Below are positions 1 through 35,888 of a stretch of DNA of 35,888 bases, in pieces. The notes under the pieces were generated by a model. That model ran no database searches and had not been told where the DNA came from. It saw nothing but the letters and a program-made list of their open reading frames with translations. The translations under genes and the position numbers were made by a program. Location: positions 1 through 35,888 of the IMG/VR virus record IMGVR_UViG_3300044712_002228, one strand, 5' to 3'. Each line of letters opens with the position of its first letter. Positions within the stretch are counted from its first letter, which is position 1. The stretch is from a virus.

Positions 1-123
1 GATAATTCCGTTGATGATGACAGGCTCTGGGCCCGGACCGGTGAGAATAAGCAGCTGTTTGTGGTAAGGTACTTCGACATCGATCCGGTTCTGAAGAAAA
101 AGTCTTATTTCTTTCAGCAATAA
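1..123 (+). CDS. 3' end of a host gene (partial)
   Basis: The frame starting at base 1 is open until TAA at 121-123 and gives the last 40 residues of a protein ending in KKKSYFFQQ. The N-terminal part lies outside the window, and I do not recognise the family from this tail. It lies outside the putative left prophage end, so it is most likely the chromosomal gene next to, or interrupted by, the insertion. The extreme C-terminus could have been altered by the insertion if the phage end lies near base 112. Confidence 0.55.
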   Translation, partial: DNSVDDDRLWARTGENKQLFVVRYFDIDPVLKKKSYFFQQ

Positions 124-270
124 ATTGTTTGAACGAATGTATTTTTTTTGTAATATTTATAATCGGCAAAACAATTTGTACAAAGATACAGAACAAAACG
201 TACAAGAAAAATCCACACATAACTTGACTTATTTGAATCTTATCCTAACTTAGGTAGATAATTTTATGAT
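124..270. other. Left prophage end, non-coding
   Basis: This AT-rich stretch lies between the host gene stop and the first phage ORF. It contains two adjacent copies of the motif that also occurs, inverted, at the right end of the window. A TG dinucleotide at 149-150 lies 17 bases outside the first copy and is a possible Mu-type terminus, but no convincing target duplication pairs with it, so the exact end is unresolved. Confidence 0.45.
167..208 (+). repeat. Left-end putative transposase-binding sites L1 and L2
   Basis: Site 1 (167-186) reads CAAAACAATTTGTACAAAGA and site 2 (189-208) reads CAGAACAAAACGTACAAGAA. Both resemble the reverse complement of the right-end sites at 35729 and 35822 (consensus CAAAACAAAAYGTACATAAA), matching about 16-17 of 20 positions. 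Mu-family transposases bind repeated sites of about 20 bp that are inverted between the two ends, so this arrangement fits the end that the transposase at 32177-34156 recognises. The assignment is inference from sequence and position. Confidence 0.6.
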
Positions 271-471
271 ATGAAGAAAACTATAACTTTATCCTGTATC
301 TTTCTTATTTTGCTCATTTGTAAAGGATGTGAGATCAATGAGTATAAATGTACCTCTGACTCACCAAATAGAGTCGGAGCACGCTGTAAAGATGGCACTA
401 GAAGCAATTCTGTGGGCTCAGGAACCTGTTCGAACCACAATGGAGTTGACTACTGGATATGTAGAGACTAA
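271..471 (+). CDS. Small secreted/lipoprotein with DUF3761-like Cys-rich domain
   Basis: The 66-residue product starts with a clear export signal (MKKTITL, then a hydrophobic run to ICKGC), and Cys20 could be lipidated. The mature part has a patterned set of cysteines (ARCKDGT ... GTCSNHNGV ... WIC) that resembles the DUF3761 type of small exported domain. It is transcribed opposite to the methylase gene and their ends overlap by 4 bases, so the two are convergent. Its position at the phage edge, orientation against all neighbours and lack of a structural role suggest a cargo (moron) gene expressed from the prophage. Its function is unknown. Confidence 0.6.
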   Translation: MKKTITLSCIFLILLICKGCEINEYKCTSDSPNRVGARCKDGTRSNSVGSGTCSNHNGVDYWICRD

Positions 472-1265
472 TAATTATGTGTCAGCACCTCAGTTTTTAC
501 CTTTTGATTGCCACTCCTGGCTGCAACTGACACTTTAGAACTAAAATCCTTTGTATGCCAGCCAAAGTCCTTTGTATACTGCTTCAAAACATCAGATGGA
601 TACGAGCTTAGTATAAACTTGCCTTTAATCACTGAAAGCAGCCCCAATAAGGCCTCAAAGTCATCCTTACTGTATCCATCATAATGTCCCATATCAGAAT
701 TAAAATACGGCGGATCCACGTAAAAAAACGAGGCATCTGTATCGCGGCTCCTTATCACATATAAAGCATCAGCACATTCTATCTGGACCTGCTGCAGTCT
801 TATCGCAAGATCCAGGGTAAAAGCCTCGCGCTTATTATCAATCTTCTTAGGTGTTGAATTCTTCGTTTTATCATAACCCCAACTGCTGTCCAATTGCCCG
901 GCAAAGCCCTGAGCGGATAGAACCCAGAGTGCCCAGGCTCGCTTTATTTCAGAAAACATATCCGGGTTGTTATAAATAACCGAAGCCTTACGATGCAGAT
1001 CCCTGCTGTGTAAAGTGATTTTAATCTCCTTTTCAAGGCTAATAAAATCACTTTGCACAACTTTATAAAAGTTAATCAGCTCCCTGTTTGTATCATTAAG
1101 GATCTCGATCTCGCTTGGCTTCTTCGCAAAAAATATGGCTGCTCCTCCGGCAAAAGGCTCACAGTAAAGATTATGATCTGGTATCATCGGCAGTATATGC
1201 CTAGCCATTAATTGTTTGCCACCATAATAGGTGATTGGTGTTTTTAGATTTAGAATTTCGCTCAT
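468..1265 (-). CDS. D12-class (Dam-type) N6-adenine DNA methyltransferase
   Basis: The product is 265 residues, the usual size for D12-class enzymes, which transfer a methyl group from S-adenosylmethionine to adenine N6. Visible motifs are YYGGK at residues 13-17, the SAM-binding EPFAGGAA at 36-43 and catalytic DPPYF at 184-188. No restriction endonuclease is adjacent, so it is probably an orphan methylase. It is the last leftward phage gene, separated from the late operon by a long hairpin and a possible promoter of its own. This is the place where Mu carries its Mom modification gene, so protection from host restriction is a reasonable guess. The recognition sequence cannot be read from the protein. 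Confidence 0.9.
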   Translation of the reverse strand: MSEILNLKTPITYYGGKQLMARHILPMIPDHNLYCEPFAGGAAIFFAKKPSEIEILNDTNRELINFYKVVQSDFISLEKEIKITLHSRDLHRKASVIYNNPDMFSEIKRAWALWVLSAQGFAGQLDSSWGYDKTKNSTPKKIDNKREAFTLDLAIRLQQVQIECADALYVIRSRDTDASFFYVDPPYFNSDMGHYDGYSKDDFEALLGLLSVIKGKFILSSYPSDVLKQYTKDFGWHTKDFSSKVSVAARSGNQKVKTEVLTHNY

Positions 1266-1275
1266 CTTGTATCTT

Positions 1276-1305
1276 AAAAGTTAGTATATTTGCGTCTCTC
1301 ACAAA
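1276..1305 (-). promoter_or_regulatory. Possible promoter of the methylase gene
   Basis: Reading leftward there is TTTG (1305-1302), 18 bases, then TAACTTTT (1283-1276), which matches the Bacteroidota -7 box TAnnTTTG at all but the last base. It lies just upstream of the methylase ATG at 1265. Its -33 element lies inside the left arm of the hairpin at 1295-1382. Confidence 0.35.
1285..1292 (+). promoter_or_regulatory. Rightward TATATTTG box facing the hairpin
   Basis: TATATTTG is a perfect match to the Bacteroidota -7 consensus TAnnTTTG. Transcription from it would begin at the base of the large inverted repeat and run antisense to the late operon. A -33 TTTG at the expected spacing is not clear (only CTTG at 1265-1268, 16 bases away), so the assignment is weak. 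Confidence 0.3.
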
Positions 1306-1382
1306 AGCTGCACACTTATTGCGACCGAAGACATTTGGCCTCCGGCAGCGCAATAAGTGTGCAGTTGTGTTTTTGTGAGAGA
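1295..1382. other. Large hairpin between late operon and methylase
   Basis: The outer arms TCTCTCACAAAA (1295-1306) and TTTTGTGAGAGA (1371-1382) are perfectly complementary over 12 bp. The inner arms 1308-1323 and 1349-1364 are perfectly complementary over 16 bp, with a one-sided bulge of about 5 bases between the two stems. The apical 25 bases can pair partly (CCGAAG with CTCCGG). It could end late-operon transcription, or be a structured small RNA made from the rightward TATATTTG box. It is far longer than an ordinary terminator. Confidence 0.6.
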
Positions 1383-1412
1383 AAATACAGAAGAGCCGGG
1401 GGCCACTCCTTT

Positions 1413-2177
1413 TTAATCAAACGTATAAGTCAATCCCGTTAGCAGGAAAGGCTTATTCAACCCAAAGTGATATCCCACCCCGAAGTTCATTATCTTGAGG
1501 GCACTTACAGTCACTGTCGGCGATATGTTCAAGGCTACTGTCTCTCGCGGAATGGCATCAAATAGAAGCAGAAAATTAAAGCCATAGTTATTATAAGGCA
1601 CCCCGTCAATGGATATGAAATGCTGGTAAGATAATCCCATCCCGACCGACTGGAACGATGACACATCAAACATCTTGCCTTCAGTGGCACTGGGTATCAG
1701 TTGCATAGCCGTTATCTCAACAGTGGGCCTGAAAAGCCAGACAGATTGCTTATTCAGATCTTCCTCAGAGGCAGCTCGCATTATGAACATAGTTTTGTCC
1801 ACAGGCCTGAAGAATCCATTCCACGGATTTACCTTCTTCACTTCCTCACCCCTTGGAGCAAAGTATTGTGCATCCGCTTCCGATCCGACACCTGCCAGTA
1901 TCGCAATCAGGATCAGCATCCTCACGCCCGACCCCACCCTGAATCCTTTCTCGTTAGTTGCAAACTGGTCCTCCGAGTTACTGAACAGGTTCTTCAGAAG
2001 GTATGATATCCCTGCAGCAGCTGCAGCCATTACAACCGGTTTCAAGGTAAGCCAGGTAAGATCTCCTCCTGTCTGTAGTACCTGGTACAAGCCAGCCAGG
2101 AGTGCGGTCAGGACTGCAACCAAAAGTCCCTTCAGGAAGTCACGTGCGTCTAGTTTTAGAAATTTGCTCTTTTTCAT
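1413..2177 (-). CDS. Holin-like two-helix domain fused to exported beta-rich domain
   Basis: From the ATG at 2177 (upstream in-frame codons lie close to the preceding gene, and MKKSKF is a natural start) the product is 254 residues. Residues about 14-33 and 44-63 are hydrophobic and form a helical hairpin of the kind seen in small Bacteroidota phage holins. At 87-104 there is a second hydrophobic run ending SEADAQ that looks like an internal signal peptide. The remaining 150 residues are rich in beta-type alternation and end in LTGLTYTFD, like a small outer-membrane barrel. The ORF is continuous, so it is either a true fusion or has a second start at the internal Met87. It is the last gene of the leftward late operon, where lysis genes are expected. 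Confidence 0.6.
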   Translation of the reverse strand: MKKSKFLKLDARDFLKGLLVAVLTALLAGLYQVLQTGGDLTWLTLKPVVMAAAAAGISYLLKNLFSNSEDQFATNEKGFRVGSGVRMLILIAILAGVGSEADAQYFAPRGEEVKKVNPWNGFFRPVDKTMFIMRAASEEDLNKQSVWLFRPTVEITAMQLIPSATEGKMFDVSSFQSVGMGLSYQHFISIDGVPYNNYGFNFLLLFDAIPRETVALNISPTVTVSALKIMNFGVGYHFGLNKPFLLTGLTYTFD

Positions 2178-2196
2178 TTTGTTCGTTTTTAAGTTA

Positions 2197-3030
2197 CTAT
2201 TCAGATAAATACAAAACCCAAAAGTCATTACACCATTCCTCTTTCAGAATGTATTCCCAAGGCATATGCCCGGTCCCGTCAATCCCCCAATCTTTACCCC
2301 AGCTATTCAGGATGAAAACCCCCAATTCAGTATAATCCATTATCACCATACAATGCCCGCCGACGAACGGATCGCACTTGCTTGGGTAAGGGACAATACC
2401 CGTCTTCTTCACCCAGTCGCTTTCAAAACTTGCAAAGAGATCCGCGCCGAACACAATTGGAAAGCCCTGGTATATCACGTCCATTATTGCTTCCTTGGTA
2501 ACCGGATAGATCCTCTCATACCTGATCGACTGATGCTCCAAACCTTCCATAAACGCTTCCTGGGATGGCAGCTCCTTGAACCTTTTCACATCATAAGGCC
2601 AAGTCTGTTCCTTACATATACCATAAAGATTCATTGCCTTAAAGGCATCCCTGATCTGCCCCCCGCAGTCTCTGTTCTTGTCCACCCGGAGGGTCCAGTA
2701 GGCAAATAAAGGGGAAGGATCCCAATCCGGCTGGCCATTCACCTGCAGTACCCTCCTGAAGGCTTCAATGGCACCAAATGCACAGCAGCTTCCAAGATTG
2801 CCCTGGTCATACCTGTGTGTGAACTCATCGATGTTCTTTCGCTGAGTGTCAACCGGTAGATCCTGCGGCATTCTCCTAGTCTTGTAGATAAAGTCACGGT
2901 CATCCTTCTCATCACGCTTGTAACCATAGCGGCGATCGGCAACCTTCTTCCGTAGCAGGTCCTTCTTAACCCACTTCCATATTTTCCATAGGGTAATCAC
3001 ATTTACCTTTATAACAGGTTTCCATTTCAT
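2197..3030 (-). CDS. Papain-type (C1) cysteine peptidase
   Basis: The 277-residue protein carries all the papain-family landmarks: DQGNLGSCCAFG at about 75-86 (oxyanion Gln76, catalytic Cys82), GGHCMVIMDY at 224-233 (catalytic His226), and LNSWGKDWG at 241-249 (catalytic Asn242). The family cleaves peptide bonds. Here the enzyme sits among lysis-like genes, so a role in breaking envelope cross-links or proteins during release is inferred, not shown. No classical signal peptide is present; the N-terminus is basic and aromatic. The start codon overlaps the stop of the preceding gene in an ATGA junction (3030-3027), indicating translational coupling. Confidence 0.85.
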   Translation of the reverse strand: MKWKPVIKVNVITLWKIWKWVKKDLLRKKVADRRYGYKRDEKDDRDFIYKTRRMPQDLPVDTQRKNIDEFTHRYDQGNLGSCCAFGAIEAFRRVLQVNGQPDWDPSPLFAYWTLRVDKNRDCGGQIRDAFKAMNLYGICKEQTWPYDVKRFKELPSQEAFMEGLEHQSIRYERIYPVTKEAIMDVIYQGFPIVFGADLFASFESDWVKKTGIVPYPSKCDPFVGGHCMVIMDYTELGVFILNSWGKDWGIDGTGHMPWEYILKEEWCNDFWVLYLSE

Positions 3031-3440
3031 AGTATGTGGAGTTTAAATTTGTCTGGCAGTATCTCAAGCAGCTTCTTCATCTCATAGCTCGAATTTGCTA
3101 TGTCTATATAACCATCCTGGTTAACATCAGTAAAATATGTTCCGGGAAGGATGCAGCCCTTAGTATCCGGGTGGTCACCATTAATATAATTTCCCACGTG
3201 GATCTCGATGCCTTCCCTTCCGGAGACATCCAGGAGTAGAAACACTTGCTTGCCATTTTCCTTGGTGATCTTGATCACATCATAAATACCTTCCAGTATA
3301 CAGGAGACTTCCCTTAAATTGTCTTTAAAAGGCAGTTCAATCACTTTGCATTCATACAGCAAGGCATCTCCATCAAGGATCAGAAATGCGCCCTTCGTTT
3401 CAGTAGGATTGTACAGCCTCGATATTACTGCCTTAATCAT
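3027..3440 (-). CDS. DUF5675-like protein (lysis region)
   Basis: The 137-residue protein has a C-terminal half with the pattern HVGN ... DTKGCILPG, typical of DUF5675 proteins, which are common in phages of Bacteroidota. The His and Cys spacing recalls the catalytic part of L,D-transpeptidase folds, suggesting action on peptidoglycan, but no activity is established. It is coupled to both neighbours by ATGA overlaps (3440-3437 and 3030-3027), so it is made with the exported protein and the papain-type peptidase. Confidence 0.65.
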   Translation of the reverse strand: MIKAVISRLYNPTETKGAFLILDGDALLYECKVIELPFKDNLREVSCILEGIYDVIKITKENGKQVFLLLDVSGREGIEIHVGNYINGDHPDTKGCILPGTYFTDVNQDGYIDIANSSYEMKKLLEILPDKFKLHIL

Positions 3441-3946
3441 CTGAACCTCCTGCGCTTCACGTCAAACTCTTTTATCGGCATTGCAATTCCAACCATCAGG
3501 CTGAATCCCCGGCCCATAAGAAATCCATCCGGAGGGGCCATCTTTTGAAGACCTTTATCCCAGAATGAGGTATTACCTATGTAGGTAACCGGCAGATCCC
3601 TGGTAAGGTTATATGACGGATCGAACAGTGCTATCCTAAGGAAGGTATAACTTGCCAGGTAGTAGCCCCATTTACTCCTTTCGTAATCAATCACAAATGG
3701 CGTAGCCAGAAGCACCCCGGTGCTGGCTGCGTTGCAAACGTGCCCCCAGGTCTTTACTCCATCATCGTTAAGGCCGTCACCAACGGCATCCAGAATGATG
3801 GATCCTGCGAACATCGTTATCACCTTCACCGACTCTGGTATCTTCGATTGCTTAAATGGTTTCTTATACTTAAAGCAGTCCTCGAGGTACTGTGCATCGG
3901 CCTGAATGGCTATCAGGACCAGAAGAAGAACAATCATTCTTTTCAT
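3437..3946 (-). CDS. Exported membrane protein, unknown
   Basis: This 169-residue protein starts with a strong signal peptide, with predicted cleavage after QADA (about residue 18). The mature part has a Cys-containing stretch followed by two or three moderately hydrophobic segments (around MFAGSIILDAV and TGVLLATPFVI). I do not recognise the family with confidence. Its place between a coiled-coil membrane protein and the DUF5675 gene suggests a part in the lysis cassette, for example at the outer membrane. Confidence 0.6.
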   Translation of the reverse strand: MKRMIVLLLVLIAIQADAQYLEDCFKYKKPFKQSKIPESVKVITMFAGSIILDAVGDGLNDDGVKTWGHVCNAASTGVLLATPFVIDYERSKWGYYLASYTFLRIALFDPSYNLTRDLPVTYIGNTSFWDKGLQKMAPPDGFLMGRGFSLMVGIAMPIKEFDVKRRRFR

Positions 3947-3947
3947 T

Positions 3948-4283
3948 TCAAATCAGTTTTATTGTTGTTTCAAAACCTAACCAGGCTACCAGGGCAACAA
4001 CTCCGGAGAGGAGCAGAACAGTGATGATAATTGCCGACTTCGGGTTTTTATGCGCCCACCTGAATACGAATGTTTCCTTCTCAAGCTTGTTAACCCTGCC
4101 GTTAGTAATATCCTGCTTATCCTTTATTTCCTTGTGCTGTGCCGCGTTTCTCTCTTCAAATTGTCCCAACTGTTCGCTGAAGCCTCTCACGCTCGCCTCA
4201 AACAGCGATCTGTAAGCATCAAAGGCAACCTGGTGGCTGTTACTAATGGCATCTAATAATTCCTGCTTGTCTTTCGGATCCAT
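3948..4283 (-). CDS. Coiled-coil protein with C-terminal membrane anchor (holin/XhlA-like)
   Basis: The 111-residue protein has a polar, helical N-terminal two thirds with Glu/Lys-rich segments suited to a coiled coil. A single membrane segment (IIITVLLLSGVVALVAWLG) lies near the C-terminus. This layout resembles XhlA-type accessory lysis proteins and T-holin partners, but there is no decisive motif. It starts in a TAATG overlap with the sigma factor stop (4285-4281), so the two are co-translated. Confidence 0.6.
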   Translation of the reverse strand: MDPKDKQELLDAISNSHQVAFDAYRSLFEASVRGFSEQLGQFEERNAAQHKEIKDKQDITNGRVNKLEKETFVFRWAHKNPKSAIIITVLLLSGVVALVAWLGFETTIKLI

Positions 4284-4843
4284 TATGCAATATTTTTAAG
4301 TTCAACAAATTCCAATTCTTTGATGTATTCTCTGATTTTAGAAGCTCCGCGGCTCACCTGGCTCTTTACAGTACCTATGTTCATTTCAAGGTCCTTGGAT
4401 ATCTCTTCATAATTCATCTGCTCTTCAAAATGTAACCTCACATACATATACATTCCCGGGCTGTTTTTCTGAAGCATTCTCATTGCGCTCCGATACAGAT
4501 CGCTTGCTGCCATAGCATCAAAGCAGCTGCCTATCTTGACCTGCATCGGCTCATAGCCGTCAATGTCCGCGCCTCTGTGTTTCTTTTCCCTTTGATAATG
4601 CGTAAGTGAAGCGTTATGAACTATTTTCCACAGCCAGCCTTTAAATGAGTTCTCCGGATCAAACTTGTCTATGCCCGACAGGATCTTCAAAAAACACTCC
4701 TGAACCACATCCTCGGCTTCCATTTCGCTCTTAACCACCTTGGCTGCAACTCTTATCATATGGTTACGATACCTTTTGTTAAATGCCTCCAGAGCCTTCC
4801 TGTCGCGGGCCTTCAATCCTTCTATGATCTTTTCCTCTTTCAT
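4283..4843 (-). CDS. ECF-type RNA polymerase sigma factor
   Basis: I chose the ATG at 4843 because it forms an ATGA junction with the preceding stop; this gives 186 residues, the normal size for a group 4 sigma factor. Residues about 18-90 match sigma region 2 (EDVVQECFLKIL, then FKGWLWKIVHNASLTHYQR), and about 120-175 match region 4 with its helix-turn-helix (MNYEEISKDLEMNIGTVKSQ). Such proteins direct core RNA polymerase to specific promoters. No anti-sigma factor is adjacent. Lying inside the late operon, it could switch on the genes to its left (lysis, methylase), feed back on late promoters, or redirect host transcription. Confidence 0.88.
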   Translation of the reverse strand: MKEEKIIEGLKARDRKALEAFNKRYRNHMIRVAAKVVKSEMEAEDVVQECFLKILSGIDKFDPENSFKGWLWKIVHNASLTHYQREKKHRGADIDGYEPMQVKIGSCFDAMAASDLYRSAMRMLQKNSPGMYMYVRLHFEEQMNYEEISKDLEMNIGTVKSQVSRGASKIREYIKELEFVELKNIA

Positions 4844-5727
4844 CGTCTTGGTATTGGATTGGGTGGTGGAGTTATCCATAGATAATTGCCAATGGCAATT
4901 AAGCTGGTAGTCCACTCTGAGCTGCCTTGTATTCTTGCCCGAATTCTGAATATAATTGCATCACCGGTCGGAGAATATATTCCATTAATGGTTACATAAG
5001 CAATTGCAAAATCGTCTATGTTACCTGAACTCTGCGATCCCGAACTCAAAACACTTAGATCCAAATTGTTAATAACCTGCCATTCTATTGTCTGGCTGCC
5101 TGAATAACCGGCATTAGAAACCCTAACACGGCACTCAACTGGCGTGCCCGGCCAGAATACGTCACTGCCCGGCAGAACAGCTGTTACGCTCAGGTTAACC
5201 GGCAGCACGTATGATACGGAGCTATATATCCAAGCGGCCTGAACCGGTCCTTTTAATCTTACTCTTAATTCCTTGTATGTTGCCGGAGCAGTAATGCCTG
5301 TAACCGTAACAGATCCTGATGAACGCCATTTAATGTTCCCTGTATTTACTGTTCCGCTATTAAGAATGTTATCCGACGAGTCAAGAATTTCCCAGGTAAG
5401 GGTATTGGATCCTTCTCCGCCGGTATTCAAAAAATCAACAGTGAAGCTCATTAGCGACGACGGTCTGTAATTCAACGACCCGAACGACGCTGAAATGACA
5501 TTAATTACACACGGTGTCCAGATCTCGATCACTCTGAACACCCTCTCATTAACCTGCGTCATCCCGAAGTTCCTGGGGTTCTGATGAGCTGCAGTAATTA
5601 ATCGCTGGCTCAAATATGCTAAACTGAAATCCCTCGGAAGTATCCTGTCTATTTCAAATATCCGTGGGCTTCCGCTCATAATCTCAAATTCTTTCTGGTT
5701 ACTATGTGTTGCAACGAACTGCAGCAT
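4840..5727 (-). CDS. Virion-associated protein with two Ig/CARDB-like repeats
   Basis: The 295-residue protein has two similar beta-rich units. One centres on VDFLNTGGEGSNTLTWEI and the other on VRVSNAGYSGSQTIEWQV; each is followed by a matching SSGS/NTG-GNI segment. This is the pattern of CARDB/Ig-like adhesion modules. It lies at the end of the tail fibre cluster, directly before the sigma factor, and is probably a distal tail or host-contact protein. The first 90 residues resemble no family I know. Confidence 0.6.
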   Translation of the reverse strand: MLQFVATHSNQKEFEIMSGSPRIFEIDRILPRDFSLAYLSQRLITAAHQNPRNFGMTQVNERVFRVIEIWTPCVINVISASFGSLNYRPSSLMSFTVDFLNTGGEGSNTLTWEILDSSDNILNSGTVNTGNIKWRSSGSVTVTGITAPATYKELRVRLKGPVQAAWIYSSVSYVLPVNLSVTAVLPGSDVFWPGTPVECRVRVSNAGYSGSQTIEWQVINNLDLSVLSSGSQSSGNIDDFAIAYVTINGIYSPTGDAIIFRIRARIQGSSEWTTSLIAIGNYLWITPPPNPIPRR

Positions 5728-5729
5728 CG

Positions 5730-6077
5730 TTAAGAAGTCTGATCAGTCTTCACATAGATCTTGCCCTGCATAATTGTATATACATCAGTGCCTGAGGTCA
5801 GCTGGACGTCATATTTGAAGGTCCCGGCCTCATCAAATGCAGTGGTTTTGATGTTGAACGTGGCAGTGCTGATGGTAATGGCAGGCGACACCCCCGCACT
5901 CGATAAGGTCTTCACAACCGTCCCGTCAGGCTTCTTAACCTTCATATCAAGCTGCTTGCCGGTAAGGTCATATGAGGCAGCGTTCAGATCCACGCTGAAC
6001 GACATATCAGGCGTATCACCCTTTATCAATATTATGTCTACCGTTGCCGGTTTTACGTTGTAAACTGTTGTGCTCAT
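5730..6077 (-). CDS. Small beta-rich tail/baseplate protein (BppU-like N-terminal fold?)
   Basis: The 115-residue protein is almost entirely beta-type, with the pattern IKGDTPDMSFSVDL ... DLTGKQLDMKVKKPDG ... GTFKYDVQL ... MQGKIYV. This matches the compact Ig-like domain seen at the start of baseplate upper proteins such as BppU and in many small phage tail proteins. It is packed between other fibre-region genes with gaps of two bases. It is probably a structural attachment domain. Confidence 0.6.
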   Translation of the reverse strand: MSTTVYNVKPATVDIILIKGDTPDMSFSVDLNAASYDLTGKQLDMKVKKPDGTVVKTLSSAGVSPAITISTATFNIKTTAFDEAGTFKYDVQLTSGTDVYTIMQGKIYVKTDQTS

Positions 6078-6079
6078 AG

Positions 6080-6427
6080 CTATTTCTTTTTCTCAGTTAC
6101 TCGAATGGCTTTAAACTTCTTAGCCAAATTGGCATTCCAGGGCTTCAGCGTTTTTCGCGCATCGTGCATAGCTATTCCCTGTTGTATCAGCAATATCTCG
6201 AACGACTCGAAGGTGAACTCCCCGTCCACCCCCTTAACAGGATCATACGCGAACCTGCCGTTCGGGAGCCAGGCAAATTTGAATTCTTCAACCTCTTTTT
6301 CTGACAGCTGAATCCTTTCGTTAAGGTTGTTAATGAGATCCACCTCGGCCAGCGATCCCTCCAACGGCATTATTGTTGGAAAGTTTACCCGTTCAGGTAC
6401 CGATAGAATTACTTTAATTGTTGCCAT
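6080..6427 (-). CDS. Conserved tail-region protein, unknown
   Basis: The 115-residue protein is acidic at the N-terminus and ends in a basic tail (RVTEKKK). It contains FAWLPNGRFAYDPVKGVDGEFTFESFEILL, with no enzyme motif, signal peptide or membrane segment. It is spaced two bases before the next gene and six after the previous one, so it belongs to the tail operon. A structural or fibre-assembly role is all the context supports. Confidence 0.55.
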   Translation of the reverse strand: MATIKVILSVPERVNFPTIMPLEGSLAEVDLINNLNERIQLSEKEVEEFKFAWLPNGRFAYDPVKGVDGEFTFESFEILLIQQGIAMHDARKTLKPWNANLAKKFKAIRVTEKKK

Positions 6428-6433
6428 AATTTT

Positions 6434-7417
6434 TTAATAAGGTGATACATCGATGACGAAAGTATATCCGTAATTATCTACTGCATTATAACCATTAGGG
6501 TAAGCCGGATTGGTCGATGGATAATCATCAGCACCTCCATAGTATTGGTCATACATCGTTATGGTACTTCCAATCTGGGCACTGTCGGAGTTCCTTAGGA
6601 GTCTGCAAGTAATTAGCACATTACCTTGGTACGATGGATGACTGAAGCTAGTAAATCCTGCTCTTCCCTCTGAAGGCACGCAACCGGCACCAACTACAGT
6701 GAATCCGGAATCATTAACCATTACTGTCGTAGCAGCCATTTGATTAACTGTCACGGTAAAATCGCTGGTATTGGGAAGTCTGCATACTATCTGTGTGTCG
6801 TCAAATTCTGTGGTATCGCTGACCAGCCATACCTTGCCAGTATAAGTCCTGCCATCAACCCAGGTGCTGAGGGCAACGGATAACCCGGTTACGTCATTCT
6901 GAACAGATGAGCTTTCAAAATTTCGGGAAGCCCATCCCATTAAGCTCCCTCCATAATATATGGCCAGGGTTATGCCTACAATTCCACCAGCAATTTCCTG
7001 GTATCTTACCTCTCCAACATTTACATCAACGGTAATGTATGCAGTGCCTCCGGGAGTCACCCAAATGTTTCCGGAAGGAGCCGACCCTATCCATCCGGGA
7101 GTAACAGCATTATGATTATACCCGGCAAATTCATACAATCCCCTGGGAGCTTCTTCCGAATTAACAAGTGCCTGGCTCGATATGGTTCTCTTTGTTGGGC
7201 CAAACCCCGACCACTGATTCACATCAGCCGACTGATGTTGGCTCACAAAATCAAGGGCAGAGATCCCAAGGGCATTACGGATCTTAACGATGTCAATATT
7301 GGCACACTCAACAGTAGTTCCTACCACAGTCATATCTGCCTGGTTAGGCACACTTGCCCTGCTCTTTATGGCCGCAGCCGTAAACCCCCTGTATGCCGAT
7401 AATACTGCCTTTCCCAT
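6434..7417 (-). CDS. Tail fibre/appendage protein
   Basis: This 327-residue protein lacks catalytic motifs and is rich in Gly, Ser, Thr, Val and aromatic residues in alternating beta patterns, as in receptor-binding fibre proteins. Its start codon overlaps the stop of the preceding fibre gene (TGATG at 7419-7415), so the two are translationally coupled and may form one appendage. I do not recognise a named family. Confidence 0.6.
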   Translation of the reverse strand: MGKAVLSAYRGFTAAAIKSRASVPNQADMTVVGTTVECANIDIVKIRNALGISALDFVSQHQSADVNQWSGFGPTKRTISSQALVNSEEAPRGLYEFAGYNHNAVTPGWIGSAPSGNIWVTPGGTAYITVDVNVGEVRYQEIAGGIVGITLAIYYGGSLMGWASRNFESSSVQNDVTGLSVALSTWVDGRTYTGKVWLVSDTTEFDDTQIVCRLPNTSDFTVTVNQMAATTVMVNDSGFTVVGAGCVPSEGRAGFTSFSHPSYQGNVLITCRLLRNSDSAQIGSTITMYDQYYGGADDYPSTNPAYPNGYNAVDNYGYTFVIDVSPY

Positions 7418-8997
7418 CAGAATGTCACTCCTCCCTGAATATTATCTGCAGCCTGTATCACCCCTGCGCTTGTCAGCTTTGCAAGCGTCGTGCTGCCTCT
7501 TTTAATGATCAGATCATTACCGGATTCCTCGAAGCTCCAGTTTGCGGTTTTTAAAGCAACGCCTTTTATTCCGGTTGAATCCGCTTTAAAGCATTCGGTT
7601 GGTAGGGTAAGTGCACTCCCTTTCGATTTACCTGTCAGATCTGAGGCCGACCATAGATATAACGCCAGCTGGCTCCATCCTAATTGTAATGCAGATGCAC
7701 CAGAATCTATGTAGTCGCTACCAAGTTCTATTTGAGAAGCGGTCTGCCCGGCTCTTGTGTTTTGCCCCAACCAGGTATCGCAGTTAGAATAACGGTTACT
7801 AAAATGTGAGTAAGTTGCCATTTTCATCATCTTCCCGCTGTTCAATTCAAGAGCCTGCTCTGGTGTTGTAAGTCCTATTCCGACATTTCCCCCTGATGTA
7901 ATGACCATCCGATCTGCGCTACCTGTTCTGAACCATAATGTGCCACCACTTCCATATATTTGCGTGGCATTTGTTCCGCCCCACCATATGCCATTTCCGG
8001 CTGCAATGTTTACTACTCCGTTGACATCAAGTTTTGAACCTGATGCCGGACTGGTAGTGCCTATGCCTACTGCACCACCATTATCTATCGTCATACGATA
8101 AGCATCATTCGTAGGATCGTAGATATACATCTCATTTGCTCCCGAAGAGGTTCTTAGCTCAAATGGATGATTTCCTGTCGAAGATGCAAAACGAATATAA
8201 CCTGCTACGTCAAGTTTAGTCTGTGGACTTACTCCAATTCCGACATTACCACTAAAAACAGGACTATCAGTATTTGCAACTTTCTTCCAACCTGCAGTCG
8301 TACCGTTGTTTATTTGTCTAAACCATAGCTCAGGAGTAGCATACGATATAAATAATTGTCCTCCATAATCATCTCCGTAAGAACCAATTGAAATGTATGA
8401 TCCATAACCATCTGATCCTGGACAATTAGTATTAGTCCAACCAAAATTATTACTGATATAAGTACTCAGTGGAGTATTTAAATCGTACCAATAATTAACA
8501 CTAAGTCCTGTAGAACTGGTTAAATATCCAGCACTTGCGTGGTTACCCCAACCGTAAGCAGTATTCCAGTTAGCGGAATTATCAATTATCGAAGTCCCCC
8601 ACGCTGATCCTGTTGATAACGGGATCCCGGCACCCGGATATACCATCCCCGCGCCTCCCGTAACGGATAATACTCCATTGAATATCTGAAGCCCCGAACC
8701 TACTTTTACCCCTCCAACAACACTATCAGTTGCATATGGCATATCAGCCCATATTGTTCCGGGAAACTGACTGAAGTCCGAATATCCTTGAATGTTGTAA
8801 TCACTAGCAAAAGGAAGAAGACTTCTTATATATAAATTACCACCTCCGGCATCAACAATTTGAAGAAAATTGCCTAAGTCGGTCTGCCCCGATGCCATAC
8901 CGCTTTGTCCAATTGCTAACTGTCCTGTTTGAATAACTTGCCCGTCCCGTCGCTTGGCAAAGTAAGATCCTTCCGATATCGATACCGTTGCGCTCAT
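7417..8997 (-). CDS. Tail fibre with GxVGIG...LDVxG repeats
   Basis: The 526-residue protein has an N-terminal part that probably attaches to the tail tip. The central region repeats the motif NVGIG-x-P-x-LDVxG at about residues 250-270, 310-330 and 373-388, typical of trimeric beta-structured fibres and tail spikes. The C-terminal segment (SGNDLIIKRGSTTLAKL, then AADNIQGGVTF) is probably the tip. There is no chaperone-of-endosialidase domain. It starts in an ATGA overlap with the hub gene (8997-8994). It is the best candidate receptor-binding protein, and it carries no copy of the DGR repeat. Confidence 0.75.
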   Translation of the reverse strand: MSATVSISEGSYFAKRRDGQVIQTGQLAIGQSGMASGQTDLGNFLQIVDAGGGNLYIRSLLPFASDYNIQGYSDFSQFPGTIWADMPYATDSVVGGVKVGSGLQIFNGVLSVTGGAGMVYPGAGIPLSTGSAWGTSIIDNSANWNTAYGWGNHASAGYLTSSTGLSVNYWYDLNTPLSTYISNNFGWTNTNCPGSDGYGSYISIGSYGDDYGGQLFISYATPELWFRQINNGTTAGWKKVANTDSPVFSGNVGIGVSPQTKLDVAGYIRFASSTGNHPFELRTSSGANEMYIYDPTNDAYRMTIDNGGAVGIGTTSPASGSKLDVNGVVNIAAGNGIWWGGTNATQIYGSGGTLWFRTGSADRMVITSGGNVGIGLTTPEQALELNSGKMMKMATYSHFSNRYSNCDTWLGQNTRAGQTASQIELGSDYIDSGASALQLGWSQLALYLWSASDLTGKSKGSALTLPTECFKADSTGIKGVALKTANWSFEESGNDLIIKRGSTTLAKLTSAGVIQAADNIQGGVTF

Positions 8998-11024
8998 ACC
9001 AAGTTTATTGTAACATCCTCCGGTTTAACCTCCAGCCACTGGCCGTTTATGCTCCTGTCAAAATCATCATACTTGCCACCCGAAAAAATCAACTTTGCCG
9101 ATCCCAGGAAGTCAGTATCCTGTATAGTATGCAAAAAGCACGGACCACCATTATCGCCGTACAGATTGTCAGCTCTTACGGTCCCCATCAAGGTTGCAAG
9201 TGAATCCTGGTATTGACTGGTTATCGATCTGATGAGATGATGCACCAACTTGTAATCTGTTGAATCCCCAGGTTTCCTCCATTGAGAGGTAGCTGCTCCG
9301 TCAAGCTTAAATATTGCCCCCCTGTCAACGTGGCTTACCGCATCAGCGTGTTCCAGAGTAATGCCCGGAGCCTCATTCTCAAATGCATCATCCAGCACTC
9401 CATCATACTTGGGATCCTCAGTCTCAATCGGTACCATATTCTGAACTGTCGACTCATCTTTGTAGCACTTACAGGCAAAATCTTTTAGCCTTGTGCATAT
9501 CATCCCATCACCGGAGTCAAGCACATTGTCTGCAGAATCATAAACATCCGGATGCCATACTTTTAATACAGATGTTCCAGCTGGCATTCCTGTTTTTTCA
9601 ACATATAATGTAAAGGATACCCATTTGTCTGAAAGTGAATCTTCTCCTGGCTCTTTATATATGTAAACCCCTAAGGGCAAAACAGAGGTACCATAAACCC
9701 ATCCCCAGCTGCCGCCCGAATAAACATACCTGTAACCGGCAATTTCAAGCGTTATCGGAAGCACAATTTTAGCTGAGGGTACACTTGCCTCCTCAATATC
9801 GTACTCATTATATCTTGTCCTTATATATATCTCTCCTGAAATAGCAAGGAACTTATCAGTAACAGGTGCCACGTGATATCCGGGTATCGATAACAGTAAA
9901 TTCCCACTTCCCCATACTTGTCTTTCCAGGTAAATCTCTTCAGTAGCCTTATCTGCTCCCTGCCTGTGACCAGTAGTTATCATAAAGGCATCTTCGAATG
10001 TTATCCCCTCAATGGTCCTGCCTGCTGGCACAAGCCTGTAAACACCATATGCATCCGCGCTCCAGGTCTCACTAACTACTGACCATTTCTTCTTATCAGC
10101 AACGTTTATTTCCGGTATGGCTCCCTCCCTCGAATATTTCGAGAACCTTATTTTCTGCCTGTTATACCCGCTCTTCGTATCATATATCTGGTCCTCATTG
10201 TCCCAGTTTATGTCACCGTTGCTTATGTCAAAATTTTTGCTTATTGTCGAAGTGCCGATATAGGCGTATGTGGTACCGTTGAATTTCTTTGCACTAAAGC
10301 TTGCTGCAGCAAGCATCTGCGGTTCGTAAATGAATATCGACCCAAACTCCTGGCGGATCTGTAACCCATCACAAGCTGTTAGGATTGCTTCAAGTACACC
10401 CCTGTAAGTCTTCGGCTCATCCTGTTCATCGTAGTAATTGTTCTGATCGGCCTGCAGATAATGAAATATCGTCTTATCGGCATCAACCGTAACACCGGTT
10501 ATCGAAAGGTTCGAAGCAAAGTATATGTACTGGTATGGCAAACCGGTTTTGCCAAGGATCCTGGTGAGTATGTTCCAGAAAGTCTCAAGGCTGGTATACT
10601 TGCTCGTTCCGTCCAGGTATTTGAATCTTCTGAGTATGTTAAAACCATCATTGCAGTTTATTACAACCGGGTAGTCTGCGCTCCTGCTGTAGGGTTCGCC
10701 ATATTGCTCGGTATTAATGAAGCCAAGCCACCAGGCATTTGCATTATTGTTCTTGAAGATCTTCACCATCCTCTTCACCGGATCCTTCGTGTACAGTCCT
10801 CTGAACTGGCCATCGCTTTCCGACCACAGCTGAACCGTGGCACCCTTGCCTATTACCGGAGTAAATATTGTTGGATCCATTGGAGCAGTTTCAACCTCCA
10901 GTGGCTTTTCAGTAGTCTTGCAGTTGGTGTTGGACCCGGCAAAACCTTCTTCCCAGAACTCGATCTTCGAATCAACTCCTGCCCGGTCCTTCCATTCAAT
11001 AGTATGACTTTTGGCGTAGGCCAC
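8994..11024 (-). CDS. Tail tip/baseplate hub protein
   Basis: The 676-residue protein starts at GTG 11024, directly after the TAA of the tape measure gene (TAAGTG). Gene order (tape measure, this protein, fibres) places it as the distal tail or hub component of a siphovirus. It is beta-rich, with many aromatic residues in the first 200 positions (WWLGFINTEQYGEPYS). No hydrolase motif was found. Sequence similarity to named hub families is not visible by eye, so the role rests on order and size. Confidence 0.65.
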   Translation of the reverse strand: MAYAKSHTIEWKDRAGVDSKIEFWEEGFAGSNTNCKTTEKPLEVETAPMDPTIFTPVIGKGATVQLWSESDGQFRGLYTKDPVKRMVKIFKNNNANAWWLGFINTEQYGEPYSRSADYPVVINCNDGFNILRRFKYLDGTSKYTSLETFWNILTRILGKTGLPYQYIYFASNLSITGVTVDADKTIFHYLQADQNNYYDEQDEPKTYRGVLEAILTACDGLQIRQEFGSIFIYEPQMLAAASFSAKKFNGTTYAYIGTSTISKNFDISNGDINWDNEDQIYDTKSGYNRQKIRFSKYSREGAIPEINVADKKKWSVVSETWSADAYGVYRLVPAGRTIEGITFEDAFMITTGHRQGADKATEEIYLERQVWGSGNLLLSIPGYHVAPVTDKFLAISGEIYIRTRYNEYDIEEASVPSAKIVLPITLEIAGYRYVYSGGSWGWVYGTSVLPLGVYIYKEPGEDSLSDKWVSFTLYVEKTGMPAGTSVLKVWHPDVYDSADNVLDSGDGMICTRLKDFACKCYKDESTVQNMVPIETEDPKYDGVLDDAFENEAPGITLEHADAVSHVDRGAIFKLDGAATSQWRKPGDSTDYKLVHHLIRSITSQYQDSLATLMGTVRADNLYGDNGGPCFLHTIQDTDFLGSAKLIFSGGKYDDFDRSINGQWLEVKPEDVTINLV

Positions 11025-12644
11025 TTACCTGTAGTTATTTAGTTTTCTCTCCTGGTAATTGAAGTAAGCAAGCATATTCCCCCCGGCATCCACAACAAGC
11101 TTCGCATTGTCGGGTATCGCTGCCTGGTTAATGTTTAGTAAAGCCCTCAGGTTGCTCAGTGGGGCAACCACCTCCGGATTCACCCTTGCCGTCGGGTATT
11201 CTCCAATGTTTGCCACGGTAGGTCCGTAGGCAATACCTCCCGATGCCATTCCTGGTATAAATGATCCTCCAACGGTCTTTAAAAATCCTTTAAAGCCACC
11301 AACAAGAAGGTCACTCCCGGGCATAACAGCCTTTAGCACACCAAATACTGCCAGATACCCGGCCATCTTAGCTACCATCTGTTTAATGGTTTGCAGCATC
11401 GACTTCGCCATAGCCTTTAGTCCGCCGTCAGCACTGGCGAAAGTATTGGTAAAGGCTCCGGCTAGTTCGTGTATCAGGTCTATCTGTCTGCGCTGGCTGT
11501 CCTCAAAATCCTTCATCCCTTTGTCTTCCGACCACTTTTTATAAGGATTATTTGTACCCACAAGCTGATGACTCAGACCCGATCCTATTGCTTCTGCTCC
11601 AAGCAATGGATCCTTTATGCCAGGTATCTTTGACATCGACTTAACTCTGTCGATTATATTCCCTAATGCACGCTCCTCTGCTTCGAGTAACATTGACGTT
11701 TCACGGACCGACAAATTGTATGAACGCTGAGATTCATATCTGACCGTATCAATGTTTTTATATGCATTGAACAGCTTTATCAGCACATCCTTCTCCCCCT
11801 TATCCAACAGCTGGAGATAGCGGCCATATGATTGTATAACCTCTTCCGGGATCTCCTTTACTAATCCACGCCCCTTCTCACCCGAAATGACCATCTCAGT
11901 TCCCTTGGCAGCTCCGAACAATTTCCTGGCGTAGGTGTAAGCCTCCTGCAGCCTGGTCTGAACGTCAGCTGAAAGACTGTCGATTCCCTCATATAGCTTA
12001 ATGGCCGCGTCTGTCGACATCTTATTTCTCTCTTCCCACTGCTGCTTTTCAAGAATGAATGCCTTCTGTGCCAGTTCCTGAGTACGATCCAGTATCTTCT
12101 GCTCAATATTATTTCTGTCCTGAGCATACTTACGCCTAAGGGCTATGTCGAGGGTTCTGTTTTTTATTGTCTCCTGCAGTTCAGTGCTCTGGGCTTTCAG
12201 TCCTGCAATTATGTAATCATTATAGGCAGTACGGTCAGCAAGCTCATCAAGCATTTCAGTAAACTTGGCTCCTCGTTCATACCCATCAACAATATTCCTT
12301 ATGAAGTTTGAAAAATCAAAAGTTGCTATCGCTTTCTGAAACTCATAAACAGCCTCTTTCCCTCCGCCGATTATCTCTTCAAATTTGTCTCCCGGCCCCT
12401 CAATTGCACTTATGGAGCTTTTAAGCAATGCCAATGCACCGAGAGGGCCTCCGATAGCTACTGCAAAAGTTCCAAGTCCCCTGGTCAGGGATCCGATTCC
12501 TGAGGTCATTCCAGCATTGGCAGTCTCTACACCCTCCATCTCCCCGGCAAGCTTCTTAGCCTCGCCCGATGCGATTTTCATCTTGGCGTCAAAGCCCTGC
12601 GTGAACGCGAGTACGTCTACAACATATTTATAGCGTTTCTCCAT
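11025..12644 (-). CDS. Tail tape measure protein
   Basis: The 539-residue protein has a helical N-terminus (FTQGFDAKMKIASGEAKKLAGEME), a Gly/Ala hydrophobic stretch (about residues 50-75), a long helical middle and a hydrophobic segment near 430-470 (KMAGYLAVFGVLKAVMPG). This is the usual tape measure plan. It lies immediately downstream of the two tail chaperone frames. With roughly 1.5 angstrom of tail per residue, the tail would be about 80 nm, which is short for a siphovirus. The start overlaps the chaperone stop by 17 bases. Confidence 0.8.
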   Translation of the reverse strand: MEKRYKYVVDVLAFTQGFDAKMKIASGEAKKLAGEMEGVETANAGMTSGIGSLTRGLGTFAVAIGGPLGALALLKSSISAIEGPGDKFEEIIGGGKEAVYEFQKAIATFDFSNFIRNIVDGYERGAKFTEMLDELADRTAYNDYIIAGLKAQSTELQETIKNRTLDIALRRKYAQDRNNIEQKILDRTQELAQKAFILEKQQWEERNKMSTDAAIKLYEGIDSLSADVQTRLQEAYTYARKLFGAAKGTEMVISGEKGRGLVKEIPEEVIQSYGRYLQLLDKGEKDVLIKLFNAYKNIDTVRYESQRSYNLSVRETSMLLEAEERALGNIIDRVKSMSKIPGIKDPLLGAEAIGSGLSHQLVGTNNPYKKWSEDKGMKDFEDSQRRQIDLIHELAGAFTNTFASADGGLKAMAKSMLQTIKQMVAKMAGYLAVFGVLKAVMPGSDLLVGGFKGFLKTVGGSFIPGMASGGIAYGPTVANIGEYPTARVNPEVVAPLSNLRALLNINQAAIPDNAKLVVDAGGNMLAYFNYQERKLNNYR

Positions 12645-12906
12645 ACTCCTTTTTTAATCTTTCAAATCGTTCCGGATCTCTTATCTTTCCTTGTGGCTGA
12701 TTGCCTTTCTTTTTACCATCCCAGGCAAACTTCATAAATGCCTGTATCGATGTGTTTTCTTTCAGGTACCGGGCTATGCTGAAGTAGCTCTTAATTCTTG
12801 TCTGTTCCCACCTGTCTTCAAACTCACGGTTGCTTTTTTCTGCCCATCGTCCGAGTATTTTGTCAAACTCCTTAACCGTAAGCTGACAAAAGGTGGCGTA
12901 GCTCAT
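12628..12906 (-). CDS. Tail assembly chaperone, downstream frame (T part of G-T fusion)
   Basis: This frame encodes 92 residues from ATG 12906, but it is open further upstream to the A9 run at 12964-12972. The extension reads DGKPLDAEDALAIAIGELG and then continues into MSYATFCQLT, so it is most likely made as the C-terminal part of a -1 frameshift product rather than from its own ATG. In siphoviruses the fusion (G-T) recruits the tape measure protein during tail assembly. Its position directly before the tape measure gene agrees with this. Confidence 0.8.
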   Translation of the reverse strand: MSYATFCQLTVKEFDKILGRWAEKSNREFEDRWEQTRIKSYFSIARYLKENTSIQAFMKFAWDGKKKGNQPQGKIRDPERFERLKKEYGETL

Positions 12907-12947
12907 CCCAAGTTCACCTATGGCAATGGCAAGCGCATCTTCAGCAT

Positions 12948-13232
12948 CTAATGGCTTGCCGTCTTTTTTTTTACATCCTCAATCTTGTCCGACACCAACA
13001 TCTCCATCGGGCTGTCCTGCACAAATTCTATGTACTCCTCGAATGGAATGTCGAAGGCAATGCCATCCTGTTTGCACGAGCTTGTAACACAAAGCCACGT
13101 CCAGTACAGGAGATCCTCCAGGTCTGTGTCATTCAGTTCCGACACGTTTTTGCCCTTCTCGCGCTTAAATTGTAATAAGGCCCACATAGTAGGCCTTATC
13201 GGGTACTCCTTATCCTTTACTTTTATCGGCAT
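12948..13232 (-). CDS. Tail assembly chaperone, upstream frame (G part)
   Basis: The 94-residue protein begins MPIKVKDKEYPIRPTMWALLQFKREKG, in the style of TAC-type tail chaperones of Bacteroidota phages, and ends KKKTASH just after the slippery run. It lies between the tail tube and tape measure genes, the fixed place for this chaperone. Ribosomes that do not slip make this short form; those that slip back one base at the A9 run continue into the downstream frame. Confidence 0.8.
   Translation of the reverse strand: MPIKVKDKEYPIRPTMWALLQFKREKGKNVSELNDTDLEDLLYWTWLCVTSSCKQDGIAFDIPFEEYIEFVQDSPMEMLVSDKIEDVKKKTASH
12964..12972 (-). promoter_or_regulatory. Slippery A9 run, predicted -1 ribosomal frameshift site
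   Basis: The mRNA reads GTA AAA AAA AAG ACG in the upstream frame. A -1 slip gives AAA AAA AAA GAC GGC and opens a frame with no stop through to the downstream chaperone ORF. Without slippage the stop TAG comes five codons after the run. The frame arithmetic (codon starts at positions congruent to 2, then 0, modulo 3, minus strand) requires exactly -1 (or +2). Confidence 0.75.
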
Positions 13233-13248
13233 ATGATGCAGTTAAAGA

Positions 13249-13716
13249 TTAGGCTGATTTAGTCTTTATCTCCAGCCCTGCACTCGACGATTCACCGTCA
13301 ATGCTGAACTTGGCTGTAAAGCTTGCATCGTCACCTTCCGATGCATTCAGATCGATTGAGTCGATAACGAATGTTGCTTCCTGGTACTTGTCACCAACCT
13401 GCTCTGCTACTCCGTCACCTGCAGTTGCTTTTCCTGCAAGCTTCAGCTTTACCTTTGTCTTGGCTTCCTGAAGGGCGCAGAGCTCGTAATAACCATAAGT
13501 GCCGTATGTTGCAAGGCAATCAGTTGTTACTTCTGCATCCAGTCCTATAATTACCCTGCCGGGATAATTACCGGATGTCTTGGTTCTCCTGGTCCTCACC
13601 TCGCTTTTTCTGTTGAGAGTGTGGCTTCTTGCCTCACCAATGAGGGTCCATACTGTAGCGATTTCTACATAAAGCAGAAGATCACCTCCGTTTATTATTC
13701 CTGTGTTTGCTGGCAT
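13249..13716 (-). CDS. Major tail tube protein
   Basis: The 155-residue protein resembles TP901-1-type tail tube proteins: an N-terminal segment INGGDLLLYVEI, an internal RTSGNYPGRV-like loop (TKTSGNYPGRVIIGLD), and a beta-rich C-terminus (ATFVIDSIDLNASEGDDASFTAKFSI) that would form the hexameric ring. It lies between the capsid gene with its terminator and the tail chaperones, as expected. No tail sheath gene is present, which supports a non-contractile tail. Confidence 0.8.
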   Translation of the reverse strand: MPANTGIINGGDLLLYVEIATVWTLIGEARSHTLNRKSEVRTRRTKTSGNYPGRVIIGLDAEVTTDCLATYGTYGYYELCALQEAKTKVKLKLAGKATAGDGVAEQVGDKYQEATFVIDSIDLNASEGDDASFTAKFSIDGESSSAGLEIKTKSA

Positions 13717-13744
13717 TTTATTTCAGTTTGATTTGATTGTGAAA

Positions 13745-13780
13745 AAAGAGAGGCTTCTGCTTGTGGCGGAGCCTCTCTTT
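13745..13780 (-). terminator. Terminator-like hairpin after the capsid gene
   Basis: AAAGAGAGGCT (13745-13755) and AGCCTCTCTTT (13770-13780) form a perfect 11-bp stem with a 14-base loop. In the leftward direction the stem runs into a T-rich tract (six T in all, including stem bases). It lies between the major capsid and tail tube genes, so partial termination here would make more capsid than tail mRNA. Confidence 0.7.
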
Positions 13781-13811
13781 GGCTTTTACGCCTTCCTATC
13801 CTGCCCGAAAC

Positions 13812-14735
13812 CTAAACTATTTCTGCAAGTGCAACCACACCGGCTTCGTCCTCGCGGCACTTCTCAGCACCGAAACGCACTGATGCGTTCAGAACTGTAC
13901 CAAGATACGTTGCGTCATTCTCGTTGATATATGTCAGCGGATGAGCCTCAGCGTGGCAAACCATTCCTGAATGCCAGAAAAGGTTAACAGGCCTGTTGGT
14001 GCCTGCTACGGTCACAGTTTTCGTTCTTGCGTTCGCAGCCGTGAACAGCGCACCAATATGTCCGTTCTTGCTCCTTACCATCATCTCAATGCCGCAGATC
14101 TTTCCTACGATGCCAAGAGCAAGCTTATCAGCCCTTCCTATCTTTTCATAATCAACAAAGTCGGCTATGCCAAGGAGGTCTGTATAACCATCAGGGGTTA
14201 ACAAGCCATACATTTCACCTGGCAGGCTGAGGACATTCATCCTCAGAAGCTTGCCATAAATAGCAAGAATGTTGGCCTTGGTCAGGGCCTTGCGGTTCCC
14301 GGTCAGGCCGGTAACGTTTGTAGCCCTGGCAGTTCCGTCGCTCTCAACAATATTGGCGGCAAGGGTCGGGAGCCACTGGTATGCAGCATAATCAGCAGCC
14401 TTGGTGTTCAGGGCTGCAGCCTGCTGTATCTGCTTGGCCTGCCTCTTGGAGTAATTCATTACGAACTCCTCCTCATTGGTAATCACGATCGGCTCGCAAT
14501 ACAGCTCCTTCATCGTGCCGCTCACTTTGCTGTCGGTGCTCTTAACCACCTTCAGCGGGAGCACGGTAGGAGCATCTTCTTTGGCCTCACTGATGCTGCC
14601 CAGATTCGGGATCTCGAAAGTGGATGCATTGGCAGCCAGGCCGCTTTCGCTTATCGACTTCTTATAGAAGGAATTATCCGGGAAAAGCTGCTTCTGCAGT
14701 TCCTTCGAATATACGGTTTGTGAAATCTGTGTCAT
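13812..14735 (-). CDS. Major capsid protein
   Basis: The 307-residue protein has the size of an HK97-fold capsid subunit. Its visible layout is a short helical N-arm (TQISQTVYSKELQKQLF), a segment with STFEIPNLGSISEAKE, a central helical domain (RQAKQIQQAAALNTKAADYAAYQW) and a C-terminal beta part ending FGAEKCREDEAGVVALAEI. It lies two genes downstream of the protease/scaffold gene and before a strong terminator, as expected for the most abundant structural protein. No long N-terminal delta domain is present; scaffolding is probably supplied by the protease gene's C-terminal part. Confidence 0.85.
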   Translation of the reverse strand: MTQISQTVYSKELQKQLFPDNSFYKKSISESGLAANASTFEIPNLGSISEAKEDAPTVLPLKVVKSTDSKVSGTMKELYCEPIVITNEEEFVMNYSKRQAKQIQQAAALNTKAADYAAYQWLPTLAANIVESDGTARATNVTGLTGNRKALTKANILAIYGKLLRMNVLSLPGEMYGLLTPDGYTDLLGIADFVDYEKIGRADKLALGIVGKICGIEMMVRSKNGHIGALFTAANARTKTVTVAGTNRPVNLFWHSGMVCHAEAHPLTYINENDATYLGTVLNASVRFGAEKCREDEAGVVALAEIV

Positions 14736-14753
14736 TGTATCGTCAGTTTTTGA

Positions 14754-15092
14754 TTAGTCGATCTGGAGAGCAGCTGCAGCGGCAACGAAGTTCGTTCCGT
14801 CGTAAATGAGTTCTACAACCTTTGTCTTACCGGCAACACCGGTAATGGTAGGAGCCGAACATCCGGTTCCGAAAGTGGTCGTCTCGGTGCCGTTTGTCTT
14901 GAGCTTGCAAAATATCCTTGCACCCGCCGGAATGTCCGTCGGAATGGTAAGATTAATAGTACGGTTGCCGGTAGCCTGTGTCGTAACACCGTCAATGACG
15001 GTCATCAGGTTATCAACAGTCACGGCCTGATCACCAGTTGCACTGAGTGCAGTTGTGGTAATCTCTCCGAATGGAAATTTAACTTTTGACAT
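14754..15092 (-). CDS. Putative head decoration protein
   Basis: The 112-residue protein is rich in Thr, Ala, Gly and Val, with beta-type alternation (QAVTVDNLMTVIDG, NRTINLTIP, TKVVELIYDGTNFVA). It lies between the protease/scaffold and capsid genes, the usual place of small capsid-stabilising (gpD-like) proteins. The DGTNFVA ending recalls fibre or decoration domains of Bacteroidota phages. No family motif is decisive. Confidence 0.6.
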   Translation of the reverse strand: MSKVKFPFGEITTTALSATGDQAVTVDNLMTVIDGVTTQATGNRTINLTIPTDIPAGARIFCKLKTNGTETTTFGTGCSAPTITGVAGKTKVVELIYDGTNFVAAAAALQID

Positions 15093-15112
15093 ATCTCGCT
15101 TTTTTCAGTTGC

Positions 15113-16192
15113 TTATTTCCACTCCTGTCCCCAGTATGCCTTATAAAGGGCTTTAAACCTTGGCAGATCAGAAGCCTTCATCTCGTTCAGCTCTTCCCTC
15201 GAAAAGTCATTCCACGACTTTTCCTCTTTCGTTTCACCCTTCTCTATCTTTGCCAGGGTAGCATCAACCTTGGCGATTACATGGCTAAGGCGTGTGTTGT
15301 CACCCTGTTCAACAGGCTTAACAACCAGGTCAACAAGCAGATTCAGATCGGTGGCTCCGAGCTTCGTCATACTTGCAACGTTCGCGTCAGTTATAGTGCC
15401 GTTCTTGCGACCGACAGCTATGACCGAATCGACCAGCGACTTCCTCTCATTTGCAAGAGCGGTCTCCTTCTGATCAATTGCGGCGATGATTGCGTCCTCT
15501 GCACTGGCTTCGGGCAATCCGAGTTTTGCTGCAATTTTCTTCATATCAATATTTGAGTTTAAAAAATCCTTGTTTCCTTCCTGCACTCTGCCTTCTTCAG
15601 AAGCAAACGCTACCAGCTTCTCAACCGATAGCTCCGCAGCATTGGCTGCCACACCCGTATCGATGATCTCATCAACGAAACCTTCCTTCAGGGCATCCTG
15701 GGCATTATACCAGCTGTCAGTCTTCAGTATCTTAGAGATATCATCCTGGCTTTTGCCCCTCCTCGACAGCAGATCCGTCAGCATCCCTGTCATATGCTTT
15801 ATCGATGCCTTATCCTCCTTGCTCAGGTTGGTTGCCGCATTGCCTTTCTCATCCTGCATATATGGTGCGTGCAGCATTATCCTGGCAAAATCATTCATCT
15901 TCACTTTCTTGCAGCTGAGTGCTATCACCCCTGCCATACTGCCTGCAACACCTTCAACAATCGCTACCGTCTTGGCTGGCGAAGCTACAATTGCCCCAAT
16001 AATGGATAGACCCTGAATCACGCTGCCTCCAAGTGAATTAATTCTGAAAGTGATCAGATCCGCACTTTTCCCCAGGTAGTTTATCTCTGATGCCAGGTAA
16101 TCCCCATTTACCTTCTCACCAATATTGCCGTATATCTCAACCACGGCTTCCTTCACATCCCTGGCAACGATCTTTGAATACTTGATTTCCAT
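15113..16192 (-). CDS. ClpP-like prohead protease with C-terminal scaffold
   Basis: In this 359-residue protein, residues 1 to about 190 are a ClpP/S49-type serine protease: INSLGGSVIQGL at 51-62, catalytic Ser85 in GVAGSMAGV and catalytic His108 in IMLHAPYM. The remaining 170 residues are charged and helical (KKIAAKLGLPEASAEDAI; VIAKVDATLAKIEKGETKEE) and fit a fused scaffold that is removed during head maturation, as in Mu gpI. An internal Met (MKKIAAK, about residue 216) could give a separate scaffold, like Mu gpZ. It is the first gene of the leftward late operon. Confidence 0.87.
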   Translation of the reverse strand: MEIKYSKIVARDVKEAVVEIYGNIGEKVNGDYLASEINYLGKSADLITFRINSLGGSVIQGLSIIGAIVASPAKTVAIVEGVAGSMAGVIALSCKKVKMNDFARIMLHAPYMQDEKGNAATNLSKEDKASIKHMTGMLTDLLSRRGKSQDDISKILKTDSWYNAQDALKEGFVDEIIDTGVAANAAELSVEKLVAFASEEGRVQEGNKDFLNSNIDMKKIAAKLGLPEASAEDAIIAAIDQKETALANERKSLVDSVIAVGRKNGTITDANVASMTKLGATDLNLLVDLVVKPVEQGDNTRLSHVIAKVDATLAKIEKGETKEEKSWNDFSREELNEMKASDLPRFKALYKAYWGQEWK

Positions 16193-16394
16193 TTACACGG
16201 CTTTACTTTTTAGTCATTTGGGTTTGCCCTGCGCTCTAAGCTCTCTGCTCTACGCTTTTAAAGCCACCAAAATCACTCCTAAATTCCATCCTGTCAAATA
16301 ATAGTGCAGTCCTCGCAGTTTTTAGTTCCATTCATACACTAATAATTGCCCTGGTTAACCTTTCAACATACCTTTCCATCATTGAAAACCGCTT
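16193..16394. promoter_or_regulatory. Divergent late intergenic region
   Basis: These 202 bases separate the leftward capsid/tail operon from the rightward terminase operon, so both late promoters should lie here. No perfect TAnnTTTG box is visible; the nearest is a leftward TATTATTTG (one base too long) close to 16294-16302. A pyrimidine-rich stretch with repeated GCTCT words occurs at 16232-16255. The lack of standard boxes suggests the promoters need a phage activator or sigma factor. Confidence 0.4.
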
Positions 16395-16895
16395 ATGGCA
16401 AAAGAAAAAGAGAAACGGACAGCTCGTATCCTGTACGTGGAACAGGGTAAAACAGCTAAAGACATCTCAGATCTTGTTGGTGTATCAGAAAAGACCATCT
16501 CCGACTGGGTTCAGAAGGGTGCCTGGAAAGAGGAGCGTACTGCTCGTAATTCATCCCCCGGCAAACGTGCCGATAATATCAAACTCATCATTACCAACCT
16601 CAGCGAAGACCGACTCGATCTTTCGCGTAAGGTCAAGGAAGCCGAAGCCAATCTTGCCGAAGCCGATGAGATACAGAAGCTCCGTGAGGAGATATCACGT
16701 ATCGATGATGCCGTAAGTAAGTGGAATAAAACACTTGAGAACATTGAAGATGAGAATCGCATCTCCCTTGCCACCTACCTTAATGTAATGGATCAGATCT
16801 TCAAGGCGATGCAGGCATACGATCCGAAACTATATATGGCAACTGTAGAGTTCCAGGATGCTCACATTCACAAGATCTGTACTTTGCTGGGATGA
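16395..16895 (+). CDS. Terminase small subunit-like DNA-binding protein (DUF1804 type)
   Basis: In this 166-residue protein an N-terminal helix-turn-helix (DISDLVGVSEKTISDWVQKG, about 23-42) recognises DNA. It is followed by a basic linker and a long helical region suited to oligomerisation (LREEISRIDDAVSKWNKTLENIED). This is the plan of Mu-type small terminase/DUF1804 proteins, which mark phage DNA for headful packaging. The stop overlaps the start of the large subunit (ATGA, 16892-16895). Confidence 0.8.
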   Translation: MAKEKEKRTARILYVEQGKTAKDISDLVGVSEKTISDWVQKGAWKEERTARNSSPGKRADNIKLIITNLSEDRLDLSRKVKEAEANLAEADEIQKLREEISRIDDAVSKWNKTLENIEDENRISLATYLNVMDQIFKAMQAYDPKLYMATVEFQDAHIHKICTLLG

Positions 16896-18409
16896 AAAGA
16901 GAAGAAAAAATACTGGCCGAACGTTACCTCGCCAACCTCCGAAAAATCAAAGAGGGTGCTGTGATCGATCCCTTCGAGGATGCAGGCCGGAAGCGCGAAC
17001 GCATTGCTCATCTCAAAAAGCATCCTGCCGAGTTTGCCGAATACTACTTCCCGCATTATTGCACATCCAGGCCAGCATATTTCCATAAGTCCCTGATGAA
17101 TTTGGTTCTGCGAACTCCGGTTTTCTTTATCCTCCTTCGTTGGGGTCGTGGTCTTGCAAAATCTGTTTATGCCAATATCATCATACCAATCCTTCTTTGG
17201 GCGAATGATGATGTTAAATATATGCTTCTCATTGGCCAGACCTTCGATAAGGCTAAAACACTTTTGGCCGATTTGCAGGCCGAATTCGAAGGAAATCCGA
17301 GGCTAATACACGACTTCGGTGCACAAAAGCTATCTGGCGACTGGTCTAAAGGCGATTTCCAGACTGCAAACGGCTTTTATGCAAAAGCATTTGGAATGGA
17401 GCAGAGCGCGCGAGGCATCCGGCGCGGTCCTCACCGCCCTGACTATATATCAGCCGACGATCTTGACGACGAGGAAATTACCAAAAATCCCAAAAGGCTC
17501 CGGGCCTACGCCAAGAAGATCGAGCAAAACATAATCCCAACTATGGATGGTCCTCGCCGCCGCTTCATTATGCCAAACAATTATTTCGCGCCCGTCACTA
17601 TTCAGGAGGTCCTTCGCGAACGTCATCCTAAATGGGATCTCATTCAGGTCGATGCATACGACTCAGCCACCTACGAACCGGCCTGGAAGGAGAAATACTT
17701 AGCTGCCTATTATAAAGAGGTAGAGGAAGCCATTGGTACTCTTGCAGCTCACGCCGAGTATAATAATCGTCCCCACATCGAGGGATCTATATTTACCGAA
17801 GATCAGATCCAGTGGGTACAACTCCCGGCAATCACACATTTCGAGCACCTGGTTGGTCATTGGGATATCGCTTACTCAGCATCAGCAACTGCCGACTATA
17901 ATGCTGTCAGGCTTTGGGGACTTAAAGAAAACAGGTTCTATCTCATCGACTGCTATGTCAAACAGTCCAAAATGAGAGCTGCTGTCGAATGGATCGCCGA
18001 TAAAATAAAAGAACTGCCCGGCAATGTTCGTGTTCGCTGGCAGTACGAGTCACAGTTCTGGAACGACGAAGTTCAAAGAACAATCGATGAAGTTGAAGAC
18101 AAATATCATATGGATCTGCGGCTGCGTAAAGTTGAACTGCCAAAGGAAAACAAGTACGACCGCATTGTCTCCACACAGCCTTATTATCAGAATGGCCGCA
18201 TCTTCTTCAACCAGAAGCTGAAGGGCCATAACGATACCCAAACCTCCATCGGTCAGCTTTGTGGCATCGAACCGGGCTACAAAACTAAGGACGATGCTCC
18301 CGATGCCGATGAACGTTGTCTCACCGAACTATCACACTTCATTCGTCGTGGTAAGTTCGGAGGATCCAGGTCAGGTAATTATTCACGAAACAATTCACGA
18401 AAAGGATGA
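16892..18409 (+). CDS. Terminase large subunit (packaging ATPase/nuclease)
   Basis: The 505-residue protein has a non-classical Walker A, WGRGLAKS, at about 84-91. The acidic Walker B region DYISADDLDDEE (about 184-195) provides the coupling acid. The C-terminal RNase H-like nuclease begins at HWDIAYSASATADYNA (about 328), whose first Asp would bind metal. It drives DNA into the prohead and cuts it, as Mu gp28 does. It is coupled by ATGA overlaps on both sides. Confidence 0.9.
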   Translation: MKREEKILAERYLANLRKIKEGAVIDPFEDAGRKRERIAHLKKHPAEFAEYYFPHYCTSRPAYFHKSLMNLVLRTPVFFILLRWGRGLAKSVYANIIIPILLWANDDVKYMLLIGQTFDKAKTLLADLQAEFEGNPRLIHDFGAQKLSGDWSKGDFQTANGFYAKAFGMEQSARGIRRGPHRPDYISADDLDDEEITKNPKRLRAYAKKIEQNIIPTMDGPRRRFIMPNNYFAPVTIQEVLRERHPKWDLIQVDAYDSATYEPAWKEKYLAAYYKEVEEAIGTLAAHAEYNNRPHIEGSIFTEDQIQWVQLPAITHFEHLVGHWDIAYSASATADYNAVRLWGLKENRFYLIDCYVKQSKMRAAVEWIADKIKELPGNVRVRWQYESQFWNDEVQRTIDEVEDKYHMDLRLRKVELPKENKYDRIVSTQPYYQNGRIFFNQKLKGHNDTQTSIGQLCGIEPGYKTKDDAPDADERCLTELSHFIRRGKFGGSRSGNYSRNNSRKG

Positions 18410-18840
18410 GCGCATTTTTAATAATGGACGATTTTCAGACACGCCTCAGTGATAGGATCATAGATATTCTCTCTGATGGTGATTTTTCCAAACTCGAAGC
18501 TGCCTCCAATGAGGCCAGTGGTATTATCCGCGACCGTCTTGTCGATAAATACCAGATCGATGCAGAACTTGCAAAGTCCGGTTCTTCACGTAACGCAATC
18601 CTGGTAAGATATGTCCTCTCACTGGCAATCTACTCGTTGTACTCCCGCATCCCCGACGAAGAGGTCCCTGAACGTGTAATTAAAGATTATGATGATGCAA
18701 TGAACGATCTTAAACTCATATCACAGGGAAAATTAAGCTGCAGCTTAACTATTAATACCGATTCCGAAGGAAACACGAAATCAAGGATTCGCATCGGATC
18801 CAATGATCCCAGATCCCACGATCCTTATAAGGTTTTATGA
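18406..18840 (+). CDS. DUF1320 head-tail connector protein (Mu gp36-like)
   Basis: The 144-residue, mostly helical protein has the DUF1320 features: a start MDDFQTRLSDRIIDIL, a central DRLVDKYQIDAEL and IYSLYSRIPDEEVPERVIKDYDDAM. In Mu-like phages gp36 belongs to the neck/connector set. The first in-frame ATG overlaps the terminase stop; a second Met (MDDFQT, 18424) may be the real start, since it matches the usual family beginning. Confidence 0.75.
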   Translation: MSAFLIMDDFQTRLSDRIIDILSDGDFSKLEAASNEASGIIRDRLVDKYQIDAELAKSGSSRNAILVRYVLSLAIYSLYSRIPDEEVPERVIKDYDDAMNDLKLISQGKLSCSLTINTDSEGNTKSRIRIGSNDPRSHDPYKVL

Positions 18841-18872
18841 TATGCTATTTAAACAATTATTAAATTCAATAT

Positions 18873-20075
18873 ATGAGCCGTATCCAAAAAGCACTCGACG
18901 CACTTAGAGGTAAGGTCCCGAATCCACCCGCCGGGAAAAAGAAAAGAATGACATCTCAGATTGACACGACTGCTCCCGACGATCGTGTTAAAATGGAAAT
19001 GGATTATCTGATAACTGCAATTGAAAATGCTTTATACCCGGGCCGGCCGGATCGGCGCAATCTGATCGTTATCTATTCAAACACCGAAGATGATGCTCAC
19101 GTAATGTCACAGGTGGAGATTGCCAAGAGCAAGCTTATTGCGGAACCGTTTACGATTACTCGTAACGGAACGGAGGATGCACAGTTAATGGAACGCTTCA
19201 AAGCTGCCTGGTTTGAGGACTGGCTCGAAATCATTATCGATTCAATGAATTGGGGCTATACACTGGTCGAGGCCGGACCAATAATTAACGACAACTGGAG
19301 TAGCTTCAATGTATTCCCGCGCAGGCACGTGGAACCATTCAAAAAACATATTCTTGTACGTCCCTCTGATGTCGAAGGAGTACCTTATGGAGACAATCCA
19401 TCCGCCCTTTACCTTCTCGAAATCGGTAATGCGAAGGATCTTGGTAAATTCAAAACCGTCGCCAGGGAAGTAATTTGGAAGAACTTCAGCCGTACTGACT
19501 GGAGCCAGGCTTCTGAGAAATTTGGAATGCCATTCCTGTACTACCAGACTGGCACCGAAGATGCCGACGAACTGGATAGAATTGAAGCACTCTGTCGTAA
19601 CTTTGCCTCTAATGGCTACGTTATTGGCCACATCGACGATAAAATTACGATAACCCAGGCAACCAACAGCGACTTCTATAAAATATACCAGGAAAACGCA
19701 ACTTTCTGCGACCAGCAGATATCTAAATGTATCAATGGCCAGACAGGTACCAGTGATGAGAAATCATTTGTCGGGGCCGCCGAAGTTCACGAACGCATAC
19801 TCGACGACTTTACAGAACGTCGCCTACGCAAAGCATCCAACTTAACCAATAATATCCTGATGCCCTTCCTTGCCTTCCACGGCTGGCCTGTCGAAGGGGC
19901 ACAGTTCCGTTTCCCGGCACTTGAGAAGAAGGCTTCTGATTCCTCCCTTCAGGATGATGATCCAGGCTCAGATCCGGATAACACTAACCCCGGACTTCAG
20001 TCCGGGGATTCTAAAAAAAAAGTCCAGTCCAAACTAAAGCTTCCCTCCTGGGTTATCGATACGCAGGCGGAATAA
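18873..20075 (+). CDS. Portal protein (DUF935, Mu gp29-like)
   Basis: The 400-residue protein matches the DUF935 portal family: an N-terminal stretch with MDYLITAIENALYPGRPDRR, a wing region with AKSKLIAEPFTITRNG, a core with DSMNWGYTLVEAGPI, and FGMPFLYYQTGTEDADELDRIEALCRNF. Portals form the dodecameric ring at the head vertex through which DNA is pumped. Its 3' end is odd: a palindromic repeat (19988-20007) of a type found between genes nearby is translated here as a Pro/Gly/Ser/Asp-rich linker, followed by a basic tail (KKKVQSKLKLPSW). Confidence 0.87.
   Translation: MSRIQKALDALRGKVPNPPAGKKKRMTSQIDTTAPDDRVKMEMDYLITAIENALYPGRPDRRNLIVIYSNTEDDAHVMSQVEIAKSKLIAEPFTITRNGTEDAQLMERFKAAWFEDWLEIIIDSMNWGYTLVEAGPIINDNWSSFNVFPRRHVEPFKKHILVRPSDVEGVPYGDNPSALYLLEIGNAKDLGKFKTVAREVIWKNFSRTDWSQASEKFGMPFLYYQTGTEDADELDRIEALCRNFASNGYVIGHIDDKITITQATNSDFYKIYQENATFCDQQISKCINGQTGTSDEKSFVGAAEVHERILDDFTERRLRKASNLTNNILMPFLAFHGWPVEGAQFRFPALEKKASDSSLQDDDPGSDPDNTNPGLQSGDSKKKVQSKLKLPSWVIDTQAE
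19986..20008. repeat. Palindromic repeat inside the portal gene
   Basis: CCCCGGAC (19988-19995), loop TTCA, GTCCGGGG (20000-20007). The same architecture with a compensating base pair (CCCCGGGC-TTCA-GCCCGGGG) occurs at 21413-21432, so the two copies conserve structure rather than exact sequence. Confidence 0.65.
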
Positions 20076-20100
20076 TCCTTCCTCTGTCAACTCTTTCTTT

Positions 20101-20125
20101 AACCCCCCCTTGGGGGGGCAGGGGA
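20101..20125. repeat. C7-TT-G7 palindrome before the head morphogenesis gene
   Basis: Seven C (20103-20109), TT and seven G (20112-20118), then CAGGGGA and the GTG start at 20126. It is flanked by TTAA and resembles short palindromic elements common between genes in Bacteroidota chromosomes. It lies exactly where the ribosome binding site should be, so it could also reduce translation of the next gene. Confidence 0.5.
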
Positions 20126-20893
20126 GTGAATCTCCTGGCTGAAGTCTCCATCTCCTCAACCATAATATCAAAATTTCTCAAAGCCATTTATGACCAGCAA
20201 GTCACCGATGGCCAGCCCGATCCGGATCTCTTCAACCGTACCTGGAAGAAACTCTTCCGCTCCTTCGAAGCCGGTTATGGCAAATCCCTGGGTAAGATCA
20301 AATACAACTCACCCGATTATGCCTTTCTCGAGGAGATTAAATACAACACAGCCGTCTTTTCAGCATTCAAACAGAATGCACAGATAAAAGATGCTGCTAA
20401 GCTCCTGGTTAAGGACGATGGTTCTGCCCGTACCTGGAAGGAGTTTCTTGATGCTGCAATGGAGGTCGACGACACGTACAATAAACGCTGGCTTCAGACC
20501 GAGTTCAACCAGGCGCATTCTTCAGCTCTCCAGGCACGCCGGTATAAAGATGCCGTCAAAACAGCTTCATTATATCCCAACCTCGAATATATCTCCGTTC
20601 GCGATGGCCGTACGCGAGAGTCGCATAAAAAGCTGCACGGTACTGTCCGTCCTATTGGAGATCTCTTCTGGGGTCAGTTTATGCCGCCGATCGATTGGGG
20701 TTGCCGCTGTACAATCAGGCCAACGGATAAGCCCGTAACTGCTGTTCCTGCAGAAGTACCTGAGGTTCCTGAGGGAATGGATGTCAATACGGCTGTCGAA
20801 GGCAAGATCTTCTCCGACAACCATCCATATATCAAAGGATCTGCTGACAAGAAAGATGAACTAATCAAATTTGTAAACAACCAGCTGCTGTGA
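20126..20893 (+). CDS. Head morphogenesis protein (Mu gpF-like, SPP1 gp7 family)
   Basis: The 255-residue protein starts at GTG 20126. The C-terminal half carries the Mu F/SPP1 gp7 signature: EFNQAHSSALQARRYKD, then RDGRTRESHKKLHGTVRPIGD, and a Cys-containing end PPIDWGCRCTIRP. The family forms a minor head component needed for prohead assembly or DNA delivery. It overlaps the next gene by 4 bases (GTGA at 20890-20893), so the two are coupled. Confidence 0.88.
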   Translation: MNLLAEVSISSTIISKFLKAIYDQQVTDGQPDPDLFNRTWKKLFRSFEAGYGKSLGKIKYNSPDYAFLEEIKYNTAVFSAFKQNAQIKDAAKLLVKDDGSARTWKEFLDAAMEVDDTYNKRWLQTEFNQAHSSALQARRYKDAVKTASLYPNLEYISVRDGRTRESHKKLHGTVRPIGDLFWGQFMPPIDWGCRCTIRPTDKPVTAVPAEVPEVPEGMDVNTAVEGKIFSDNHPYIKGSADKKDELIKFVNNQLL

Positions 20894-21408
20894 AGAAACT
20901 CTCTCAACTCGGTTCCGATCTCCAGCACTTTGGCGATGCCTTCAAACAAAAGCTTGCTGAAATCCTTCCACCCATAATCGGAGTCGAAGGACAAAAGCAC
21001 TTCGAAGAAAGCTTCGATAACCAGGGTTTCACCGATAAGAATCTTACCAAGTGGAAGAAACGCAAATTTAGCGGCCGTAAAACACGTCAGGATGGAGGCC
21101 GTACCAAAGCCTACGCCGACTTTGTTCGTAAAGATATGAACCGGGGCATTCTCGTTGGCCAGCAAACAGACACTAAAGGTATCCATCTCAAGGACTCGAT
21201 CCGCAACAGCCATACCGATAAAGCTGTAACCTTCGAAACAGACAAACCTTACGCACAGGTTCACAACGAAGGCGGTCACGCGGGCAGGGGCAAAGGCTTC
21301 GAAATGCCCCAGCGTCAGTTTATGGGAGCATCCGAAGAACTCGATGATAAGATCGAAGCAAAGCTCTCTTCCGAAATGGATAAATGGTTCAGCAACCTGA
21401 AGATATAA
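20890..21408 (+). CDS. Virion morphogenesis/tail completion protein (Mu gpG-like)
   Basis: The 172-residue protein starts at GTG in the GTGA overlap with the F-like gene. It shows the phage virion morphogenesis pattern: basic WKKRKFSGRKTRQDGG in the middle, then YAQVHNEGGHAGRGKGFEMPQRQFMG, the HNEGG...PQRQFMG signature of the family. Proteins of this type complete the neck or tail so that heads and tails can join. The gene order portal, F, G is the same as in Mu. Confidence 0.85.
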   Translation: MKKLSQLGSDLQHFGDAFKQKLAEILPPIIGVEGQKHFEESFDNQGFTDKNLTKWKKRKFSGRKTRQDGGRTKAYADFVRKDMNRGILVGQQTDTKGIHLKDSIRNSHTDKAVTFETDKPYAQVHNEGGHAGRGKGFEMPQRQFMGASEELDDKIEAKLSSEMDKWFSNLKI

Positions 21409-21410
21409 CT

Positions 21411-21434
21411 AACCCCGGGCTTCAGCCCGGGGCT
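21411..21434. repeat. Palindromic repeat between late genes
   Basis: CCCCGGGC (21413-21420), loop TTCA, GCCCGGGG (21425-21432). It is the second copy of the element found within the portal gene, differing by a compensating base pair. Confidence 0.65.
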
Positions 21435-21463
21435 TTCCCAATCATAACCAAAAACTTAATAAT

Positions 21464-21886
21464 ATGTTCTACCCCTACTACTCAGCAATCAAATCCCGCC
21501 TGATCGACCAGGTCGAAACCATTCAGGATGTTCAGAAGTTCAACGATCAGTACTCCGGATCAAACCTCTCCGAAGTAGTTGCGCTCATCGAGTTTCCCGA
21601 TCGCGTTGCAACACCCTACGTTAGCAAAACAACTCAGCGAGCTTCGGTCGATATATGCGTTCACCTGGTAAGCAAGGTTGTGTCTGACAAGGATAATTAC
21701 GTTCCCGACGAACAGTATAAAACACACGACGATCTTGTCGACTCAGTTGCCACAGCCCTCCGGGAGTATCAACTTGTTTATGATGAGGCAAGCCTGGCCA
21801 AACCCCTGCAGGTAACCGGCTACCAGGAACTCACAAAGGTCCGGGGATGGCTCATAACAAAGATCTTCCTGGCTACCAAAGACTAA
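21464..21886 (+). CDS. Neck/tail terminator-type protein, unnamed
   Basis: This 140-residue protein is the last gene of the rightward late operon. It begins FYPYYSAIKSRLIDQVETIQDV and has a beta-rich middle (VALIEFPDRVATPYVSKTTQRASVDICVHLVS), in the manner of small tail terminator/neck proteins that sit after the G-like gene. No catalytic residues or signal peptide are visible. The role is inferred from order and fold-like pattern. Confidence 0.6.
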   Translation: MFYPYYSAIKSRLIDQVETIQDVQKFNDQYSGSNLSEVVALIEFPDRVATPYVSKTTQRASVDICVHLVSKVVSDKDNYVPDEQYKTHDDLVDSVATALREYQLVYDEASLAKPLQVTGYQELTKVRGWLITKIFLATKD

Positions 21887-21887
21887 A

Positions 21888-21910
21888 AAACCCGGGTTCA
21901 TACCGGGTTT
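21888..21910. terminator. Bidirectional terminator between converging operons
   Basis: AAACCCGG (21888-21895) pairs with CCGGGTTT (21903-21910) around a 7-base loop. Leftward transcripts meet a T6 tract after the stem and rightward ones TTTCATT, so it is stronger for the leftward early operon. It lies two bases after the last late gene and 29 bases from the end of the lipoprotein gene. Confidence 0.75.
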
Positions 21911-21939
21911 CATTACTAAAAGTTAACCTATAAGTTTAT

Positions 21940-22578
21940 TTAATCAAAATATAACGACTTGCTCAAACTCGAATCAGACTGATCTTTCTCTCCATAATAA
22001 CTGATGTCGATCGATAATTGCCCTTTAAAGTTCACCAGACTAAGCTGAATGCCATTGCCTGTTAACTCATTATCTGTCCTGAAGGTTGACATTGTTACAT
22101 TTGATCCTGGTATGAGAGAATATGGCCATTCAACATCATATTTATCCTTGTAATTATTCTCAATAATCGGGTAGTTATTCATCCCTTCTAATAGATTAAA
22201 AACGACATTAAAATGTGATTTTAATTTAGGATCTTCAATGTTGGTCCAATTCGTATTTCCAAGGTACATTATAGTGTTCAATTTTCCCCGGTAAAGATCC
22301 ATACTTATATTATAATCTATTCCGTCAAGTTTCATATGCAAGTACTTCAGCAATTGGTTCGGATGTGTAAAGAAAGTTTTTTTGTTTGCCGCTACCAGAT
22401 CTCTCACTTCGTTTTCAGTCATCCCAATGTAAAAGCCACCTGGCAGCATTATTGTATCCAGTTTAACCTTTGCCGGTAACTCATATCCCTGGATTCCGGA
22501 TCCATTCTGTTGCCCGCAACTTAAAAATGTAAGCTGCACGATTAACAATACGATAGTTATGCGCGAAAAATGTTTCAT
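21940..22578 (-). CDS. Lipoprotein of unknown function
   Basis: The chosen start at 22578 gives a lipoprotein signal (MKHFSRITIVLLIVQLTFLSCG) with Cys at about residue 21 after LTFLS; upstream in-frame codons do not improve it. The mature part of about 190 residues is soluble-looking, with no motif I recognise. It is the last gene of the leftward early operon, right before the terminator. A prophage-expressed surface lipoprotein here may alter the host envelope, for example by excluding other phages, but this is speculation. Confidence 0.6.
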   Translation of the reverse strand: MKHFSRITIVLLIVQLTFLSCGQQNGSGIQGYELPAKVKLDTIMLPGGFYIGMTENEVRDLVAANKKTFFTHPNQLLKYLHMKLDGIDYNISMDLYRGKLNTIMYLGNTNWTNIEDPKLKSHFNVVFNLLEGMNNYPIIENNYKDKYDVEWPYSLIPGSNVTMSTFRTDNELTGNGIQLSLVNFKGQLSIDISYYGEKDQSDSSLSKSLYFD

Positions 22579-22630
22579 ACCCTTTGTTTTTGTTAAAGTT
22601 ATGGAATAATTTAATATTAATATCAAAATC

Positions 22631-22828
22631 TTATGCCTGCTTTGTCAACTCCTTCCTCGCCACAGTAGTCCTCAAGTACTTGTAAAATGTGCTCCTGCTT
22701 ATGAAATAATTGGGCAGTATCAGCTTCTTATAAATCCACTCCTGTGTACATCCCTTCTCCTTGTACTCGAGAGTAATTTTCTGCACTGTAGCGATCTTTG
22801 TCAGGAAATTTCTGTTGCTCTTAGCCAT
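22631..22828 (-). CDS. Small helix-turn-helix-like protein, possible late regulator
   Basis: The 65-residue basic protein contains an HTH-like stretch (ISRSTFYKYLRTTVARKEL) preceded by EKGCTQEWIYKKLILPNYF. It lies near the end of the early/middle operon, the position where Mu encodes the activators Mor and C, which turn on late transcription. No similarity to Mor/C is visible, so a role as late activator is a hypothesis from position and size. Confidence 0.55.
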   Translation of the reverse strand: MAKSNRNFLTKIATVQKITLEYKEKGCTQEWIYKKLILPNYFISRSTFYKYLRTTVARKELTKQA

Positions 22829-22844
22829 CGTATGTCAGATTAGT

Positions 22845-23225
22845 TTAGTAGCCAATATTCATAATAGGTCTCAGATGAATGGGTATTTCAGTCTTAGGAT
22901 CCATTACCCTAATTGAGATCCCCAGCTCATAAGCTAGGTCTATTTCAGCCTGCATCCCTCCGCTGATCCGAGGCCCGTACACCCACAGCTCATCCACAAA
23001 ACCGCAGCGCAATAGCGCAATGTCATTTTTAATACCCCGGTCTCTTTGCTCCGGGATGTTATCATCCAGAGCAAGTATATCCGGAATGTAAGGTGCAAAC
23101 GGAACCACGTTATCCCTGGTCAGGTTTATGTCCTTTATTATATTGAGTATCTTCTCAATGTTGCCGTGAACATCACCGGCAATCGGGTGGCAGATGTAAG
23201 CTATCTTCATATTATCAATTTTCAT
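22845..23225 (-). CDS. DUF4406/nucleoside 2-deoxyribosyltransferase-like protein
   Basis: This 126-residue protein (121 if it starts at the second Met, MKIAYICHP) has an N-terminal beta strand AYICHPIAGD, RDRGIKNDIALLRCGFVDELWVYGP and SGGMQAEIDLAYELGI. This matches the small Rossmann-like DUF4406 group related to nucleoside deoxyribosyltransferases, which swap bases on deoxynucleosides. Phages often carry such genes near DNA metabolism functions. The catalytic Glu could be in MQAEID. Biochemical activity is unproven. Confidence 0.7.
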   Translation of the reverse strand: MKIDNMKIAYICHPIAGDVHGNIEKILNIIKDINLTRDNVVPFAPYIPDILALDDNIPEQRDRGIKNDIALLRCGFVDELWVYGPRISGGMQAEIDLAYELGISIRVMDPKTEIPIHLRPIMNIGY

Positions 23226-23239
23226 TTCTATTCCGCTTT

Positions 23240-23278
23240 TGTCGCCCCTTTAGGGGCGATGCCCGCACGGCAGAGGGG
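23240..23278. repeat. Palindromic intergenic repeat downstream of the DGR
   Basis: TCGCCCCT (23242-23249) pairs with AGGGGCGA (23252-23259), followed by TGCCCGCACGGCAGAGGGG. It has the look of host-type intergenic repeats in Bacteroidota. It separates the 97-residue protein of the DGR block from the deoxyribosyltransferase-like gene. Confidence 0.5.
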
Positions 23279-23572
23279 TTATGTGAATAAGTATCTGTCG
23301 TCTTTACAAATTATTGTGCTCTCAAATGGAAATGCATCATCCGGTACCTGCCTGATCCCCTCAATGAGTCCGTTGGATCCTGTAAACAGAACGTGCATCT
23401 CATCCTTAATTGAAATCTGCACCTGCAGGCATTTGCCTTTAAAGTGTTTTGAATCGCTAATTACATAGTGATGCACCACTATTTCACGGTTAAGAATCTT
23501 CTGTATCTTAATCTTATCACCAAGAAAACCCTTGTGAGAGATCTTGATCTCAAGCTGGCTGAACTTTTTCAT
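23279..23572 (-). CDS. Small protein overlapping RT; candidate DGR accessory
   Basis: This 97-residue protein starts 23 bases inside the end of the reverse transcriptase gene, so the two must be translated from one mRNA. It is mostly beta-type: KFSQLEIKIS, GDKIKIQKILNREIVVHHYVI, KGKCLQVQISI, HVLFTGSNGLIEGI and a basic, aromatic end. The alternation and the FTGSNGLIE turn fit a compact nucleic-acid-binding fold (OB-like), but this is a visual guess. It does not look like Avd, the four-helix accessory protein of classic DGRs. Tight linkage to RT makes it a candidate cofactor. Confidence 0.6.
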   Translation of the reverse strand: MKKFSQLEIKISHKGFLGDKIKIQKILNREIVVHHYVISDSKHFKGKCLQVQISIKDEMHVLFTGSNGLIEGIRQVPDDAFPFESTIICKDDRYLFT

Positions 23573-24518
23573 TGAGTATCTTTTTAAGTAAGTGTTTACT
23601 ATTGCAGTGTTTTGCCCATCCGGAATATGATGAAATGGATTGCTTATTATTGTGTCTGGCTACCGCTCTGGCAAAGTTCTGTTTGATCGTTTTCCGCAGG
23701 CGCGTGTGAGTATGGTAGAATACATACCCTACAAAATCAATCCCCCGGTCCTTCACCGGAAATACCTGGTAATTGTCTTTTATCTGCAGCTTCAGTTTTT
23801 CTTCCAGGTAAGTCCTGATTTGCGACAGTAATTGGTGTAGATAAGGCTTGTCTGATGACAGTATTACTATATCATCGGCGTAACGGAAGTAATACTTTAC
23901 TTTCAGATCTTCCTTCAGCCAATGATCAAAATATGTCAGGTAAAAATTAGCCAGGTACTGGCTCAGGTAGTTCCCGATCGGGAGGCCGTCGGCACTGTCA
24001 ATTATGCCATCGAGCAGCCAGAGCAGATCCTGATCCTTAATCTTCTTCCTGAGCAGCTGCTTCAGGATCCCGTGGTCAACATTCGGATAGAACTTGCGTA
24101 TGTCGAGTTTAAGGCAGTACCGGGTATTTGCCTTATCTATGAGTGTCTCCCGGAGCGATCTCGCTGCAGCGTGGATCCCACGCCCCTTTATGCAGCTGTA
24201 AGTGTCGGCTGTAAACATTGCCACGAAAATTGGCTCCAGAACGTTCATCACAGCGTGGTGGACTATCCGGTCCGGATAATATGGGAGCCTGTAAATTATG
24301 CGCTCTTTTGGCTCGTATATGGGGAATGTGGTATATTCTGAAGTAACGTAGGTCTTATTGATCAGTGCCTCCCGGAGAGCTGCAATGTTCTGCTCCCGGT
24401 TCCTGTCGTGAGCAACTATGCCAGACTGTTTCATCTTGCCCCTTCTGGCAATCGAATCTGCCAGATTGAGATTCTCTATGCTGCAGATCTGTTGATATAA
24501 GTTCCCTTTTCTTTTCAT
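23550..24518 (-). CDS. Diversity-generating retroelement reverse transcriptase
   Basis: The 322-residue RT has all its motifs: YRLPYYPDRIVHHAV at 76-90, catalytic LDIRKFYPNVDHG at 138-150 (Asp139), GLPIGNYLSQ at 178-187, FRYADDIVIL at 211-220 (Asp215/Asp216) and GIDFVGY at 259-265. The IGNYLSQ box matches the [LIV]GxxxSQ form that distinguishes DGR RTs from group II and retron enzymes. There is no maturase or endonuclease domain, and the length is typical of DGR RTs. It copies the adjacent template RNA with errors at adenines. The TR ends about 100 bases upstream of its start, in the same direction. Confidence 0.93.
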   Translation of the reverse strand: MKRKGNLYQQICSIENLNLADSIARRGKMKQSGIVAHDRNREQNIAALREALINKTYVTSEYTTFPIYEPKERIIYRLPYYPDRIVHHAVMNVLEPIFVAMFTADTYSCIKGRGIHAAARSLRETLIDKANTRYCLKLDIRKFYPNVDHGILKQLLRKKIKDQDLLWLLDGIIDSADGLPIGNYLSQYLANFYLTYFDHWLKEDLKVKYYFRYADDIVILSSDKPYLHQLLSQIRTYLEEKLKLQIKDNYQVFPVKDRGIDFVGYVFYHTHTRLRKTIKQNFARAVARHNNKQSISSYSGWAKHCNSKHLLKKILNEKVQPA

Positions 24519-24528
24519 TGCCTTTGCT

Positions 24529-24732
24529 TTATGAGATCCCGTTCACCTGGGCTACCAGGGCTCTCTTTAGGTATTTGTTATTTTTTGCCTTGTTGGCAAG
24601 GTCTATGTTGCGGTAATTACATAGGTGAGAACCGACGTTCGTATTCGAGTTATCGTAGTCGTAATTCGAATCGTCGAACCTGAAACCGGACGACAGAACT
24701 GACAGCTCCTGCAACATACAACCCCGGATCAT
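24529..24732 (-). CDS. Short ORF spanning the template repeat (coding status doubtful)
   Basis: A 67-codon frame starts in a TAATG overlap with the stop of the second target gene and runs through the TR in the same frame as the target proteins (LSSGFRFDD ... VGSHLC). It then ends in a basic stretch (NNKYLKRALVAQVNG) 10 bases before the RT gene. It may simply reflect that the TR arose from a target gene copy; most TRs are not translated. If it is translated, the RT would be reached by coupled translation. Confidence 0.3.
   Translation of the reverse strand: MIRGCMLQELSVLSSGFRFDDSNYDYDNSNTNVGSHLCNYRNIDLANKAKNNKYLKRALVAQVNGIS
24620..24696 (-). repeat. DGR template repeat (TR), 77 bp
   Basis: On the coding strand it matches VR1 (24814-24890) and VR2 (25226-25302) without gaps. 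The TR has 18 adenines on this strand. VR1 differs at 9 of them plus one T, and VR2 differs at 12 and nowhere else. Adenine-rich codons such as AAT, AAC, GAC and TAC occur at the variable positions, the usual TR design. The 3' end (reading GTCGGTTCTC) is invariant and would be the initiation site. TR and RT lie in the same orientation. Confidence 0.93.
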
Positions 24733-25139
24733 TATTCTGAATAAAGAAGATACTCCTGGTATAACTCCTCAAACTGCTTGGCTATGTACAATGCCTTCTC
24801 CTTCGAATCGGTGCAAAGGCGAGAACCGACGCTCGCACTCGAGTAATCGTAGCCGTAATTCGAACCGTCGACCCCGAAACCGGACGACAGAACCCAGAAA
24901 CACGGGTAATATTTCCACTGATTAATATTGCTCCAGTCAGGCTTCCAGGCATTATTAATGGCAAGAAAAATAATGACTAGCTTGTAATAAGCAATCATTG
25001 GTTTAATTGCTTCAATGTGTACAGCCTTTATTTCAGGCACAACAGGATCAATGCCAATTCTTTTACAGGCATCTTCAAAGGTTTTGATCGATTCATAATC
25101 AAACTCTTCAGTCTTTTGTTTAGCGATCTTTTCGGTCAT
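24732..25139 (-). CDS. DGR target protein 2
   Basis: The 135-residue protein is paralogous to the product at 25144-25602. Shared parts are IKTFEDAC and IDP near the start; AIN-x2-W-x-PDW-x-N-x-NQ, a KYYP/KWYP element and LSSGFG before the variable region; VGSRLC at its end; then a helical tail with KQF-x2-LY. The variable segment is about residues 84-109. The VGSRLC end recalls the VGFR-type end of C-type lectin fold DGR targets, so a ligand-binding surface is likely, but the rest of such a domain is short or absent. No signal peptide or membrane segment is present. Confidence 0.85.
   Translation of the reverse strand: MTEKIAKQKTEEFDYESIKTFEDACKRIGIDPVVPEIKAVHIEAIKPMIAYYKLVIIFLAINNAWKPDWSNINQWKYYPCFWVLSSGFGVDGSNYGYDYSSASVGSRLCTDSKEKALYIAKQFEELYQEYLLYSE
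24814..24890 (-). repeat. Variable repeat VR1
   Basis: Aligned without gaps to the TR, it has ten substitutions. Nine are at TR adenines (coding strand) and one is T to G (TTC to GTC, Phe to Val). Residue changes relative to the TR frame are mostly Asn, Asp, Arg or Thr to Gly, Tyr, Ser or Ala. Both flanks share bases with VR2. Confidence 0.92.
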
Positions 25140-25143
25140 AATG

Positions 25144-25602
25144 TTACTTTTTTATGGTTAGGAACTCTTCATATAGACTCAGAAACTGCTTCCCTGCATA
25201 ACTTGATTTTTCTTCCGATTCAAAGCAAAGGCGAGAACCGACGCGCGCATCCGAGAAATCGCAGTCGTAATCCGAATCGCCGAACCCGAAACCGGACGAC
25301 AGTTTAAACCAGGGATACCATTTACGCTGGTTCGTATTATCCCAGTCCGGCTCCCATCCCTGGTTAATGGCCTTAACAATGATCTTTAGTCTCTTGTAAG
25401 CTATCTCATCTAGGGTATCGACGTCGCAACAAACAGCATCCGGATCTATGTCCAGTGCCTCACAGGCGTCCTCGAAGGTTTTTATGTCCTTATACGTAAT
25501 TGTTCTGAAGCTGTCTTTCCCGAAAGCTGCTTCAAATTTTGTCTTCATCTCGGCTGATGCAGTCGGATAAAGATTCTTGGCTTCTTTTAATGTTAATTCC
25601 AT
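25144..25602 (-). CDS. DGR target protein 1
   Basis: This 152-residue protein is the first gene of the DGR block. Its N-terminal 30 residues (ELTLKEAKNLYPTASAEMK) are absent from its paralogue. It continues with IKTFEDACEALDIDPDA, AINQGWEPDWDNTNQRKWYPWF, the variable part (about residues 101-126) and the tail EEKSSYAGKQFLSLYEEFL. The variable part sits before a conserved C-terminal helix rather than at the very end. The gene lies four bases upstream of the second target gene. Its ligand and location are unknown; lack of a signal suggests a cytoplasmic protein or one packaged with the virion. Confidence 0.87.
   Translation of the reverse strand: MELTLKEAKNLYPTASAEMKTKFEAAFGKDSFRTITYKDIKTFEDACEALDIDPDAVCCDVDTLDEIAYKRLKIIVKAINQGWEPDWDNTNQRKWYPWFKLSSGFGFGDSDYDCDFSDARVGSRLCFESEEKSSYAGKQFLSLYEEFLTIKK
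25226..25302 (-). repeat. Variable repeat VR2
   Basis: It aligns without gaps to the 77-bp TR. All 12 substitutions fall on TR adenines of the coding strand (mostly A to G, some A to T and A to C); all non-adenine positions are identical. It produces changes such as Asn to Asp, Phe or Arg and Tyr to Cys relative to the TR frame. Confidence 0.94.
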
Positions 25603-25614
25603 TGTGCTCTAGTA

Positions 25615-25998
25615 TTAGTGTGTTTTACTTGGTTGTATCACTGAAATATCAAGGTAAAATTCTTCGTCCTCAAACCTGTTCCATTCTCCGTGACGGTCAC
25701 CCCTGTTGAGATCAATAATGTATGAGTGTCTGTTTGCAGGGAGTATAGTATAATGAATAGTACCATCAGTGGTGATTGTTACTATCCCTTTGAGATATCT
25801 CTGAAAATCTTTTATCATTTCTTGCTCATCACCAGGCTTATCTATCCACGGGACAGCTACAATATCCATATCTCTGTCAAGACTACCATTAATAAGTAGA
25901 TTGTATCCATAGTCTTCTGCTATTGCTTTCATTTGAGTAAAAAAAATGGCATACATTCCGGGTTTAACTTTTATCGGCTTTCCGTTTTTCCCTTTCAT
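25615..25998 (-). CDS. Conserved phage protein, unknown (possible small nucleotidyltransferase-like fold)
   Basis: The 127-residue protein contains LLINGSLDRDMDIVAVPW, which resembles the GS-x-D-x-D-x-D/E strand-turn motif of minimal nucleotidyltransferases, but the rest of such a domain cannot be confirmed. The C-terminal part (IDLNRGDRHGEWNRFEDEEFYLDISV) is compact and acidic. It lies 12 bases upstream of the DGR target genes and overlaps the SEC-C gene start (ATGA at 25998-25995), so it is in the same operon. Confidence 0.6.
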   Translation of the reverse strand: MKGKNGKPIKVKPGMYAIFFTQMKAIAEDYGYNLLINGSLDRDMDIVAVPWIDKPGDEQEMIKDFQRYLKGIVTITTDGTIHYTILPANRHSYIIDLNRGDRHGEWNRFEDEEFYLDISVIQPSKTH

Positions 25999-26240
25999 AC
26001 CTTATTTGATTGTATTATCTGTTCCTCTTTACGCTTCTTCTCCTCAAGCTGCTTCTCATTAAGCTTTGAGTAGCAATACTTCGTTTCGGTCCCGCAGCAT
26101 TTTTTTGCCTTCTTCCCGCTGCCACACTCACAGGGCTGATTGGGATTTATCTTTTTTGCCGCAAGTGGAAAGCCATTCCCAAGCACGATATCAACATGCC
26201 TGACTCCATTTTGACTTGTTTCATTTTTCTGTTCCATCAC
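25995..26240 (-). CDS. SEC-C motif protein
   Basis: The 81-residue protein has a clear zinc-binding SEC-C motif, CECGSGKKAKKCCG, at about residues 38-51, like the tail of SecA. The remaining C-terminal half is charged and helical. Such small proteins are often phage or plasmid accessory proteins of unknown role; binding to nucleic acid or ribosomal complexes is possible. It is coupled with both neighbours through ATGA overlaps. Confidence 0.7.
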   Translation of the reverse strand: MMEQKNETSQNGVRHVDIVLGNGFPLAAKKINPNQPCECGSGKKAKKCCGTETKYCYSKLNEKQLEEKKRKEEQIIQSNKV

Positions 26241-26443
26241 CTTCCTGGTTTAAGTTTCTTAATCTTGTTGATTTTAGCCCTCAATAGTTTTAAGACCGCG
26301 GTCCTGTTTTTATTCTTCGCCTCATAGGCAAGATTATGATTCAGCATAGTGATATCCTCCCGGATATCATACCCCGTTTTAGGATTTATCAGCCTTAAAG
26401 ACGAGCTGATATCATCCACCGATGTGTTTACAATTATTGCCAT
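26237..26443 (-). CDS. Small basic protein, unknown
   Basis: This 68-residue protein has a basic C-terminus (RAKINKIKKLKPGR) and a helical middle. No motif is recognised. It lies one base from the upstream Cys-rich gene and overlaps the SEC-C gene, so it belongs to the operon and is probably real. Confidence 0.5.
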   Translation of the reverse strand: MAIIVNTSVDDISSSLRLINPKTGYDIREDITMLNHNLAYEAKNKNRTAVLKLLRAKINKIKKLKPGR

Positions 26444-26444
26444 T

Positions 26445-26771
26445 TCACTTTCTGTTAATTATTGTACACGTATTGCAGATCTCTTCATTCTTGTGGCCGC
26501 AATGAATACAGGGATTCAGATCACACTCCTTGCAATCAATCAGCTTATCCATACCTGAAAGATCCAGGTGAGGGCATTCAATGCCGGTGTATTCACATTC
26601 AAACTGAACTCTTGCTCCTTTTACAGGGAGTTCATTGGCAGTTTCTTTTCTTCCTTCGCCACGGGCATATCCCATTAGTACCAGTACCTGGCCTTCATTC
26701 AGCAGGTAACCTGTGTTGAATTGTTCCCTGAAGGCGATCAATAGTTCTTTGTTGGTTTTAGTTTTCATCAA
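26445..26771 (-). CDS. Cys-rich small protein, putative zinc binding
   Basis: The 108-residue protein has an N-terminal helical part (ELLIAFREQFNTGYLLNEGQVLVLMGYARGEG) and a C-terminal cysteine cluster (DCKECDLNPCIHCGHKNEEICNTC) containing several Cx2C pairs, suited to one or two zinc sites. The function is unknown. It overlaps the HNH gene by 14 bases. Confidence 0.55.
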   Translation of the reverse strand: MMKTKTNKELLIAFREQFNTGYLLNEGQVLVLMGYARGEGRKETANELPVKGARVQFECEYTGIECPHLDLSGMDKLIDCKECDLNPCIHCGHKNEEICNTCTIINRK

Positions 26772-27198
26772 ATACCATATTTAATTGAGGATTTTTTTTA
26801 AACCTGGTTGTAAGCATAGTTTCATTCCGGTGTGGCCTGTCATAAATATTATGGCAGTGCTGACACATAGCCAGCAGGTTCTTCGGATGGCAGTTCTCCG
26901 GATTATGATCAAGGTGTGCAACCGTCAATACAATAACGATCGACTTCGGATCCTGATCGCAGCAATTATTATAATGATCCTGAAGCTCCCTGGCAGCCAG
27001 GTAATCTGACAAACCTAGCGGATGCTTGAATGGAGGCGCGGACAGACAGGTAAATAACCCATTGAGCCTGTACCCGACGGAATAATTGCGTACCCCGCAT
27101 ACTTCACAATGGTTGTTTGCCCTGCCCATCCTGATCCGCCTCGATATCATTGGCCAGTCCGGAGGATATAAATTCTGGTTTTCCGGTTTTATTGGCAT
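26758..27198 (-). CDS. HNH endonuclease-like protein
   Basis: In this 146-residue protein a zinc site CEVCG (about 33-37) pairs with a second CQHCHN (about 112-117). The catalytic HNH core is AHLDHNPENCHPKNLLAMCQHCH, with the expected H, N and H residues. It sits in the early/middle operon among small genes, away from the terminase, so it is more probably a nuclease acting on host or competing DNA than a packaging partner. It overlaps the next upstream gene by one base. Confidence 0.8.
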   Translation of the reverse strand: MPIKPENQNLYPPDWPMISRRIRMGRANNHCEVCGVRNYSVGYRLNGLFTCLSAPPFKHPLGLSDYLAARELQDHYNNCCDQDPKSIVIVLTVAHLDHNPENCHPKNLLAMCQHCHNIYDRPHRNETMLTTRFKKNPQLNMVFDEN

Positions 27199-27395
27199 CA
27201 GTCAGCTATTATGTATTCGTTTACAATTAGAGTATCCCATATCCGGTTACGTTCATCAACCGATGTGCAATTGAACCATACGGCCCAGGCCGGATTATTC
27301 TTATCGCGTACTATAATGCGTGGTCTTGGCACTTCTTCTTTCCGGATTATCCTGAATCCGGCTCTTATTACCTTGAACTGGCTTATGTTGTCCAT
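27198..27395 (-). CDS. Small protein, unknown
   Basis: The 65-residue protein reads as a compact beta-rich unit (FKVIRAGFRIIRKEEVPRPR; PAWAVWFNC; WDTLIVNEYI). It ends in a one-base overlap with the HNH gene start. There is no recognisable family. Its start lies inside the overlapping frame 27301-27552, and of the two this one has the better junction with its downstream neighbour. Confidence 0.5.
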   Translation of the reverse strand: MDNISQFKVIRAGFRIIRKEEVPRPRIIVRDKNNPAWAVWFNCTSVDERNRIWDTLIVNEYIIAD

Positions 27396-27552
27396 TTAAA
27401 TACTCTTTTAATGGTATTAATCTTCGGGCTGGTAATTGGCTTATATGAACAATTATGCCGCTTTCATCAATTGCACAGGCTTCCCCGGTCCTTATTACCA
27501 GTCCGGTTGCCTTACACCTCACCTTATGATTTGCTATTGCTGCCTGATACAT
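27301..27552 (-). CDS. Possible overlapping small ORF
   Basis: An 83-codon frame (MYQAAIANHKVRCKATGLV) fills the gap between the glucosaminidase (19-base overlap) and the next small gene, then overlaps the latter by 95 bases in another frame. Without it about 138 bases would be empty, so the N-terminal part is probably coding. The Arg/Lys/Ser-rich C-terminal half looks less natural. Confidence 0.4.
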   Translation of the reverse strand: MYQAAIANHKVRCKATGLVIRTGEACAIDESGIIVHISQLPARRLIPLKEYLNGQHKPVQGNKSRIQDNPERRSAKTTHYSTR

Positions 27553-28010
27553 ACCTGAAGCTTATTCAAATAGTTAGGATCCTCGGCATAGCCAATCAAT
27601 GCCAGGAATGAAAAATAGTCTGTGAGATCTCTGCCTCGTTCCTTGTACCATTCCTGAAATAGCGATACGTCTTTTACGGAATCAAACCAGCTGTTGTATG
27701 CTGCATAGTTATTTGGAGTTGCTCCAAGGGCAGTTGTTTCCCTTCTCCGGGCCTGTCGCATCCCGAACAGGTTATTATGGGTCCTGCACAATTCGCTGGT
27801 AAAATTGCCCGTTTCCAGCCGTGCCTGGGCAAAAACAACGTCTGCCGACATAACACCGGCAATCTCCAGGGCTGCCTTCAGATGCTCCGGGGTCAGTTCC
27901 GCTCCCTGCAGCCATTGTTCAGTCTTCTCCTGGGTGTCACATCCCGATCCGGGTGCGTATCCCTGGAGCGTAACAAGTAGGATCAATGCTAATAATATCA
28001 TTTTCTTCAT
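27534..28010 (-). CDS. Exported glucosaminidase-like peptidoglycan hydrolase
   Basis: The 158-residue protein has a signal peptide (MKKMILLALILLVTLQGYA). The rest matches the GH73/FlgJ-type N-acetylglucosaminidase fold: VFAQARLETGNF with the probable catalytic Glu, then THNNLFGMR, TALGATPNNYAAYNSWFDSVKDV and a helical end. The family cuts glycan strands of peptidoglycan. It is in the early/middle operon, far from the late lysis cluster, directly after a small membrane protein and joined to it by an ATGA junction. Confidence 0.8.
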   Translation of the reverse strand: MKKMILLALILLVTLQGYAPGSGCDTQEKTEQWLQGAELTPEHLKAALEIAGVMSADVVFAQARLETGNFTSELCRTHNNLFGMRQARRRETTALGATPNNYAAYNSWFDSVKDVSLFQEWYKERGRDLTDYFSFLALIGYAEDPNYLNKLQVCIRQQ

Positions 28011-28153
28011 CGTGCTAATTGGTTAATGAATAATACGCTGATCGTCGTGAAACTTATCACGGCGAGACCGGCTGCAGCAAAGATCCCTGCAATGAACAGC
28101 GCCGGGTGTATGTTAATGGTCCTGCCATCGGGCAGATAACACGTTACTTTCAT
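28007..28153 (-). CDS. Small single-membrane-segment protein (48 residues)
   Basis: This short gene starts at ATG 28153, overlapping the stop of the DnaA-like gene in an ATGA junction (28153-28150), and its own TGA overlaps the glucosaminidase start in the same way (28010-28007). The product begins MKVTCYLPDG and contains one hydrophobic helix (ALFIAGIFAAAGLAVISFT). The two perfect junctions make it very likely real. It could be a holin-like partner of the downstream hydrolase. Confidence 0.7.
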   Translation of the reverse strand: MKVTCYLPDGRTINIHPALFIAGIFAAAGLAVISFTTISVLFINQLAR

Positions 28154-28581
28154 AGAATTATCAGTGATGATGAGTAAAAGATGTTCTGGTAAAAATCAAG
28201 CTCGCCGCTCTGTTTAATTTCAGCATCAACGAGCTTTGCCTGCTCTTCCAGGTGTAGTCTGAACCTATGTGTCGAAACCAGGTTGTAAGCCTTATAAATG
28301 ATCGGAGTTACTTTTTTCCTGAACTGCTTGTCGATCTCCAGGAATGTCTCCACCTGGGTAAGATCTCTCCAGGGCGATGCGTGGCTTTTGTAATTGAGTC
28401 TTTCTGCAATGCTCTGAAAGCTCACCTTGGTGTTTTTAAGAATTACATAGCTCGCCACTTGGCGCGCCTCGCATAATTCGTGCTTGCGGCACTTCGATTT
28501 AACCAGTTCAAGTGGCTGCCCAAGCTCCGCGCATACAAGTTCAATGAGTAATTCTTCTATTTCTTTCCTGATGGTTGCCAT
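28150..28581 (-). CDS. DnaA domain IV-like DNA-binding protein
   Basis: The central part of this 143-residue protein follows the C-terminal DNA-binding domain of DnaA: LVKSKCRKHELCEARQVASY, then VSFQSIAERLNYKSHASPWRDLTQVE, the counterpart of the DnaA signature with its H-x-S element. The AAA+ domain is absent. DnaA domain IV recognises DnaA boxes; a stand-alone copy may tether phage DNA, regulate early genes or interfere with host initiation. It lies in the replication/transposition half of the operon. Confidence 0.72.
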   Translation of the reverse strand: MATIRKEIEELLIELVCAELGQPLELVKSKCRKHELCEARQVASYVILKNTKVSFQSIAERLNYKSHASPWRDLTQVETFLEIDKQFRKKVTPIIYKAYNLVSTHRFRLHLEEQAKLVDAEIKQSGELDFYQNIFYSSSLIIL

Positions 28582-28597
28582 ACGAGGGTTTTAAAGA

Positions 28598-28618
28598 GGG
28601 GGCAGGGACACTGCCCCC
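28598..28618. terminator. Hairpin between ParB-like and DnaA-like genes
   Basis: GGGGGCAG (28598-28605) pairs with CTGCCCCC (28611-28618) around GGACA. In the leftward direction it is followed by TCTTTAAAA, a weak T-tract, so it may attenuate transcription inside the early operon. It also resembles the G/C-rich palindromic repeats found elsewhere in this window. Confidence 0.5.
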
Positions 28619-28621
28619 TGG

Positions 28622-29326
28622 TTACCTGATTCTGATTTGATTCTTACTTAAACCTTTATTGTAGATCTCTTCGATCATTTCTAGGTATTGCTCCTTGGTG
28701 TGGCAGCGGACAAAGGATCTGGGCCCGGCTTCAATGTGCTTAATGAAAATGTCAGTTTCCCAGCCTTCAGCCTGTAGTGCCTTGCTCAGGGCAAGAGGGA
28801 ACCGGCTGTCAAACACAAAATCATTCTGAAATCTCCGGTTTAAAGTCTCGCATAATTCGCAAACCCTTTCACAATGTGCTGCGTTCAGAACCTCCAGGTT
28901 GCCAGCTTTTAACGATTTAAGATCTCGTCTGCCCTCACTGTTCGACAGGGTGATCAGTGCGCTGGTGGCCATATCCGGATGATGATTCATCAGGTTGCTC
29001 AAGGTTACATAGGCAACCTTTTTCTCAACCGTATAGAAATTAATGTAATCCATTGCCGTCCAGTTCTTCTGATTGCTGTTAAGCATCGAAATGTCTGCCC
29101 GGTCAATTTTATCCTGCACATAATAAATGGGGACATTAAGGATCTTGGCTGCCTCCAGCCTGTGCTGCCCGTCAACGACTCTCATCTGTTCGTCAACAAC
29201 AATTGGATTAACGTGAAGTAGGTTGCGTGTGGCAATGGCAACCATAAGTTGCTTCACGTGCTTCGGATCCACCTCCCTGTTCGAGGAGAAATCCTTAAAA
29301 ATTGAATAGTCAAGCGTGCTTTTCAT
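28622..29326 (-). CDS. ParB N-terminal domain (ParB/Srx-like) protein
   Basis: The 234-residue protein has an N-terminal ParB/sulfiredoxin-like domain with NPIVVDEQMRVVDGQHRLEAAKIL (about 41-64), containing the DGQHR core that in ParB relatives binds nucleotide. The C-terminal part is helical and has no obvious HTH. In phages such proteins may act as DNA-binding factors, nucleases or modifiers. No ParA partner is present; the nearest ATPases belong to transposition. Confidence 0.75.
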   Translation of the reverse strand: MKSTLDYSIFKDFSSNREVDPKHVKQLMVAIATRNLLHVNPIVVDEQMRVVDGQHRLEAAKILNVPIYYVQDKIDRADISMLNSNQKNWTAMDYINFYTVEKKVAYVTLSNLMNHHPDMATSALITLSNSEGRRDLKSLKAGNLEVLNAAHCERVCELCETLNRRFQNDFVFDSRFPLALSKALQAEGWETDIFIKHIEAGPRSFVRCHTKEQYLEMIEEIYNKGLSKNQIRIR

Positions 29327-29337
29327 TTTTATTTGGA

Positions 29338-29982
29338 TTATGAGATGTCTGTGTACTTGAGTGGAATCCTGCGTTTGACGCCATTATCACTGCTCACATC
29401 TATGTATATTCCCATAGATCCTGGCTTGGTCCTTATTGCTTTATCAAACAGGTCGACTGCTTCAATAAAGAGCTCGCTCTTATGGCTGAGTTTTTTACTA
29501 TTTTGAACCTGGTCTCTGTGTTTCCTCAGGCGAAGCACTTTCCCCATATCAACATTCCCCTTTGGCGAATAGAGAAGGTCATTTACAATTCCCCGGAGTA
29601 AGGCAACAGATTCAGAGTCCTCAAATGAGTTAAAATACTCATCAAATTTCTCTTTTACCATTGTAGAATAAGTGCTGTCGAAATACACGTTATCGGGTTT
29701 GGTAATCTTCACTTCAACACTATTGTCGAATGAATTAATGGACATCCCGTCGGTTGGTTGCTTGTGATTCATAATCTTTGCATCCCGGCATTTTTCTTCA
29801 TACACTTCCTCGTATGCAGTCCTGGTAAGCTCAACAAGCTTCCTGAGCGATTTCTCCACAGCAAGCGCAGCGTCTGCAATCTTATGGCTGTGTTTTTCTT
29901 CGGTCTTCAATACCCGGCGTATTGCATACGTGGGTACTTCTTTCCCTTTGTGGTCGATCCACGTTGTTCCTTTTTGTTTCAT
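29338..29982 (-). CDS. DUF3164 family phage protein
   Basis: The 214-residue protein fits DUF3164, found in early regions of many Mu-like phages: a beginning TTWIDHKGKEVPTYAIRRV, a helical middle with ADAALAVEKSLRKLVELT and an ending GVKRRIPLKYTDIS. The biochemical role is not established. It is coupled to the next gene upstream by an ATGA overlap (29982-29979). Confidence 0.75.
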   Translation of the reverse strand: MKQKGTTWIDHKGKEVPTYAIRRVLKTEEKHSHKIADAALAVEKSLRKLVELTRTAYEEVYEEKCRDAKIMNHKQPTDGMSINSFDNSVEVKITKPDNVYFDSTYSTMVKEKFDEYFNSFEDSESVALLRGIVNDLLYSPKGNVDMGKVLRLRKHRDQVQNSKKLSHKSELFIEAVDLFDKAIRTKPGSMGIYIDVSSDNGVKRRIPLKYTDIS

Positions 29983-30212
29983 CGATTTTCATTATTAGTT
30001 ATTTTGGACTCTTCGTATTCCAGGTTAAGCTCTTTAAGCTTAAATTCCATCTCCTGCGTATCTTTCAATACTGCAGAATAAGTACGCCTCAGTTTATTTT
30101 CAGGCTTATTTAACCACATCCACCTGCGGTCAATGAGGTTCTGAAGAGCTCTGCGCTCATCATCAATTACTGTCAGGGATCTGTGTCCCTTCTTTACATC
30201 TGTTACTGTCAT
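29979..30212 (-). CDS. Small helical protein, unknown
   Basis: This 77-residue charged, largely helical protein (DDERRALQNLIDRRWMWLNKPENKL, then EMEFKLKELNLEYEES) probably forms a coiled coil. No family is recognised. ATGA overlap with DUF3164 and close packing with the upstream gene support it being real. Confidence 0.55.
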   Translation of the reverse strand: MTVTDVKKGHRSLTVIDDERRALQNLIDRRWMWLNKPENKLRRTYSAVLKDTQEMEFKLKELNLEYEESKITNNENR

Positions 30213-30220
30213 AGTTTAGT

Positions 30221-30658
30221 TTAATTGCATTCCGTTAAATGTGTTTCTGCAGCTCTTATTTCCGCATCCTTCTTTAATATCGATTCAAGCTTTGGAATTA
30301 AAGCTTTCATCTCCGCAACCGACATCTCAAAAAGCATTTTACCGGCTATCCTTGGCTGCTGTAAAAAGGAATTTATGTTCTGCCATTGTGTTGTATCAAC
30401 TCCGTGCCTCTGTATCCTGTGCAAAATGGCCGAACGAAGTCTCTTAATTTCCGCCTGGTTGGAGGTCTTGCTGTAAACCTTTACCTGCAGATCAGCTATC
30501 ATTCGCTTATAGTCCTCTGGGTGTTTTGCAAAGAACTCTCTGAGCGACGTAGTAAGCATCCCACTGTATTGCCATACAACATCCTCCTTCGAGGCTCCTT
30601 GCATTTGCGACAGCAGGCTGAAAAACTTATCGTGTGTCCCTTTTTTAGTCATTGTCAT
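30221..30658 (-). CDS. Possible GemA-like (Mu gp16) early protein
   Basis: The frame extends upstream to 30763, but the Met codons at 30658 and 30652, beside the stop of the preceding gene, are the natural starts; from 30658 the product has 145 residues. The C-terminal part (ILHRIQRHGVDTT ... RIAGKMLFEMSVAEMKALIPKLESI) recalls the end of GemA/gp16 proteins of Mu-like phages, which influence host gene expression and DNA topology. The match is weak. The position between the ATPase and DUF3164 fits that region of Mu relatives. Confidence 0.5.
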   Translation of the reverse strand: MTMTKKGTHDKFFSLLSQMQGASKEDVVWQYSGMLTTSLREFFAKHPEDYKRMIADLQVKVYSKTSNQAEIKRLRSAILHRIQRHGVDTTQWQNINSFLQQPRIAGKMLFEMSVAEMKALIPKLESILKKDAEIRAAETHLTECN

Positions 30659-31280
30659 TAGTATTAAAACCCCAATATTTAATAGATCCTTCCGGGTATA
30701 TGTCATAGTATTTCTCCTTGCTTCCGCCATAACGGCTCTGGCAGAATGCCCTGAAACCTTCAACCCTTATCTTCACATTTGCATCGTACCTTATTGCGTT
30801 GGCTGTCCTGCCATCCGGATACTTGCCTGCAGCGTGCGATGTGAAAATGAATAACTTTTGAGGATGCCTGTTAATGAGATCCTTGGCAGTGAGCTTGTTT
30901 AACCCGGAGTACTGAACCGAATCAATTATGACGATCCGGGGGCTCTTATGCCTGGAGAGTCTTTCCTCCAGGTCCCCGATCGGCTCCTTGTCCAGGATTA
31001 TGAATCTGCCCTGTGTTTCAACCATATTCTCTCTTTTTATTGCATCCCGGAGGCTTTTGGAGATTCCCTCCTCAAGCGAGTTAAATGCTACTCTTTCCCA
31101 TTGGCAGAGGTATTTTGCGAGCTGGAGGACGAAAGCGGTCTTCCCGTTCGCGCTTTCGCCCCATACTATCCAACATCCCTTAACTTCAGGACTCCCTATC
31201 AGCTCCTGCCATATGCCGTCAAATGGCAGTTCAATAAACCTCGAATTAAGTACCTGAAGTGATGTTGCAGCTCGCCTCAC
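30645..31280 (-). CDS. RecA/DnaB-like P-loop ATPase
   Basis: The 211-residue protein has Walker A GESANGKT at 41-48 and Walker B RIVIIDS at 115-121. Between them FNSLEEG and related elements match the RecA-fold core. Its size is that of small RAD55/RecA-like phage ATPases used in replication or recombination. It follows MuB directly, so it may help replicative transposition by remodelling DNA or loading host proteins. Its start overlaps the stop of the MuB-type gene by one base. Confidence 0.75.
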   Translation of the reverse strand: MRRAATSLQVLNSRFIELPFDGIWQELIGSPEVKGCWIVWGESANGKTAFVLQLAKYLCQWERVAFNSLEEGISKSLRDAIKRENMVETQGRFIILDKEPIGDLEERLSRHKSPRIVIIDSVQYSGLNKLTAKDLINRHPQKLFIFTSHAAGKYPDGRTANAIRYDANVKIRVEGFRAFCQSRYGGSKEKYYDIYPEGSIKYWGFNTNDND

Positions 31281-32152
31281 TATGCCCTCCTCTGCTTGTT
31301 AACTTCTATTTGAATTCTTCTCAAACTGATTTCTATCGACTTAGGGATCGCATTCAGGAGTTCCTCGGATGCACCGTTTGCCTTGGCGATAAGTACGGCC
31401 TGCATAACGTGGAATTCCTTTGCTGCTTCTTTCCCCTCCGGAGTGATCCTCTGGTATCTGCTGCCATACCTCGAGAACAACTCTGGGTATCCTACCTTCG
31501 ACTTGGCCCTGTTAGCCTCAAATTTCTTTCTGAGGCCATCAGCACCCATCATATACCATCCGCACGATCCTTCAGTGGCATTCCACAGAGCCTTCAACTC
31601 CAGGGTGGCTTCGTAACTGAGATCTCCTGCTTCATCAAGTATGATCAGAGGTCTTTCCAGGCTTCTCAGGTAGTACACCAGGTCCTGGTATATCTCCCTC
31701 AGTAATCCCGAGGCGGTTATCCCAAACTCCTTGGCAATTTGTATTAGGAGCATTCTCTTCGTCTTAGCCTGGCTGCAGTCAATGTAAACTGCATTCTTGT
31801 GCTCACGCACGTAGCATTTGGCTGAGTAAGTTTTGCCAAGGTCAGTCTTGTCGCAAAGCATTCCGCCCATTGAGTTCTGCTGGCAAAGTTCCAGCTGGCC
31901 GGTTACATAACTATACACAGGTGTCTTGGCTGTAACCCAGGGAGTGCTCTGCCCGATCGGCACCTCTAGCTTCCTGGCAATTGTAATCAGAGCAGCGTCA
32001 GATATCACTCCGTCAAACTCGCCTTTAATTATTCTCGAAAACTGCGCTGGCGATGTTCCCAGTGCAACCGCCATCTTTGAATCAGATGGATACTTTGAAC
32101 GCTGCTGTTTAATCGCGTCCAGGATTCTTTGTTTAAACTCTATTGTAGCCAT
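31280..32152 (-). CDS. MuB-type transposition target activator ATPase
   Basis: In this 290-residue protein an N-terminal HTH (KMAVALGTSPAQFSRIIKGE, about 26-45) precedes an AAA+ core with CDKTDLGKTY at 100-109 as P-loop and LIILDEAGDL at 169-178 as Walker B. The first Gly of the classical P-loop is replaced, which I believe is common in Bacteroidota MuB relatives. MuB binds target DNA, delivers it to the transposase and protects phage DNA from self-integration. It lies 24 bases downstream of the transposase gene. Confidence 0.87.
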   Translation of the reverse strand: MATIEFKQRILDAIKQQRSKYPSDSKMAVALGTSPAQFSRIIKGEFDGVISDAALITIARKLEVPIGQSTPWVTAKTPVYSYVTGQLELCQQNSMGGMLCDKTDLGKTYSAKCYVREHKNAVYIDCSQAKTKRMLLIQIAKEFGITASGLLREIYQDLVYYLRSLERPLIILDEAGDLSYEATLELKALWNATEGSCGWYMMGADGLRKKFEANRAKSKVGYPELFSRYGSRYQRITPEGKEAAKEFHVMQAVLIAKANGASEELLNAIPKSIEISLRRIQIEVNKQRRA

Positions 32153-32176
32153 AATTAAAAAGGATTGGTGAATAAT

Positions 32177-34156
32177 TTAAATTGCATTTTTGCCGAGTTG
32201 CGACCAGTAGTCGGCATCGGCATTTATGTTGTTAATATTGAAATATTGTTCTGTGGAATCTGCATCCGGAGTCACGTCAAGGATCTCCGGGGTCACGTCG
32301 CTGAAGTCAGGCATATTCCTGATCACTTCAACCCTTGGCAGCTCGGCTGCTCTTTCATTAATGCGCTTGCGTGCGTGTGCCTGGCGTTTGGCCTGCTCTA
32401 TACGGATCTCTTCATCGAGTTCAGTTCTTTCAGCCTTAGCCTCGTTGTATGTTTCAATCTGATCTGCCTTACACAGGTATTTGTCGCCCTGGTATAAATA
32501 CACTGAAGGAATGTTACCAGAAGGATCCTCGATCCAGTAAGCTTCCACGTCGTATCTGTTTGGAGCAAGTAATCCTAGCACGTGATCCGTGTCTATTGCA
32601 TAAGCTTTGTACTGAACGGTCACGAAGTCATAATTCCTTACCGATGTCTCTGTCCGGTTTCCCAGATACCTTAATATTATATGCATCGCTGGTGATCCAA
32701 GATCCGGATTAGCCATTTCCTTCAATACCTGCAACCTGGTTTTACCTGGATAATCAGGATGCTCCTGGTTATGCTGAAACCTGATCGAGTAGATATCATC
32801 TGCCACAAGATCCTCGTACTCATAAATCCGGTTCTCGTCCTGGTTTATCTGGTAAGCATCGTGCTTATTCGACCAACGGCCTATGTTGTCCTGAAGGAGC
32901 TTCTCTGCTCCGTATTTCTTGGCTCTTATTCCGTGCTCTGCCCTCTTCTCCCGTGAGTTCTGAGGATTACACCAGCGCACGTGCGCGAACATAGTCTGCA
33001 GCGGATCCTTCAACTGAGTCATAAGGTGTCTTTCAACCTCTGCTTCACCTGGCCAGGGTAATGATTCCTCCAGACAGAATGAAAGCATCGATCTGAAGCA
33101 GTCAATTATAAGCGCGGTATCCTTAGTCCTGGAGTGAGCCCAGCCGATTATGCAGCCAGAAAGTGGCTCATAAGCATAGTAACATTTAACCTCAAAGCCG
33201 TTGGCTGTCCTGCGTGGCAGATCCCGGTCGTCAAATGACACCTTCGAGAGGCTGAATTCTGGCTTATGTCTGTGGTTATAAGGCAGCGATTTAGTACGAA
33301 AATCGATCCCACTTGTCCTGAATTTGTTTATTACCTGCCTGTTTACGGGTTTCGATAAGTAAGACCAGGTTGTGCTCTCACTTATATATAATGGTTGTCC
33401 GTTCTGGTCGTGGAAGTCTGCCCTGTCAAACAACTCACCGCTTTTCAAATCAACCACCTCCAGCGATCCTGCCAGGAATTGAAGGTAAAGCTCACGCACG
33501 GTGCTTGCAAAATGTCTGTTCTTTGTGGTATATAGAGCAAGGAAGAGATCCTCCATTTTTTTGCTCACTTTACGAGCGCGCTGGTTGCCATAATGTCTGT
33601 TCACCAGGCATACATAACCTCTCTGCAGGTATTCCTTATGCTTATCCCTGAGTCGGCGGCTGTTTTCTGGGAGCGAGTGGCACCATAAAGATCTGTCTAT
33701 TCCAATAACATCCCTGGTAACGTTCTCCCAAACATCTTGCATCTTAACGGAATTGCCCATTGCCCGGCGCATATTAATCATCGCCTGGGTAAGTTTTCCG
33801 ATAGCATTAAGCACTGCTGCATTGGCACAGTACTCCCTTATCGCTTCCAGGGGAAGATTCCGGCCATCTGCAAGTTCGTACTCGGCAAAGTACTTGTATG
33901 CCTTGGGGTCTGCTTCAATTATGTCAGTAATGCCCTGGTCTTTCTTCGGACTTGGATTACCATACTTTGCTTCAAGTATGGCTCTGCGCTTTGGCAATAT
34001 GGAGTTCCATTCAATCTGAACCGGCTGGCCCTTGCAGGCTCTGGTTGTTTTTAGAAAATAACGTCTTCTGTCATTTTCAAATTGGCTGTAAGTCAACCCT
34101 GAGCTTATCCACTCATCTAGGGTTATTACAGTTGTGTTTTCTATTATTTGCGGCAT
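32177..34156 (-). CDS. Mu-type DDE transposase (MuA-like)
   Basis: The 659-residue transposase is the size of MuA. The N-terminal part begins with a winged-helix-like domain (WISSGLTYSQFENDRRRYF). The integrase core lies at about 290-440: first catalytic Asp in KVSFDDRDLP (309/310), a second acid in GEAEVERHLM (371-375, where most DDE enzymes have Asp) and the last Glu in NSREKRAEHGIRAKKY (403 or 407). A basic C-terminal segment (KRQAHARKRINERAAELPRVEV) would contact MuB. It joins phage ends to target DNA for integration and replication. Confidence 0.92.
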   Translation of the reverse strand: MPQIIENTTVITLDEWISSGLTYSQFENDRRRYFLKTTRACKGQPVQIEWNSILPKRRAILEAKYGNPSPKKDQGITDIIEADPKAYKYFAEYELADGRNLPLEAIREYCANAAVLNAIGKLTQAMINMRRAMGNSVKMQDVWENVTRDVIGIDRSLWCHSLPENSRRLRDKHKEYLQRGYVCLVNRHYGNQRARKVSKKMEDLFLALYTTKNRHFASTVRELYLQFLAGSLEVVDLKSGELFDRADFHDQNGQPLYISESTTWSYLSKPVNRQVINKFRTSGIDFRTKSLPYNHRHKPEFSLSKVSFDDRDLPRRTANGFEVKCYYAYEPLSGCIIGWAHSRTKDTALIIDCFRSMLSFCLEESLPWPGEAEVERHLMTQLKDPLQTMFAHVRWCNPQNSREKRAEHGIRAKKYGAEKLLQDNIGRWSNKHDAYQINQDENRIYEYEDLVADDIYSIRFQHNQEHPDYPGKTRLQVLKEMANPDLGSPAMHIILRYLGNRTETSVRNYDFVTVQYKAYAIDTDHVLGLLAPNRYDVEAYWIEDPSGNIPSVYLYQGDKYLCKADQIETYNEAKAERTELDEEIRIEQAKRQAHARKRINERAAELPRVEVIRNMPDFSDVTPEILDVTPDADSTEQYFNINNINADADYWSQLGKNAI

Positions 34157-34210
34157 CTTGGGAAGATTTTAAAGGTGCCGGTCTCTCCCGGCTGTCACGG
34201 ATAGAGATGA

Positions 34211-34462
34211 TTAGCGTTTAAAATATGACTGGTGATAGCCTCCACTATGGCGATTGGCTTGCTCAATGGAGATTGGCTCGTGCATACCCAGGCGCGAAAA
34301 CCTGATTGTGCAATTGTTAAGTACTGCAGAGATGGCATCCAACACATCGTCTAATGGAAAATCCTCGTGTACGTTTTCTAGTACATAAACTATTTTTGAA
34401 TTATCCCACGACGGCTCTTTCTGGGACCAATCCATAGCTTGAAAGACAATATTTTTATTCAT
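34211..34462 (-). CDS. Small early protein, unknown
   Basis: This 83-residue acidic protein (SKIVYVLENVHEDFPLDDVLDAISAVLNN) has no DNA-binding motif. It is the second gene of the early operon, between the Cro/Ner-like regulator and the transposase, with gaps of about 13 and 54 bases. The function is unknown. Confidence 0.5.
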   Translation of the reverse strand: MNKNIVFQAMDWSQKEPSWDNSKIVYVLENVHEDFPLDDVLDAISAVLNNCTIRFSRLGMHEPISIEQANRHSGGYHQSYFKR

Positions 34463-34475
34463 ATATAAGGAGGAG

Positions 34476-34670
34476 TTAATTAAGTAGTCTCTGGAGTTTG
34501 TCAGCAGCTCTTCTTATTTCATTTACCAGGCAGGTATCCCGATCGGCATATTCTCCTAGCTTGTCATTGAGTACCATCCCTACATATTTAGGGCTGCAGG
34601 ATACCATTCTAGCTATCATAATACGGGACCCCCTGCCCAGGTCCTTGTAATTTTTTTTTGTTTTTCCCAT
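34476..34670 (-). CDS. Cro/Ner-like early regulator
   Basis: I prefer the ATG at 34670 (MGKTKKNYKDLG), which lies downstream of the predicted -7 box; the longer frame would start inside the operator. The 64-residue product has an HTH-like stretch (SRIMIARMVSCSPKYVGMVLND) and a helical end. As first gene of the early operon facing the repressor, it is probably the Cro/Ner counterpart that represses the early or repressor promoter. Confidence 0.65.
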   Translation of the reverse strand: MGKTKKNYKDLGRGSRIMIARMVSCSPKYVGMVLNDKLGEYADRDTCLVNEIRRAADKLQRLLN

Positions 34671-34686
34671 TCTAATTGCTTTAACT

Positions 34687-34717
34687 TTGTGCTTGCTTGT
34701 GGGAACAAATATATTAG
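34687..34717 (+). promoter_or_regulatory. Possible repressor promoter
   Basis: Rightward TTTG (34687-34690), 19 bases, TATATTAG (34710-34717), which matches TAnnTTTG at seven of eight positions. It overlaps the leftward early promoter, so the two would compete. Transcription would then cross both operators before the repressor start at 34769. Confidence 0.35.
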
Positions 34718-34737
34718 GATATTTCCTAATTACCAAA
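34706..34737 (-). promoter_or_regulatory. Early promoter
   Basis: Leftward TTTG (34737-34734), 20 bases, then a perfect TATATTTG (34713-34706), the Bacteroidota primary sigma consensus. The first codon of the Cro-like gene follows 36 bases downstream. The spacer contains operator O1 almost exactly, so bound repressor would exclude RNA polymerase. Confidence 0.65.
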
Positions 34738-34760
34738 ATAATTATAGAATATTTCCTATT
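34713..34760. promoter_or_regulatory. Operators O1 and O2
   Basis: O1 (34713-34730) reads ATTAGGATATTTCCTAAT, with perfect 7-bp arms. O2 (34743-34760) reads TATAGAATATTTCCTATT. The 14-base cores at 34715 and 34745 differ at one base and start exactly 30 bases apart, close to three helical turns, so dimers bound to both would lie on the same face of DNA. Likely ligands are the repressor and the Cro/Ner-like protein. Confidence 0.7.
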
Positions 34761-34768
34761 ATTTTCAG

Positions 34769-35152
34769 ATGTTAACCAGAATTAAGGAGTATATTGATTA
34801 CAAAGGGATTTCTGTCTCTGCATTCGAAAAGAGCATAGGGATGTCAAATGCTTCATTTGGTAAATCTTTGAAAAACGGAGGTACTATAGGTGCAGATAAA
34901 ATAGAAATTATCCTAAATAGGTATCCTGATTTAAATGTATGCTGGTTGATAACCGGAAGTGGTCCGATGTTAAAGACTGGTGATGATTTAAATGAACCTC
35001 CATCTCTTTACAGCAATAAAATCATCGAAACTCAGAATGCAACAATTGAAACTCTTGGGAAATTGGTGAAACGACTTGAAGAGGAAATTGAAAGGTTGAA
35101 ATCAGAAAAAGAAAAGCCCGCTGAGAGCGGGCAAAAAAGAAAGGTCGGATAA
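34769..35152 (+). CDS. Phage repressor, HTH plus coiled coil
   Basis: The 127-residue protein has an N-terminal Xre-type HTH (VSAFEKSIGMSNASFGKSLKNGG, about 16-38) followed by the WLITGSGPML element common in Bacteroidota phage repressors. Residues about 88-118 form a predicted coiled coil (IIETQNATIETLGKLVKRLEEE) that would mediate dimerisation. There is no S24 self-cleavage domain, so induction by RecA-driven autocleavage is unlikely. It is divergent from the early operon and shares its operators. The last codons overlap a hairpin. Confidence 0.8.
   Translation: MLTRIKEYIDYKGISVSAFEKSIGMSNASFGKSLKNGGTIGADKIEIILNRYPDLNVCWLITGSGPMLKTGDDLNEPPSLYSNKIIETQNATIETLGKLVKRLEEEIERLKSEKEKPAESGQKRKVG
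35116..35132 (-). terminator. Terminator for incoming leftward transcription
   Basis: GCCCGCT (35116-35122), loop GAG, AGCGGGC (35126-35132). In the leftward direction it is followed by TTTTCTTTTTC, a proper T-tract; in the rightward direction by A's. It therefore stops transcripts coming from the right flank, although it lies inside the last codons of the repressor gene. Confidence 0.65.
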
Positions 35153-35394
35153 TTCAACTCTGGCCAAAGGAAAAACAAGCCGTAAAACATACAGCCAGGA
35201 TCCTGGTAATTATTTTTCAATTTATGACAGCCTGATCGGCATTCTATTACCTTGACTTTCTCTTATCTGATGCCTTAAAATACCTGTTTTTTATTGCACA
35301 CACACACCTTTTAAGGGTGTTTTTTACCTATTTATCATATAATATGCTGTCTTTCAATTTACTAAAATTATTCTATCATTATATCAATCTGTCA

Positions 35395-35469
35395 TTTTTT
35401 GGTATTATACCCCTCTTATTAATCATTTTTAAGGGGTTTTTCTGCTATTTTTTGGTATTATACCCCTCT
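35395..35469 (+). repeat. Direct repeat pair of 22 bp
   Basis: TTTTTTGGTATTATACCCCT followed by CT occurs at 35395-35416 and again at 35448-35469, 53 bases apart. Between the copies lies AAGGGG, which can pair with the CCCCT of either copy. Their role is unknown. Confidence 0.7.
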
Positions 35470-35494
35470 CATTTAAGGTTCTAAATCACGTTTT

Positions 35495-35529
35495 TTGACT
35501 GCCCATTGACTGCCCATTTGACTGCCCAT
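35495..35529 (+). repeat. Three near-tandem copies of TTGACTGCCCAT
   Basis: Copies at 35495-35506, 35506-35517 and 35518-35529 have a period of 11-12 bases, about one helical turn, so a protein could bind all three on one face. They are followed by GTACTTTTTGAGTAC, a short inverted repeat. Confidence 0.65.
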
Positions 35530-35728
35530 TGTACTTTTTGAGTACTATTTTCACACTTTGGGGCTAAACTCCGTCCGCGCCGGATCAGGCCGGTACTGGT
35601 AAACAATCCTTTTGAAGTGGTTTGCTCTACCTCCCAATTAACCATAGCGAGCGTATTGCCTTTAAAAATTGAAATTAATGAGTACTTTTGGAGAGCTAAG
35701 TCATTTAGGTATTAACATTGAATTAACT

Positions 35729-35841
35729 TTTATGTACGTTTTGTTTTGGAGTTGCAAAACTCATTTTTCTGATGCACTTGCTCACTATTTGCGCCTTTCG
35801 TGTGCTTTTTGCCTTTTATGCTTTATGTACATTTTGTTTTG
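35729..35841 (-). repeat. Right-end putative transposase-binding sites
   Basis: TTTATGTACGTTTTGTTTTG (35729-35748) and TTTATGTACATTTTGTTTTG (35822-35841) differ at one base and are 93 bases apart. They are in inverted orientation to the two sites at 167-208, as expected for the ends of a Mu-like element. Confidence 0.65.
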
Positions 35842-35888
35842 AGGCCCTTATTTCCAAGAATTTCTATTCTGTTTTTAATTTCCTTCCT

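Follow-up and report, generated by a model that had tools for sequence, protein, structure and literature searches.

A Mu-like phage of a Bacteroidota-type host carries an intact ECF-type sigma factor gene in its late operon, possibly as part of a lysis-associated module

The viral record IMGVR_UViG_3300044712_002228 (35,888 bases, 35.9 kb; analysed over its whole length and called the window below) encodes an ECF-type sigma-70 family factor close to the end of its leftward (late) operon. The gene is real, correctly named, intact and under selection, and it is accessory, because none was found in eight relatives of the same layout, five of which were followed as far as the terminal methyltransferase. 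New here is a second, different phage (G026; IMGVR_UViG_3300047194_000025, 34,167 bases), which by sequence comparison carries a 48%-identical sigma factor in the same gene neighbourhood. We tentatively read the product, at a probability of roughly 40%, as a functional, phage-adapted ECF sigma factor that would form an accessory part of a distal-tail/lysis module and boost or time the lysis end of the programme late in infection. Support for this role comes from the fold and domains, the module shared with G026, the codon pattern, the phylogenetic clade, the holin context of a related gene in prophage G149 and the absence from relatives. The existence of relatives without it weakens the case for a late-gene switch, and nothing found here shows such a role. 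Because this small Mu-like phage has an intact ECF sigma factor and its relatives can serve as natural controls without one, late-gene switching in Bacteroidota phages becomes testable.

The window is a Mu-like phage with a diversity-generating retroelement (DGR) and a host of Bacteroidota type. It contains MuA- and MuB-like genes, a terminal repressor-like gene and an early-to-late layout (Table 1). Read from the right end, the repressor-like gene is followed by MuA, MuB, small early genes, and a DGR region in which repeats accompany a reverse transcriptase (phrog_1423). Beyond the DGR, a rightward operon carries terminase, portal and minor head protein genes, and a leftward operon starting at 16192 carries protease, major head, tail, tape measure and fibre genes and ends at the terminal methyltransferase. 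Within the DGR (24529-24732 and 24732-25602), the short ORF at 24529-24732 resembles the template repeat. The targets are two tandem genes, both phrog_11581, with variable copies, in which mismatches in the first ~78 bases lie mostly at template adenines; they adjoin the reverse transcriptase and are not in a tail fibre gene.

Table 1. Features of the window discussed in the text (positions in the 35,888-base record).
Feature	Position	Strand	Basis or remark
D12 adenine (Dam) methyltransferase	468-1265		Terminal gene of leftward operon
Papain-family (C1) cysteine peptidase, possible lysis enzyme	2197-3030	-
DUF5675 protein	3027-3440	-	DUF5675 ORF also after the coiled-coil gene in G026
169-aa protein, apparent signal peptide (our reading)	3437-3946	-	No family match
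Coiled-coil protein, 111 aa, one C-terminal membrane helix, lysis-cassette type	3948-4283	-	TAATG coupled; relatives in G026 and G149; AlphaFold2
Sigma-70 family factor of ECF type with just regions 2 and 4 (186 aa)	4283-4843	-	Pfam, NCBIfam, AlphaFold2
Putative distal virion/tail-associated protein (from position)	4840-5727	-	ATGA junction; C-terminal part 58% identical in G026
phrog_1084 protein, upstream border of shared module	5730-6077	-	76% identical in G026
Presumed late promoter region, a 202-nt gap separating the divergent terminase and protease operons	16193-16394	.	No TAnnTTTG box
Small protein with DnaA C-terminal HTH (Bac_DnaA_C), early operon	28150-28581	-	E=7.9e-11
MuB-like transposition protein	31280-32152	-	phrog_296
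MuA-like transposase, defines phage type	32177-34156	-	phrog_310
Host-type promoter facing the repressor-like gene, TTTG-N21-TAACTTTG	34657-34689	+
Host-type early promoter TTTG-N20-TATATTTG	34706-34737	-
Repressor-like gene	34769-35152		Right end of window

The identity of the sigma factor is supported by domain and fold predictions alike. Sigma70_r2 (PF04542; E=3.3e-17, 62.5 bits against a cut-off of 24) and Sigma70_r4_2 (PF08281; E=1.6e-7, 31.3 bits against 25.7) both exceed their Pfam cut-offs, and the NCBIfam model sigma70-ECF (TIGR02937) scores 84.3 bits against a cut-off of 42.9; the score for TIGR02985 (Sig70_bacteroi1), 83.7 bits, lies under the curated cut-off of 126.4. An AlphaFold2 model (mean pLDDT 82) predicts two helical domains. 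Region 1.1 and region 3 are lacking and the linker is short and of low confidence (residues 91-110), which, together with the length of the protein, corresponds to the ECF architecture. The modelled region 2 superposes on that of E. coli sigmaE (4lup) at 1.5 Å (TM 0.89 by target), and the nearest solved structures are ECF sigma factors such as AlgU, SigW and sigmaE. The first-pass annotation, which had described an intact ECF sigma factor with both regions, was therefore right on this point. The gene lies on the minus strand, and the plus strand of the same stretch is broken by stops.

Coupling of the gene by ATGA and TAATG junctions inside the late operon, also claimed earlier, can be read directly in the sequence. 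Upstream, in 'acgATGAaa', the sigma start overlaps the stop of 4840-5727; downstream, in 'gcaTAATGg', the sigma stop overlaps the start of 3948-4283. A longer ORF with a GTG start reaches 4915, but translation more probably begins at the coupled ATG, position 4843. Cognate anti-sigma factors usually lie adjacent to ECF sigma genes, an arrangement that is common but not universal. As had been noted from the sequence, no adjacent anti-sigma factor is recognised, in that the neighbours match no anti-sigma family; this is not decisive, because adjacency is not universal. The only candidate nearby is the coiled-coil protein 3948-4283, which we rejected as a likely anti-sigma factor: its model has a long helix and a membrane helix and no bundle fold, and such a function is unlikely given that the lysis cassette of G149, a prophage lacking the sigma gene, contains a distant relative.

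Profile scans of viral_contigs with the sigma, coiled-coil and 5730-6077 proteins (two short patterns per scan, of limited reach) returned G026 alone, and its sigma factor is the one close homologue found. Between the two sigma genes, identity at codon positions 1, 2 and 3 is 0.62, 0.70 and 0.37, respectively, and 8 of 25 fourfold sites are identical. Positions 1 and 2 are thus kept and the third is near saturation, a pattern that, at the sequence level, indicates purifying selection. With a 48%-identical homologue and this codon-position pattern, the ORF is not a chance one. That the gene is missing from most relatives could be taken to mean that it is decaying or a passenger without function, but its open frame, intact domains and coding-type conservation against G026 make this most improbable.

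In a tree of 27 sigma factors, the window and G026 sequences form their own clade (support 100/99) on a long stem, which groups with cellular Bacteroidota ECF sigma factors, the nearest rows after G026, at moderate support (82/85) and lies away from the crAss-like sigma factor (one included). The window protein resembles these cellular factors (TIGR02937, near TIGR02985) in domain order, length and fold. It differs from them in its position under the TIGR02985 cut-off, in the lack of an adjacent anti-sigma factor, in its setting in a phage late operon, and in sequence: cellular matches are at most 34% identical among the matches listed from 395 Bacteroidota genomes (with up to eight candidates scored per genome). 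A scan of genome_contigs with the sigma factor gave eight loci at 20-28% identity, bar one at 36% over a short stretch. From these comparisons, the pair would represent a long-established phage lineage that arose from Bacteroidota ECF sigma factors and not a fresh host gene. One further apparent carrier, G043, was rejected: close to its contig end lies an ORF of 289 aa that, in our reading, encodes a primary sigma factor. This ORF (L091, 90-959), in a DGR phage record, appears to be a host rpoD-like gene, which suggests that the G043 phage integrated next to a host sigma gene.

Phage-encoded ECF-like sigma factors had been called unusual in the first-pass annotation. This stands insofar as a minority of phages carry any sigma factor: according to PMC9429907, 86.6% of 4,350 phage genomes are without one and <15% have one. 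ECF-like factors, however, are already known in several phages, including crAss-like ('sigma-W'), Rhizobium, Salinivibrio, Agrobacterium, Zobellviridae and other phages. The window sigma factor is likewise phage-encoded and two-domain, but it is at most 29.5% identical to these, among the 60 of 93 records listed. The count of 93 is itself inflated, because L107 and L108, out of three faecal records without annotation that were retrieved, resemble pieces of bacterial chromosome; hence, we rejected the use of all 'phages' matches as phage sigma precedents. In our reading, these two public 'Bacteriophage sp.' records (MT839839.1 and MT835682.1) encode Dus, LspA and RluD-like proteins and radical SAM enzymes. 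Genomic context also differs: the crAss-like cr124_1 sigma gene lies among hypothetical genes and a tmRNA, and that of PQ867839 between primase/helicase and DNA polymerase genes, and neither is beside annotated lysis genes. We found no description in the open-licence literature of this arrangement for an ECF sigma factor in Bacteroidota or hankyphage-type phages. The regulator identified for the hankyphage is its repressor, and a word search of the main text of PMC12135933 gave no occurrence of sigma.

The sigma gene shares its surroundings with G026. There, the homologues of 5730-6077 and 4840-5727 are followed by a 101-aa ORF, the sigma gene, the coiled-coil gene (61% identical, directly after sigma), the DUF5675 ORF, a further membrane ORF and a recombinase-like ORF, which in our reading encodes a tyrosine recombinase. 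The 101-aa ORF (9265-9570), which has a C-terminal hydrophobic stretch and lies directly upstream of the G026 sigma gene, is not present in the window. A search of G026 for a homologue of the window MuA gave no match at E 1e-4, so the same block occurs in two otherwise different phages. Co-inheritance of sigma with the module rests on these two phages, as a single homologue was found.

One end of this module may be of lysis-cassette type. The AlphaFold2 model of the 3948-4283 protein (three rows) shows one long helix and a membrane-length helix, an arrangement that we take to be like that of XhlA. A distant coiled-coil relative (E=3.6e-4) occurs in the sigma-less prophage G149, two ORFs before GTA_holin_3TM, and from this one weak match and its context we read 3948-4283 as a lysis-cassette protein. 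Peptidase-like, small coiled-coil and membrane ORFs are placed elsewhere in the relative G002, between the major head and tail genes; compared with that placement, the lysis module appears to have been moved or exchanged in the window.

The relatives comprise G002, which is 67%, 65% and 82% identical to the window in MuA, MuB and the terminal methyltransferase, respectively, and seven prophages from Bacteroidales genomes with 37-42% identity in MuA. A profile built from nine aligned ECF sigma factors detected the window and G026 and none of these eight same-layout relatives. Five of them (G002, G425, G333, G406 and G141) were read out to the methyltransferase; G298, G093 and G120 were covered over a stretch with no recognised phage end, so that a sigma gene further out is possible in these three. 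Among 48 IMG/VR records, 45 of them fetched via the DGR reverse transcriptase and three via MuA (many may be fragments), Sigma70_r2 matched in two, one of them G043, and was lacking in 46, and we rejected control of the DGR by the sigma factor for this reason. The sigma-less relatives must express the same late genes in some other way, and late genes are probably turned on mainly by another factor, one that they have in common with the window.

The stretch adjoining the terminal Dam methyltransferase, in which the sigma gene resides, is variable and filled differently in the relatives. This gene order would equally suit a host-directed role. The gene could be an accessory of moron type that switches on host genes (e.g., for envelope functions), whether during lysogeny or at a late stage of infection, as its variable location and the grouping of its clade with cellular Bacteroidota ECF sigma factors would allow; for sporulation sigmas of phages, action on host programmes has been documented (PMC9429907). 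Nonetheless, we consider this possible but unlikely, given that the gene is coupled on both sides within the late operon, is not immediately preceded by a separate host-type promoter and has no close cellular homologue among the matches listed.

Promoter comparisons bear on whether the sigma factor governs the late genes as a whole. The early control region of the window holds two boxes on opposite strands, both with a perfect -33 TTTG and with spacings of 20 and 21 nt, and a similar promoter pair is present in the early region of G002. The late divergent gap contains no TAnnTTTG box on either strand, as had been reported, but the second promoter class that the first-pass annotation held plausible for this reason does not follow: the box is also absent from the corresponding gaps of sigma-less G002, G333 and G406. 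Single boxes were found in G425 (3/4 -33 match, right direction), G141 (2/4) and G298 (3/4, pointing to the terminase), in regions delimited manually on tblastn matches (six relatives scored, all but G093 and G120) and against a chance expectation of 0.27 boxes per region. A missing box is thus no mark of a sigma-bearing phage, and the absence of the host promoter box should not be used as evidence for a sigma-dependent promoter class. A search for a shared non-standard promoter, which had been proposed as a check, was null both for ECF-like sites (2 upstream of ORFs in the window versus a shuffle mean of 2.6; 1 versus 2.3 in G026) and for dyads common to the window late gap and the G026 gaps (6, below the shuffle mean of 12.7). 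These scans use plain shuffles and single regions and are weak tests; they fail to support a sigma-dependent promoter class and do not exclude it, leaving it unproven. The late gap also holds a degenerate GAGC/CTCT-rich, microsatellite-like tract (16229-16260). Short direct or inverted repeats occur in the late divergent gaps of G406, G333 and G141 (e.g., TGCAAGTGTTGCAGTATA twice in G406) and could be activator sites in these sigma-less relatives.

The PBSX factor Xpf activates late genes. It is a sigma-like prophage factor of Bacillus subtilis whose loss reduces lysis (PMC4243946), and it offers a precedent for a sigma factor that would act as principal activator of all late genes, here from the divergent promoters at 16193-16394. 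The link with lysis would be a likeness to the window gene; the host phylum differs. A late gap without TAnnTTTG beside an early region with two boxes would agree with such a role. We regard it as improbable, since eight relatives of the same layout manage without the sigma factor (several of them also without the box), the gene lies deep inside the operon that it would have to start, and no shared motif for its promoters was found.

Phage Mu C and Mor are activators and not sigma factors, and a late sigma factor would fill the same functional slot in a Mu-like phage. No Mor family match was listed among the window proteins scanned with Pfam (part of the ORFs). A candidate late activator is the DnaA-C-type protein 28150-28581, at what is presumably the place where Mu keeps Mor/C. 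The sigma-less G002 has Bac_DnaA_C at the same place, after a ParB-like gene and in a longer protein (E=1.3e-16), and homologues occur in two further MuA relatives (L002 and L004). One rival reading takes this protein, as an analogue of Mor/C, for the real late activator and denies the sigma factor any role in transcribing the phage. Replication is another possible function of the DnaA-C domain, however, no binding motif common to the window and G002 late gaps was found, and the conservation of sigma would be left unexplained; we hold this reading to be quite improbable.

According to our preferred reading, the accessory role at the lysis end, the sigma factor would be made late and its translation coupled to that of the preceding gene and of the following coiled-coil, lysis-type gene. 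It would most likely bind host core RNA polymerase, and the holoenzyme would serve a few promoters during the late phase of infection, with phage targets expected in preference to host ones. The sigma factor would then act as a feed-forward factor, boosting or timing the lysis end of the programme. A more speculative extension, which we consider doubtful, is that the coupled ECF sigma and coiled-coil genes form an exchangeable 'sigma plus lysis' cassette. Its phage-specific holoenzyme would start the lysis end with a built-in delay, as a lysis clock without an anti-sigma factor, and the cassette would move between Mu-like and integrase-type Bacteroidota phages.

Two minor features precede the terminal Dam methyltransferase gene. 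A very stable hairpin at 1290-1385 (about -57 kcal/mol, 110 bases folded) had no Rfam match; a pattern search of viral_contigs found it in one of eight matches, G002, and not in the other seven. Its ends, CTCTCACAAAAACACAA ... TTTTGTGAGAG, recur in the G002 hairpin, of which the middle is different. On the minus strand at 1418-1425, just upstream of the methyltransferase, lies a TACGTTTG box with a 3/4 -33 match, and the methyltransferase may have a host-type promoter of its own.

Follow-up and report, generated by a model that had tools for sequence, protein, structure and literature searches.

A diversity-generating retroelement directed at two small early proteins of a Mu-like phage, and its relatives in prophages across Bacteroidota

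Diversity-generating retroelements (DGRs) of phages are understood mainly as tail-switching devices. In the Bordetella phage BPP-1 system (mtd/avd/TR/brt), the order is target, template repeat (TR) and reverse transcriptase (RT), mutation is specific to adenines, the target is a tail fibre with a C-terminal variable repeat (VR), and an accessory gene lies between target and TR. A global survey of DGR targets found mostly tail proteins in viral clades, together with many unannotated clusters, whereas the DGR targets of cells are typically membrane-anchored surface proteins (PMC8144416). Among phages of Bacteroidota, the Mu-like Bacteroides Hankyphage (PMC6199706) is known for a tail-directed DGR, and the DGRs of Bacteroidota phages are described as tail-targeting (PMC12629997). 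Second targets have also been reported. Quimbyvirus was reported to diversify both a structural protein and a non-structural protein located in a defence island (PMC8008677), four gut prophage species with a distal second VR near counter-defence genes were reported in 2025 (PMC12629997), and Bacuni phages have two targets (PMC8143477). The DGR that we analyze here, found in a virus record of 35,888 bases (the window), has its two VRs in a pair of small genes of the early operon and none in a tail gene, and phages therefore appear to use directed hypermutation for something other than attaching to cells.

On the minus strand the cassette reads target A (25144-25602, 152 aa), target B (24732-25139, 135 aa), TR (24620-24696), RT (23550-24518, 322 aa) and a 97-aa protein (23279-23572) whose start overlaps the end of the RT. 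The RT carries the LPIGNYLSQ and YADD motifs, the former containing the box of the DGR group, and matches the phrog_1423 reverse transcriptase profile at 2e-127 and PF00078 at 4e-19. Both targets belong to a family of unknown function, phrog_11581 (1e-32 for A and 8e-30 for B), target A having in addition an N-terminal helical extension. A sequence-only reading had reported one DGR-type RT, one 77-bp TR and two 77-bp VRs in paralogous genes directly upstream, with 21 of 22 TR/VR differences at template adenines, and when repeats were re-derived from the sequence this observation was confirmed: VR1 (24814-24890, in target B) has 10 differences from TR, 9 of them at adenines, and VR2 (25226-25302, in target A) has 12, all at adenines. 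As 18 of the 77 TR bases are adenines, the binomial probability of at least 21 of 22 is 9e-13, and none of the 18 adenines can mutate to give a stop codon. One correction is needed, since about six adenine positions differ identically in both VRs, several of them at the ends (A to G, A to T), and look like fixed, homing-boundary (IMH-type) differences rather than fresh hypermutation. Among relatives, fixed A-to-G/T positions concentrate in the last 20 nt (329 fixed and 137 variable, against 403 and 1059 elsewhere), but they also occur at the 5' end, so that the presence of an IMH-type 3' boundary is neither supported nor excluded by this distribution. The spacer between TR and RT (24519-24619), presumably part of the template RNA by inference from BPP-1, has a median of 102 nt in relatives and a range of 89-224 nt in 123 loci. 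A 67-aa ORF spanning the TR (24529-24732) is probably not a gene but template RNA derived from a target copy, as it has only a weak score with the target profile and is an open frame in a minority of loci.

The targets sit at the end of the early operon. Homologues of MuA (32177-34156, minus strand; phrog_310, 2e-34) and MuB (31280-32152, minus strand; phrog_296, 3.5e-34), an ATPase, a ParB-like protein and a repressor-like gene occupy one end of the window and are followed by the DGR, whereas a plus-strand block carries terminase, portal and head genes (16395-21408) and a separate minus-strand block carries protease, major head, major tail, tape measure and tail-fibre-like genes, a gene content that identifies a Mu-like transposable phage. 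Tail genes are thus present, including the tail-fibre-like protein at 7417-8997 (minus strand; phrog_9942, 5e-7), but a scan of the TR against the whole window on both strands found only the two VRs, with no match outside 24620-25302.

The cassette is not peculiar to this phage. A search of viral contigs with the RT returned 80 loci, and a search of one genome per species with the RT alignment returned another 80, nearly all from Bacteroidota with a few Ignavibacteria MAGs, and including isolates of Flavobacterium, Pedobacter, Dyadobacter, Niastella, Muricauda, Chryseobacterium, Myroides and Elizabethkingia. Adenine-aware scanning showed the same spacing in most loci with enough flank, with one VR about 560-630 nt and another about 195 nt upstream of TR, and TR about 100 nt upstream of RT. 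Over 108 loci with two or more VRs, and further loci with one, 246 VRs have 3640 mismatches at TR adenines and 71 elsewhere, although the scan tolerates adenine mismatches and caps all others, so that this ratio is an upper estimate; the counts in the window and the pairwise comparisons below do not depend on it. Of 157 loci analyzed together, some truncated at contig ends, 134 contain the target family (318 copies in all) and 117 contain the 97-aa protein immediately after RT. Arrays of three copies occur (L022, L085 and L125, in our numbering of loci), as do scattered extra copies (L035, L090/L105, L150). Two crAss-like relatives of the RT, cr115_1 and cr60_1, were considered as carriers of the early targets, but their RTs lie next to tail, lysis or virion genes and they were not followed further. 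In a tree of RTs, early-type cassettes group away from most gut tail-type RTs (support 91/83), but Versailles, BT-TP2 and BPP-1 are long branches, and we make no firm claim on origins.

Comparison of close relatives shows that the system is active in nature. The sequence-only reading had proposed that VRs identical among related prophages despite divergent flanks, or VR differences spread over non-adenine positions, would argue against active retrohoming, and we observed the opposite. Contigs L020-L027 are the same phage from different metagenomes: L022 and L023 differ at 25 sites in 2759 bp, 24 of them in the VRs (P about 1e-24), L022 and L024 at 12 sites, 11 of them in the VRs, and L022 and L027 at 25 sites, 23 of them in the VRs, while the TR is identical in all those compared. 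The VR differences fall at TR adenines (13 of 13, 9 of 11 and 12 of 12 in the three VRs). This evidence comes from relatives and not from the population of the phage in the window, the activity of whose own RT was not tested. Likewise, prophages of two Elizabethkingia species, 96% identical over 2.4 kb, share an identical TR and differ by 10 and 13 VR bases, all 23 at adenines.

The association with early genes, rather than with the tail, extends to the relatives. In 9-32 Mu-like relatives, depending on the gene counted, MuA, MuB and a repressor precede the cassette (MuA at -7.6 kb and MuB at -5.6 kb, on the same strand) and head genes converge on it from the downstream side. In the 42.7-kb contig of L081, which is not Mu-like, the cassette lies between a replication initiator and exonuclease VIII, while portal, terminase, tape measure and tail-fibre genes lie elsewhere, and the contig of L038 has an integrase, with tape measure and tail fibres elsewhere. 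When the TRs of these two and five further long contigs were searched against the entire contig, only the TR and the two small targets were found, and a hidden tail target could therefore be rejected for the window and these seven relatives.

A second architecture exists in gut Bacteroides phages, where one TR serves both a tail protein beside the RT and a remote member of the same small early family. In phage Versailles the TR matches the VR of the tail protein (115 nt, 12 mismatches at adenines and 1 other) and, about 43 kb away, an early gene between NinB-like and replication genes (107 nt, 14 mismatches, all at adenines). BT-TP2 (118 nt, 13 mismatches) and LoVEphage (113 nt, 19 mismatches) behave in the same way, with all mismatches at adenines, as do prophages L171 (17 and 1 other), L172 and L173 (12 and 15, none other), each with the early gene 35-42 kb from the RT on a contig of the same length; L155 is a weaker case (12 and 4). 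The small targets of prophage genomes L136, L160 and L161 do not match the tail TR of the same genome, for which we have no explanation. Profile comparison (hhalign) shows that small and tail targets share only the VR segment, at the VR end of the tail targets (29 columns, probability 94.6, E 7e-8).

In the alignment of target B relatives, the G, R and L of the VGSRLC motif that closes the VR and a lysine before it are invariant, and the highest column entropies in the VR are at alternating template-adenine codons. Structure prediction, which had been suggested in advance as a test for both proteins, was obtained for target A (AlphaFold on 49 sequences, pLDDT 85) and gave a confident helical N-terminal part and C-terminal helix with a low-confidence VR loop. 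Foldseek and profile searches against the PDB found nothing significant, Pfam searches with the targets likewise, and the significant Foldseek matches in BFVD are essentially uncharacterised phage and crAss-like proteins. The model shows no C-type-lectin fold, but given the low confidence of the VR loop and the homology of the VR segment to tail targets, the data speak neither clearly for nor clearly against such a fold around the VR. The absence of a signal peptide, claimed by the sequence-only reading, is consistent with hydropathy, which shows no hydrophobic N-terminus in the targets and no transmembrane or signal-like stretch in about 90 family members. In 20 isolate genomes nearly all family members lie in or near the DGR cassette, so that the family appears tied to diversification in these hosts.

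The 97-aa protein lies within the interval of the sequence-only reading but was not described by it. It matches phrog_19665 (6e-10), and a homologue is found just downstream of RT in 75 of 77 viral loci and in all 20 isolate genomes searched, with one copy per RT cassette. It is predicted with high confidence (pLDDT 92) as a small b-b-b-a-b-b protein, and several of its Foldseek matches are OB folds, but these are weak, none is significant, and Pfam gave nothing significant, so that the OB assignment rests on predicted topology and weak matches alone. It also occurs next to the RT behind a tail target in the archaeal virus vir525, which argues for a role in the RT reaction rather than in the function of the targets. 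No Avd domain (PF05635) was found among the 10 cassette-region proteins scanned, although Avd is not universal among DGRs, and we infer that the OB-like protein is the nucleic-acid-binding accessory of this RT lineage, taking the place of Avd. A DGR-linked protein without a Pfam entry has been suggested before (cited in PMC10053308); the two were not compared and we do not claim the accessory as new, but it is a candidate DGR accessory protein outside the Avd family.

Taken together, our results describe a DGR in a Mu-like phage of Bacteroidota, of a lineage that is active in nature. In this model, TR RNA is reverse-transcribed with errors at adenines and the cDNA replaces the VRs of two tandem paralogous genes in the early operon. 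The sequences themselves establish the architecture, the adenine-specific mutation, the VR-restricted divergence between close relatives in nature, the early-operon location and the absence of a tail VR, and adenine-mutagenic retrohoming is as well supported as comparative sequence can make it, RT-dependent retrohoming in culture not having been measured. What the products do is a matter of inference, as is the role of the accessory. The interpretation offered by the sequence-only reading, diversification of an intracellular or DNA-delivered protein that perhaps binds a variable host factor or a rival phage, is only partly supported: the DGR is real and active in its relatives and its targets lie behind MuA/MuB and not in the virion modules, but it has not been shown that the proteins are absent from virions or what they bind, non-structural targets were already on record, and the phylum-wide spread, the conserved OB-like partner and the remote second targets of gut phages had been missed. 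We consider it most likely, with moderate confidence, that the two small proteins work inside the infected cell as binding proteins, with a helical N-terminal part plus one hypervariable loop closed by the conserved VGSRLC motif, each phage lineage keeping a varied pair that recognises a changing host or rival-phage factor such as a defence protein. An intracellular site of action follows from the early-operon location, the absence of export signals and the absence from the tail modules; the binding of a variable host or rival factor follows from the logic of DGRs and from neighbouring methyltransferase and repair genes in some phages, and is the least supported step. No experiment shows the time or place of expression or the ligand, some phage virion proteins are encoded outside the structural operon, and the sharing of a TR with a tail protein in gut phages means that a shared virion use is not excluded. 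A stronger possibility, which we hold only tentatively, is that Bacteroidota phages carry a dedicated hypermutation machine, with its own RT lineage, OB-like accessory and tandem target pair, that diversifies intracellular early proteins against changing host or rival-phage defences: a counter-immunity system based on directed hypermutation, with no role in adsorption.

Of the alternatives, the one that survives best, although we think it unlikely, is that the small proteins are minor virion components (in the tail tip, or ejected with the DNA) encoded in the early operon, so that this would still be a host-recognition DGR. Phage DGR targets are mostly tail proteins (PMC8144416), the VR segments of small and tail targets are homologous, one TR serves both in gut phages, and a Versailles member was annotated as a tail protein. 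However, the genes lie with transposition, recombination and replication genes in unrelated phages, the proteins share nothing with tail proteins beyond the VR segment, gut phages already have a separate tail target, and the annotation is an HHpred hit that the shared VR would explain. Somewhat less likely, the proteins could adapt the phage to variable host housekeeping partners (polymerase, replication or lysogeny factors) for host range after entry, rather than to defence. The early-operon location and the wide host spread, across Bacteroidota and a few Ignavibacteria MAGs, would fit this idea, but housekeeping partners vary little within a host species, whereas the VRs differ between almost identical phages. 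Action at the cell surface (superinfection exclusion) through non-classical export, by analogy with the surface targets of cellular DGRs, is very unlikely given the lack of a signal peptide or transmembrane stretch in the family. Finally, a decayed or chance repeat array without retrohoming, for which nothing speaks beyond ordinary paralogy of the two targets, is contradicted by the adenine bias in the window (P about 1e-12), the phylum-wide conservation and the VR-only divergence of close relatives, and is refuted in the relatives, even if an inactive RT in this particular phage is not excluded.

Our results describe a widespread, naturally active DGR lineage in which, for the window and the seven long contigs, the only detectable targets are small early proteins, together with gut phages in which one template feeds both a tail protein and an early protein of the same family. 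The question of what non-tail DGR targets do is thereby moved from one phage family to a phylum-wide protein family, present as prophages in culturable Flavobacterium, Pedobacter, Dyadobacter and Bacteroides strains that are accessible to gene removal. As far as the literature we examined shows, cassettes devoted to a tandem pair of early proteins without a tail VR, their spread over Bacteroidota and their unification with the second target of gut phages have not been described, although the family may lie among the unannotated clusters of the global survey (PMC8144416), whose supplementary data we did not examine.

Compared with Hankyphage, which is also a transposable Bacteroidota phage with a DGR, the phage of the window differs in the absence of a tail target, and Hankyphage is not among the 9 records of annotated phages in which homologues of the targets were found. 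The Bacuni phages and the gut prophages with distal second VRs resemble the present relatives in having one TR and more than one target, one of them remote, but both Bacuni targets are fimbrial-tip/DUF1566 adhesion-type proteins (PMC8143477), and the passages of the 2025 study that we consulted do not name the family or describe cassettes without a tail target (PMC12629997). With BPP-1 the cassette shares the order target-TR-RT, adenine-specific mutation and candidate IMH-type end differences, but its targets are early proteins with the VR about 25-30 residues before the C-terminus, no Avd was found, and an OB-like protein follows the RT. Among the closest systems is also the DGR of Quimbyvirus and LoVEphage (PMC8008677, PMC8525569), with a non-structural, distal second target among methyltransferase and repair genes. 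The second target of LoVEphage belongs to the same family as the targets of the window (E 2e-15 with the profile of the target A alignment) and, as described above, is matched by the LoVEphage TR with mismatches at adenines only. According to the two papers, both phages align to the same B. dorei prophage (CP011531.1), and the second target of LoVEphage is thus very likely the same gene as that of Quimbyvirus. In that system the RT sits beside a tail target and is split over frames, and the early protein is single and about 14 kb from the RT, whereas here there is no tail target, the early proteins form a tandem pair next to the TR, and the RT is a single frame.

In nearly all loci, including the template repeat (TR) of the window at 24620-24696, the adenines at both ends of TR are replaced by the same base in every variable repeat (VR), with CAG becoming CGG, CAC becoming CGC and CTA becoming CTT, which suggests a defined transfer tract with fixed borders on both sides. 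In the Dyadobacter sp. Leaf189 prophage (loci L090 and L105), three VRs are scattered over 13 kb around one TR, and a fourth family copy lies about 48 kb away on the other strand. On the contig of locus L060, a 326-aa open frame (G039:C1:55488-56273) holds two target-family domains in tandem, and the same contig carries a separate DGR cassette with two targets. In the genomes of loci L136, L160 and L161 (G001, G005 and G006), pairs of small target-family genes about 1.5 kb apart do not match the tail TR of the same genome and have no TR beside them.

In the window, an RNA polymerase sigma-factor-like gene (4283-4915, minus strand; phrog_1740, 2e-24) is found downstream of the tail genes of this Mu-like phage, and a glucosaminidase-domain protein (27534-28010, minus strand; PF01832, 5e-18) with a hydrophobic N-terminus is encoded in the early operon.

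The archaeal virus vir525 (BK063673.1, locus L225) shows the order tail target, RT (phrog_1423) and OB-like protein, so that the OB-like protein follows the RT lineage into a virus of Methanosarcinales. In LoVEphage (MW660583.1, about 47.9-49.0 kb, loci L202-L204), RT similarity is spread over three frames with one TAG, as reported for Quimbyvirus, yet the LoVEphage TR matches VRs with adenine-only differences.
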